NCBI GenBank assembly: GCA_944320985.1
Contig: CALUJN010000009.1
Location: 1-45,721 of the forward strand
Origin: an uncultured Alistipes sp.
GTDB lineage: Bacteria; Bacteroidota; Bacteroidia; Bacteroidales; Rikenellaceae
Direction: 5' to 3'
DNA length: 45,721 nt
The position numbers were made by a program, and so were the translations under genes. Within the stretch, counting starts at the first letter, position 1; each line of letters starts with the position of its first letter. Shown here in pieces: positions 1-45,721 of this stretch. The notes beneath the pieces were generated by a model, which saw only the letters and a list, made by a program, of their open reading frames with translations, made no database searches and was not told where the DNA came from.

Positions 1-174
<174 letters not shown>

Positions 175-327
175 TATAAAATATAAATGTTTCGTTAGAG
201 TCCTGACTATTCGTTTTCCTTTAAAGGAAATTGACAGATAAATACTACAATTTTGCTCTCAAAATATAACCAGTAATTCAAAGAACCACTTCCAAAAAGC
301 TTCGCATTTAGACTGCGAAAGGGATTG

Positions 328-359
328 CAAAGATAGCAACTATTTTTGAATCCTGCAAA
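328..359 (-). promoter_or_regulatory. rRNA operon promoter, proximal (Bacteroidetes type)
   Basis: On the minus strand TTTG (356-359) and TATCTTTG (328-335) are 20 bases apart, matching the Bacteroidetes -33/-7 consensus (TTTG, about 19-21 bases, TAnnTTTG). It points into the 16S gene about 150 bases downstream. It is the closest of three tandem promoters and is nearly duplicated by the next one. Confidence 0.85.
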
Positions 360-413
360 TCTTTTTCAAGATTTATTTCTCAGTCTCCCGAAGGATCGAT
401 GCGAAAGGGATTG

Positions 414-445
414 CAAAGTTAAGAACTGTTTTTGAATCTCGCAAA
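414..445 (-). promoter_or_regulatory. rRNA operon promoter, middle
   Basis: TTTG (442-445) and TAACTTTG (414-421) on the minus strand with a 20-base spacer. The surrounding roughly 55 bases are a near copy of the proximal promoter, including the GCAATCCCTTTCGCA block just downstream of both -7 boxes, so the two probably arose by tandem duplication. Confidence 0.85.
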
Positions 446-637
446 TCTTTTTGAAAGATTTTTCGGTCTGCGTTTTGCAACACCAAGCGAGCTTCGGAAT
501 CTTGTCCTCACCTACCCTTCTCCAGCCTTTTTCAGAACCTTGCATCCTATTGAAACACAGAACCAAAACCATCTCAAGTTTCCTTGTCGCAAACCTTCGA
601 TTTATTTGTAGGAACCGTAATTTCTCAAATGCGGTTG

Positions 638-668
638 CAAAGGTAGTGACTTTTTCGGTATCTGCAAA
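638..668 (-). promoter_or_regulatory. rRNA operon promoter, distal
   Basis: TTTG (665-668) and TACCTTTG (638-645) on the minus strand with a 19-base spacer. The downstream sequence is less similar to the other two, so this is the oldest or an independent copy. Three stacked promoters fit a strongly transcribed rRNA operon. Confidence 0.75.
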
Positions 669-1012
669 TATTTTCGACTATTTTTTCAAAAAAATTACTA
701 TCTCCCCTCAAAAGCCAGCTCCCTACCTTTATATATAATAGGGGAAAATGCTCCGTCCGCCGTTCCTCGGACAAGGGGAGAGTCCCGATCGAGGTAATCC
801 GGAGCGGGAGCAAAAAGGACAAACAGTCCCAGACAAAGCCAAAAGAGACAACAAGCCATCGAGGCAACCCTCCGACGACTGCGGATACGGCCCCCATTCT
901 CAGACAACCCGGTCTGCAATTACAATCCAGGGTTCAGACAGGTTCGCCTGCAAGCATAGGTTCCGGATCCGACAACGGATACGGCCAGCCAGGGCCAGTC
1001 TGCCGGCTGCGA
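669..1012. other. Spacer between protease gene and rRNA promoters
   Basis: No convincing gene here. Reading frames in this stretch lack recognisable domains or start contexts. The only structure I see is a short imperfect repeat (GGATACGGCC near 889 and 977). No T-rich terminator is apparent for the protease gene that ends at 1013 and is read in the same direction as the rRNA. Confidence 0.5.
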
Positions 1013-3049
1013 TTACAGCCACCCGCCGTTCTCGGCCAGACCGGCTCGGGAAACAACGGCAAATTCGCGAGTGAGCGAGGTATCTCCCGCCTCAGCCGTA
1101 ATACGAAGCATCGAGACGCCCGGCTTCGGGCAAGTGAAGGTAATCCGGCTCCCGTCAAGCGGCAGGCTCTCCGAGTCGAGCCCCAGTCGATCCGGAGACT
1201 CAAGAAGAGCCGATTCCAGGGTTATCATACAGCCTTCCCCTCCGAAGAATGAGGCGAAATCAATCTGCACGGTCTCCCCGGTGGGAACATAGACCGCCTG
1301 CGTTCCCCGCACGGCCAACAACAGCTTGAGGGCATCGATACATCCGCCGCCCATCTTGCCGCGATAGGAGGTAAGATTCGGAACCGTAATTCCCTCCTTC
1401 GTACCAGAAAAATAGGAATCGATCCCATAGACCGAACTAAGCAGCAGCGATTTGAACTCTTCGGCAGTATACTTGCGTCCCAATTCGGCCGCATAGGAGA
1501 GGCCCAGGGCCGCAACCCCCGCAACATGCGGACATGCCATCGAAGTACCTTGCATGAAGCCGTAACCGTACCAGCCCGAGGCCTTCTCCTCGTCGGTATT
1601 TCGATAGTCCTTGTAATCAATGGCATCATCGCAAAGTATCGTACTCAGGATCTCCCCATCTGCATAATAGGTGCCTTGGTATTTTGCCGTAGCATCATCG
1701 CCGCCCGGAGCCGTAATATCAACCCACGTACCGTAGTCCGTATAATAGGAGGGAAGGAACGACCAGTCCATGGCCCCAACTGCAATGACCGGGGAATACG
1801 ACGCCGGATAAGTCGGGGCATCACCGATCAGGTCGCCGTCATTTCCGGTTGCGAATAAGACCAAACCTCCCTGCAGCGGGGAATTGGGATCCTGCGATCC
1901 GGCACCTGTGATGAAGGTATCGATCGCGGTCCGGATTACGCCGTAGGCTCCTTGCCATTTCCGGGCCGCCTCTTCCGGAGTATCGCTTCCGAAATCGTAG
2001 CCCCAGCTGTTCTGCGCGATCACCGCACCGTTTTTCCAGGCATACTCGAAGGCCTTGACGATGGGATTGTGCGATTCGTCGCCGTCGCTGTACCCCATGA
2101 CCTGGCACGACATGATCTTCACGCCGCCCCGACCGCTGCGACCTCCGGCTATGCCGCAGACCCCGCGGCTGTTGTTATTCACCGCAGCGATCGTTCCGGC
2201 AACATGGGTTCCGTGGTCCGCATAGACCGGCCAGCCATCCTCCACTCCGGATGTCAGCCAGTCGAGTTCGGCCTTGTTGTCCCAGAAGTTATAGCCGTGT
2301 TCCTCGGGATTCGACGGGTTGGACCAGATATTGGCCTTCAGATCGGGATGCGTCGTCTGTACGGGCTCGTCGATCACCGCAACGATGATCTGCTCATTCC
2401 CCGTACAAAGCTCCCAAGCATCCAGCAGGTTGATGTCCGCACCCGCCTTCGGGGTCGAGAAAGAGGCGTTCGGACCCTCGTTTTCAAAATGCCATTGCCA
2501 GGCCAGCTTGTGATCGTTCATCCGGCTCGACGCACGGGTCTCCGTCTGCGGAGGGAGCAGCCCCTGACGGGCCGGGACGGCCGGACCTTTGCTCATCGGA
2601 CGGATATGACGCGGATGGACCTCATACTCCACCAGTGCAACCCCCTCTAACCCGGCAAAACGGCGTCCGACCTGTGCAAGGTCCTCCTCCTTGTCGAACG
2701 AGACCCGGTACCAGCGGTTCATGCCCGTCCGGTTGTAGACGGCTTCCCAATCGGGATCATATTCAACCACCCGCTGGAAGCGATCAGCACCGATCTCCTC
2801 CAGCAAACGATCGATCTCTTCGACCCCCGAACGGGTTACTGCACCGCTCCGTGTTGCCGGAAGACGCTCCTGAGCTGCAGCCACAGCTGCCGCCATTTCC
2901 GGAGACAACTGGACGGAGAGAGCCCCCTGCAGGGCGATCTCCGAAGCCGGCGAACCGAGAATCCGGGCTCCGGAAGCCGGCTCCTCCAACGAATCCTTCA
3001 CACAGGCGGCAAGACTCAACAGACAGCACAAAAACAACACTCGCTTCAT
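1013..3049 (-). CDS. Secreted S8 family (subtilisin-like) serine protease lipoprotein
   Basis: A 678-residue exported subtilisin-like protease. The N-terminus has a lipoprotein signal with lipobox LAAC (Cys16), so it is probably anchored in the outer membrane or periplasm. Residues about 60-160 look like an inhibitor-type propeptide. The S8 catalytic domain spans about 185-575 with the expected triad: Asp227 in VIDEP, His279 in DHGTHVAG and Ser503 in GTSMACPHVAG. The C-terminal ~100 residues look like a small beta-sandwich. I chose ATG at 3049; a GTG two codons upstream (3055) is possible, but the Lys-Arg signal start favours the ATG. A good promoter lies just upstream. It stands alone, with rRNA promoters downstream and lspA divergent. 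The substrate is unknown; proteases of this type in gut Bacteroidetes are often annotated fervidolysin-like. Confidence 0.93.
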   Translation of the reverse strand: MKRVLFLCCLLSLAACVKDSLEEPASGARILGSPASEIALQGALSVQLSPEMAAAVAAAQERLPATRSGAVTRSGVEEIDRLLEEIGADRFQRVVEYDPDWEAVYNRTGMNRWYRVSFDKEEDLAQVGRRFAGLEGVALVEYEVHPRHIRPMSKGPAVPARQGLLPPQTETRASSRMNDHKLAWQWHFENEGPNASFSTPKAGADINLLDAWELCTGNEQIIVAVIDEPVQTTHPDLKANIWSNPSNPEEHGYNFWDNKAELDWLTSGVEDGWPVYADHGTHVAGTIAAVNNNSRGVCGIAGGRSGRGGVKIMSCQVMGYSDGDESHNPIVKAFEYAWKNGAVIAQNSWGYDFGSDTPEEAARKWQGAYGVIRTAIDTFITGAGSQDPNSPLQGGLVLFATGNDGDLIGDAPTYPASYSPVIAVGAMDWSFLPSYYTDYGTWVDITAPGGDDATAKYQGTYYADGEILSTILCDDAIDYKDYRNTDEEKASGWYGYGFMQGTSMACPHVAGVAALGLSYAAELGRKYTAEEFKSLLLSSVYGIDSYFSGTKEGITVPNLTSYRGKMGGGCIDALKLLLAVRGTQAVYVPTGETVQIDFASFFGGEGCMITLESALLESPDRLGLDSESLPLDGSRITFTCPKPGVSMLRITAEAGDTSLTREFAVVSRAGLAENGGWL

Positions 3050-3075
3050 ACTCACAATCTTTTGATGTAGGATTT

Positions 3076-3105
3076 CAAAGGTAAGTTTTTTCCCTAAGAT
3101 TCAAA
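3076..3105 (-). promoter_or_regulatory. Promoter of the S8 protease gene
   Basis: Minus strand TTTG (3102-3105) and TACCTTTG (3076-3083), spacer 18 bases, ending 27 bases before the chosen ATG at 3049. It matches the Bacteroidetes consensus, with a spacer one base short of the usual range. Confidence 0.7.
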
Positions 3106-3157
3106 ACAATCCGATCGGAAATTCGGCCCGCGCCTTCAAAAAAAAGAGATTTTTTCG

Positions 3158-3165
3158 TATTTTTG
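3158..3165 (+). promoter_or_regulatory. -7 box of the lspA promoter
   Basis: TATTTTTG matches the TAnnTTTG -7 element 20 bases before the lspA start. No exact TTTG is present at -33; the upstream stretch is A-rich, so the call rests on the -7 box and its position. Confidence 0.5.
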
Positions 3166-3184
3166 CCGCAAATTACACGGAATC

Positions 3185-3799
3185 ATGAATCTGAAAAAGA
3201 TATCCCTGCTCATCGTACTGCTGCTCATAGCGGATCAGGCGCTCAAGATCTGGATCAAGACCCACATGCATCTCGACGAATCGATCATTGTCTTTCCCGA
3301 CTGGTTCCAGCTCCGGTTCATCGAGAACAACGGCGCCGCATTCGGCATGCACATCGCATCGGGCGAAGGCTTCGACTGGGGGAAGCTCCTGCTCGGAATC
3401 CTGCGCATCGGAATGGTCGGATTCATCGGGTGGCTGATCTGTCATCTTCTGCGCAAACAGGACCACACCCCAAAGGGGGTCATCATAGGTCTGTCACTGA
3501 TCTTCGCCGGAGCCATGGGCAACATCCTCGACAGCGCCTTTTACGGGTTGATCTTCTCCGAATCGACACCCTATGCCGTAGCACAATTCGGGGGGCATTA
3601 TGCCGGATTCATGATGGGCAAGGTGGTTGACATGTTCTACTTCCCGCTGTTCCAATGGAACAACGTGCCGCGCTTCCTGCATTTCCTGGTCGACAGCAAC
3701 AACTATTTCTTCGGTGCGATCTTCAATCTGGCCGACGCCTATATCTCCGTTGCCGTGATCTATCTGCTTCTGTTTCAATACAAATTCTTCAACAAGTAG
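3185..3799 (+). CDS. lspA: Lipoprotein signal peptidase (signal peptidase II)
   Basis: A 204-residue inner-membrane aspartyl protease that cleaves the signal peptide of diacylated prolipoproteins, just before the lipidated cysteine. Family signatures are clear: four hydrophobic segments, the NNGAAFG motif (48-54), and the two catalytic aspartates, Asp116 in GNILDSAFYG and Asp184 in FNLADAYIS. Length is slightly above the usual 160-170 because of an extended loop before the last helix (about 125-170), common in Bacteroidetes. It is divergent from the protease and followed by tRNA-Leu. Its product would process the many lipoproteins encoded in this window. Start ATG at 3185 gives a classical charged N-terminus. 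Confidence 0.97.
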   Translation: MNLKKISLLIVLLLIADQALKIWIKTHMHLDESIIVFPDWFQLRFIENNGAAFGMHIASGEGFDWGKLLLGILRIGMVGFIGWLICHLLRKQDHTPKGVIIGLSLIFAGAMGNILDSAFYGLIFSESTPYAVAQFGGHYAGFMMGKVVDMFYFPLFQWNNVPRFLHFLVDSNNYFFGAIFNLADAYISVAVIYLLLFQYKFFNK

Positions 3800-3851
3800 A
3801 TTTTTTTCAAAAAAAGCAGGAGAGATTCGTTGCAGATTCAGAAAAAAGTAT

Positions 3852-3859
3852 TACTTTTG
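3852..3859 (+). promoter_or_regulatory. -7 box of the tRNA-Leu promoter
   Basis: TACTTTTG fits TAnnTTTG, 33 bases upstream of the mature tRNA. A partial -33 element (CGTTGC) sits 19 bases further upstream. It lies between lspA and the tRNA, so the tRNA can be transcribed independently. Confidence 0.6.
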
Positions 3860-3892
3860 CACACCGCAATTCCGGAAAACACCGGTAGCAAT

Positions 3893-3974
3893 GCCCAGGT
3901 GGCGGAATAGGTAGACGCGCACGTTTCAGGTGCGTGTGCCGCAAGGCGTGCAGGTTCGATTCCTGTCCTGGGCA
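3893..3974 (+). tRNA. tRNA-Leu (anticodon CAG)
   Basis: An 82-base cloverleaf. Acceptor arms GCCCAGG (3893-3899) and CCTGGGC (3967-3973) pair, the discriminator is A, and CCA is not encoded. The D arm resembles other class II leucine tRNAs (GGCGGAATAGGTAGACGCG). The anticodon loop TTCAGGT gives CAG. A long variable arm precedes the T arm (GGTTCGATTCC), as expected for Leu. Confidence 0.97.
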
Positions 3975-3978
3975 CTGG

Positions 3979-4018
3979 AAACCCCGTTTGAGGAGACTCA
4001 GACGGGGTTTTGCTTTTT
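3979..4018 (+). terminator. Intrinsic terminator after tRNA-Leu
   Basis: A 14-base-pair hairpin with one G-T pair (arms 3979-3992 and 3997-4010) closed by a GAGA tetraloop and followed by TTTTGCTTTTTT. It begins four bases after the tRNA and would end its transcript. No minus-strand gene ends nearby. Confidence 0.9.
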
Positions 4019-4627
4019 TCGTGTCCGCTCCGTGTCCGCATTTTGCTATAATATAAATGGAAGTCACACCAACACAATATTACCTTTTCGTTTAGGAATG
4101 TCAAGCTAGAAACGATTCATTTATTTATCTATGTCAAGAATATGTCGTACTTTTGGAAAGACCTATCTGTCAAACATGATCAGTCAAACGCTATTTTCCT
4201 CCCGACTATCAAGCTATTTTAGGCCTATGCCAAAGACTATAAAATCCAGTCAGAATGCTTAGCGTAAACTGTAAAGTTTTTCAGGACAAGTTCACGCCGT
4301 GACAAGTTGCTCTTATTTGTCTTTTTAACCTTCAATCGGAAATATAATTTCCAATCCGGATCTCTCCAAGAGACCAGGCTCTGGCACTTTCCTTATCCAT
4401 AGCCGTTATACCATCAAAATCGCCTCCTCATTGGGCATAACTCCACACATGCAGGTTGCCCATCGAAAATCCTTCTGCAACCACTCGATCCAGTTCATCG
4501 CGTAGATCTTCGACTGAATCCTTTCCTCGTAGTCCTGATTGGAGAAATAGGACTTGCAGACTGGATCTTACGCACGCCCCTTTCACACAATACTCCAAGC
4601 ATCTCGCCCTAGCCCAAGGCACTTAGG
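4019..4627. other. Gene-poor remnant region beside tRNA-Leu
   Basis: About 600 bases with no intact gene. A minus-strand open frame (about 4428-4622) has a coding-like acidic stretch (DSVEDLRDELDRVVAEGF) but no recognised domain and no clear start. Past its stop the same strand and frame carry a short peptide ending RIGNYI, reminiscent of small phage or mobile-element proteins. Base composition drops around 4040-4340. The location just 3' of a tRNA-Leu, a common integrase target, suggests leftovers of an integrated element. I found no second copy of the tRNA 3' end in the window. Confidence 0.4.
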
Positions 4628-7600
4628 TCAACTTATGTGTTCGCTACGATTGTCTCTAGAATTTCCATGCCGCCGATGCTCTTCGGCATAGACTCCAGGT
4701 AGCATTCCGAATTTCTTTCGGAAAAGACGGGTAAAATAATTCGGAGAAGAAAAACCTGTCGAATAGGCCGCTTCCGAAACCCGATAACCCGCCTGTAACA
4801 ACACAAGCGATTCCTTTAATCGATGATGGTTGATGTATTCGGTGGTCGACATCCCGACAATACTCTTGAGTTTAAGATGCAGTTGCGTACGACTGATCCC
4901 TGCTGCCGCCGTCAGATCATTAACCGAAAACTGTTCATTGGCAAGATTCTTTTTGATTATGGAGTCAATGCGGGCAAGGAATTTTGCATCCAGATTATTG
5001 CTCACGATCTCGGCGGCTTCAACCTGCCCCGCGATATAGCGGTGGATCAACTTCTCGCGCGACTGAAGCAAATTCTTAACCTGCTCATACAAGGCCGCCG
5101 GATGAAATGGCTTTTCAAGATAAAAATCGGCTCCGGCCTGATAACTTTCTATCTGTGTTTCATCTCCGGATTTTGCCGTAAGCAGAATAACTTGAATATG
5201 CGAAGTCGCGATATGGCTTTTAAGTCGCTGCACCAATTCGTAACCATTCATCTCTGGCATCATGACATCGCTGATAATCACATCGGGAAGCTGTTTGAGC
5301 GCAATCTCCCATCCTTCCCGACCATTGTGGGCCTGCAGAACTCGGAATTCCCCGCTGAAAAGTTCCTGATAGAAATGCAGTAATTCGGGTTCATCCTCAA
5401 CAACCAGAATCGTATGTTTCCGGGATGGATTCACGTGTCGGTTCTCTTTAGTATCGGGCACTTCGAACTTTCGTTCCGGTTCCACCGAAAGGAACTTGTA
5501 TTCCCGGATGTCGACCTTATCGATCCGTTTCCGAGAGAGTTGCTCCTCAGAAAAGAGTGATTTGTCGACCCCCAAAGTCAAGGAAAAACAACTACCTTTT
5601 CCCGGAGAACTCGTCACTTGAATCGAACCTTTGTGAAGTTCGACCAATTCGCGGGTGAGTGCCAAACCGATTCCAAAACCGGTTTGTCCCGTACGTTCCC
5701 ACTCGTTGGCCCGATAATAGGCTTCGAAGATATGGTTCAGTTTGTCGGCGTCGATCCCAATTCCCGTATCCTCAACCGACAGATGCAATATGGCCGGCCC
5801 GGAGGATATATCCAGGCTCGATGTAATGGAGATTCGACCTGCCGGGGTATACTTGAAGGCATTGGACAACAAATTGAAGACGATTTTCTCGACATCCTGC
5901 GGTGAGAACCAGACGGAAGGCCCACTCTGCGGTACATGTACCTGAAAGTCGATGTGACGCTCCTCGGCCAACAGTAGAAATCCGTCCGTTATGTCGTGAA
6001 TAAAACTTTGAATATCGCCTTCGCGCAAACGTATCTTCTTTTGCAGATTTTTGATCTGGGTAAAATGCAACAACTCGTCGATCAAATATTTCATCTTGAC
6101 GGCATTACGGGCCAACAACCGCATTCGTCGTTCGGTTTCGCCGGAAAAGCTTCCCCGGTCGATCATCGATTCCAAAGGTCCGATAATCAAACTCAAGGGA
6201 ATCCGCAATTGATGGGAAATGTTGGTAAAGAAATTCAATTGCATACGGTGTAGCTCACGGTCCTTTTTACGTTCAAGATCGCTGGCGAGCTGCTCGGCGT
6301 GACGTCGTTGTCGAATCCGGAAAGTACGCCATCCGAGGAACAGCAAGCACAGAAAAAACACCAAATAGCAACAACACATGACCGTTGAACGCCAGAAAGG
6401 CGGCTCGACCTCAATATGAATGGTTGTAACCGGTTCGTTTCCATCCCAACGATTGTTGAACGACGCCTTCAACTGCAACCGATATTCACCGGGAGCCAAA
6501 TTGGCAAAGTTGATCTGCTTCTGCATTCCCACATAGTCCCATTGAGTATCGGTTCCAAAACTTGAGGCAAAAAAGAGACTCGAAGCGTGGCTGATGGTCG
6601 GGACCGTATAACTGATGGAAAACGACTGGGCTTGTGCGCTGCTTAAACGAATACGGCTGCCATCCGCGAGATCGCACTCTTCGGAAGGATAGACAACGAC
6701 ATTCTTGCCTAAAACGCGCAGTTCAGTCAATTCGACCTGGGCGCGGCTCAGGGAGAGTCGCAAGGAATCGGGATGAAACGTAATCATACCGTTGATTGTC
6801 CCGAAATAGAGATAACCGTCCGGATCGCAGTAGACCGAATTGTTACTGAACTGTTTGTTGGGCAGGCCGTCGCTCACGGAGTAATTGACGAACGTATCGG
6901 ATGACTGGTCGTAACAACTCAATCCATTATCTGTACTGGCCCAGATATTTCCGTTGCCATCCTCGATAATCGAGTAAACGGTATTCGAGAGCAAATGGTT
7001 TTGAGTGGTATAGGTCGTATAACGGGACTGTTCGGGAGCATAACAGATCAAACCGTCATAGTTGGTCGAGATCCACAGATGATGGCGGGAGTCCTGATAA
7101 ATATAGTTGATGTGCTTGTTGGATTGAATGGTCTGCCCGTCCGCATTATGAAGCGTAAACTCCCGAATTCGTTTTTGTTCCTTGTTGTAATAGAACAAAC
7201 CCTGAGCATGAGTGGCAATCCAGACATTACCCGCATCATCCATCATCAGATGATTGATACTCTGTTTCCGGAATCGATAAGGCTCGAATTGAATAAAGAG
7301 ATCCTTTGCTTCATCATATATGACCAACCCACTGGTAGTACCCACCCATAGACGGCCCTCGCTGTCCTCCAGCAAGGCCAGGATATGATTTGTGGAAAGG
7401 CCCGGATAATGCTCGACGGTAAATTGGTCGAATCGGCCCGTTTGCGGCGTATAACAATAGAGTCCATTCGAAGTCGTACCGATCCATAAACGCCCTTTAC
7501 GGTCTTTCAGCAGCGCATAGGGATTCGAATTTTCTTTACCCGGAATGAGAAGTTTCTGGATGGTATTGTTCGATTGGACCAATCGATTCAGATTACCGTC

Positions 7601-8716
7601 TTCGGTGGCAATCCAAATATCTCCGTTTTCGTCCGGAAGTATTTGACGCACGGTTCGCCCCGACAGATAGGATTCCCCTTCACCCCAATCGTAGAATGAA
7701 AACTGCCGGAACATATAAGGCTGGATATTGATTCCTCCATATCTGGTCCCGACCAACATGTTGTGTTCCCGATCTCGAAAAATCACAGTAATAAGGTTGT
7801 CGCTCAACAGGTTGTAATTTGAAGGATCTTTGACCTGATGAGCCACGATGGAACCCAAATGCGGATTGTAGATATAGAGTCCCTGGTTCGTTCCGATCCA
7901 AAGGTTTTGATCCGCATCTTCACAGAAAGCGGTAATACTTGCGTCGGACAACTCCGGCAGCACATAGAACCGTTGCTTGTCGATATGATAATAACAGGCT
8001 CCGAGATTGTTCGTGCCGATCCACAGCACTCCGCTTGGACTGTAATAGAGCGTATTGATTTGGTTCGAGGTCAGCCAGTCCCGGGTGTCATCATTAGCCC
8101 GGAAATGCGTGATAACGGTATGTCCCCGATTTATATGGATCAATCCGTCTGTTTTCGTCCCGGCCCATACGTCTCCGGCCGCATCAACGGCAAGAGACGT
8201 AAAGCGATTGCGCACTTCTCGACCATGAATCAGAATGGGTTCGAAACGATCGTCCCGCCCATTATAGAAATGCAAAATGTCGTTGATTCCCAGATAAAGC
8301 CCCTGCTGCGACTCTGCAATAGCACAAAGCGACAGTGTGGTAATATCATTTTTAGGGGCTGAAAAGCTGTTTTTCCGATAATCATAGTAGCGTAATCCAC
8401 GAGAAGTAATCACCCATAATCGATCCTGACTGTCGGCAAAAACCTTGAGAATGGACTTCGAGGGCAGATTGTCCGGATTCTCCAAGGAAGGTTCATAAGT
8501 GACCATCGTATATCCATCCCATCGGCAAAGTCCGTTTTCAGTACCAATCCAGATAAAACCCTTGTGATCCTGGCAAATCGTATGAATCGTATTACTGGGC
8601 AACTGGTTGATATTCGAGAGATGACTAAAACGCATATTGCCACCACAAAGGCCCGGGGCTGCAGTCAGAAGCATCGGGATGAGCCACCAAACGAACAATC
8701 TACAACGGAATGTCAT
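4628..8716 (-). CDS. Hybrid two-component system sensor-regulator (HTCS)
   Basis: A 1362-residue one-protein two-component regulator of the type that controls Bacteroidetes polysaccharide loci. In order: signal peptide (1-25), about 14 beta-propeller blades with LWIGT-like repeats (28-650), a Y_Y_Y domain (about 690-770), one membrane helix (778-797), histidine kinase with phospho-acceptor His835 (SHQLRIPL, a variant of the usual SHELRTPL), ATPase domain (about 930-1050; GFGIGLAL), receiver domain with Asp1150 (IISDVMMP), and a C-terminal AraC-type DNA-binding domain (about 1245-1345). The periplasmic propeller binds an oligosaccharide, and phosphorelay then activates transcription of the locus. 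All key residues are present, so it is probably functional. It lies 77 bases downstream of two GH43 genes on the same strand. A heavily broken homologue sits at 17454-18995. Confidence 0.96.
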   Translation of the reverse strand: MTFRCRLFVWWLIPMLLTAAPGLCGGNMRFSHLSNINQLPSNTIHTICQDHKGFIWIGTENGLCRWDGYTMVTYEPSLENPDNLPSKSILKVFADSQDRLWVITSRGLRYYDYRKNSFSAPKNDITTLSLCAIAESQQGLYLGINDILHFYNGRDDRFEPILIHGREVRNRFTSLAVDAAGDVWAGTKTDGLIHINRGHTVITHFRANDDTRDWLTSNQINTLYYSPSGVLWIGTNNLGACYYHIDKQRFYVLPELSDASITAFCEDADQNLWIGTNQGLYIYNPHLGSIVAHQVKDPSNYNLLSDNLITVIFRDREHNMLVGTRYGGINIQPYMFRQFSFYDWGEGESYLSGRTVRQILPDENGDIWIATEDGNLNRLVQSNNTIQKLLIPGKENSNPYALLKDRKGRLWIGTTSNGLYCYTPQTGRFDQFTVEHYPGLSTNHILALLEDSEGRLWVGTTSGLVIYDEAKDLFIQFEPYRFRKQSINHLMMDDAGNVWIATHAQGLFYYNKEQKRIREFTLHNADGQTIQSNKHINYIYQDSRHHLWISTNYDGLICYAPEQSRYTTYTTQNHLLSNTVYSIIEDGNGNIWASTDNGLSCYDQSSDTFVNYSVSDGLPNKQFSNNSVYCDPDGYLYFGTINGMITFHPDSLRLSLSRAQVELTELRVLGKNVVVYPSEECDLADGSRIRLSSAQAQSFSISYTVPTISHASSLFFASSFGTDTQWDYVGMQKQINFANLAPGEYRLQLKASFNNRWDGNEPVTTIHIEVEPPFWRSTVMCCCYLVFFLCLLFLGWRTFRIRQRRHAEQLASDLERKKDRELHRMQLNFFTNISHQLRIPLSLIIGPLESMIDRGSFSGETERRMRLLARNAVKMKYLIDELLHFTQIKNLQKKIRLREGDIQSFIHDITDGFLLLAEERHIDFQVHVPQSGPSVWFSPQDVEKIVFNLLSNAFKYTPAGRISITSSLDISSGPAILHLSVEDTGIGIDADKLNHIFEAYYRANEWERTGQTGFGIGLALTRELVELHKGSIQVTSSPGKGSCFSLTLGVDKSLFSEEQLSRKRIDKVDIREYKFLSVEPERKFEVPDTKENRHVNPSRKHTILVVEDEPELLHFYQELFSGEFRVLQAHNGREGWEIALKQLPDVIISDVMMPEMNGYELVQRLKSHIATSHIQVILLTAKSGDETQIESYQAGADFYLEKPFHPAALYEQVKNLLQSREKLIHRYIAGQVEAAEIVSNNLDAKFLARIDSIIKKNLANEQFSVNDLTAAAGISRTQLHLKLKSIVGMSTTEYINHHRLKESLVLLQAGYRVSEAAYSTGFSSPNYFTRLFRKKFGMLPGVYAEEHRRHGNSRDNRSEHIS

Positions 8717-8793
8717 ATGGAAATGAGAAGAAAAGTAAAATATTCGGATTCAAATCTGTTTTCAGCAATCAAACCTTCACATCGTGTCTGAAA

Positions 8794-9762
8794 TCATTCG
8801 ATAAGCAGGCGCGTGCCATTGAATGTCACATTACGAATAAGCGGTCGAGAAGGCGCTCGATTGGGCGCATGATAGGAGATTTTCAAAACGCCCGAATGAT
8901 CCTGGAAGAGCATGGCATGTCCGCCGTTATCCCTGTTGATCGGTTGTTTCAGATGTTGCCATGGTCCGTATATATTGCCCTCCGAAATGGCCTGACCGAT
9001 CGCATAAAGCCCGGTATGTCGCTGGAAACTCGACCAAAGCATCAGTAACCGGCCATCTTCCAATCGGTAAACAAAGGGGGCATCGGTGACTTTGCCTTGT
9101 ACCGGAGGTGTGGTTTTGTTGGATCTCAATGAACCAACCCAGGGAGCTGCCGATGCGCGGAACAGGACCTGGGGCGTGCCTTCGATGTGCGTCAGATCCT
9201 CGGAGAGCCGTGCGACACAAATCTCGCCATCGCCCACTTCCAGCCATTCGTGGCAATAAAGCAACCAGGGCATCCCTTCTTCATCGACAAAAAGAGTCCC
9301 GTCCAGACACATCTGATCGGCCGGCGTAACGGGCCCGTTCGTCAACGGTTCGAAAGGTCCGACGGGATGGTCGGAAACCAGAATCGAGGTGCCTCGTTTT
9401 CGGTCGGGCGCGCTGAAGGTTACAAACAGATAATAGCGGCTACGATAATAGAAGAGATCCGGAGCCCAAAAATCTTCTCTGCCCCAGAAATCCTTGGCCG
9501 GCACGAACGATTTGCCGCAATAGCGCCAATGGATCAGATCCCGGCTTTCGTAGCAAATGAGTCGATAGGTATCATTGACGTGCAAATAATAGTTGCTGCT
9601 CTGAGGATCCGCCAGAATAAACGGATCACGAACCTGAAGATCATCCATATGAATGGAGTATCGGACAGCCTTTTGTTTCGCCTTCTTGCGAACCTGGGCC
9701 TTGCACTCCGGAGCCATAAGAACCATGAACAGGGAGATAATGAGGTAAATGAACGGTTTCAT
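8794..9762 (-). CDS. GH43-like exported glycosidase, type A
   Basis: A 322-residue five-bladed beta-propeller of the glycoside hydrolase 43 type with an N-terminal export signal (no clean lipobox). Asp46 in VRDPF fits the catalytic base, and Asp154 in CLDGTLFVD the pKa-modulating Asp. At the place where GH43 enzymes usually have the general acid (EGP) it reads TDAPF (Asp227). The C-terminus has GGHAMLF and SYHAPN motifs shared with the gene at 28544-29536, its closest relative here. Members of GH43 cleave terminal arabinose, xylose or galactose-type residues; specificity cannot be told from sequence. It is separated from the next GH43 gene by 7 bases, so both are likely on one transcript. Confidence 0.85.
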   Translation of the reverse strand: MKPFIYLIISLFMVLMAPECKAQVRKKAKQKAVRYSIHMDDLQVRDPFILADPQSSNYYLHVNDTYRLICYESRDLIHWRYCGKSFVPAKDFWGREDFWAPDLFYYRSRYYLFVTFSAPDRKRGTSILVSDHPVGPFEPLTNGPVTPADQMCLDGTLFVDEEGMPWLLYCHEWLEVGDGEICVARLSEDLTHIEGTPQVLFRASAAPWVGSLRSNKTTPPVQGKVTDAPFVYRLEDGRLLMLWSSFQRHTGLYAIGQAISEGNIYGPWQHLKQPINRDNGGHAMLFQDHSGVLKISYHAPNRAPSRPLIRNVTFNGTRLLIE

Positions 9763-9769
9763 GACGGAT

Positions 9770-10732
9770 TCAATTTAAAAAGATAATCTCTTCCTGCTGG
9801 ATACGAACCGGACGCAGAATCACTTGTACGGGAGGTTCATTGGTATGATACGAAATAAGAAGCGAACCTTGGAAATCCCGAAAGATCATGGCATGGCCGC
9901 CATCGTCGTTGAGAGCTCCGCTTCGCTGATGCCAGGGACCTCGCAACTCTCCCGAATGCGATACGGCAACTCCAATAGCATATTCGCCATTGGCACAAAA
10001 ACTGCTCCATATCAATAAGAGTTTCCCACTGTCGGTCGTGTAGATAAAAGGAGCGTTGGTAATTATACCGGTTTGAGCGCCCGTCGTAATCAACCCAGGC
10101 CAGTCCGCATCGGAACCTTTGAATAAAAAGACCGGTTCTCCAATCGTATGCGAGAGGTCATCACTGAGACGTTGGGCATAGATCTCACCGATCTGCACTT
10201 CGATCCACTCTCGGGCATAAATCAGCCAAGGTTGTCCATCCTTGTCCACATAAAGCGTACCATCCAGGCACATCCAACCTTTGGGTGTGATCGGTGCATT
10301 GACCAATGGTCGGAATCCACAATCCGGCCTATCCGAGATAAAAATGGAGATTCCCCGCCGATAACGTTCGGAGAAAAAACTGGCAAAAAGATAATAATGC
10401 CCCCGATATCGGTAGACTTTTGGGGCCCAAAATTCGTGTTCACCCCAAAAATCGGGATCCGGACGAAACGATTCTCCGCATAATTTCCATCTTCGCAAGT
10501 CCTTGCTGGCATAGCATAGAAACGATTTCTTTCCGCTGTTTGCGTGCATGTAGTAGGTACTGTCGGCAACATTGGCCAGAATGAACGGATCTCGAATGTG
10601 CATGTCACTCAAATTAAGCGGATAGCTTTCCTCTTGCCGAGATGTCTCCGCCGTTCGTGTCCGAGAGCCGCAAGACGTGTTTCCGACCATTATACACCCA
10701 AATACAGCCACGCAAAAAAGAAATCGTTTCAT
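9770..10732 (-). CDS. GH43-like lipoprotein, type B
   Basis: A 320-residue lipoprotein (lipobox before Cys21) of the GH43 propeller fold. Asp48 (IRDPF) and Asp157 (CLDGTLYVD) are in place, but the usual general-acid motif reads TNAPF (Asn226) rather than EGP. The broken homologue at 19003-19833 also has TNAPF, so this is a lineage feature rather than an error. The protein may use another acid (for example in the REWIE stretch near 174-178) or act as a binding protein. It differs from the type A neighbour by YAREW for YCHEW and by its C-terminal YHTNEPP motif. It is 7 bases from the truncated sulfatase upstream and 7 from the type A gene downstream, indicating an operon. Confidence 0.83.
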   Translation of the reverse strand: MKRFLFCVAVFGCIMVGNTSCGSRTRTAETSRQEESYPLNLSDMHIRDPFILANVADSTYYMHANSGKKSFLCYASKDLRRWKLCGESFRPDPDFWGEHEFWAPKVYRYRGHYYLFASFFSERYRRGISIFISDRPDCGFRPLVNAPITPKGWMCLDGTLYVDKDGQPWLIYAREWIEVQIGEIYAQRLSDDLSHTIGEPVFLFKGSDADWPGLITTGAQTGIITNAPFIYTTDSGKLLLIWSSFCANGEYAIGVAVSHSGELRGPWHQRSGALNDDGGHAMIFRDFQGSLLISYHTNEPPVQVILRPVRIQQEEIIFLN

Positions 10733-10739
10733 AAAATAT

Positions 10740-11438
10740 CTAAAATTTAGACGACGAAGTTTCCGAAGAGTTCGTCCCTACTTGCATACGGTCATTCCAC
10801 CAATGGATAACTCGCTCACTCAGCTCCTTGACCAAGGCCGGATATTTTTCCGCCAAATTCCGTTGTTCATAAGGATCTTTCCTCAAATCATAAAGTTCGA
10901 TACGATCATCGAATGAATTCAGCAGCAACTTCATATCTTCACGACGAATTGCCAGATGCGGACTTTTGTTTTCGGGTTTCTTGTGCTGATAAAAAAACGC
11001 GTTACGCCCGAACTCCCACATCAGATCCGTCGTGCGGGTCTTCGGGTTTCCCAAAAAGACCAAGCTCATATCTTCCCCGCTATAAACGAATCCTTCCGGT
11101 AATTTTGCTCCCGTCATCGCGCATAACGAAGGAAAAAGATCCACACTGCAAACTACCGACTGACGATCTACCTTACCTGCGGGAATATGGTCCGGCCAAC
11201 ATATCACAAATGGCATACGGATTCCTCCTTCATAAAGGCTGCATTTCATACTCCGCAATCCATTGGTCCGTTGCTTTTCATAGTAAGGCATGGGACCATT
11301 GTCGCTCGTAAAAATAACAATCGTATTTTTATCCAGACCAAGTTGTTTCATCCCATCAAGCAATCGTCCTATCTGTTTATCGTATTCGGCCAGCACGGCT
11401 TTGAAATTCCGAGGCATACTCCAGGTCTTTTCTTGGAC
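10740..11438 (-). pseudogene. Sulfatase, C-terminal half only (5' truncated)
   Basis: Encodes the last ~230 residues of an S1 sulfatase, closely similar throughout to the C-terminal half of the intact gene at 19847-21250 (shared MPRNFKAVLAEYD, TSDNGPMPYYE, SLYEGGIRMPFV, PHLAIRR). Homology extends upstream of the first ATG through codons for VQEKTW and stops abruptly at 11438, where an in-frame TAG and AT-rich unrelated DNA begin. The N-terminal half, with the formylglycine site and most metal ligands, is missing, so it cannot be active. An ATG at 11417 could still start translation of a 225-residue fragment. It is 7 bases upstream of the type B GH43 gene. Confidence 0.9.
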
Positions 11439-11643
11439 CTACATCAACATCTTAATATACTAAAAATCAATATATTTGCTAATACATCTACAGAGATTGA
11501 CACCAAATAGTTCCCTGAGCATTTCTACTTTTATTGTTTGATTGAACTGTCTTTTATATCTTTCTTACTCGTATATATGACATCCAATAACTCATTTGCG
11601 AGTTTAACATCTGTTATCTTTATAATATTGTCCTCCTCAGTTG
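11439..11643 (-). pseudogene. AT-rich insert with a gene-end fragment
   Basis: About 200 bases, far more AT-rich than the genes on either side, between the cut sulfatase and the insertion sequence. On the minus strand a frame from about 11640 to a stop at 11531 reads a 35-residue, charged, coding-like tail (starts EEDNIIKITDVKLANELLDV, ends SSIKQ). It has no start in this interval and runs back into the IS end, so it looks like the end of a gene interrupted by the IS. I do not recognise the family. Confidence 0.4.
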
Positions 11644-11670
11644 TGTACTACTACCGTTTTTTAGACAGGT
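11644..11670 (+). repeat. IS terminal inverted repeat (OrfB side)
   Basis: TGTACTACTACC followed by a T-run and AGACAGGT, pairing imperfectly with the complement of 12535-12560. The T-run and AGACAGGT are the best-conserved parts; the outer tip differs by a few bases and one indel. Confidence 0.7.
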
Positions 11671-11690
11671 ATCGTAGTTTTGTTAGTTAA

Positions 11691-12281
11691 TCAAGCAGCC
11701 GGACGAATGTAGAGCTTGCTTGGTACTTGACGGTAGCTTCCTTGATGCTTTCGATGATAATTGTAGTTATCAATGAATCTCTTAATTCCGCAGTAGAGCG
11801 CGGTCGCGTTTTCCTCAAGTATGATGTAAATATACTCGTATTTTATCGTTTTCCAAAATCTTTCGATCCAAATTAGGCCTCTTAGCAAGTATGACTTGAT
11901 ATAGGATGCGCTTCTGAGATTGCTCAAATGCTTCCGATGTAGCACTGGCATTATGCCCATCAGACGCATCAGGCGGCGAACTCTTCTAACCCCGACTTTG
12001 TATCCTCCTTCCAAGAGAAAATCTGTCATGCCTACTACGTCCTTGGCTGGATGATCCATATGCTCTGCATCTATCTTCTGCATCATCTCCAGATTCTCCT
12101 TAATCTCACCTTTGAGAGTGTAGTAGATGCTGGTCCTATTCAGTCCTAAGATAGCACACTGCTTGCTGAGACTCAGATTGTGTTTCGGGAAGACTAGTCC
12201 TTTGCGGGTATCTCTATCCCCAATCTTTTGGATACCCGCTTTACAAAATCCAGCTGCATCTGCAGATCTCCTATCACTCAA
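11691..12281 (-). pseudogene. IS3-family transposase OrfB, catalytic core deleted
   Basis: 196 residues where about 280-300 are expected. The N-terminal helical region (NRTSIYYTLKG, VGVRRVRRLMRLMGIMPV) and the C-terminal IWIERFWKTIKYEY and YHRKHQG motifs are intact. The sequence jumps directly from YLLRGL to IWIERF: the roughly 100 residues that hold the first two acidic residues of the DDE triad are gone. The frame is kept, so it is an in-frame deletion. The start codon is TTG overlapping the OrfA stop, as expected for a frameshift-produced OrfAB fusion. It cannot catalyse transposition. Confidence 0.85.
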
Positions 12282-12502
12282 AGATATCTGTCTTTTTCCT
12301 TTTCTATGACTGTATCGTCAACTTTGGGTGCTTCAAATGCGGCTGATGAATTTCCAATGAACTCTTTTCTCCAACGGCTAATCATAACCGGCGACACCTC
12401 ATACTTCACTGCAAGTTCATTAAGAGTCTCGCGCTCTTGGATGGCTTCCATGGCGACCCTTGCCTTGAACTTCACATCGTACTTTTTTCTTGTGCCTTTC
12501 AT
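12278..12502 (-). CDS. IS3-family OrfA (helix-turn-helix)
   Basis: A 74-residue protein starting MKGTRKKYDVKFKARVAMEA, a typical IS3/IS150-group OrfA with an N-terminal helix-turn-helix (residues about 10-50, LNELAVKYEVSPVMISRWRKEF) that binds the IS ends. An A-rich stretch near its 3' end (GAAAAGGAAAAAG) could be the slippery site for the OrfAB fusion. It overlaps OrfB by four bases. OrfA looks intact, but OrfB is deleted. Confidence 0.85.
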   Translation of the reverse strand: MKGTRKKYDVKFKARVAMEAIQERETLNELAVKYEVSPVMISRWRKEFIGNSSAAFEAPKVDDTVIEKEKDRYL

Positions 12503-12534
12503 AAATGCTAAGATAGTTAAAATTTAACTTAGGC

Positions 12535-12560
12535 ACCTGTCTGAAAAAGAGGAAGTACTA
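12535..12560 (-). repeat. IS terminal inverted repeat (OrfA side)
   Basis: On the minus strand TAGTACTTCC, then C and T-rich sequence and AGACAGGT, partner of 11644-11670. A run of nine G follows just outside (12565-12573) and is not part of the element. Confidence 0.7.
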
Positions 12561-12597
12561 TAAAGGGGGGGGGCAGAAATTCCGAAGATCCAGAAGA

Positions 12598-12640
12598 TCC
12601 ATGAAACACGCCCGGCTGGTTGCCGGGCGTGTTTCATGGA
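12598..12640 (-). terminator. Strong hairpin after the GH78 gene
   Basis: A perfect 19-base-pair inverted repeat (12598-12616 and 12622-12640) with a 5-base loop, starting 10 bases after the GH78 stop codon. No T-run follows on the minus strand, so it may act as an mRNA 3' stabiliser, or the original T-tract may have been lost when the neighbouring IS arrived. Confidence 0.65.
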
Positions 12641-12649
12641 TCGAGTTCC

Positions 12650-15220
12650 CTACTTGCTCACCTTGTAGGTGCCGCTTGTGTAGCGCTTAGATTCGCTCTC
12701 TCCGGGAAGGGTGACGGTGGCTGTCGCACCCTCGGGAATCGTGAACTCCCAGTGCCAGGTATCGCCCTCATAGTGCCAGGCACTCTGGATGAGGCCGGCG
12801 GCCGATTGATACTCGGCCGTCAGGTGTCCCAGCCGCTTGTCGGGCAGGGGCTTCATGATGATGTTCCGGAATCCGGGGGCCGCAGGGTCGGCGGCGATTC
12901 CGGCGGCCGTCTCCCAAATCCACTCGCAGACGCATCCGTAGGCGTAGTGGTTGAAGCTGTTCATCCCCTTCGGCCCCATGCCTTTGTCGGCCATGTAGCT
13001 GTTCCAGCGCTCCCAGATGGTCGTGGCGCCGTTGTCCACCGAATAGAGCCAACTGGGATTCCGGCGCTGGAAGAGCAGCTCGTAGGCGATATCCGCCATG
13101 CCGTTCTCCGTCAGCGTGCCCATCAGGATGGAGGTTCCGAGGAATCCCGTCTGCAGGCAGTTGCCGTGGGTGGCGAAGTTCTCGCGCAGGCGGGCAATCA
13201 TCTGAGTTTTGGCCTCGCCCTCCACCACGCGGGCCTTCAGCGCAAAGAGCGCGGGGGTCTGCATGGTATTGAGGATTCCGGTCTTGAACGTGCCATCCGT
13301 GTGGAGGAATTTTTTGCGAATGTAGCCCCGCGCCTCGTCGGCCATCCGCCGGTATTTCACAGCATCACGGCCGCTGGCAGCGGCCATGTCGGCCATCATC
13401 TCGGCATCGGTCACCCAATAGCAGGCCGAGAGATAATTCCAGTAGTCTATCGCTTCGGGAAGCGGGCCTTGGGGCGAGAAGGCTCCCCTGCCGTTGCTTT
13501 CTAGAGGCTCGTAGCTCAGCCAGTCGGCCCACTGGTAGTTGTTGTTCTCTTTGCAGAGGGCCTTGTGGTCGTATCTGGTGTCAGCGACATGGTCCATGAA
13601 CCGCTCCATGGCGGCCCAGTTCTCCTCGATAATCTTCGTGTCGCCAAACTGTTTCCACACCGTCCACGGCACGATAACCCCGGCATCAGCCCACCCCATA
13701 CGCATCATGTTGCGCTCGTTGCAGCCATATTGGGCAAAGGGCGCTACGCCGGGAAATCCGCCCAACGGGCTCTGCGTGTCGCGCATGTCGCGCATCCACT
13801 TGTGCATGAACTGCCGGGTGTCGGCAAAGAAGGTGCCGGTCTCGGCAAAAACCTGCGTGTCGGCTGTCCAGCCCAGCCGCTCGTTGCGCTGCGGGCAGTC
13901 GGTCGGCACCGACAGGTAGTTGGAGAGCAGGCCCCAATAAGTGTTTGATATAAGCTTGTTCACCAATTCGTTGCCTGTGGTGAGCGAACCGGTCTCCATC
14001 TCCTTTGTAATCGACGACACGGGAATCGACCGTAGCGACTTGATGACAACATCCGCGGTGGCCGTGACGGCGATATAGCGGTAGCCGTAGAAGGTGCGGG
14101 TAGGATGGTAGGCCACATATCTGTTGCCGCGGCCAAAGGTGTAGACCATCTCCATGCCCTCTTCGGGAATGCGCAGGTTCTCGCGGTGACAACTCCCCTC
14201 CGGGCCGTCCATGCCGCGGCTTCTGGCACCGTTGCCATCGTTGAGCAGCTCTGCGGGCAGACAGGTCAACACCGTACCCTCGGCCGCCTTGAATACGAAG
14301 GCGGGCACGCCCGCACAGTTCTGGCCGAAGTCCACCACAAGAGTTTCCCCTGCCCCGAGCCTCATCTTTGCCCCGGGAGCGTATTCGCGGACGGTGACCA
14401 CCTTGCCGAACTCCTCTTCCGAAGCCCCCTCCACGCCGTTCCAGACGTAGGCGTTCACGGGCGTAAGGGCCAGGTCGTGGCGCAGGTAGACCTCCGCACC
14501 GGCCGAGGGAAGAATTTCACCGGCGAACTGGGTGTTGAGTTCCGGTACGGAGAGTTTGTCGGCACATGCATATCCCATCGGCTCGCGGGCGTCGTAAATC
14601 TCGCCGTCGAAGATGGCCGCATGCTTCACGGGCCCGGCAATGCCGGCCTTCCAATGTTCCAGATCCGTGCCGTGATATTGCTTGCTGCCGTCGGCATAGG
14701 TCAACTCCAGCACGCCGCGGAAGGCGCACTTCTTGCCCACCATGCCATTCCGCCCCACGATTTTATCGGCCCACCATCCGGGTGTCACCTGCGCTACAAG
14801 GGTGTTTTCGGCTGACGCGGCACAGCGGAAAGCCCCGGTGATGTCGTAGGTAAAGGCGTATTTGGTCTTGGCATAGTGGGTGAATCCGGGTTTTAGGAAC
14901 TCCGAGCCCACAGGTGCTCCGTTGATATAGATTTCATAGACGCCCAGGCCCGAGGTCATCCACTTGGCCGCAACAACCTCCTGCGCGTTACGCACGGTGG
15001 AGACAAACCAGCTGGCACCGTCGGCGGCACGCTGCTCCCTGTTGTCCGTGACAACCGGCGCATCGGCAGCGGAGATCCAGACGGAGTGCTCCCACGCCGC
15101 GGCGTTCAAAGCCCCGGTGCGCTCCCCTACTCTCTTTTCCTCTTTCGGGCCACAGCACGCCGAGAAGAGGAGTGTAACAGCCGTGACAAATGTTGTAATG
15201 CCATGAAGTTTCCGTTTCAT
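12650..15220 (-). CDS. GH78-like alpha-L-rhamnosidase lipoprotein
   Basis: An 856-residue secreted lipoprotein (signal with lipobox FSAC near residue 21) that would release alpha-linked L-rhamnose from glycans. After the signal come a rhamnosidase N-terminal beta domain (about 60-230), a concanavalin-like linker region (about 240-400) and the (alpha/alpha)6 barrel from about 405. Barrel hallmarks are present: DCPQRNERLGW (about 441-451, containing the predicted general-acid Glu) and TTIWERWNSY with the predicted base Glu, then SFNHYAYG. I placed the start at 15220 because the upstream frame has no signal peptide and a promoter lies within it. The gene is high in GC, unlike the region left of the IS. 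Sulfatase genes nearby suggest the rhamnose may be part of a sulfated glycan. Confidence 0.92.
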   Translation of the reverse strand: MKRKLHGITTFVTAVTLLFSACCGPKEEKRVGERTGALNAAAWEHSVWISAADAPVVTDNREQRAADGASWFVSTVRNAQEVVAAKWMTSGLGVYEIYINGAPVGSEFLKPGFTHYAKTKYAFTYDITGAFRCAASAENTLVAQVTPGWWADKIVGRNGMVGKKCAFRGVLELTYADGSKQYHGTDLEHWKAGIAGPVKHAAIFDGEIYDAREPMGYACADKLSVPELNTQFAGEILPSAGAEVYLRHDLALTPVNAYVWNGVEGASEEEFGKVVTVREYAPGAKMRLGAGETLVVDFGQNCAGVPAFVFKAAEGTVLTCLPAELLNDGNGARSRGMDGPEGSCHRENLRIPEEGMEMVYTFGRGNRYVAYHPTRTFYGYRYIAVTATADVVIKSLRSIPVSSITKEMETGSLTTGNELVNKLISNTYWGLLSNYLSVPTDCPQRNERLGWTADTQVFAETGTFFADTRQFMHKWMRDMRDTQSPLGGFPGVAPFAQYGCNERNMMRMGWADAGVIVPWTVWKQFGDTKIIEENWAAMERFMDHVADTRYDHKALCKENNNYQWADWLSYEPLESNGRGAFSPQGPLPEAIDYWNYLSACYWVTDAEMMADMAAASGRDAVKYRRMADEARGYIRKKFLHTDGTFKTGILNTMQTPALFALKARVVEGEAKTQMIARLRENFATHGNCLQTGFLGTSILMGTLTENGMADIAYELLFQRRNPSWLYSVDNGATTIWERWNSYMADKGMGPKGMNSFNHYAYGCVCEWIWETAAGIAADPAAPGFRNIIMKPLPDKRLGHLTAEYQSAAGLIQSAWHYEGDTWHWEFTIPEGATATVTLPGESESKRYTSGTYKVSK

Positions 15221-15254
15221 ATCTGTTTGTGTTAAAGTTTTTACAGTCCGGCAA

Positions 15255-15262
15255 CAAAAATA
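15255..15262 (-). promoter_or_regulatory. -7 box of the GH78 promoter
   Basis: TATTTTTG on the minus strand, matching TAnnTTTG, 34 bases before the ATG at 15220. A TTTG lies 14 bases upstream, too close for the usual -33 spacing, so only the -7 box is supported. Confidence 0.5.
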
Positions 15263-15840
15263 GCTAAAGCATCCGCCAAAAACGAACGAAAAAACATTTG
15301 TGATAGCGAATCGTAAAAAAAGACATGAAAATGCTCTTTTGTAATATGATTTTCTCTTTCCTGGCCGCAAGAAAGCCTTTTCCCTCTTTTGCCCGTCCGG
15401 TGGATTTTCGGATGTTCCGGCGCGGAATATTTCTCCGATTCGTGGAGGGAATGACAAAAATGTCGTATTTTTGGAGAGCGAAACGCATATGTCGGGCCGA
15501 TGGAGCAACAGCGCCGCCGCATCAAACTTCTTAACCCAACCCCGGGGAATCGGTTACAAACAAATATTTTTTCCAAATGTCCTGAAAATTCATCGTAAAG
15601 CCCCCGCTCTTTCCCGGCAAAGCTCGTTCGCCCGGCGCGACCCGGCGCAGGATAGAGCCTCCCGCGACAGGGATACAGCCCCGCGAGGAGGTGGATGGGC
15701 ATTTTATTTTTCTCCGGCGACAATAAATTTGCGCATTAGCGATTGCTTGACTATTTTTGTCCATATAAGTACAGCAAAAAACGGTATAAACAGGGGGGGC
15801 TTTTTTTGTGCCAAGGAAGCAGACTTTGGGCTGCCGATGT
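15263..15840. other. Intergenic region between GH78 and sulfatase genes
   Basis: About 580 bases without a believable gene. Composition alternates between AT-rich stretches (15290-15350, 15700-15800) and GC-rich ones (15600-15700). An imperfect GC hairpin lies near 15655-15692 (CCTCCCGCG with CGCGAGGAGG). Open frames here carry no recognisable domains. It may hold the upstream control region of the GH78 gene and the end of the sulfatase transcript. Confidence 0.4.
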
Positions 15841-17322
15841 CTAAAACGCTATGCCGGCGCAGGGGTCGCCAATCTCCCGCAACCTTTGTTCCATTATCCC
15901 CCGCAACTCCTTGACGGTTTGCTTCGCCTTGCGGCTGTAGGCTATGTTGTGCAACTGATGAGGGTCGGTCTCCCTGTCGTAAAGAAACTCTTCGGTGGGG
16001 ACTCCGTCGACAGTCGCCACGGCATAAGTATATCTCGCCGTCCGCACGCCGCGCATGCCCGTCCGGGGGTTGCCGCCGCGGATGTTCATGTAGCGCATAT
16101 ACAGTTGGAACGAAGGACCTTCTTCGGCCGAGCCCATAATCTGCGCGCTCAAATCCCGCGACTGGACCGAGGCGGGTATCCTCTCCCGCAACCCCATGAG
16201 GGAGAGCACCGACGGATAAAAGTCCTCGATGGATATCAGCAGCTCGCTGTCGACGCGCGGCTTCAGCTTGGCGGGATAGGAGATCATGAAGGGAATCCGC
16301 ATCGACTCCTCGTAGAAGATGTTTTTGTTCCTGTATTCGATATTGGGCAACCGTCCCTCGTGCAGGGAGACCAGATCCCCGTGGTCGGAGACGAACACGA
16401 CAACCGTATTCTCGCGCAAGCCGCGGCTTTCCAGCGCCGCCACGATGCGTCCGAACTGGTCGTCCACACCGGATATGCAGGCGTAATAGTTGGCAATGTC
16501 CTTTTTGTGCTCCTCTATTTTGGCTTTGGTCAGCCCTTTCAGCTCCGGGGTGTTGGCCGCGAGGGAGTCGCGGTTGATGTCCGCATACAGCCGTTTGTAT
16601 CTCTCGGGAACCAGGTGGTAGGGTGTATGCGGGGGATTCATGGAGACCATCATAGCAAAAGGCTGCTTCGAGGTGCTCACGCTGTCGATGAAGCGTATGG
16701 CCAGGTCAGCCTCATACTCGGGGCCCCACTGGTCCACATAGTAGAACTCCTCCCTCGAAGCCTCCGTGTTCCAGTAGAGCGGCCGAAGGTGGAAGTCGTA
16801 GGTACCGTAGGCTACCCAATAGTCGAAACCGTGACGCCGGGCGGGCGGACACCACTCGTTCCAGGCGATTTTGCCCTTGTTGTTGGCGCAGTCGACATAG
16901 GGTTTCAGCGGTTTGTCCAGGTGCCACTTGCCTATGTAGGCCGTGGCATAACCCTCAGCCTTCAGCACATCCGACCAGCATACAGCCTCCTGCTTCAGCT
17001 CGACATTGCGCGGGGCCGAATTCGACTCGCAGTTGGTGATTACGCCGTTGTTGTGGGGATACATTCCGGTCAGGAACATCGCCCTGGCCGGTGACGAAAC
17101 CGGATAGCTGCTGATGGCTTCGTCCAGCACAACGGCACTCTTCGAGAAGCGGTCGAGGTTGGGTGTAAACACCCCTTCCCGCTCCAAAAAGCCCAGGGCA
17201 TCGCCCCGGAATTGGTCGGCCATGACCACCAAAAGGTTCGGCCGCTCGTTGTCGGCGGGCTGTCCGTATCCGCAGAGGGGTATCGTCGCCAGCCCGAGGG
17301 TTACCATACTTGCACGTTTCAT
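15841..17322 (-). CDS. S1-family sulfatase (serine type), exported
   Basis: A 493-residue sulfatase with a signal peptide (1-20). It hydrolyses a sulfate ester on a sugar using a formylglycine made from Ser76 in the motif SSPAR (76-80), which needs the radical-SAM maturase anSME (not in this window). The metal-binding region is seen at VVMADQFRGD (about 33-42), HIGKWHLDKP-like YIGKWHLDKP (about 133-142) and VSDHGD (about 310). It ends with the normal C-terminal DPHQLHN block. It is transcribed alone, opposite to no gene, between GH78 and the broken HTCS, and has its own -7 box. Target sugar unknown; the adjacent rhamnosidase makes rhamnose sulfate one possibility. Confidence 0.94.
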   Translation of the reverse strand: MKRASMVTLGLATIPLCGYGQPADNERPNLLVVMADQFRGDALGFLEREGVFTPNLDRFSKSAVVLDEAISSYPVSSPARAMFLTGMYPHNNGVITNCESNSAPRNVELKQEAVCWSDVLKAEGYATAYIGKWHLDKPLKPYVDCANNKGKIAWNEWCPPARRHGFDYWVAYGTYDFHLRPLYWNTEASREEFYYVDQWGPEYEADLAIRFIDSVSTSKQPFAMMVSMNPPHTPYHLVPERYKRLYADINRDSLAANTPELKGLTKAKIEEHKKDIANYYACISGVDDQFGRIVAALESRGLRENTVVVFVSDHGDLVSLHEGRLPNIEYRNKNIFYEESMRIPFMISYPAKLKPRVDSELLISIEDFYPSVLSLMGLRERIPASVQSRDLSAQIMGSAEEGPSFQLYMRYMNIRGGNPRTGMRGVRTARYTYAVATVDGVPTEEFLYDRETDPHQLHNIAYSRKAKQTVKELRGIMEQRLREIGDPCAGIAF

Positions 17323-17365
17323 TTTTTCGGTTAATTCTACGAGTTGGACATTCAGTCGGTTTTTA

Positions 17366-17373
17366 CAAATATA
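17366..17373 (-). promoter_or_regulatory. -7 box upstream of the sulfatase
   Basis: TATATTTG on the minus strand fits TAnnTTTG and lies 43 bases before the ATG at 17322. No clear -33 TTTG. Confidence 0.45.
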
Positions 17374-17453
17374 CGGGATATTCCCGCTCTGCGGTTGTAG
17401 TTATGTTCGCTGTTCGGTCACGGTTGTTCAGAGCCCGTTTCCGGAGGGCGCAT

Positions 17454-18995
17454 TCATTTGTGGTGTGCAGCTTTGGGGCCTTCCCGCCCGGAATGCTCCT
17501 TGAGGTAGTTGCTCGGCGACATGCCGAACTTCCGCTGGAAGAGGCGTTTGGAGTAGTTCGGGGAGGAGAACCCCGTGGCATAGGCCGCCTCGGAGATGCG
17601 GCAGCCCGACTGCATGAGCGTCACCGACTCCTTGAGCCGCAGGTGGTTGATATACTCGGTCGCCGACATGCCCACCTGGCTCTTGAGCTTGAGATACAGC
17701 TGTGTGCGGCTGATGCCAGCTTCGGCCGTCAGCTCTTTGACCGAGAACTTCTCCTTGGCGAGTTTTTTTTTGATGATGGTGTCGATGTGGCCCAGGAGCT
17801 TCGCGTCGAGGTGGTTGCCCGCGACCTCAGTGGACTCTATCTATCCGGCCATGTAGCGGCGTATGAGCTTCTCGCGCGAATGAATCAAGTTGTGCATCTG
17901 CTTGCGCAGGGCCGCGGGGTGGAAGGGCTTTTCGATATAGAAGTCGGCGCCCATGTGGTAGTTCTCCACCTGCGAATCGTCGCCCGACTTGGCCGTGAGC
18001 AGGATGATTTGGATGTGCGAGGTGGCGATGTTCTCCTTGACGCGCTGCACGACTCATGACCGTTCATCACGGGCATCATCAGGTGGTTGATGGTCTGCTT
18101 GCGGAAGCGGTGGGACTCAAACTGCAAGAAGCAGCCTTTCAGCTCGTTGTAGAGCGCCAGCCCGCTGATCGAGCCCACCCACAGATGCCCGTCGCGGTCC
18201 TCCAGAAGCGCCGTGATGCTTGTCCCGGCCAGTTCGGGCAGCGTGTAGAATCGCTGCTTGCCGAGGTGTTAGCAGCATATGCCGCGGTTGTTCGTGCCTA
18301 TCCAGAGGATCGCGTTCGAGTCGCAGCAGATGGCGCTTATCTAATTGGATGCCAGCCAGTCGCGCATATTCTGTTGGCCCGGTAGCGGGTGATCGAGGTG
18401 TGTGAGTGGTCCATGCAGATCAGTCCGCCGGTCTTTGTCCCGGCCCACACGTTGCCGCGATGGTCTACGGCCAGGGCCGTAAAGCGTCCCCGCACCTCTC
18501 GTTTGTGTATCAGGATGGACTTCAGGCGGTTTGTCAGCCAGTCGTAGGTGTGGAGCATGTCGCCGATGCACATGTAGATCTGCCGGGGCGACTCCTCCAC
18601 GGCGCAGTACGAGAGTGCCGTTATGTCGTTCTCGATGGCGAGGAAGCGGTTCTTATGGTAGTCGTAGTAGCGCAGGCCGCAAGTGGTGATGTCCCATAGC
18701 CTTTCGTGGCTGTCGGCGAAGACCTTGAGTATCGACTTCGAGGAAAGCGTGTTGGGATCTTTCGCCGCGGACTCGTAGGTGACCATCGTGTGTCCGTCCC
18801 ACTTACTGAGGCCGTTCTCCGTGCCTATCCAGATGAAGCCCTTGTGGTCCTGACAGATGGTGTAGATGGTGTCGCTGGCAGCTGGTTGATGTTCGAAAGG
18901 TGGATGAAGCGTATGTTGCGGCCTGCCACACGCGGCGGGGCGAGCGACAGTACCAGGCAGAGCAGGTAGGCAAACCGACAGGCGAGGACTCTCAT
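17454..18995 (-). pseudogene. Hybrid two-component system, heavily degraded
   Basis: Homologue of the intact HTCS at 4628-8716, reduced to about 515 codons. The start (MRVLACRFAYLLCL, then RNIRFIHLSNINQLP) and end (AraC domain, EYINHLRLKESV) are recognisable. Damage: a one-base frameshift near 18880; a frameshift near 18380; CAG-to-TAG (in WLASN*ISA, near 18343); a TAA stop replacing Tyr in GICC*HLGK; a deletion joining blade SITA to LLEDRDGHLWVG (about 185 codons lost); a second deletion joining NHLMM of the propeller to MPVMNG of the receiver domain (about 660 codons lost, including kinase); a one-base loss after NGHE; and TAG after RRYMAG. No regulator can be made. It lies 7 bases downstream of a GH43 pseudogene. 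Confidence 0.95.
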
Positions 18996-19002
18996 GGCGT
19001 AA

Positions 19003-19833
19003 TCAGTTTAGGAAGATAAGTTTTTCCTGCTCGACGTGCACCGGCTGGATGATGACCCGCACGGGCCGTGGAGCGACTCTGTGTGCGACACCGCCGCGCC
19101 TATGACATACTCGCCGTTGGGGCGGAAACTGCTCCAGAGTAGCAGGAGTTTGTCGCTGTCGGGGGTGTAGATGAAGGGCGCGTTAGTGACGATGCCCATG
19201 CGGCGGCCTGTGGTGATGAGCTCGGCCCGTTCCGCATCCGAACCCTTGAAGAGGAAGATGGGCGCTCCCGCCGTGTGGATGAGGTCCTCGCTGAGACGCT
19301 GGGCATAAACTTCGCCCACCATCACCTCTATCCATTTGCGAGCGTAGATGAGCCAGAGGTGGCCGTCCTTGTCGATATAGAGCGTGCCGTCGAGACACAT
19401 CCACCCCTCGGGCGCTACGGCCTTGTTGACCAGAGGCCGGAATCCGCCGTCGGGCCGGTCGGAGACCAGCACGGAGACGCCGCGGCTGCGCTACAGGGAG
19501 GAGAAGTTGCCAAAGAGGTAATATCTGCCCTTGTAGAGGTAGAGTTTCGGGGGCCCAGAAATCCTGCTTGTCCCAGAAGTCGGCCTCCGGGTGAAACGAC
19601 TCGCCGCAGAGCCTCCATTTCCGCAAATCCTTGCTGGCATAGCAGAGAAACGACCGTCTGGCGCAGTTGGCATGCATGTAGTAGGTGCGGTCGTGTCGGC
19701 AAAGATGAAGGGGTCGCGTATCCGCATGTCGTTAAGGTCGAGCGGATACTCCTTCGCTGCATCCTGCTGCTACGGCAGGGCCCTGCCGTAGCAGCAGGAT
19801 GCAGAGGATGAGGGCTGTGAGCAGTCGTTTCAC
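19003..19833 (-). pseudogene. GH43-like type B lipoprotein, degraded
   Basis: Homologue of the type B GH43 at 9770-10732. Recognisable pieces: signal (KRLLTALILCILLL), RIRDPFIFAD, WLIYARKWIEV, TNAPFIY and the end VEQEKLIFLN. Damage: start codon now GTG; a 48-base palindrome inside the signal sequence followed by a frame change; a further frameshift after IFAD; an in-frame TAG at the SSL*RSRG site (where the relative has ERYRRG); and loss of about 35 codons after ESLHGP. A piece of about 150 codons (from about 19472) remains open but lacks the first blade. Confidence 0.93.
19757..19804. repeat. 48-base perfect palindrome without spacer
   Basis: Positions 19757-19780 are the exact reverse complement of 19781-19804, with no spacer at the centre. 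It falls in the signal-peptide part of the GH43 pseudogene: the minus-strand left arm reads as the natural hydrophobic LCILLLRQG segment and the other arm is its inverted copy. Confidence 0.97.
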
Positions 19834-19846
19834 GGCTTATGTCGTG

Positions 19847-21250
19847 TCAGTTTTTCGGTGTCGCCGCATTTCCGGCCGGCAGGCGGTTGTTCCACCAGTG
19901 GATCACGCGACTGCGCAACTCCTCCACAAGTTCCGGATATTTCTCCGCCAGGTTGCGCGTCTCGTAGGGGTCGCGCCGCATGTCGTAGAGCTCCACGCGG
20001 TCGTCGAAGGAGTTGATGAGCAGCTTCATCTCCCCGCGGCGTATGGCCAGGTGAGGGCTGTTGTTCTCCACCACCGGGTGGCGGTAGAAGAAGTCGTTGC
20101 GCCCAAACTCCCACATCAAGTCGGTCGTGCGGGCCCGGGGAGTGCCGAGCAGCACGGAGCTCATATCCTCGCCGCTGAAAGCAACACCTTCGGGTGTAGA
20201 GACCCCCGCCAGGGTGCAGAGCGACGGAAAGAGATCGACGCTGCAGACTACCGACTGGCGGTCGATTTTCCCTTTCGGGATGCGTGCGGGCCATCGCACG
20301 ACGAAGGGCATGCGTATGCCCCCTTCGTAGAGGCTGCACTTCATGCTCCGCAGGTTGTTGGTGCGCTGCCGCTCGTAGTAGGGCATGGGGCCGTTGTCGC
20401 TCGTGAATACGACGATGGTGTTGCGGTCGAGCCCCAGCTCCTCCATGCCGTCGAGCAGGCGGCCTATCTGCCGGTCATATTCGGCCAACACGGCCTTGAA
20501 GTTGCGAGGCATACTCCAGGTCTTGTCCTCCTGCTGCACCTGTGCGTTGGGCACGTAGGGGGTGTGCATGTCGTCGGGCCAGAGGTTGAGGAAGAAGGCG
20601 CGGTCGCGGTTGCGGGCCATGAATTCGAGGCTCTTGTCGACGAAATATTCGGTGCGCTGCCACCGCTTCACCGAGTCCTTCGGCGACCATATCCAGTCGG
20701 TCGCCGTGATGGCCGGGTCGGGATCGGGCCCCTCGTAAGTCGTCAGGTATTCGTCGAATCCGTAGCAGGTGATTTGGGGCGCGTCGTCCACGTCGCGGCC
20801 GCCGCCCATGTGCCACTTGCCGATGTGGGCCGTGCGGTATCCTGCGGCCTGGAACGCGCGTGCCATGCTGGGGAACGCGGGGTCGAGGTAGTCGTTCTGC
20901 TCGCAATCGTCGTTGTGCTTGCGCGTGTGGAGGAAGGTGTTAATGCCCAGCTCGAGCGGGAAGATGCCCGTCGTGATGGCCGCCCGCGAGGGCGAGCTCA
21001 CGGGCGCCGCCGTGTAGTAGTTCTCCACGACCACGCCGTTGCGGGTCAGGCGGTCGATGTTGGGGGTCTCCACCCAGCCGTCGTTCAGGAACGAGACATC
21101 GCCCACGCCCATGTCGTCGGTGTAGATAATCAGGATGTTGGGCCGTGCGTTCTCCCGCGCGGAGGGCGCGGCCTCGCGGGCGCAGGCGGTCTGGCCGCTC
21201 AAGGCCAAGCCCGTTCCCAATAGTCCGGTCAGCGAGTATCGGATGTTCAT
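19847..21250 (-). CDS. S1-family sulfatase (serine type)
   Basis: A 467-residue exported sulfatase; Ser85 of SSPSR (85-89) is the formylglycine site. Metal-site motifs include IIYTDDMGVGD (about 42-52), HIGKWHMGG and FTSDNGPMPYYE. It is the full-length counterpart of the truncated gene at 10740-11438. I chose ATG at 21250 because it begins a signal-like segment (MNIRYSLTGLLGTGLAL); a longer frame upstream includes the intergenic hairpin and has no signal. The gap to the upstream surface-protein gene is 102 bases; the GH43 pseudogene follows after 13 bases. It is probably co-transcribed from the SusC promoter. In its region the regulator and GH43 are dead but this gene is intact. Confidence 0.94.
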   Translation of the reverse strand: MNIRYSLTGLLGTGLALSGQTACAREAAPSARENARPNILIIYTDDMGVGDVSFLNDGWVETPNIDRLTRNGVVVENYYTAAPVSSPSRAAITTGIFPLELGINTFLHTRKHNDDCEQNDYLDPAFPSMARAFQAAGYRTAHIGKWHMGGGRDVDDAPQITCYGFDEYLTTYEGPDPDPAITATDWIWSPKDSVKRWQRTEYFVDKSLEFMARNRDRAFFLNLWPDDMHTPYVPNAQVQQEDKTWSMPRNFKAVLAEYDRQIGRLLDGMEELGLDRNTIVVFTSDNGPMPYYERQRTNNLRSMKCSLYEGGIRMPFVVRWPARIPKGKIDRQSVVCSVDLFPSLCTLAGVSTPEGVAFSGEDMSSVLLGTPRARTTDLMWEFGRNDFFYRHPVVENNSPHLAIRRGEMKLLINSFDDRVELYDMRRDPYETRNLAEKYPELVEELRSRVIHWWNNRLPAGNAATPKN

Positions 21251-21277
21251 CTTATCAAAGTATTTAACGAGAAACCC

Positions 21278-21301
21278 GGCCCGGGGCTGACGCCCCGAGC
21301 C
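21278..21301 (-). promoter_or_regulatory. GC-rich intercistronic hairpin
   Basis: Arms GGC-CGGGGC and GCCCCG-GCC with a TGAC loop and one A-C mismatch, between the surface lipoprotein stop and the sulfatase start. Without a proper T-run it is more likely an RNA stability or attenuation element that lowers downstream expression than a full terminator. Confidence 0.5.
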
Positions 21302-21352
21302 GAGTTCGTCAAGTGAAAGATACAAATTATTTTTTCTTGTATCCAAAAAGGT

Positions 21353-23335
21353 TTATTCACTTTCCGCGGGTGCCACCACCTTCACGCAACGGATGTTGTA
21401 GCCGAAGGCACGGTGTACACTCCACTCCGGATAGGTGGCTTCCCGTTTCAGTCCGAAAACAAAACCGTATGCCTGTCGATTGTTGGCGTTGTCGCTATTG
21501 GGAGCACTTGTCCAGATGCGGACAATCTGGTCTATAAATCCCGTAGCATTGTTTTGCGGATTGACGGCCACATTCATATTGTTGTGATACTGGCGGGCGC
21601 AGGGGAACCACTGGTTGATGCCGTTGGTCGTCAGCATACGTCCGGCATCGGAGCCCACCTGCTGGAAAGTTCCGTGGATAGGGAAGTTCTCAACCGATTG
21701 GGTCTTCACACCATTGGCCGTGAGGAGATTCAGCGGGGATACCATGTAACCCTCCGGACACGGGTCGTAGATCGACTTCTTTATGTTCTCGATTTTCGGT
21801 TTGGACTTGCCCTCCGGGTTGCCCCACAGCCGGTCGTTGCCGCCTTCCCAAACCCAGTCGACATTGGTCGTGCCGGTCTTTGAAATAAAGGTCGTGGGGT
21901 GCTTGACGGCATAGTAGTGGTCAACGCCCGGTTTAGATGGAGTGTTGGTGATGCGGAAATCGGAGTTGTCCATCTTGTAGTAGGTCTTCGAAGCATAATT
22001 GTCATTCTTGTCAAAGATCCCGTTGTTGTCCTTGTCGTTCTTTACCAGCTCCGGCATCGGGTCCTTGCGGCCCCACTGGTAGTAGAGCCCCCAGCAACCC
22101 ATTTCGCCCTTGATGTTGTCGCGGGCTCCCAGGTTGCGGTCGAAGACATACCAGCCGTTGGGGTAAAGCACCTCCTCGACGGGATAAATCCAGAGGTGGA
22201 AGCTCCAGAGAATCTCGCCTTCGGCGTCACGGATGGCTACCAGGGCGTTGCCGGCCTTGGCGGCGGTGAAGGTGATGCTCTTCTTGTCGGCCGCGAGCTC
22301 CAGGGCAGTAATCATGCTCTTCTCGCTCTGCCACAACAGATCGGCCGTCGAGGCCAGCACCAGGTCGTCACGTGTGTTGAACTCGTAGGCGTAGCCGTAG
22401 GAATCGGTCGTGAAGTAGGGGGCACAGTCGAAGGCGTAGGTGCCCGGCTCGTCGTGCTGGATGCAGTTGGCCTTGCCGTAGAAGAACTCCTCGATGTAGA
22501 TAAGGGCCAGGCCGGCGTCGGCAATCTGTCCGCGAGTTACGGTTATCGGCTTCTTCGTACGGCTCACGAATTTCTCGCCGTCGGTGTTCTCGATGGTGAA
22601 AACCAGGGTCTCATAGGTGCCGGGGGCTACCACAAAGTGGAAGAAGCGGCCGGCCATCGTAATCTCAATGGGATCGGCACTGCAGTCGAGGACGACCGCC
22701 TTGTAGGCATTCTCTTCGAGGGTGAGCTGCGGGTCGTCGTGGAGACCGAAACCGAGGTCCACCGAGGCGGGGCCGCACAGGAGGTCTTCGGCTGCCGTGG
22801 TCAGCGTCACCTTCTTCACCGTGCCGAACTCCGGGCTGGCGATTTTCAACTTGACGACGCCGCAGAGGTGCTTGAAGAAGAGGCTGCGCGTCGTGGAGGA
22901 GGCCACGAGGGGGTTCATGCCGGGGGCCGTGCCACCCGCCTGGTAGGGCTGCACGTCGGGGATGTTGATGGAGAGGGTGTTGTCGATGACCGTAGCTGCC
23001 TCATTGTAAGGGGCATAAGCGTAGACGCGCTCAATCGGTCCGGCAATCTCCATCTCGTCCTCGGGGGCGAAAAGGGCGCTCGTGTTCATGTTCTCGACCA
23101 GCGTGAAACACTTGTTGGTCGTCTCCCCGGCAAAGACACCCACGCGGTCCGAGGCGTTCCAGATAAGGTCGACCGGCGAGGTAGATGCCTTTTCGAGGTT
23201 GCCGGTGAAGAGGTTCAGCAGGTCGATGGGACCGCCGTAGGGATTGTCGACGGTCGTGTCGTAAGTGCATCCGACTCCTGTCGTAAGCAGCAGCACCACG
23301 ACCGATGTCTTCAAGATATTTTGAATCTTTCTCAT
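21353..23335 (-). CDS. Surface lipoprotein, fimbrillin-like plus FISUMP-like (SusE/F position)
   Basis: A 660-residue lipoprotein (lipobox VGC after the signal in the first ~23 residues) directly downstream of SusD, where surface glycan-binding proteins are encoded. Its N-terminal half (about 35-285) resembles fimbrillin/Mfa-like beta domains (DRVGVFA, YAPYN, VTRGQIADAG). After a linker Ig-like domain (about 285-380), the C-terminal ~280 residues resemble the FISUMP (Fib_succ_major) fold: RNLGARD, YYQWGRKDPMP, DPCPEGYMVSP, RIWTSAP and the final GYNIRCVKV. It likely sits on the cell surface and helps SusCD capture glycan, but an adhesin role is possible. Start ATG at 23335 fits the signal better than one 24 bases upstream. 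27-base gap to SusD. Confidence 0.85.
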   Translation of the reverse strand: MRKIQNILKTSVVVLLLTTGVGCTYDTTVDNPYGGPIDLLNLFTGNLEKASTSPVDLIWNASDRVGVFAGETTNKCFTLVENMNTSALFAPEDEMEIAGPIERVYAYAPYNEAATVIDNTLSINIPDVQPYQAGGTAPGMNPLVASSTTRSLFFKHLCGVVKLKIASPEFGTVKKVTLTTAAEDLLCGPASVDLGFGLHDDPQLTLEENAYKAVVLDCSADPIEITMAGRFFHFVVAPGTYETLVFTIENTDGEKFVSRTKKPITVTRGQIADAGLALIYIEEFFYGKANCIQHDEPGTYAFDCAPYFTTDSYGYAYEFNTRDDLVLASTADLLWQSEKSMITALELAADKKSITFTAAKAGNALVAIRDAEGEILWSFHLWIYPVEEVLYPNGWYVFDRNLGARDNIKGEMGCWGLYYQWGRKDPMPELVKNDKDNNGIFDKNDNYASKTYYKMDNSDFRITNTPSKPGVDHYYAVKHPTTFISKTGTTNVDWVWEGGNDRLWGNPEGKSKPKIENIKKSIYDPCPEGYMVSPLNLLTANGVKTQSVENFPIHGTFQQVGSDAGRMLTTNGINQWFPCARQYHNNMNVAVNPQNNATGFIDQIVRIWTSAPNSDNANNRQAYGFVFGLKREATYPEWSVHRAFGYNIRCVKVVAPAESE

Positions 23336-23362
23336 CTTTGTACTCTTTTTACAGTTCAACGA

Positions 23363-24820
23363 TTAATTGTAACCGCGGTTATTGGGCAGCAGATTCGGGT
23401 TCACGTCGATTTCACGCTGCGGAATGGGCATGAGGTTGTTGTAGTCCTCCACGACATAATTGCTGTTGTTGTACTGCTCGAAATAGGCGTTCATGACCCG
23501 CTGATACTCGCCCGTGCGCACCAGGTCGAACCAGCGGTGACCCTCGAAGCATAGCTCCAGGCGACGCTCCAGGGCAATCACCTGGCGGAAGGTCGTCTGG
23601 TCGATGACATCGGCGGGCGTCAGGTCGTGCGTGGTGTTGGTGACGGCATGGGCGCGGCGGCGGATCAGGTTGATGCAGTCGATGGCATCCTGCGTCGGCA
23701 CTGCACTCTGCTCGTTGAGAGCCTCGGCATACATTAACAGCACATCGGCATAGCGCAGCAGCGGCCAGTTATCGTCCGAGTGGTTCTGGATGGAGAGTTC
23801 CATGTAGTGCTTCTTCACGTGCTTGACCTTGGCGCCGCTCTCAATGGTTATCTCTCCGACGCTGGCCGCCTTGCGGGCCGCGCCTGCGCTATCCTCGCTG
23901 AGGGCATTGAAGATGTCGGTGGTGGGCATGGTGATAGAGGAGCACGAGATACCCAGCGCCGTGGCAAGCTGCCGGCTGTGGGCCTGGAAGCTCCACTGGC
24001 TGCCTCCCGTGTAACCCTTCTCATACTGAATCTCGAAAATCGACTCGGCATGGTTGGCGTTGTTGGGGTCGAAGACATCGGCATAGACGGGCAGCAGCGA
24101 GTACTCCTTCGACGCAATAACCTCGCCGAGCACCGTCTCGGCATTCTTCCAGTCTTGCAGCGTCAGGTAAACCTTGCCCAGCAACGAGGCGGCAGCGGCC
24201 CAGGTGGCGCGGCCCAAATCCTCGGCAGCGTAGTCGGCCTTCTTAGGCAGCTGTGCCTGCGCCTTGATGAGGTCGGGGATGATAATCTCGTCGTAGATGG
24301 TCTGGGCGGCCGTGCGGGTCAGCTTCTGCGAAGCCTCCACGCTGATGGGCTTGTCGATGTAGGGCACGTCGCCAAACAGACGCACCAGATTGAAGTAGCA
24401 GAGGGCGCGGATGAAGAGCGCCTCACCCTCCAGCTGCTGCTGCTTCGCCTCGCTGGTGAAGGTGATGTTCGGAATGGCCGCCAGCACCTCGTTGACGTTG
24501 GCGATACATCTGTAGTGGTAGCGCCAGGCGGACTGGAGTATCGTGCTGACGGGCGAGATGATGAACTTGTCGAGCTGCGCGTTGTCGCCCGTGTCGCCCA
24601 GAGCCTGGGAGTTGTCGCCCGGCAGCTCGGCATATTTCACATAGTCGGCGGCATAGATGGTGGCCAGCCGTCCGTAGGAGCCGATGACCGCCAGGTTGAT
24701 GTCCTTCTCGTTCTTGTAGAAGGTACTGTACTCGATGTTGTTGTAGACAGGTCTGTTGAGCAGGTCGCACGACGGTGCGGCGAAGAGACAGAACATCAGT
24801 AAATATGTTATCCGTTTCAT
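23363..24820 (-). CDS. SusD/RagB-family glycan-binding lipoprotein
   Basis: A 485-residue outer-membrane lipoprotein (lipobox APSC, Cys18) that forms the lid on the SusC channel and binds the glycan to be imported. SusD signatures: an N-terminal TPR-rich part (about 40-250; NVNEVLAAIP, ALCYFNLVRLFGDVPYI) and the C-terminal ERRLELCFEGHRWFDLVRTG block (about 415-434) followed by the usual PIPQREIDVNPNL end. It lies 15 bases downstream of SusC. Intact, normal length. Confidence 0.96.
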   Translation of the reverse strand: MKRITYLLMFCLFAAPSCDLLNRPVYNNIEYSTFYKNEKDINLAVIGSYGRLATIYAADYVKYAELPGDNSQALGDTGDNAQLDKFIISPVSTILQSAWRYHYRCIANVNEVLAAIPNITFTSEAKQQQLEGEALFIRALCYFNLVRLFGDVPYIDKPISVEASQKLTRTAAQTIYDEIIIPDLIKAQAQLPKKADYAAEDLGRATWAAAASLLGKVYLTLQDWKNAETVLGEVIASKEYSLLPVYADVFDPNNANHAESIFEIQYEKGYTGGSQWSFQAHSRQLATALGISCSSITMPTTDIFNALSEDSAGAARKAASVGEITIESGAKVKHVKKHYMELSIQNHSDDNWPLLRYADVLLMYAEALNEQSAVPTQDAIDCINLIRRRAHAVTNTTHDLTPADVIDQTTFRQVIALERRLELCFEGHRWFDLVRTGEYQRVMNAYFEQYNNSNYVVEDYNNLMPIPQREIDVNPNLLPNNRGYN

Positions 24821-24835
24821 GATTCGTTGGCTGTT

Positions 24836-27800
24836 TTAGAAGTTCGTCGCAATGTTGATTGTATAGGTGCGGGCGAGCGGGTAGGTGCCCCAGTCAACAC
24901 CCGGCGCAAGCGTCGAACCGATGTTCATGCGGGCCTCGGGGTTGTAGCCCGAGTATTTGGTCCACATATAGGCGTTGTTGACCGAGAAGGTGAAGTTCAG
25001 GTTTTTCAGCCGGAGCTTCTTGACCACGGAGTAGGGCACGTTGTAGCTCAACGAGATGTTTTGGATGTTGAGGAACGAGCCGTCCTCGATGAACGAGGAG
25101 TCGAGCTGCTCGAAGTCGATGATGCCGCGGTTGGTCAAGACCACGCGCGGGGTCTTGCCGTCACCCGGATTCTCGGGTGACTGCCAACGGTTGAGCCATG
25201 AGCGCGGGCCGTTGGCAATCATGCGGTAGGAAGAGCTTCCCCAGGACATGTTCATCACCTCGCCGCCGACACTGCCGCGCAGGAAGACCTTCAGCGAGAG
25301 GTTGCGCCACGAGAAGGTGTTGGTGAAGCCGAAGATGAAGTCGGGGTGGGGGTCACCGATGACCGTGCGGTCGTTGATGGTGATACGGCCGTCCTTGTTC
25401 ACGTCCTCATAGATGAATTCGCCCGGACGCGACTTGGCGTTGCCGGTCTTGATGCCCGGGAGTCTGTCCACCTCTTCCTGGTTCTGGTAGACGCCGATGG
25501 CTTTCAGACCGTAGAACAGACCGACGGGGTGGCCCACCATCGTGATGTTGGTGTTGGAGAAGTAGCTGGCGTCGCCGTAGAGCGGATCTTTCGTGGGGCC
25601 CAGGGCCAGCACGGTCTGCTCGTTGAACGACATGTTGAAGTTGCTAGACCACTTGAAGCGGCCCACGAGGTTCTGCGACTGCAACTGAATCTCCCAACCC
25701 TCGTTGCGCACCTTACCCATGTTGGACATACGCGACGAGAAGCCCGAGGTATAGGGCACCTGCACCGAAAGGAGCAGGTCCTTGGTCTTCTTGTTGTAGT
25801 AGTCGACGGTGATGTTCAGGCGGTGGAAGAGCGAGAGGTCGATACCGGCGTCCACCTGGTAGGTCTGCTCCCACGTCAGATGCTCGTTGCCGACCGTGCT
25901 AAGGCGGATACCGTTGGTGAGCGTCTCGCCGGCAGCACCCAAGGTGTAGGGCTCGCCAGCCAACAGGCGCAGGTGCTGGTAGTTGCCGATGGCGTTGTTA
26001 CCCGTCACACCGTACGAGGCGCGAAGCTTCAGGTCGGAGATCCAGCGCACGTTGCGCATGAACGACTCCTGCGACACGCGCCAGGCTGCCGAGGCGGCGG
26101 GGAAGATGCCCCACTTCTCGGAGAACTTCGACGAGCCGTCGGCACGGATGCTGGCCATTACGTAGTAGCGGTTGCGGAAGTCGTAGTTGACACGGGCCAC
26201 ACCCGACATCAGGCCCCACTCGACCATGCCCGACTGTCCGAGACGGTTATCCTCGGAGAGCGAGCTGTCGACGATAATCAGGTCGTCGGTCCAGGTGTCG
26301 CTGGCGCGGGCAATCACCTCGTGCATCTTCTCGAACTGCGTCTCGAAGACCGCCACGGCCGCCAGGTTGTGGCCGCCCGTGAAGCGGTGCTTGTAGTTGA
26401 TCTGGAGACCCGACTGCAGGTTCATGGTGCGGCGGGCCGTCGACTGTATGTTGTTCGGCTTGGGCGGCAGCTCGTTGTAGGCGCCGATCAGCGAGGGCGT
26501 GATGTTGTTGGCATGGTAGCTGTTGACGTTGGCCGAGCCGCTCAGCCTGATGTTCAGGTCGGGCAGCACGTTGTAGGTCAAGGCCACGTCACCCAGAAAG
26601 CGGAAAGCCTCGCGCTTGTCCTTCAGCAGGTTGATTTTGGCCACGGGATTCTCCATCGAAGTCATGGCGTTGCCCAGGGTGGCTTGCTGAGAAATACCCG
26701 TCGAGTAGCCCGAGAGGGTCGTCGGGTCGTAGATGTCCATCAGCGGGTTCATCATCAGGGCGCCCTGCACGATACCGCCGGCCGCATCGTGGAAACGGCC
26801 GTGGGTGCGCAGGTAATTCTGCACGGTATAGATCGGGCTGAGTTTGACGCTCAGATTGAACTTGCGGCCCAGCTTGAAGTCGACGTTCGTGCGGAACGAG
26901 TAGCGCTGGAAATCGGAGTTTCTGACGATACCATCCTGATCCATAATGCCGCCCGACAGCATATACCTAATGGCGTCCGTGCCGCCCGTAGCGCTGATCT
27001 GATACTCCTGGTAGGGAGCCAGCTGGTAGATGGCGTCCTGCCAGTCGGTACCCTTCTTGCCCGAGTCGAGGAAGTCCTGGAAATAGCCGATTTTGCTGTT
27101 GCTGTTGCGTATTGCATCGGGGTCGGAGGCGGTGCGTCCGGGTGCCGAGTCAATCCAGAGGTTGTTGCGGGCCTCGATGGCCAGCATGGCAAACTCGCGG
27201 GGAGAGAGAAGGTCGACCTTGTTGAACACCTGCTGCACACCGGCCTTGATGCCGATGCGGATATTCGTGTGACCTTTGCTGCCGCTCTTGGTCGTGATCA
27301 GCACGACACCGTTCGAGGCACGCGAACCGTAGATGGCGGCCGAGGCGGCATCTTTCAGAATCTCGATGGAGGCGACATCCGCGGGGTTGATAAAGGAGAA
27401 GGGACCCGACTCCAGGCTGGTGTCGTTCTGCATCACCACGCCGTCGATGACATAGAGCGGTGCGGTGTCGGCACTCAAGGTGCTCAAGCCGCGGATCTGG
27501 ATGTCGGCACCGCCGCCCGGCGAACCAGAGGCGCTGATGACGTTGACACCGGCTGCCTGGCCGCTCAACGCCGAGTTGATGTCGAAGAGCGGCATGTCCT
27601 GCAGATTGTCGGGGGTCACGGAGCTGATGGCCGTTGTGATGTCGCGGCGGTTCTGCACGCCGTAGCCGACGACGACCACCTCGTTGACGCCGACGACATC
27701 GGCTACCATCTGGATGTTGATTACATCCTTCTCTCCGACAACCGCTTTCTGGGACAGCATGCCCAGGAATGCGAACTGGAGTACGTCGCCTTTCGCGGCC

Positions 27801-28030
27801 TTGATCTGATAACGCCCCTTGGCGTCAGTAATGGCGTATGCCTTTTTTCCGTCGATGACCACGGTAGCGCCTATGAGCGGCTTTTTCGCGTCGTCGACCA
27901 CGGTTCCCGTAATTTCTCTCTCACGGAATTGTGCAACAGTCGTCCATGCAGGCCCCACCAACAAGGCTAACGTCAGCAGGAGTGCCCAAACCGTTGCATT
28001 TCGGCTCATCAAGAGGAGTCTTCGGTTCAT
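24836..28030 (-). CDS. SusC-family TonB-dependent outer-membrane transporter
   Basis: A 1064-residue importer of oligosaccharides. In order: signal peptide (to about 38), carboxypeptidase-D-like regulatory domain (about 42-125; ITGTVVDDAKKPLIGATV), TonB-box-like stretch before VVVGYGVQ (about 135-143), plug domain (about 145-265; SGQAAGVNVISASGSPGG, YVIDGVV, IEILKDAASAAIYGSRASNG) and a 22-strand barrel ending in an aromatic-rich terminus (YTINIATNF). I placed the start at 28030 (MNRRLLLMSRN), since the upstream frame contains the promoter. It is the first gene of the minus-strand operon continuing to SusD, the surface lipoprotein, the sulfatase and two pseudogenes. Confidence 0.96.
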   Translation of the reverse strand: MNRRLLLMSRNATVWALLLTLALLVGPAWTTVAQFREREITGTVVDDAKKPLIGATVVIDGKKAYAITDAKGRYQIKAAKGDVLQFAFLGMLSQKAVVGEKDVINIQMVADVVGVNEVVVVGYGVQNRRDITTAISSVTPDNLQDMPLFDINSALSGQAAGVNVISASGSPGGGADIQIRGLSTLSADTAPLYVIDGVVMQNDTSLESGPFSFINPADVASIEILKDAASAAIYGSRASNGVVLITTKSGSKGHTNIRIGIKAGVQQVFNKVDLLSPREFAMLAIEARNNLWIDSAPGRTASDPDAIRNSNSKIGYFQDFLDSGKKGTDWQDAIYQLAPYQEYQISATGGTDAIRYMLSGGIMDQDGIVRNSDFQRYSFRTNVDFKLGRKFNLSVKLSPIYTVQNYLRTHGRFHDAAGGIVQGALMMNPLMDIYDPTTLSGYSTGISQQATLGNAMTSMENPVAKINLLKDKREAFRFLGDVALTYNVLPDLNIRLSGSANVNSYHANNITPSLIGAYNELPPKPNNIQSTARRTMNLQSGLQINYKHRFTGGHNLAAVAVFETQFEKMHEVIARASDTWTDDLIIVDSSLSEDNRLGQSGMVEWGLMSGVARVNYDFRNRYYVMASIRADGSSKFSEKWGIFPAASAAWRVSQESFMRNVRWISDLKLRASYGVTGNNAIGNYQHLRLLAGEPYTLGAAGETLTNGIRLSTVGNEHLTWEQTYQVDAGIDLSLFHRLNITVDYYNKKTKDLLLSVQVPYTSGFSSRMSNMGKVRNEGWEIQLQSQNLVGRFKWSSNFNMSFNEQTVLALGPTKDPLYGDASYFSNTNITMVGHPVGLFYGLKAIGVYQNQEEVDRLPGIKTGNAKSRPGEFIYEDVNKDGRITINDRTVIGDPHPDFIFGFTNTFSWRNLSLKVFLRGSVGGEVMNMSWGSSSYRMIANGPRSWLNRWQSPENPGDGKTPRVVLTNRGIIDFEQLDSSFIEDGSFLNIQNISLSYNVPYSVVKKLRLKNLNFTFSVNNAYMWTKYSGYNPEARMNIGSTLAPGVDWGTYPLARTYTINIATNF

Positions 28031-28101
28031 AATAAGTAAAGTTAGGTTAATAAAATCCAAAATGCCGTGAACTGGAGCAATATTGGAAAGAAAGCCTTCT
28101 A

Positions 28102-28109
28102 CAAATTTA
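28102..28109 (-). promoter_or_regulatory. -7 box of the SusC operon
   Basis: TAAATTTG on the minus strand fits TAnnTTTG, 71 bases before the SusC start, with a partial -33 (GGTTG) 19 bases upstream. A leader of about 60-70 bases would precede SusC. Confidence 0.55.
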
Positions 28110-28543
28110 GAAGAAGAAAAACAAAAAACAACCCGACAGGACCCTGAAAGTTCCTTTTTGAGAGGTAAAAACAAGTACTTTTTTGCGTAAAAAATAGCAC
28201 TATTGTTCAGCGTGCAACGGGTTTAATATATTGATTTTCTTAACATTGTGATGATTTCTGATTTTTGCGCATCTCCACGCCGTTTCCGCCCCGCCCCCAA
28301 ATCCCCTCCGAAGAGACTCCGCGCCCTCTTTCCCGAGTTGGCCCGTTTGCGCGAATGGTTTTTATTTGCATTGGGTTTCAGTAAGTTAAACATTAGTACA
28401 CAAAAATGGCAGTATTGTGCAAAGATGCTTTGGCTGGAAATCACTACTTTTATCGACAGCCCGTGCCGCCACCGGCGCTTGCGGGCCTGCTGTCGATGCG
28501 GGAGTTTGGAAAGAAAGCCTGAAAAAGTTTAAACCCTAAAGCG
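28110..28543. other. Divergent control region between SusC and nine-gene operon
   Basis: About 430 bases separating the two divergent operons. No gene. The left part is AT-rich; the middle (28270-28350) and right (28455-28510) are GC-rich. I see no exact TAnnTTTG on the plus strand for the rightward operon. A regulator such as the HTCS would be expected to bind here, but I could not identify a repeated site. Confidence 0.4.
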
Positions 28544-29536
28544 ATGGTAAGAAAAATGGTAAAACAGACTCAAAATGCGTGCGGGGGGATTTGCCGGCAG
28601 GGCATCTCCCTTCTCAAGACCTTGTTGTTTCTCTGTCTTGTGGTCACTGCCTGCTCGAAGGAGGAGAGCCGTGCCGCGGTCGTCTACGACATCAAGGCCG
28701 AGACGCTGAAGTGCCGCGATCCGTTCATCTATCTGCACGAACCCTCCGGCATCTACTACCTGCACGTGAACGGCGGCGGGAAAATCAAGTGTTATACGAG
28801 CCCCGACCTGCAAAACTGGCGCTACGAGTGCGACTCCTTTATTCCGGAGCCCGACTTCTGGGGCAAGCAGGATTTCTGGGCCCCCGACATGTACGAATAC
28901 AAAGGCCGCTACTACCTCTTCGTGACCTTCAGTGCCCAGAACGCCAAGCGCGGCGTCTCCGTCCTAGAGTCCAACCGCCCCGAAGGGCCCTTCTTCCCCC
29001 TGACCAACAGCCCCATCACGCCCGAAGACCAGATGTGTCTGGACGGTTCGTTGTATATCGACGAGGAGGGGACGCCGTGGATGATCTACTGCCACGAGTG
29101 GCTGGAGGCTATCGACGGCGAGATTTATGCCGCGCAGATGACAAAGGACTTGTCAGCCTTGAAAGGCGAGCCGAAACTGCTGTTCCGGGCTTCGGAGGCT
29201 CCCTGGGTCGGCGACATCACCTCGGGAAATGTCACCGGCAAGGTGACCGACGCCCCCTTCATCATCCGCCAGGAGAGCGGCCGGCTCATCATGACCTGGT
29301 CGAGCTTCCGGGCCGACAACGGCCGCTATGCCGTCGGGCAGGCCTACTCCGAGGAGGGACTGCTGGGCCCCTGGTATCAGGTTGCCGCGCCATTGATCTC
29401 AGGAGGCGGCCACGCCATGTTCTTCAAGAACAAGGCCGGACGGCTGATGACCTCCTACCATGCACCCAACACCGCGCCCTCCTTCCTGAAAATCCGGAAG
29501 GCCTATATCTACCAGGACAAACTGCTTGTTGAATAA
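28544..29536 (+). CDS. GH43-like lipoprotein, type A
   Basis: A 330-residue lipoprotein (lipobox VTAC, Cys37, after a somewhat long leader; Met5 at 28556 is an alternative start). GH43 propeller with Asp59 (CRDPF), Asp167 (CLDGSLYID) and, at the usual general-acid site, TDAPF (Asp236). It is closest to the type A gene at 8794-9762 (shared YCHEWLE, FRASEAPW/FRASAAPW, SYHAPN). First gene of a rightward nine-gene operon; the next gene starts 21 bases later. Likely removes terminal sugars (arabinose/galactose type); exact specificity unknown. Confidence 0.86.
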   Translation: MVRKMVKQTQNACGGICRQGISLLKTLLFLCLVVTACSKEESRAAVVYDIKAETLKCRDPFIYLHEPSGIYYLHVNGGGKIKCYTSPDLQNWRYECDSFIPEPDFWGKQDFWAPDMYEYKGRYYLFVTFSAQNAKRGVSVLESNRPEGPFFPLTNSPITPEDQMCLDGSLYIDEEGTPWMIYCHEWLEAIDGEIYAAQMTKDLSALKGEPKLLFRASEAPWVGDITSGNVTGKVTDAPFIIRQESGRLIMTWSSFRADNGRYAVGQAYSEEGLLGPWYQVAAPLISGGGHAMFFKNKAGRLMTSYHAPNTAPSFLKIRKAYIYQDKLLVE

Positions 29537-29557
29537 TCCAACACACAACCCCATTTG

Positions 29558-31786
29558 ATGATGAACCCGCTATTCAAGACACTTTTTGCCGCCCTGGCAT
29601 GCGGCTTGGCAGGCAGCCCGGCGGCTGTCCTTGCAACCCCCCGGCAGGTCTATCCCGTCACGACCGAAAAGACCCAACTGGTCTACACGGTGGGCGAGGA
29701 CGGCAAGCTCATTTTCCGCTACTACGGCCCGCGCCTGCACGATGTCGACCAATTTTCGCGCACAAAGGGCTACAACCGCCCCGATTGCCGCCGCGAGGCA
29801 AACTACGAGGCCTACCCGGCCTTCGGCATGGGCTATGTCACCGAGCCGGCCCTCAGCATGGTCAACGCCGACGGCAGCCTCATCACCGAACTCGCCTTCG
29901 AGGGGTGTGAGCAGACGACCGAGGCGGGTGTAGAGCATACGGTCTTCACGCTGCGCGACCGCGTGCAGCCGCTGCGCGTACAACTGCATGTCGAGGCCTA
30001 CCAAGCCGAGGATGTCGTGGCCCAGTGGGCCGTCATCGAGAACCTCGGCCGCGGGGAGGTGACCTTGCAGCGCGTCTATTCGTCGTTTATGAACTTCCGC
30101 GCCAATGCCTACTACCTGACCCACTTCTACGGTACGTGGGCCAGCGAGATGAAGTGCATAGAGGAGCGGCTGGAGCCGGGCTTCAAGGTCATTGAGTCGA
30201 AGAAGGGCATACGCACGACCCAGAGCGAAAACGCCTCCTTCATCCTCTCGCTCGACGCCCCCGCTCAAGAGAACAGTGGCCGCTGCATCGGCGGAGCCCT
30301 AGCCTGGTCGGGCAACTACAAGCTCTCTTTCGAGGTCGACGAGCGCGACCACTTGAGCCTGCTGGCCGGTATCAATCCCTTCCTCTCGGCCTATACGCTC
30401 GGCCGCGGCGAACGCTTCGAGACCCCCAAGATGATTTACACCTACAGCGCAGAAGGCCAGGGTGAGGTTTCGCGCAATTTTCATGACTGGGCCCGCAAAT
30501 ACAGCCTCCATGCGGGCATGAGCGAGCGCCCCGTCCTGCTCAACAGCTGGGAGGGTACCTACTTCGATTTCGACGAGAAGGTGCTCACTGACATGATGGA
30601 CGACGCTGCGGCGCTCGGCATCGAACTCTTTGTCCTCGACGACGGGTGGTTCGGCAACAAATATCCGCGCAACAGCGATAAAATGGGCCTGGGCGACTGG
30701 CAGGTCAACAGCCGGAAGCTGCCCCGCGGCCTGCAATACCTCATCGACCACGCCAAGAGCAAGGGACTGAAGTTCGGCATCTGGATTGAGCCCGAGATGG
30801 TCAACCCCAAGAGCGAGCTGGCGGAGCGCCATCCCGACTGGATCGTACAGAGCCCCGGCCGCGAACAGATAACGATGCGCAACCAGCTGCTGCTCGACCT
30901 CACGAACCCTGCCGTGCGGGAGTTTGTCTGGAAGGTGGTGGACGACCTGCTGACGGCCCACCCCGACATCGCCTACATCAAGTGGGACGCCAACCGCCAT
31001 GTCGAGCAGGTGGGGTCAACGTATTTGCCCGACGACCGTCAGACCCACTTCTGGGTCGACTACACCCGCGGTCTGTACAGCATCTACCAGCGCATCCGCG
31101 AGAAGTATCCCGACGTGATGCTGCAGGCCTGTGCCTCGGGTGGCGGGCGTGTGGACTACGGCTCGCTCCAATATCACGACGAATTCTGGACTTCGGACAA
31201 TACGGATGCCCTGCAGCGCATCTATATGCAGTATGCCACCAATCTAATTTATCCCCCCATGGCTACCGCCTCGCATGTCTCGGCCTCGCCCGGACACCAG
31301 ACCGGCATCATCACGCCGCTGAAGTTCCGCTTCGACGTGGCCATGAGCGGCCGCCTGGGCATGGAACTGCAACCGAAAAACATGTCGGAAACGGAGAAAG
31401 CCTTTGCCCGTGAGGCTATCGTCAACTACAAGACGCATATCCGCGAGCTGGTCACCCGCGGCGACCTCTACCGGCTGATTTCGCCCTACGCCTGCACGAA
31501 CAACCATGCGGCCAACATGCTGGTAAGCAAGGACAAGAGCAAGGCGGTACTCTTTGCCTACTGCACGGGCTTCAACCGCCGCGGCGTGCGCCCCACGATA
31601 CACCTCCACGGGCTGGATGCCGCGAAGCGCTACCGGCTGACCGAGATTAACAAAATCAGCCCGCGCAAGTCGTTCTGGGGCGACGGCGAGGTCTTCGACG
31701 GCGAATACCTGAAAGAGGTAGGCGTCGAGCTGCAGATAGCTCGCCAGTATGAGAGTGCCGTCTTTTTGATTGAAGAGGTAAAATAA
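29558..31786 (+). CDS. GH36 alpha-galactosidase, exported
   Basis: A 742-residue enzyme that releases alpha-linked galactose. It has a cleavable signal (about 1-25), an N-terminal beta-sandwich domain (about 30-300), the TIM barrel (about 310-640) and a small C-terminal beta domain. Catalytic residues of the retaining GH36 mechanism are visible: nucleophile Asp477 in IKWDANRH and acid/base Asp547 in SDNTD, with the CASGGGRVDYG substrate-binding motif between them. The start is the first ATG of an ATGATG pair. 13 bases before the next gene. It implies galactose in alpha linkage in the target glycan. Confidence 0.95.
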   Translation: MMNPLFKTLFAALACGLAGSPAAVLATPRQVYPVTTEKTQLVYTVGEDGKLIFRYYGPRLHDVDQFSRTKGYNRPDCRREANYEAYPAFGMGYVTEPALSMVNADGSLITELAFEGCEQTTEAGVEHTVFTLRDRVQPLRVQLHVEAYQAEDVVAQWAVIENLGRGEVTLQRVYSSFMNFRANAYYLTHFYGTWASEMKCIEERLEPGFKVIESKKGIRTTQSENASFILSLDAPAQENSGRCIGGALAWSGNYKLSFEVDERDHLSLLAGINPFLSAYTLGRGERFETPKMIYTYSAEGQGEVSRNFHDWARKYSLHAGMSERPVLLNSWEGTYFDFDEKVLTDMMDDAAALGIELFVLDDGWFGNKYPRNSDKMGLGDWQVNSRKLPRGLQYLIDHAKSKGLKFGIWIEPEMVNPKSELAERHPDWIVQSPGREQITMRNQLLLDLTNPAVREFVWKVVDDLLTAHPDIAYIKWDANRHVEQVGSTYLPDDRQTHFWVDYTRGLYSIYQRIREKYPDVMLQACASGGGRVDYGSLQYHDEFWTSDNTDALQRIYMQYATNLIYPPMATASHVSASPGHQTGIITPLKFRFDVAMSGRLGMELQPKNMSETEKAFAREAIVNYKTHIRELVTRGDLYRLISPYACTNNHAANMLVSKDKSKAVLFAYCTGFNRRGVRPTIHLHGLDAAKRYRLTEINKISPRKSFWGDGEVFDGEYLKEVGVELQIARQYESAVFLIEEVK

Positions 31787-31799
31787 GAAGGTTTTTGAG

Positions 31800-33782
31800 A
31801 TGAAGAAGAGTATAGTAACCCTGTGTCTATTGTTGGCGGGCCTCTGTCCGGTTGCGGCGCAAATATTGGTCGAAACCGAGGCTTTTGCCGACAAGGGCGG
31901 CTGGGTCGCCGACCACCAGGCTTTCGACAAGATTCGTTCGGCCTACCTGATGGCCCATGGCCTGGGACGTCCCGTCGCGGATGCCGCCACCACAGTGCCG
32001 GTAGCGGAGGCGGGCACCTATCATGTCTACGCCAGCACCTACAACTGGACCTCGCCCTGGTATAAGGGCAAGGGCCCGGGAGCTTTCCAGGTGGTGGTCG
32101 ACGGCACGCCCCTCCCGGCGGAGCTTGGCACTACGGGCAGCGGCTGGGAGTGGCAGTATGCCGGGGCGGTGCGCCTGGCCAAGGGCGATGTGCGCCTGGC
32201 CCTGCACGACCTTACGGGTTTCAACGGCCGTTGTGACGCCCTCTATCTCTCGCGGGAGCAGACACCCCCGCCCGCCGATTATGCTCGCATGGAGGAGGTG
32301 CGCCGCCAACTCCTGGGGCAGGGTACGCCCCATGTCGCCCCGAAGGCCGATCTGGTGGTCGTAGGCGGCGGCATCGCAGGGTGTGCGACCGCGCTGACCG
32401 CGGCCCGCTACGGGCTGAAGGTTGTCCTGGTCGACAATCTCCCGTGGCTGGGCGGCAACAACGCGCTGGGGGTCCGCGCCTCGGGGCTAATGTATAAGAA
32501 CCTCTATCCCGAGCTGGGCAACATCACCTGCCAGGTGACAGGCGTACAGCTGGCCGCCAAGAACGACCCCGCTGCCTACCAGGTCGACCCGACGGGCTTC
32601 GGCGACGTGCGGTATGCGCACTACGAGCAGCAGCTGAACTCCCCCGTGCAGGACGCCCGCGGCTCGGACATGCTAAACTCCATCGAGCGGCTGGAGGCCC
32701 GTGGCGAAACCTCGGCCAACCGCCAGGAGCAGAACCTGAAGCAACAGGAGTACCTGCGCCGCAATGCTGCCCTGAAACGCGAGGCTCTCTTGCGCGAGGC
32801 CGGGGTTGAGATTTACCACGACATCCAGATCTTTGAGGTTGTGAAGGAAGGGACCCTTATCGCTTCGGTGAAGGGTAAGAGCCTGAAAAGCGGCGAGGAG
32901 TACATCTTCGCGGGAGGGCTCTTTGCCGACTGCACGGGCGACGGCACGGTGGGCTACCTGGCCGGAGCCGACTGGCGTATGGGCCGCGAGAGCCGCGACG
33001 TGGCGCAGGAGCCCTCGGCTCCCGAGGTCGCCGACCAGAAGAAGATGGGCTCGACGATGCAGTGGTATGCCTTCCCGCGTGCCGATGCGGGTTCATTTCC
33101 CCGTCCCGAGGAGCTGCCGTGGGCTATACGTGTCGACAAGGAGTACCACATCAACCGCAGCAGCTGGGCCTGGTGGTGGGAGACCGGCCTCGAGATAGAC
33201 AACGCTACCGAGGCGGAACTTGTGCGCGACAACTTCCTGCGGGCCGTCTTCGGCAACTGGGCCTACCTCAAGCACCACAATCCCCAATACGCCGGCTACC
33301 GCCTCGACTACCTGCAACATATCGCCATGAAGCGCGAGTCGCGCCGCCTGCTAGGCGACGTGATTCTCGACGAGACCGACATTCTGGAGCGCGTGAAGTT
33401 CCCCGACGCCAGTTTCACGACGACCTGGACGATGGATCTCCACTACGCCAAGCCAGAGAACGCCAAGCGCTATCCGGGCTGGGAGTGGGTCACCTACTGC
33501 ACCCATTACAAGCCCTTGGCCAAGGTCGACCGCTACGACGTGCCCTACCGGGTGCTCTATTCGCGCAATGTCGACAACCTCTTCATCGGCGGCCGCTGCA
33601 TGAGCGTGACACACCAGGCCTTGGGCACAGTGCGCGTGCAGATGACGCTCGGCATGGCCGGTGAGGTCACCGGCATGGCGGCCAAAATCTGCAAGGAACA
33701 GGGTGTCCTGCCGCGGGGAGTCTATGAAAAGCACCTGGACGACCTGAAGAAACTGATGAAAAAGGGTGCGCCCCTCAAATAA
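31800..33782 (+). CDS. Exported FAD-dependent oxidoreductase with N-terminal beta domain (paralogue 1)
   Basis: A 660-residue protein with a signal peptide (1-20). Residues about 22-155 form a beta-rich, carbohydrate-module-like domain (golvesin/CBM-like: YHVYASTYNWTSPWY, FQVVVDGTPL). From about 183 comes an FAD-binding Rossmann fold of the FAD_oxidored type (VVVGGGIAGCATALTAARYG, then LVDN) and the C-terminal FAD motif NLFIGGRCMSVTHQALGTVR. A central stretch (about 247-325) has no match to the paralogue at 39129. Export of a flavin enzyme is unusual. It probably oxidises a sugar or sugar derivative in the periplasm, but the substrate, product and electron acceptor are unknown. It lies between GH36 and an unrecognised glycosidase-like gene, 9 bases from the latter. 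Confidence 0.85.
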   Translation: MKKSIVTLCLLLAGLCPVAAQILVETEAFADKGGWVADHQAFDKIRSAYLMAHGLGRPVADAATTVPVAEAGTYHVYASTYNWTSPWYKGKGPGAFQVVVDGTPLPAELGTTGSGWEWQYAGAVRLAKGDVRLALHDLTGFNGRCDALYLSREQTPPPADYARMEEVRRQLLGQGTPHVAPKADLVVVGGGIAGCATALTAARYGLKVVLVDNLPWLGGNNALGVRASGLMYKNLYPELGNITCQVTGVQLAAKNDPAAYQVDPTGFGDVRYAHYEQQLNSPVQDARGSDMLNSIERLEARGETSANRQEQNLKQQEYLRRNAALKREALLREAGVEIYHDIQIFEVVKEGTLIASVKGKSLKSGEEYIFAGGLFADCTGDGTVGYLAGADWRMGRESRDVAQEPSAPEVADQKKMGSTMQWYAFPRADAGSFPRPEELPWAIRVDKEYHINRSSWAWWWETGLEIDNATEAELVRDNFLRAVFGNWAYLKHHNPQYAGYRLDYLQHIAMKRESRRLLGDVILDETDILERVKFPDASFTTTWTMDLHYAKPENAKRYPGWEWVTYCTHYKPLAKVDRYDVPYRVLYSRNVDNLFIGGRCMSVTHQALGTVRVQMTLGMAGEVTGMAAKICKEQGVLPRGVYEKHLDDLKKLMKKGAPLK

Positions 33783-33791
33783 CGAAAAAAC

Positions 33792-35894
33792 ATGAAAAAG
33801 AGACTTTTCATACTTCCTCTGTTGCTCCTGGCGGGAGGCCTTGGAAGTGATGCCGCCGCACAACGGCTCGAAAAACTGGAGATATTCCAGGACAACTATC
33901 CGCGGGCAGGTTACTTCCGTATCGCCGAGTTCAGCATCCGCTGGCATTATGCCGGCATGGAGGAGAAATATGACGAATGGAGCCGCCGCATGTCCGACCT
34001 TTCGGGCATCATGGGTAAAACCGAATACGAGGAGTTGATAGTCAACAACCCCCACCGGCAGATTTACAACTGGTTCCGCCGCTTCAAGGAGGACTATCCC
34101 GAGAAATTCGTGATGGTCCACCTCAACGGCCGCGGGCGCATCCCCGATTATCGCCTGGAAAAGTTTTCTCCCGGCCACTGGCTCTACTTCGAGGGAGCCA
34201 ATGTCCTCAACGCGCTGCCCGACGCCTCGTCGGAAGCCTATAAGCCCGAAGTGTGGCTGGAGGTCGACGACCCGTCGCACTTCCGCATGGACAACGGCGC
34301 GAAATTCAACACCCCCGACGACATCACCCTGGTGCGCCGCAGGGAGGACGGCACCTTCGACTGGGAGCATGCCGAATATGTCCGGCTGCTCAACATCCGC
34401 GGTAACCGCATCCGCGTGCGGCGGGCGATGTTCAACTCCACGGCCCGGGCATTTGAGCCCGGCAAGACCTACGCCGCGCCCCACGTAATGGGCGGCCCCT
34501 GGGAGGCGACGACCAACATGGTGTGGTACTACAACCTCTCCACGGTCTGTCCGCGTGATGCCGAGGGCAGGAGCTGTGCCGACGTGCTTCTGGAGGAGCT
34601 CTCCGGCAATTTCGCCCCGGGTGGCCGCTGGGAGACCTTCGACGGCGTGCAGTTCGACGTGATGATGAGCATCCCCACGACAGGCTACCACGAGCGCCGC
34701 AAGGCCTTGGGCCAGCGGGCCGATGTCGACATGGACGGACGGCAGGACGACGGCGTGGTGGACGGCCGCCAGACCTACGGACCGGGGTGCTTAGATTTTC
34801 TCACCCGCCTGCGAGCTGCCGTGGGTCCCGACCGCATCTTGGCGGCCGACGGCCGTGAGCACGGCTGCCAGAAAGCGGGCAACGGCGTATTGAGCGGCGT
34901 GGAGATGGAGGGCATTCCGGAGCAGCGGCCCTATGGATACATCACCTGGTCGACGGTATACAACATGCTCACCCATTGGAAGTCGCTGACCGCCACGCCG
35001 AAATTCAACTATGGGGCTTTCCGCTACAACACCCCCGAGAAACTGGCACCCTCGGATATGTTGCAATACTACCGCCTGGGGTTTGCCTTGAGTACCTTCA
35101 CCGACTCTTTCCTGCTGTGCAACAGCTGGTTCTCGTTGCGCGAGATACCCGATTTGCGCGAGGTCTTCAATATCAGGAAAGACGAGCCGGTGCTCGGCTG
35201 GCTGGGGCGGCCGCTCGGCCCGCCGCGCCATTTGGCCGCCGAAGCCCCCGATGTGTTGCAAGGGGCGGGCAATCCCATATCGCCCCGCCTGCTTGAGGAG
35301 ACTCCCGACGGCATACACTTGAGCGCAACGCCGGAGAACACCTACGCCACGGCCCGCATCACGGAGTCCGGGACGCTGGAGATACGGCCGACCGGGACAC
35401 GCGACCTTTGCGGATTTGTCCTCTGCAAGGTCCCCTACATCAACAACGAGGTCTATGTCGAGGTGACGATGCGCTCGACGGGCGAGGGCAGCAAGGAGCC
35501 GCAGGGATACAACCGCGCGCTGGTTGTCGCGGCCAACAACCAGCGCAAGCGCTTCATGGAGCAGCGTTCGGTGGTTTCGGACAAGTGGGCCACCCACCGC
35601 TTCTATTTCGCCAACACGTTTGACTGCATGAGCCAGGAAAAACTCATCTACAACCCGAAGGGCGAGCAGCGCTTCAACCTGCGGTTCATGATGCAGGATG
35701 CCGACTGCCCGATTGAAATCTCCCGCATCACCGTGCACAGCGCTTCAGAGATTGTCACGCGGGCGTTCGAACACGGCCTTGTTGTGGCCAATCTATCCAA
35801 CGAGACCTATGATTGTCAGGCCAACGGAAAACGCCTGCGCATCCCCGCCAAAGACGCCGCTTTTATACGGACCCAAAACAACGTCTCCAAATGA
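33792..35894 (+). CDS. Unrecognised exported glycosidase-like protein
   Basis: A 700-residue exported protein (signal about 1-23) whose family I do not recognise. The first ~500 residues look like a TIM-barrel glycosidase: FRIAEFSIRWHYAGM, FVMVHLNGRG, FDGVQFDVMM (Asp284, Asp289), DRILAADGRE, GVEMEGIP (Glu371, Glu373) and a late SLREIPDL region. The Asp and Glu motifs at strand ends are natural candidates for catalytic acids, as in uncharacterised GHL-type families. The last ~200 residues are beta-rich (LRFMMQDADCPIEISRITVHS), possibly a carbohydrate-binding or sandwich domain, then a short FEHGLVVANLSNETYDC segment. Translation is coupled to the next gene (ATGA overlap). Function inferred only from fold-like features and context. 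Confidence 0.7.
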   Translation: MKKRLFILPLLLLAGGLGSDAAAQRLEKLEIFQDNYPRAGYFRIAEFSIRWHYAGMEEKYDEWSRRMSDLSGIMGKTEYEELIVNNPHRQIYNWFRRFKEDYPEKFVMVHLNGRGRIPDYRLEKFSPGHWLYFEGANVLNALPDASSEAYKPEVWLEVDDPSHFRMDNGAKFNTPDDITLVRRREDGTFDWEHAEYVRLLNIRGNRIRVRRAMFNSTARAFEPGKTYAAPHVMGGPWEATTNMVWYYNLSTVCPRDAEGRSCADVLLEELSGNFAPGGRWETFDGVQFDVMMSIPTTGYHERRKALGQRADVDMDGRQDDGVVDGRQTYGPGCLDFLTRLRAAVGPDRILAADGREHGCQKAGNGVLSGVEMEGIPEQRPYGYITWSTVYNMLTHWKSLTATPKFNYGAFRYNTPEKLAPSDMLQYYRLGFALSTFTDSFLLCNSWFSLREIPDLREVFNIRKDEPVLGWLGRPLGPPRHLAAEAPDVLQGAGNPISPRLLEETPDGIHLSATPENTYATARITESGTLEIRPTGTRDLCGFVLCKVPYINNEVYVEVTMRSTGEGSKEPQGYNRALVVAANNQRKRFMEQRSVVSDKWATHRFYFANTFDCMSQEKLIYNPKGEQRFNLRFMMQDADCPIEISRITVHSASEIVTRAFEHGLVVANLSNETYDCQANGKRLRIPAKDAAFIRTQNNVSK

Positions 35895-37474
35895 AAATCA
35901 CGCGAAAACCCAAAATGCTCATCGCCGGCGGTCTGCTGGCGGTCGGATGCAGTGACCCCGCCGCGGAATTGGCCGGTACGCGCCCCAACATCCTCATAGC
36001 CATCGCCGACGACCAGTCCTACCCCTTCGCCGGGGCTTACGGCTGCAACTGGATTCACACCCCCGCCTTCGACCGCGTGGCCGCCGAGGGCATTCTCTTC
36101 ACCAACTGCTACACGCCCAACGCCAAGTCGGCCCCTTCGCGTGCGTGCCTGCTCACGGGCCGCTATTCGTGGCAACTGGAGGAGGCCGGAAACCACATCG
36201 GCTACTGGCCCGAGAACAGCTATCCGACCTTCTGCGAAACCCTGTCGCAGAACGGCTATTACACTGCTTTTACCGGAAAAGGCTGGGCGCCCGGAAATCC
36301 TCGCACTATCCATGGTAAACCGCGCCGTTTGACGGGAATCCCCTATCAGCAACAGCGGCTCGTTCCGCCGACTTCCTCAATCAGCAAAATCGATTACGCC
36401 GCCAATTTCGAGCAATTTCTGCGACAAAAGCCCGAAGGTTCTCCCTGGGTCTTTTGGTTTGGCTGTCACGAACCCCACCGGGCCTATGAATATCAATCCG
36501 GCGTAAATAAAGGCGGGAAATCGCTTGCGGATATCGACCGCATACCGCCTTTCTGGCCCGACAACGATACCGTACGCCACGATCTGTTGGACCACGCCTA
36601 TGAAATCGAATATTTCGACTCCCACCTGGGACGCATTCTCGACATGCTCGAAGCGAGCGGCGAACTGGACAATACGATCGTTGTGGTAACGGCCGACAAC
36701 GGAATGCCGTTCCCGCGTTGCAAAGGACTGGAATACGAATATTCGAACCACCTGCCGCTGGCCGTCATGTGGCCCGCGGGTATCCGTCATGCCGGGCGTG
36801 AGGAGTCTGCCTATGTCAGCCTGATAGACTGGGCCCCGACCTTCCTGCGTCTGGCGGGTGTCGATGCTGTAGCCAACGGCATGGACCCCGCAGGGTGTGA
36901 GCTCACCGACCTGCTGGCCGACGCCCCGTGTCACGACCGCAGCAGCATCCTCCTGGGGCAGGAGCGCCACGACTACGGGCGGCCACGCAACCAGGGCTAT
37001 CCGATTCGCTCGATTATCGAGGAGGGATACCTCTACATCCACAATTTCAAGCCCGAGTTGTGGCCCGCAGGCAACCCCGAGACGGGCTACCTCAACACCG
37101 ACGGCTCGCCGACCAAGACGACCATCCTGGAGGGCCGACGCCGTGGCGAGGAGAGCCCCTGGTGGCAGCTCTCCTTCGGGAAACACCCCGCCGAGGAGCT
37201 CTATTGCCTGACGACCGACCGTGCATGCATGCACAATCTCGCGGGTGAGGCAGCCCATGCCGAGCGCATGGCGCGGATGCGCGAAAAACTTTTCGCGCAA
37301 CTGCGCGCAACGGGCGACCCGCGTGTGTGCGGCGATGGCGACATCTTCGACACCTATCCTTTCTTCCAGCCGACGAGTCTCGACTTCTACGAGCGTTACA
37401 TGCGTGGCGAGGCAACCTCCGAACAGACCGACTGGGTCAATCCCTCCGACTACGAATCCGCACCGCTGGACTAA
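35891..37474 (+). CDS. S1-family sulfatase lipoprotein (serine type), mosaic composition
   Basis: A 527-residue sulfatase with lipobox AVGC (Cys20). Formylglycine site Ser80 in SAPSR; metal and active-site motifs IAIADDQSYPF (about 36-46), TGKGWAPGN and VVTADNGMPFPRCKG resemble sulfamidase-type (N- or O-sulfo) enzymes. The start codon overlaps the stop of the previous gene by four bases. Base composition and codon choice change inside the gene: from about 36260 to 36760 Glu is almost always GAA and Lys AAA, while on both sides GAG and AAG prevail. Protein and reading frame are unbroken. 13 bases before the next gene. Confidence 0.93.
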   Translation: MKITRKPKMLIAGGLLAVGCSDPAAELAGTRPNILIAIADDQSYPFAGAYGCNWIHTPAFDRVAAEGILFTNCYTPNAKSAPSRACLLTGRYSWQLEEAGNHIGYWPENSYPTFCETLSQNGYYTAFTGKGWAPGNPRTIHGKPRRLTGIPYQQQRLVPPTSSISKIDYAANFEQFLRQKPEGSPWVFWFGCHEPHRAYEYQSGVNKGGKSLADIDRIPPFWPDNDTVRHDLLDHAYEIEYFDSHLGRILDMLEASGELDNTIVVVTADNGMPFPRCKGLEYEYSNHLPLAVMWPAGIRHAGREESAYVSLIDWAPTFLRLAGVDAVANGMDPAGCELTDLLADAPCHDRSSILLGQERHDYGRPRNQGYPIRSIIEEGYLYIHNFKPELWPAGNPETGYLNTDGSPTKTTILEGRRRGEESPWWQLSFGKHPAEELYCLTTDRACMHNLAGEAAHAERMARMREKLFAQLRATGDPRVCGDGDIFDTYPFFQPTSLDFYERYMRGEATSEQTDWVNPSDYESAPLD

Positions 37475-37487
37475 ACATATACCGCCA

Positions 37488-39116
37488 ATGAAAACACTGC
37501 TTTATGTTTGGATATGCCTGGCCCTGGCCGGATGCGGCACACGGAGGGGCGAGGTGCGTGAACTTGAGACCCCGCGGCTGGGCTCCTGGGGCGACCAGGG
37601 CGACGGCTCCTATCGCAACCCGGTGCTGAACAGCAACTTCCCCGACAGCGATGTCGAAGCCTTCGACGGCAAATGGTACATGATCTCCTCGGGCGGTACC
37701 CTGACACCGGGGATGACCATCCTCGAATCGGAGGATTTGGTCAACTGGGAGATTACGGGCGGCCTCGTCGACTCCATCGGCTGGAAGACCCGCACCGGAG
37801 TGTGGGCCGGCGACTTCGTGCGCCGTGACGACCATTGGCTCTGCTACTTCATCGACTTCGAGACGGGGCTCTTCGTCTGCAGGGCCGACGACATCCACGG
37901 GCCGTGGAGTGCGCCGCAGCTGATGCTCGCCCGCAAGGGAATGACCGACCCTGCCGTCTTCTGGGACGAGGAGGAGCGGCAGGCCTACCTGATATGCAAC
38001 TACCAGATTGACGAGCTGGAGAAGGAGCGGGTCTACCACCAGCGCCTTTTCCGCTTGAGCTGGGACGGCAGCCGCCTGCTCGACGAGGGGCAAGATGTCT
38101 ATGTGGGTGTCGGGGCCGAGGCGGCCAAGATTTACAAGATTGATGGCCTCTTCTACCTCTTCATCTCCGAGTGGACGATGGACGGACGCGGCAACAAGGT
38201 CGACCGCAGGCAAATAGTCCTGCGCAGCCCCTCCATCAGCGGCCCGTATGAGAAACGGGTGCTGCTCGAAAAGGACGCCGTGACGCAGCGCAGTTGCAGC
38301 CAGGGGGCCCTGGTGCAGGTGCCCGACGGCTCGTGGTGGTATCTCCACCAGCTGGTACAGTCGAAAGACTCCTATGAGGGGCGTCCGCAGTTCCTGATTC
38401 CCGTGCGCTGGGAGGAGGGCTGGCCCCTGCTGGGTGAGGATGCCGACGGCAACGGCATCGGCAATACGGTCTGGCAGGCGCGCAAACCCGTGCAGGGCAA
38501 GCCCGTGCGCGGCGTGCAGACCGACGACGACTTCAACCTGCCGCAGATGCGTCCCCAGTGGCGGTGGAGCGGCAACCCGATGCCGGACAAATGGTCGCTC
38601 ACCGAGCGTCCGGGCTGCCTGCGGCTTCGTGCCACAGCCCCGCTGCAGCCGAAGCGCCCCTACCACACGCTCCCCAACAGGCTTATGTTGCGGAAGATGG
38701 GCCGCGGTGCCGATACCGTGACCGTCAAGCTCGCTGTCGGGGGGTTGGCCGAGGGCCAGCAGGCCGGGGTGGCGCTGACGGGCCTGAACCATGCCGCCCT
38801 CGGCGTGGAGTGCCGCGGGGGCGCGCACCATGTCGTCTGCACCACCAGTCGGGATACGACACTTTTGCCGGCCGTCGACGGGCCGTGGGTATGGTTGAGA
38901 CTCTGTCTGAAGCAACGCACCGCGACCGCCTCGTACAGTCCCGACGGGCGGACGTTCCATGCCGCGGGCGGGCCTTTCACGCTGACAACGGCGGGTTTCA
39001 ACGGCATCTTCATCTCGCTCTTCAGCATGCATCCCGAGGGACTCGGATATGCCGATTTCGACTACTTCACCTACGACTACGACGGCCCGAAACACCAGGC
39101 CCTCGTGGTCGAATAA
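37488..39116 (+). CDS. GH43-type glycosidase with C-terminal lectin-like domain, lipoprotein
   Basis: A 542-residue lipoprotein (lipobox LAGC, Cys16). The N-terminal ~300 residues form a canonical GH43 propeller: base Asp53 in FPDSDV, the MTDPAVFW Asp, and a Glu in VGVGAEAAKIYK as general acid. This differs from the small GH43 genes elsewhere in the window, which lack that Glu. The C-terminal ~200 residues (from about 330) resemble the concanavalin-like C2 domain of two-domain GH43 enzymes (xylosidase/arabinofuranosidase type), ending GYADFDYFTYDYD. ATG at 37488 begins the signal; longer frames upstream overlap the sulfatase. Releases xylose or arabinofuranose-type residues by family; substrate here unknown. 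Confidence 0.88.
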   Translation: MKTLLYVWICLALAGCGTRRGEVRELETPRLGSWGDQGDGSYRNPVLNSNFPDSDVEAFDGKWYMISSGGTLTPGMTILESEDLVNWEITGGLVDSIGWKTRTGVWAGDFVRRDDHWLCYFIDFETGLFVCRADDIHGPWSAPQLMLARKGMTDPAVFWDEEERQAYLICNYQIDELEKERVYHQRLFRLSWDGSRLLDEGQDVYVGVGAEAAKIYKIDGLFYLFISEWTMDGRGNKVDRRQIVLRSPSISGPYEKRVLLEKDAVTQRSCSQGALVQVPDGSWWYLHQLVQSKDSYEGRPQFLIPVRWEEGWPLLGEDADGNGIGNTVWQARKPVQGKPVRGVQTDDDFNLPQMRPQWRWSGNPMPDKWSLTERPGCLRLRATAPLQPKRPYHTLPNRLMLRKMGRGADTVTVKLAVGGLAEGQQAGVALTGLNHAALGVECRGGAHHVVCTTSRDTTLLPAVDGPWVWLRLCLKQRTATASYSPDGRTFHAAGGPFTLTTAGFNGIFISLFSMHPEGLGYADFDYFTYDYDGPKHQALVVE

Positions 39117-39128
39117 AAAGATGAGAGC

Positions 39129-41099
39129 ATGAAAAAACTACTGATATTGTGCGCATTGATTGCCGTCGGGCGGGCTTCGGCACAGCTGCTGGTCGAGACC
39201 GAGGCTTTTACCGACAAGGGCGGCTGGGTCGCCGACCACCAGGCTTTCGAGCAGATACGCTCGGCCTACCTGATGGCCCACGGCCTGGGGCGTCCCGTCG
39301 CGGATGCCGAGACCGTGGTGCAGGTGCCCGAGGCGGGTGACTACCATCTCTACGTGAGCACCTACAACTGGACCTCGCCCTGGTATGAGGGCAAGGGCCC
39401 GGGGGCTTTCCAGGTGGTGGTCGACGGCACGCCCCTCCCGGCAGAACTGGGCACTACGGGCAGCGGCTGGGAGTGGCAGTATGCCGGGGCGGTGCGCCTG
39501 GCCAAGGGCGATGTGCGCCTGGCCCTGCACGACCTTACGGGTTTCAACGGCCGTTGCGACGCTCTCTATCTCTCGCGGGAGCAGACACCCCCGCCCGCCG
39601 ACTATACCGCCTTTGCCGCCGAGCGACTGCGACTGCTGGGCCACGAAGCCCCGCAGCGTGTCGCCGGGGCTGACTTGGTGGTCGTGGGCGGTGGCATCGC
39701 AGGTTGTGCTACAGCCTTGACCGCGGCCCGCTACGGCCTGAAGGTCGTTCTGGTCGACAATCTCCCGTGGCTGGGCGGCAACCATGCGCTGGGTGTGCGT
39801 GCCAACGGCCTAATGTTTGAAAACCTCTACCCCGAGCTGGGCAACATCACCTGCCAGATACTCAACGCAGACATCACCGAGAAGAACAACCCCGAGGCCT
39901 ACTTCGTCCGCGAGAACCGGACAGGCTACATCAAGCGCTACCTGCCGATACCCGCCCTACGGGACTACAAGGGCCCGCCCTCGGAGCTGATGACGCAGGC
40001 GCAGGAAAACCTTTCTGTATCAGAGCGGCAGAACATCACCAAGTCGGAGCTGAACCAAAACAACAACGAGTACCGCCGCAAGCAGCAGGCCGAGATCCGC
40101 AAATCGCTACTCGAAAAGGCGGGGGTCGCCATCTACCAGCACGTGCAGGTTTGGAAGGTCGCCATGGAGGGCGGACGCATCGTGTCGGTCGCGGGTCACC
40201 ATCTCCAGAACGGCATGGAGTACTGCTTCGAGGGGGCGATGTTTGTCGACTGCACGGGTGACGGCGTGCTCGGCTACCTGGCCGGTGCGGAGTACCATAT
40301 CGGCCGCGAAAGCAAGGCCTATGCCCAGGAGCCCTCGGCCCCGGAGGTCGCCGACCGGAAGAAGATGGGCATGAGCATGCACTGGTATGCCTATCCGCGT
40401 GAAGATTCCGGCACCTTCCCCACCGTCGCCGAACTACCGTGGGCCATGCCCTGCACAGCGGAGTCGTGCTTAAGGAGCTCGCAGTGGAGCTGGGAGTGGG
40501 AGACGGGACTGGAGATTGACAACGCCACGCAGATTGAACTGGCCCGCGACAACTATTTCCGCGCCGTCTTCGGCAACTGGGCCTACCTGAAGAACCACGA
40601 CGAAAAGTACAGCGACTACCGCCTCGACTACCTCCAGTATATCGGCATGAAGCGCGAGTCGCGGCGCATCCTGGGCGATCTGGTGCTCAACGAGAACGAC
40701 ATCGTGAACCGCGTGGCCTATCCCGACGCCAGCTTCACGACGACCTGGACCCTCGACCTCCACTACGCCACCCCCAAGCAGCGGAAGTATTTTCCCGGCT
40801 GGGAGTGGATGACCTACTGCACCAACGGTCGCGAGGTGTGGATCAAGCCCTACCACGTCCCCTACCGTTGTCTTTATGCCAAAGATGTCGAAAACCTCTT
40901 CATCGGCGGCCGCTGCATGAGCGTGACACACCAGGCTTTGGGCACGGTGCGCGTGCAGGCCACGCTGGGCATGGCGGGTGAGGTCATCGGCATGGCCGCG
41001 AGTCTCTGCAAGCAGTACAGCACCACGCCGCGCGGGATCTACCGCGACCATCTAGACGCACTGAAGAGACTGATGCGCAAGGGTGCCCCGCTACGATAA
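39129..41099 (+). CDS. Exported FAD-dependent oxidoreductase with N-terminal beta domain (paralogue 2)
   Basis: A 656-residue paralogue of the protein at 31800-33782 with the same signal, CBM-like beta domain, Rossmann motif (VVVGGGIAGCATALTAARYG, then LVDN) and C-terminal GGRCMSVTHQALGTVR motif. The first ~155 residues are almost identical between the two, down to long nucleotide runs (for example 39480-39560 against 32155-32230). By contrast residues about 247-325 (YFVRENRTGYIKRYLPIPAL onwards) share nothing obvious. That points to duplication with divergence of a substrate-contacting insert, or N-terminal gene conversion. It is placed between a GH43 and a sulfatase. Reaction unknown; export and neighbours suggest oxidation of a glycan-derived sugar. 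Confidence 0.85.
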   Translation: MKKLLILCALIAVGRASAQLLVETEAFTDKGGWVADHQAFEQIRSAYLMAHGLGRPVADAETVVQVPEAGDYHLYVSTYNWTSPWYEGKGPGAFQVVVDGTPLPAELGTTGSGWEWQYAGAVRLAKGDVRLALHDLTGFNGRCDALYLSREQTPPPADYTAFAAERLRLLGHEAPQRVAGADLVVVGGGIAGCATALTAARYGLKVVLVDNLPWLGGNHALGVRANGLMFENLYPELGNITCQILNADITEKNNPEAYFVRENRTGYIKRYLPIPALRDYKGPPSELMTQAQENLSVSERQNITKSELNQNNNEYRRKQQAEIRKSLLEKAGVAIYQHVQVWKVAMEGGRIVSVAGHHLQNGMEYCFEGAMFVDCTGDGVLGYLAGAEYHIGRESKAYAQEPSAPEVADRKKMGMSMHWYAYPREDSGTFPTVAELPWAMPCTAESCLRSSQWSWEWETGLEIDNATQIELARDNYFRAVFGNWAYLKNHDEKYSDYRLDYLQYIGMKRESRRILGDLVLNENDIVNRVAYPDASFTTTWTLDLHYATPKQRKYFPGWEWMTYCTNGREVWIKPYHVPYRCLYAKDVENLFIGGRCMSVTHQALGTVRVQATLGMAGEVIGMAASLCKQYSTTPRGIYRDHLDALKRLMRKGAPLR

Positions 41100-41127
41100 T
41101 GTCACAACTCATAACACCACCAACACA

Positions 41128-42522
41128 ATGAAACAGAACAACACAATCCTCAAGCTCTCGGCGCTCCCGGTGGCGGTGGCTCCGACAGTGACCGCAATGG
41201 CCCAGACACAAAAGGCGGCCGATGACCGCCCCAACATCGTGGTCATCGTGGCTGACGACCTCCTCACCTCGGAGTTGAGTTGCTACGGCGGTCGCAACCT
41301 CATAACCCCCAACATCGACCGCCTCGCGGCCGAAGGCGTAAAGTTCACCAACAACTACGCCTCGATGTCGATGAGCGTGCCCATCCGTGCCTCGATGTAC
41401 ACGGGACTCTACCCGATACGCCACGGTTCGTACCAGAACCACAAGCCGACCTTCGACGGCACGAAGACCGTCAACGAATACATGGCGGAGGAAGGTTACC
41501 GCGTCGGCCGAACCGGCAAGGGCCATCCGAATACCCCCTCGGTCTACAAGTTCGAGGAGATTCCCGGCTTCACGCGCAACTGTGTGGCGGCCAAAGCCCC
41601 CTACCATGTGAACGGCATCCGCGAGTTCATCAACCGCAACGACCAGCCCTTCCTGCTCTATGTGTGCAGCATCCATCCCCATGTGCCCTGGACGTGGGGC
41701 GACCCCGGGGAGTTTGACGCCAACAGCCTGATTCTGCCCGACAACTGTGTGGACAACCCCCGGACACGTGCCATATTCACCCACTACCTCGCAGAGGTGC
41801 GGGCTCTGGACAACGAGGTGGGCTCCGTCCTAGAGGTGCTCTCCGAGAGCGGCAAGCTCGACAACACCATCGTGATGTTCCTCGGCGAGCAGGGGCCGCA
41901 GATTCCGGGCGGCAAGTGGACCTGCTGGTATCCCGGGGTCCACAGCGCTCTGGTGGCCCGCTATCCTGCCAAAATCGAGGCGGGACGTATATCAAACGCC
42001 ATCGTGCAGTATGAGGATCTGCTCCCGACCTTCATCGACATCGCCGGCGGAGAAGCCCGCAAGGAGCTCGACGGCATCAGCTTCAAAGACGCGCTCTTCG
42101 GCGACGCGGAGCGTGCCCGCGACTACGCCTACGGTCTACACAACAACATCCCCGAGGGCAATCCCTATCCGATTCGCTACATCCGCGACGAGCGCTATGC
42201 GCTGATCTGGAACCTGACACCCGATGTTCCCTACCACGAGAAACACTACATGGGCAACCCTCCGGCACCCATGTGGGCTTCGTGGGAAGACAAGGCCCTG
42301 CAAGATCCCCAGGCGAAGATGCTTGTCGACCGCTTCGTTTTCCGCCCCGAGTTTGAGTTCTACGACCTACAGAAAGACCCGTGGGAGCTGCGCAACCTGG
42401 CCGGAAAGGCGAAATACAAGACGAAGATCGAGGAGATGAAACGCCATCTGGAGGCCTGGATGAAACAGCAGGGCGACAAGGGCGTTGGGGTGGATGTCCC
42501 CTTTGAGCAGACCCGCTATTGA
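41128..42522 (+). CDS. S1-family sulfatase (serine type, SVPIR motif)
   Basis: A 464-residue exported sulfatase with Ser83 in SVPIR at the formylglycine site; Ile replaces the usual Ser, Thr or Ala before the Arg. Other active-site features are present: IVADDLLTSE (about 41-50), TGKGH, SIHPHVPW (about 190) and LGEQGPQIPGGKWTCW, where GEQG takes the place of the common SDNG. The first ATG (41128) gives a signal-like segment ending AMAQ. A long frame upstream overlaps the oxidoreductase gene and is not the start. 28 bases after the previous gene. Target sulfate unknown. Confidence 0.92.
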   Translation: MKQNNTILKLSALPVAVAPTVTAMAQTQKAADDRPNIVVIVADDLLTSELSCYGGRNLITPNIDRLAAEGVKFTNNYASMSMSVPIRASMYTGLYPIRHGSYQNHKPTFDGTKTVNEYMAEEGYRVGRTGKGHPNTPSVYKFEEIPGFTRNCVAAKAPYHVNGIREFINRNDQPFLLYVCSIHPHVPWTWGDPGEFDANSLILPDNCVDNPRTRAIFTHYLAEVRALDNEVGSVLEVLSESGKLDNTIVMFLGEQGPQIPGGKWTCWYPGVHSALVARYPAKIEAGRISNAIVQYEDLLPTFIDIAGGEARKELDGISFKDALFGDAERARDYAYGLHNNIPEGNPYPIRYIRDERYALIWNLTPDVPYHEKHYMGNPPAPMWASWEDKALQDPQAKMLVDRFVFRPEFEFYDLQKDPWELRNLAGKAKYKTKIEEMKRHLEAWMKQQGDKGVGVDVPFEQTRY

Positions 42523-42555
42523 TGTTGTTACAAGTGGCTTAATTTGCAATCGATT

Positions 42556-44268
42556 ATGACAAAAAAAGTGATTCCCCTGAACCTGTTGCTACTGGGCACG
42601 ACCTCCGCCCTTGCGGCACCGGAGCGGCCAAACATCATCGTCATCCTCTCCGACGATATGGGCTATTCCGACATCGGCTGTTATGGCGGCATGATCAAGA
42701 CCCCGGTGCTGGACAGCCTGGCCGCCACGGGCTTGCAGTACATGCAATTCTATAACACAGCCCGCAGTTGTCCTTCGCGGGCGAGCCTGCTGACCGGCCT
42801 GCACCCCCACCAGACCGGCATCGGCCACATGAACTCCAATCGGGGTGCAGACGGGTACCGGGGTGGCCTGAACAACCACAACGTCACCATAGGCGAAGTT
42901 ATGCAGCAAGCCGGTTACGAGACCTACGCCGTCGGCAAGTGGCATGTTGCCCAGCAGCAAGAGGCCAACAGCCCGAAGCACAACTGGCCGCTGCAGCGGG
43001 GGTTCGACCATTATTACGGAACGATACAGGGCGGCGGCAGTTTCTACGATCCCAGTTCGCTTTGCCGCGGCAACACCTTCATCACGCCGGAGAACGACCC
43101 GGAGTACCGTCCGGAGAGTTTCTATTACACAAATGCCCTCGGCGACAATGCCTGCATGTTCCTGCAGGAGCACAAGGAGTCGCAAAACAAGAAACCCTTC
43201 TTCATGTACCTGGCCTTCACGGCCGCCCATTGGCCCATGCAAGTGCCGGAGGCCGATGTCGAGCCCTACAAGGGCATGTTCGACGAAGGTTGGGACGTCC
43301 TGCGGCTGCGGAAGTATGAGCGGATGCGCCGCGAGGGGCTGATTGACCCGGACTGGAAACTCAGTGAGGATGCCACTGTCGGGGCTTGGAAAGATGAGCC
43401 CCACAAAAAGTTCGAGACCCGCTGCATGGAGGTCTATGCCGGTATGGTCAGCAATCTGGACCGCAACATCGGCAAGGTGGTAGAGATGCTGAAAAAGACG
43501 GGGCAGTATGAGAATACGGTCATCTTCTACCTCCAGGACAATGGCGGATGCGCCGAGCTGATGGAGCGCCAGCGCCCCGCCTTCCGAGTGCAGGTTCCCC
43601 CGGGGAAAAACATGAATCCGATGGGGAAGGACGAGTTGCAGACGCAGCTGATACCCTTCAAGACCCGCGACGGCCGGCCGGTGCTGCGTGGCCGGGCGAT
43701 GCCGGGCGGCCCCGACACCTATGTGGCCTATGGCCGCGCCTGGGCATGGGTCAGCAACACCCCCTTCCGGGAGTACAAGCACTGGGTGCACGAGGGCGGC
43801 ATCTCCACGCCGCTGATTGTCCACTGGCCCGCGGGCATCGCCCCCTCGGGGGACAACAAACGCCAGACGCCGGGCCAGCTGATGGATATCATGGCGACCT
43901 GCGTCGAGCTCTCCGGCGGATACTATCCCCTGGAGTTCAAGGGCCGCACCATTTATCCCTGCGAGGGGGTAAGCCTAGTCTCCTCGTTTGCCGCCGACCC
44001 GCCGAAGAACAACCGCTGGCTCTTCTGGGAGCATGAAGGCAACCGCGCCGTGCGGAACGGGGAATGGAAGCTGGTCTACAAGGCCGGAACGGAAGTGCGC
44101 GACATCCCCAACTCCTCCTGGGAACTCTATAATATGAAGCTGGACCGCACGGAAACAAACAATGTGGCCGCAGAAAATCCCAAAATCGTCAAGCGGCTGG
44201 CCGCCAAATGGAACGAGTTTGCCGAACGGTGCCATGTGAAGCCGTGGCCCCGGCCGCTCAAGCCTTGA
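42556..44268 (+). CDS. S1-family sulfatase (serine type)
   Basis: A 570-residue exported sulfatase (signal about 1-21, ending ALAA). Formylglycine site Ser71 in SCPSR (71-75); a Cys follows at the X position, so it could be misread as a cysteine-type enzyme. Metal-site and substrate motifs: VILSDDMGYSD (about 29-39), AVGKWHVA (about 124), HWPMQVPE (about 219), YLQDNGG (about 324). Resembles large arylsulfatase-like members. Last gene of the nine-gene operon, followed by an intrinsic terminator. Confidence 0.94.
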   Translation: MTKKVIPLNLLLLGTTSALAAPERPNIIVILSDDMGYSDIGCYGGMIKTPVLDSLAATGLQYMQFYNTARSCPSRASLLTGLHPHQTGIGHMNSNRGADGYRGGLNNHNVTIGEVMQQAGYETYAVGKWHVAQQQEANSPKHNWPLQRGFDHYYGTIQGGGSFYDPSSLCRGNTFITPENDPEYRPESFYYTNALGDNACMFLQEHKESQNKKPFFMYLAFTAAHWPMQVPEADVEPYKGMFDEGWDVLRLRKYERMRREGLIDPDWKLSEDATVGAWKDEPHKKFETRCMEVYAGMVSNLDRNIGKVVEMLKKTGQYENTVIFYLQDNGGCAELMERQRPAFRVQVPPGKNMNPMGKDELQTQLIPFKTRDGRPVLRGRAMPGGPDTYVAYGRAWAWVSNTPFREYKHWVHEGGISTPLIVHWPAGIAPSGDNKRQTPGQLMDIMATCVELSGGYYPLEFKGRTIYPCEGVSLVSSFAADPPKNNRWLFWEHEGNRAVRNGEWKLVYKAGTEVRDIPNSSWELYNMKLDRTETNNVAAENPKIVKRLAAKWNEFAERCHVKPWPRPLKP

Positions 44269-44287
44269 CCCCCCCCTTGTGGGCCCA

Positions 44288-44326
44288 CCCCCGGAAGTTG
44301 TAGAAAGACTTCCGGGGGCGTTTTTT
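44288..44326 (+). terminator. Intrinsic terminator of the nine-gene operon
   Basis: An 11-base-pair stem (44288-44298 with 44308-44318), a 9-base loop, then CG and six T (44321-44326). It lies 20 bases after the last sulfatase stop and closes the operon. Beyond it the base composition drops sharply. Confidence 0.9.
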
Positions 44327-44349
44327 GTGGCGGGGCGAATACCTATTAT

Positions 44350-45630
44350 TTATATACGGCCACCGTCCGGACTGCGGACGGAGAAGTGACCGGAGGGACG
44401 CCGCGGGTGGTTTTGCGGACACCGGGATGTGGTATTCATCATCGGAAAAAGATCTTCCAGGGCAACTTCACTCTGCACTTTATCGCTATACAAATTCCGT
44501 TTTACACCATATGTAGTTACCATTGTAAGATACACAGCCTTCTTTGTCTCTGCAATAAACGATGATTTCTTATTACGAAGTTCCGCTTCATATGATTTGC
44601 TAATGACATACTCATCCGTCGAATATTTCATTTCACAAAGATTTATGGTTTGGTCTTTACGGTCAATAATCAAGTCTATCTGGGCTTCACATTCTGCATT
44701 AGTACTGCGCCATGATGACGTTAGAGTTTGAACTCCGGCAATCCCCAAGGCGGTTTTCAGTTGTCTTATATGATTTAAACACAGCATTTCAAAAGAATAG
44801 CCTGCCCATGCGTTATGCTGTGGAGTATCGATAGAATTCTTCCAAAACTGCTCATCGTTATAGCGATTTGCTTTGATGAAACGGAAATAAAAGAGAATAT
44901 AAAAATCTGTCAATTGATATAATTTATCTCGTTCTTTCTTCCCGTATGCATTATATATTCTGATAAATCCACAAGTTTTTCAGTATATTGCATAAGCCTC
45001 CGTTGCTCGACAGTTTCGTTCCACGAATTATTTCATCACGACTAATACCTTTCATCTTTTTGCTCAACACCTCCACGATTTTTACATAATCCTCTGAATT
45101 GCGGAAAAGTGCGGCATAGAGATTCTCGAATTCATTTTTCAGCAGTGCATTTTGTTCGAAGAAAAGTTTGTCTATATTTTGTGATATACTAAAGCCTTTG
45201 GTCATCATGCTGAGATAATATGGGATTCCGCCCATTGCCATATAGCATTCTGCTATTTGGTATCGAGTATATTCCATGTTTCGAGATAAGAAATACTCCT
45301 CACACTCACAAAGCGTAAAAGGCCCAGCATTATTTTATATGTGAGACGATTGTGCAGACCGCCATGATTATTGATGAGCATATCTATCATCCACGATGTT
45401 GCAGAACCACATACGACTAACACTATGTCGTGTCTGGCCGAGGCCCAGCCATTCCAGAAATACTCCAAAGCTTGAATAAATTTAGAACGTGCCGTATCAA
45501 GCCAAGGTAGTTCATCCAAAAATATCACCTTGCGGTCATCCTGCAAATGCTCGATATATGTAATCAACTGTTCAAAAGCCTCCAACCATGATGAAGCTTT
45601 CCAGTTACAATCCAAATAAATTTGGATCAA
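44350..45630 (-). pseudogene. AAA-type ATPase (ATPase_2/DUF4143- or DUF234-like), frameshifted
   Basis: AT-rich minus-strand remnants of one gene for an ATP-binding protein of the family with an N-terminal P-loop ATPase and a C-terminal nuclease-like domain. Recognisable: Walker B (KVIFLDELPWLD, near 45515-45550), FWNGWASARHDIVLVVCGSATSWM, AMGGIPYYL, and the C-terminal IDLIIDRKDQTINLCEMKYS. At least three frame changes break it: near 45318 (MLG to PFTLCECEEYF), near 45000 and near 44960. The Walker A region is not in the expected place upstream. The 3' end runs into unrelated sequence after EDLF, so the original stop is lost. Homologues are often viewed as selfish or defence-like genes of unclear role. 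Confidence 0.8.
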
Positions 45631-45721
45631 AGTTTTTGGTTAGATTTGTTTTTATTTCATTAACAACATATTGCGTTTCTTGAAGATCTTCCCGGCCAAA
45701 GGTCAAGGCACAAGTGACTCC
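45605..45721 (-). pseudogene. C-terminal coding fragment at the right edge (partial)
   Basis: A 38-codon open frame running off the window edge and ending in TAA at 45605. It reads TFGREDLQETQYVVNEI with a tail KNFDPNLFGL. It overlaps, in another frame, the first readable part of the ATPase remnant, so it may be a separate gene end joined to it or part of the same gene in yet another frame. Family not recognised. Confidence 0.3.

Follow-up and report, generated by a model that had tools for sequence, protein, structure and literature searches.

Accounts of how gut and marine Bacteroidota break down glycans usually name hydrolysis, lysis and desulfation. Gut bacteria are also said to degrade glycans by stepwise oxidation, elimination, hydration and reduction, in a system reportedly published in Nature in 2024 that uses nicotinamide-dependent oxidoreductases and separate eliminase and hydratase modules. 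Another described oxidoreductase, the flavoenzyme GlycDH, belongs to the GMC family. In Rhizobium and Agrobacterium, it is a glycoside 3-dehydrogenase connected with a 3-keto-glycoside eliminase pathway (PMC10628242). In Maribacter forsetii, a gene for a FAD-dependent oxidoreductase lies beside a SusC/SusD pair and is expressed (PMC11345257).

The window (the whole stretch of 45,721 nucleotides of Alistipes DNA analyzed here) carries two flavoprotein genes, FAD1 and FAD2, together with a SusC/SusD pair, glycoside hydrolases, sulfatases and a regulator (Table 1), i.e., in a sulfated-glycan polysaccharide utilization locus; all five sulfatases tested have Ser-type motifs. A first-pass annotation had placed the two genes in a sulfated-glycan operon, tightly packed with GH36, GH43 and sulfatase genes, and both statements stand. 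GH43 is followed after 18 bases by GH36, which is followed after 13 bases by FAD1 and after another 9 by UNK, whose end overlaps the next sulfatase (ATG at 35891) by 4 bases; from there, the gaps are 13 bases to a GH43 gene (ATG at 37488), 12 to FAD2, 28 to a sulfatase (ATG at 41128) and 33 to the last sulfatase (ATG at 42556). Two of the three sulfatases downstream of UNK sit past position 41099. A second Alistipes locus keeps the same gene set in a partly different order (with, for example, 75% identity for FAD1 and 73% for UNK), and therefore, the arrangement is more than chance. The first-pass annotation had suggested that the oxidation perhaps permits a subsequent cleavage, which is a candidate reaction; a Pfam scan of 22 window ORFs named no eliminase, hydratase or Gfo/Idh/MocA family.

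Table 1. Genes of the locus, with positions in the window
Gene	Position	Strand	Features
Hybrid two-component regulator (HTCS) of the locus	4628..8716	-	
Two GH43 genes	8794..10732 (8794-9762; 9770-10732)	-	
GH78-type alpha-L-rhamnosidase	12650..15508	-	
Sulfatase PF00884	15841..17322	-	Motif SSPAR
Sulfatase PF00884	19847..21346	-	Motif SSPSR
668-aa protein after SusD	21353..23359	-	Perhaps a surface glycan-binding protein; weak Fib_succ_major match (E 0.026)
SusD-type protein	23363..24820	-	
SusC-type TonB-dependent transporter	24836..28174	-	Member of the same divergent locus
GH43	28544..29536	+	
GH36 alpha-galactosidase-type protein	29555..31786	+	
FAD1	31800..33782	+	PF12831 flavoprotein; signal-peptide-like start; N-terminal domain at about residues 21-161; FAD domain at about 184-646
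UNK	33792..35894	+	700 aa; without Pfam, NCBIfam or PDB match; relatives in sulfatase loci
Sulfatase PF00884	35891..37474	+	Ser-type motif SAPSR; ATG overlaps UNK end by 4 bases
GH43 with GH43_C2 domain	37488..39116	+	
FAD2	39129..41099	+	FAD1 paralogue; architecture identical in kind
Sulfatase PF00884	41128..42522	+	Ser-type motif SVPIR
Sulfatase PF00884	42556..44268	+	Ser-type motif SCPSR; closest PDB sequences are arylsulfatases 7all and 1hdh

Both flavoprotein genes are full length (660 and 656 aa), and their products are 65% identical. They match PF12831 with 211 and 207 bits (cutoff, 27) over positions 1 to 409 and 1 to 412 of the 416-position model; with an E-value limit of 0.001, Pfam assigned both proteins to PF12831 and to FAD-Rossmann families, and neither to a GMC family. 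The glycine-rich FAD motif and many charged residues are invariant in 30 aligned members, and FAD binding is predicted. Profile searches of the PDB gave no solved structure that matched past the FAD-binding part; the best matches include flavocytochrome c fumarate reductase, over the FAD-binding stretch only. Both proteins start like signal peptides by a crude rule of our own making (not SignalP) and are probably exported, in line with the earlier description of two paralogous flavin enzymes with export signals. Our searches found no characterized sugar-active member of PF12831.

Ahead of the FAD stretch lie about 160 residues, a region for which Pfam has no match in FAD1 itself; among the N-terminal domains of 16 family members (including FAD1 and FAD2), 10 matched Golvesin_C, 3 CBM_35 and 1 CBM_6, all weakly (best E values, 6.7e-6 to 0.012), and a profile matched nothing in the PDB up to an E value of 5. 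The extra domain annotated at first is present, and its identity as a CBM-like (Golvesin/CBM35/CBM6-like) domain is, with matches this weak, plausible rather than proven. Flavoenzymes had been thought to be seldom exported with a domain of this type; however, the architecture recurs in no fewer than 32 additional genomes out of 268 in the window's taxonomic family, counted as hand-picked best matches, and most of these proteins have a signal by the crude rule. Between FAD1 and FAD2, nucleotide identity is 91.5% in the N-terminal domain, which was homogenized after the species split, and 67.1% in the catalytic part, which has been intact and distinct in the two genes since before the two species split. 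The pair forms a clade on a long stem and carries ALGVR in the loop after the FAD motif, compared to S[SA]E[VIT]R in the 26 other A3 members; between positions 245 and 330, it is about 60 residues longer than 21 of these and 30 residues longer than the remaining 5. Therefore, its reaction may differ.

The label "TIM-barrel-like" given to UNK found no backing: the protein has no match in Pfam or NCBIfam and none in the PDB by sequence, and its profile gave two PDB matches at chance level (E 0.65 and 0.71). The suggested check, co-occurrence of the UNK and FAD families, gave no support for a special link. Among five loci with the UNK family, a FAD gene is nearby in two, which are orthologous to each other, and a sulfatase in all five; none of the 41 further FAD regions retrieved for the window's taxonomic family contains the UNK family. 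A role of UNK as a dedicated partner of the FAD enzymes is not supported.

SusC is encoded in 15 of these 41 FAD regions, a GH36-like protein in 7 and a sulfatase in 1. One relative's region has a GH78-GH106-FAD arrangement, several family members look like lone genes, and one adjoins secA. L085, a relative lacking a signal peptide, is encoded in a gene run of the monosaccharide type, together with an SSF symporter, a class II aldolase, two PfkB kinases and a Zn-alcohol dehydrogenase. Elsewhere in Bacteroidota, PF12831 genes lie beside the gene of a previously undescribed protein of an unnamed family, FMNP, which is of the exported type with a signal-like start; the six FMNP proteins scanned matched no Pfam family. 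The flavinylation-type motif D-x-x-[STA]-G-A-T is present in 28 of 29 FMNP genes, compared to a mean of 0.09 in shuffles. FMNP is directly beside a same-strand FAD gene in 27 of the 29 cases (21 of 23 non-seed cases), and in one more, ApbE alone lies in between; no PF12831 gene adjoins the FMNP gene L129, whose genome shows only short matches elsewhere. The three most distant FMNP-paired FAD genes (L108, L113 and L124) also match PF12831. Roughly half of the FMNP-paired FAD enzymes belong to a second type, which lacks the N-terminal domain. Seven of 395 phylum genomes (six of them seeds) have FMNP, all seven among the 12 FAD-positive genomes. A sulfatase occurs in 12 of 20 FMNP regions, where random places would give about 3.6 (P = 1.3e-5), and apbE is in the cluster in two regions of the first sample (L094 and L103) and in 0 of 20 of a fresh sample.

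Judged by sequence, the relatives' pairs have the hallmark of flavinylated electron transfer, an exported motif protein beside an oxidoreductase, and the FMNP linkage and sulfatase context point to glycan loci encoding a periplasmic electron chain from sugar via FAD to FMN. The annotated redox role outside the cytoplasm is supported for the PF12831 family at large by this linkage, by ApbE in two regions and by Tat-like signals, which the crude rule assigned to 11 of the 26 relatives that lack the N-terminal domain. No FMNP turned up in the window's own genome (E 1e-12) or among the FAD regions retrieved for its taxonomic family, and therefore, the relatives' electron path is not simply transferable to the window. 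Neither a motif-bearing substrate protein nor ApbE lies beside the window's FAD genes; two ApbE and two FMN_bind matches in the genome are all on contigs other than the window's, and the motif form DALSGAT is also present in a protein of this genome read as RnfD.

Taken jointly, these data make us lean toward FAD1 and FAD2 being exported FAD carbohydrate dehydrogenases of a sulfated-glycan locus, with relatives that pass electrons on via FMNP. Family, operon, FMNP pairing in relatives, motif and N-domain homogenization were computed directly; FAD binding, export and substrate we infer. In our model, both enzymes would belong to the periplasmic enzyme set, and the cognate glycan would be sulfated and perhaps contain galactose, arabinose and rhamnose. 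Oligosaccharide docking would fall to the N-terminal domain, and the PF12831 domain would oxidize a putative target hydroxyl of one sugar unit. Since the docking domain is common and the catalytic parts differ, FAD1 and FAD2 probably differ in the unit or position that they attack on the same glycan. In the relatives in other Bacteroidota, electrons would most likely flow to the adjacent exported FMNP, whose D-x-x-S-G-A-T motif is predicted to carry FMN attached by ApbE, and FMNP would then pass them to the respiratory chain. This suggests that part of the breakdown of sulfated polymers may be oxidative and take place outside the cytoplasm. More tentatively, and with some doubt, a dedicated route can be imagined for Bacteroidota loci devoted to sulfated and other glycans, from periplasmic PF12831 enzymes via ApbE-flavinylated FMNP to respiration, with the Alistipes pair as a carrier-free branch. 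One PF12831 branch would then have a glycan-docking domain, polymer oxidation would yield energy and open bonds that hydrolases cannot, and the sister Alistipes flavoenzymes, with their common docking domain, would oxidize, and perhaps also reduce again, one glycan at different positions.

Cleavage could instead be redox neutral, with the bound FAD as a transient hydride store: one enzyme would oxidize a sugar to a keto intermediate, elimination would remove the glycosidic bond or a substituent, and this enzyme or its sister would then return the hydride. Such a cycle works without an electron carrier, which would explain a gut branch without carrier as well as the paired genes; FMNP was indeed not found in the own genome or in the family's FAD regions searched, at least two FAD genes per region are found in the window, G104, L111, L112, L114, L126 and L127, and oxidation-elimination cleavage is established for 3-keto-glycosides (PMC10628242). 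However, relatives elsewhere have an apparently dedicated carrier, Pfam named no eliminase or hydratase among the 22 window ORFs scanned, and gene pairs are equally compatible with two substrates; we consider this explanation unlikely. Still harder to favor is the reductase direction, in which a glycan-derived keto, unsaturated or anhydro sugar is the electron sink and the respiratory chain the feed (via FMNP in relatives). Extracytosolic enzymes that resemble fumarate reductase and receive electrons from flavinylated domains have been described (PMC8238504), the match to flavocytochrome c fumarate reductase over the FAD-binding stretch would fit, and the gut host is presumably anaerobic, but direction is not readable from sequence and the members beside sugar-catabolic genes better fit a dehydrogenase. 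It is very improbable that the target is not a sugar (but a phenolic, methyl or acyl group) or that the pair are redox-inactive binding proteins kept for their docking domain: the altered loop of the window pair and the lack of a characterized PF12831 sugar enzyme in our searches would agree with this, but the invariant FAD motif and charged residues of the 30 aligned members and the long-maintained, distinct catalytic parts argue against it.

If FAD1 and FAD2 are exported carbohydrate dehydrogenases, as we prefer, polysaccharide utilization loci would gain an oxidative, respiration-linked arm built on a recurrent exported flavoenzyme, many relatives of which have a predicted covalent-FMN carrier of their own, and the large PF12831 flavoprotein family and the unnamed FMNP family would be given a function. 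New here is the PF12831-FMNP gene adjacency elsewhere in Bacteroidota.

With the stepwise system reported from gut bacteria in 2024, the locus shares redox chemistry that would serve glycan cleavage, but the window's flavoproteins are predicted to be exported, and the Gfo/Idh/MocA, eliminase and hydratase set of non-Koshland stepwise cleavage was not named among the 22 window ORFs scanned with Pfam. The GlycDH pathway resembles the proposed logic in that a flavoenzyme oxidizes the glycoside ahead of bond cleavage (PMC10628242), whereas the window enzymes belong to PF12831 and eliminase and Gfo partners were not named among the same ORFs. ApbE-flavinylated extracytosolic systems (PMC8238504, PMC11334425) are similar to the relatives' FMNP in the signal-like start and the [S/T]GA[S/T]-type motif, and to two relatives' regions in having ApbE beside the FAD gene; they differ in that FMNP is without a Pfam family (six scanned) and often in or near glycan loci, and the window lacks FMNP. 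In the available text of these two papers, "sugar" does not occur, "glyc" occurs 0 times in PMC8238504 and once (glycerol) in PMC11334425, and "PF12831" is absent from that of PMC8238504. The carrageenan utilization system of Zobellia and its relatives (PMC5698469) is likewise an example of the sulfatase-rich SusC/SusD loci of marine bacteria, and a figure legend there lists AA3 and "fumarate reductase/succinate dehydrogenase" genes, which may include members of the window's FAD family; the oxidation reported in that system, in contrast, is by an NAD(P)-dependent dehydrogenase acting on 3,6-anhydro-D-galactose. The Maribacter forsetii gene, mentioned in passing, for two of three glucose samples and with no function given in the accessible part of PMC11345257, is a candidate relative only. 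The PF12831 FAD_oxidored family itself is matched by the window pair over nearly the whole model; the pair is set apart from it by its fusion to a Golvesin/CBM-like domain and its place in a sulfatase-bearing SusC/SusD locus.

The window corresponds to contig 9 in a 90-contig assembly of 2.66 Mb, and its polysaccharide utilization locus is divergent, with a minus-strand and a plus-strand arm. With the likely start codons applied, the plus-strand genes are 18, 13, 9, -4, 13, 12, 28, and 33 bases apart. The first-pass annotation had described two exported flavin enzymes in a closely spaced sulfated-glycan operon; gene order and tight spacing bear this out, and the description is therefore correct in its core. 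In the minus-strand arm, frames adjoining a sulfatase fragment read like what we take to be an IS3-type transposase. In a second Alistipes locus (L090), GH43 and the 668-aa-type protein are separated by a 465-aa sulfatase. The two small frames between sulfatases in the window are possibly remnants of rearrangement.

Features of the window, and of other genome regions where an L-number is given
Feature	Position	Strand	Description
Hybrid two-component regulator	4628-8716	-	one end of the minus-strand arm
Minus-strand arm		-	onward from the regulator: GH43 genes, GH78 rhamnosidase, sulfatases, 668-aa protein, SusD, SusC
Sulfatase C-terminal fragment	within 10740-12400	-	225 aa
Small frames between two sulfatases	about 17322-19847	-	HTCS-like (149 aa), GH43-like (154 aa)
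Plus-strand arm		+	GH43, GH36, FAD1, UNK, sulfatase, GH43, FAD2, sulfatase, sulfatase
FAD1	31800-33782	+	PF12831 flavoprotein
N-domain of FAD1	31860-32279		
UNK	33792-35894	+	700 aa
FAD2	39129-41099	+	PF12831 flavoprotein
N-domain of FAD2	39183-39602		
FMNP regions	L094, L097, L098, L100-L103, L108, L110-L129		
CstA-like protein regions	L097, L098, L104, L111, L114, L115, L116, L118, L124, L126, L127, L128		
Multidomain protein	L120:4053-7454		ThuA-GSDH-PKD-cytochrome c
Gene run	L085:8227-15533		signal-less FAD relative, SSF symporter, class II aldolase, PfkB, Zn-alcohol dehydrogenase, PfkB
962-aa frame	L082:9717-12602		LacI-type-regulator-like start (reading of sequence), then FAD relative

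In the paralogous flavoproteins FAD1 and FAD2, the PF12831 match spans almost the full model, the start resembles a signal peptide by a crude rule, and there are about 160 residues ahead of the FAD stretch. When this N-terminal domain (N-domain) was scanned in 16 members of the FAD family, Golvesin_C was matched in 10, CBM_35 in 3, and CBM_6 in 1, all weakly; the N-domain of FAD1 itself matched none of the three. Against the PDB, the family profile A3 hit essentially only the FAD-binding part (among the best 60 of 154 matches), and an N-domain profile gave no match. The predicted model of FAD1 (pLDDT 44.6, from a 4-sequence alignment) was too poor for a fold search, and no relatives were found in the viral contigs scanned.

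In the tree, FAD1 and FAD2 each pair with their counterpart in a second Alistipes species, and therefore the duplication predates the split of the two species. The N-domains of the window pair nevertheless share 91.5% DNA identity (84% at third positions), compared to 67% (57%) for the catalytic parts of FAD1 and FAD2 and 61 to 64% (34 to 36%) for the N-domains of orthologues between the two species. Since the first value lies far above the others, we conclude that the N-domain has been homogenised between FAD1 and FAD2, apparently by gene conversion confined to this domain of old paralogues. We read the homogenisation as pressure for one docking specificity that would be shared by two catalytic parts unlike each other. 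It might also be explained by neutral gene conversion.

A candidate electron carrier came from other Bacteroidota. With the FAD-family profile at E 1e-60, 12/395 genomes of the phylum were positive, and six of their FAD genes are adjoined by a protein of about 360 to 390 residues (FMNP), for which no Pfam match was obtained in the 6 members scanned. Profile A6, built from these six seeds, found FMNP in 7/395 genomes, all among the 12 FAD-positive ones and six being the seeds; the seventh (G421) has the order sulfatase-FAD-ApbE-FMNP. A second copy in G429 lies in the order SusC-SusD-FAD-FMNP-GH43-like-sulfatase-sulfatase-SusC, where the GH43-like label is a reading of the sequence. Sampling 199 genomes from a single family yielded 24 FMNP genes in 21 of them, including three seed genomes. 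Among the 21 non-seed genes (20 regions) of that sample, 20 have a FAD-type gene directly adjoining; for the exception (L129), no FAD gene was found beside FMNP, and elsewhere the genome has only short PF12831 matches. Altogether, a same-strand FAD gene directly adjoins FMNP in 27/29 genes (21/23 non-seed), and in one further case ApbE alone separates the two. Two regions (L094 and L103) include ApbE in the cluster, versus 0/20 regions of the later sample.

FMNP carries a motif of the flavinylation type. In the six seeds it reads D-A-x-S-G-A-T or nearly so; in the form D-x-x-[STA]-G-A-T it is present in 28/29 genes, versus 0.09 on average after shuffling. VCxxxxC is present in 22/29 members. 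One form, DALSGAT, also occurs in a protein of the window's own genome, presumably RnfD. Its pattern fits the flavinylation motif [S/T]GA[S/T] given in PMC11334425. We regard FMNP as a protein family not described before.

Two types of FAD enzyme pair with FMNP. One has an N-domain, like the window pair; the other lacks it and often starts with a Tat-type RR signal (MKRRNFL, MKRREFF). Signal classes were 37 SPI, 17 SPII, 2 Tat, and 5 none with the N-domain (n = 61) versus 11 Tat, 11 SPI, and 4 none without it (n = 26), figures that we use as a trend only because the crude rule makes visible errors (e.g., L079, L095, L105, and L119). The paired FAD genes scoring lowest against the references (74 to 91 bits) are those of L108, L113, and L124; PF12831 matches with its whole model in L113 and L124 (270 and 271 bits), and the 1056-aa protein of L108 matches it partially at three places (50 to 94 bits).

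A sulfatase is present in 12/20 FMNP regions versus about 3.6 expected (P 1.3e-5), an expectation that assumes random places, although FMNP regions are glycan loci, where sulfatases gather anyway, and in which G785, G662, and G830 were entered by candidate number, larger than the matches scored. SusC was found in 8/20 regions and a CstA-like gene in 9/20; this membrane protein of about 470 to 480 aa recurs in FAD/FMNP regions, often adjoining the genes. Pfam analysis of 89 unlabelled neighbours gave GH29, GH31, GH42-like, GH43, GH97, GLAA-B-type (GH110-like), FG-GAP, and cytochrome c proteins, each with 2 to 5 members, and GH16 in one neighbour. A lambda-carrageenase had been suspected beside FMNP (2/89 in the tally), but the guessed proteins in L116 and L118 are FG-GAP/UnbV proteins. 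Another sugar-oxidation-type domain set is found in the FMNP/FAD region L120.

How does the window pair relate to these enzymes? Its clade lies inside a 62-row clade of the tree, nearly all rows of which have the N-domain; deeper branching is moderately supported, and long branches are flagged (L108, L096, L093, and others). The 62-row clade comprises an FMNP-paired group (14/14 rows), two unpaired single rows (L093 and L096), and a 46-row group with 0 FMNP-paired members, whose rows are the window clade, another 41 from its taxonomic family, and L092, which is from another family. The window clade has ALGVR versus S[SA]E[VIT]R in the 26 other A3 members and about 60 extra residues at positions 245 to 330 versus 21 of those 26, and therefore its reaction may differ from that of the rest.

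Within the window's taxonomic family, we inspected 40 regions around FAD relatives, hand-picked from the best matches in 34 genomes, plus a third copy in the own genome (L089). Several of the 41 are shorter than 19 kb owing to contig ends, and L066 and L080, whose FAD gene the ORF caller misses, were retained. Genes were labelled by phmmer hits to proteins of the window and to selected others, with a floor of 40 bits for the counts, not by Pfam. On this basis, SusC was found in 15/41, a GH36-like gene in 7/41, a sulfatase in 1/41, and FMNP and ApbE in 0/41 each. Gene orders include SusC-SusD-SusE-FAD-GH36-like-GH2-DUF4886 (L072), SusC-SusD-822-aa protein-FAD (L047, L057, L063, and L065), and GH78-GH106-FAD (L055). 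Other relatives look like lone genes, one next to secA (L052), and some have no signal peptide. The run in L085 looks like a monosaccharide catabolic set, possibly a cytosolic sugar-oxidation operon. It gives the strongest hint of sugar handling by the FAD family. A family of proteins of about 820 to 880 aa repeatedly precedes the FAD gene, in gut loci as well as in those of other Bacteroidota (L047, L057, L063, L064, L065, L067, L092, L111, L116, and L118); its scanned member (L047) had no Pfam match. The 962-aa frame of L082 may be a fusion or an assembly error. A tally of FAD relatives in 156/268 genomes was rejected as a family count because a threshold of E 0.001 is not specific and admits other FAD-Rossmann proteins as well.

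The co-occurrence of the FAD family with UNK, its neighbour in the window and its partner as proposed in the first-pass annotation, did not hold up. The UNK family is present in 4/268 genomes of the window's family and in 1/395 of the phylum, the own genome; the sole relative found in named genomes is from Alistipes sp. RGIG8662 (water-deer colon). All five UNK loci (window, G104, L086, L087, and L088) contain sulfatases, with G104 and L011 counted as one (same gene order, both 112,953 bases). FAD genes lie near UNK in two of them (window and G104), orthologous to each other; of the other three, L087 is a 4.5-kb contig and L088 is in the own genome. Conversely, UNK was found in 0/41 FAD regions of the window's family. 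UNK belongs to sulfated-glycan loci rather than specifically to FAD genes, and the dedicated link was dropped. Its profile gave chance-level PDB matches only, and its predicted model (pLDDT 34.3, 2 sequences) was too poor for a fold search.

In our model, the FAD family would act as a periplasmic carbohydrate dehydrogenase and, where FMNP is present, would pass electrons to it as a covalent-FMN carrier. The window pair would belong to the same enzyme class and act on a sulfated glycan, perhaps one with galactose, arabinose, and rhamnose, as GH36, GH43, and GH78 suggest. ApbE and FMN_bind genes are present in the own genome, in which profile A6 found no FMNP. Gene linkage is the strongest part of the case; the enzymatic role is putative. 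In the open-access literature searched, we found neither a characterised PF12831 sugar enzyme nor PF12831 or flavinylation joined with polysaccharide utilization. A figure legend places fumarate-reductase-like and AA3 genes, by annotation, with carrageenan loci (PMC5698469), and for Maribacter forsetii a SusC/D pair with an adjacent FAD-dependent oxidoreductase is mentioned (PMC11345257). GlycDH and the 3-keto-glycoside eliminases (PMC10628242) are a chemical precedent for the proposed oxidation. Because of these annotated gene sightings and this precedent, we place the finding among known kinds; it would extend both extracytosolic flavin electron transfer and oxidative glycan cleavage.
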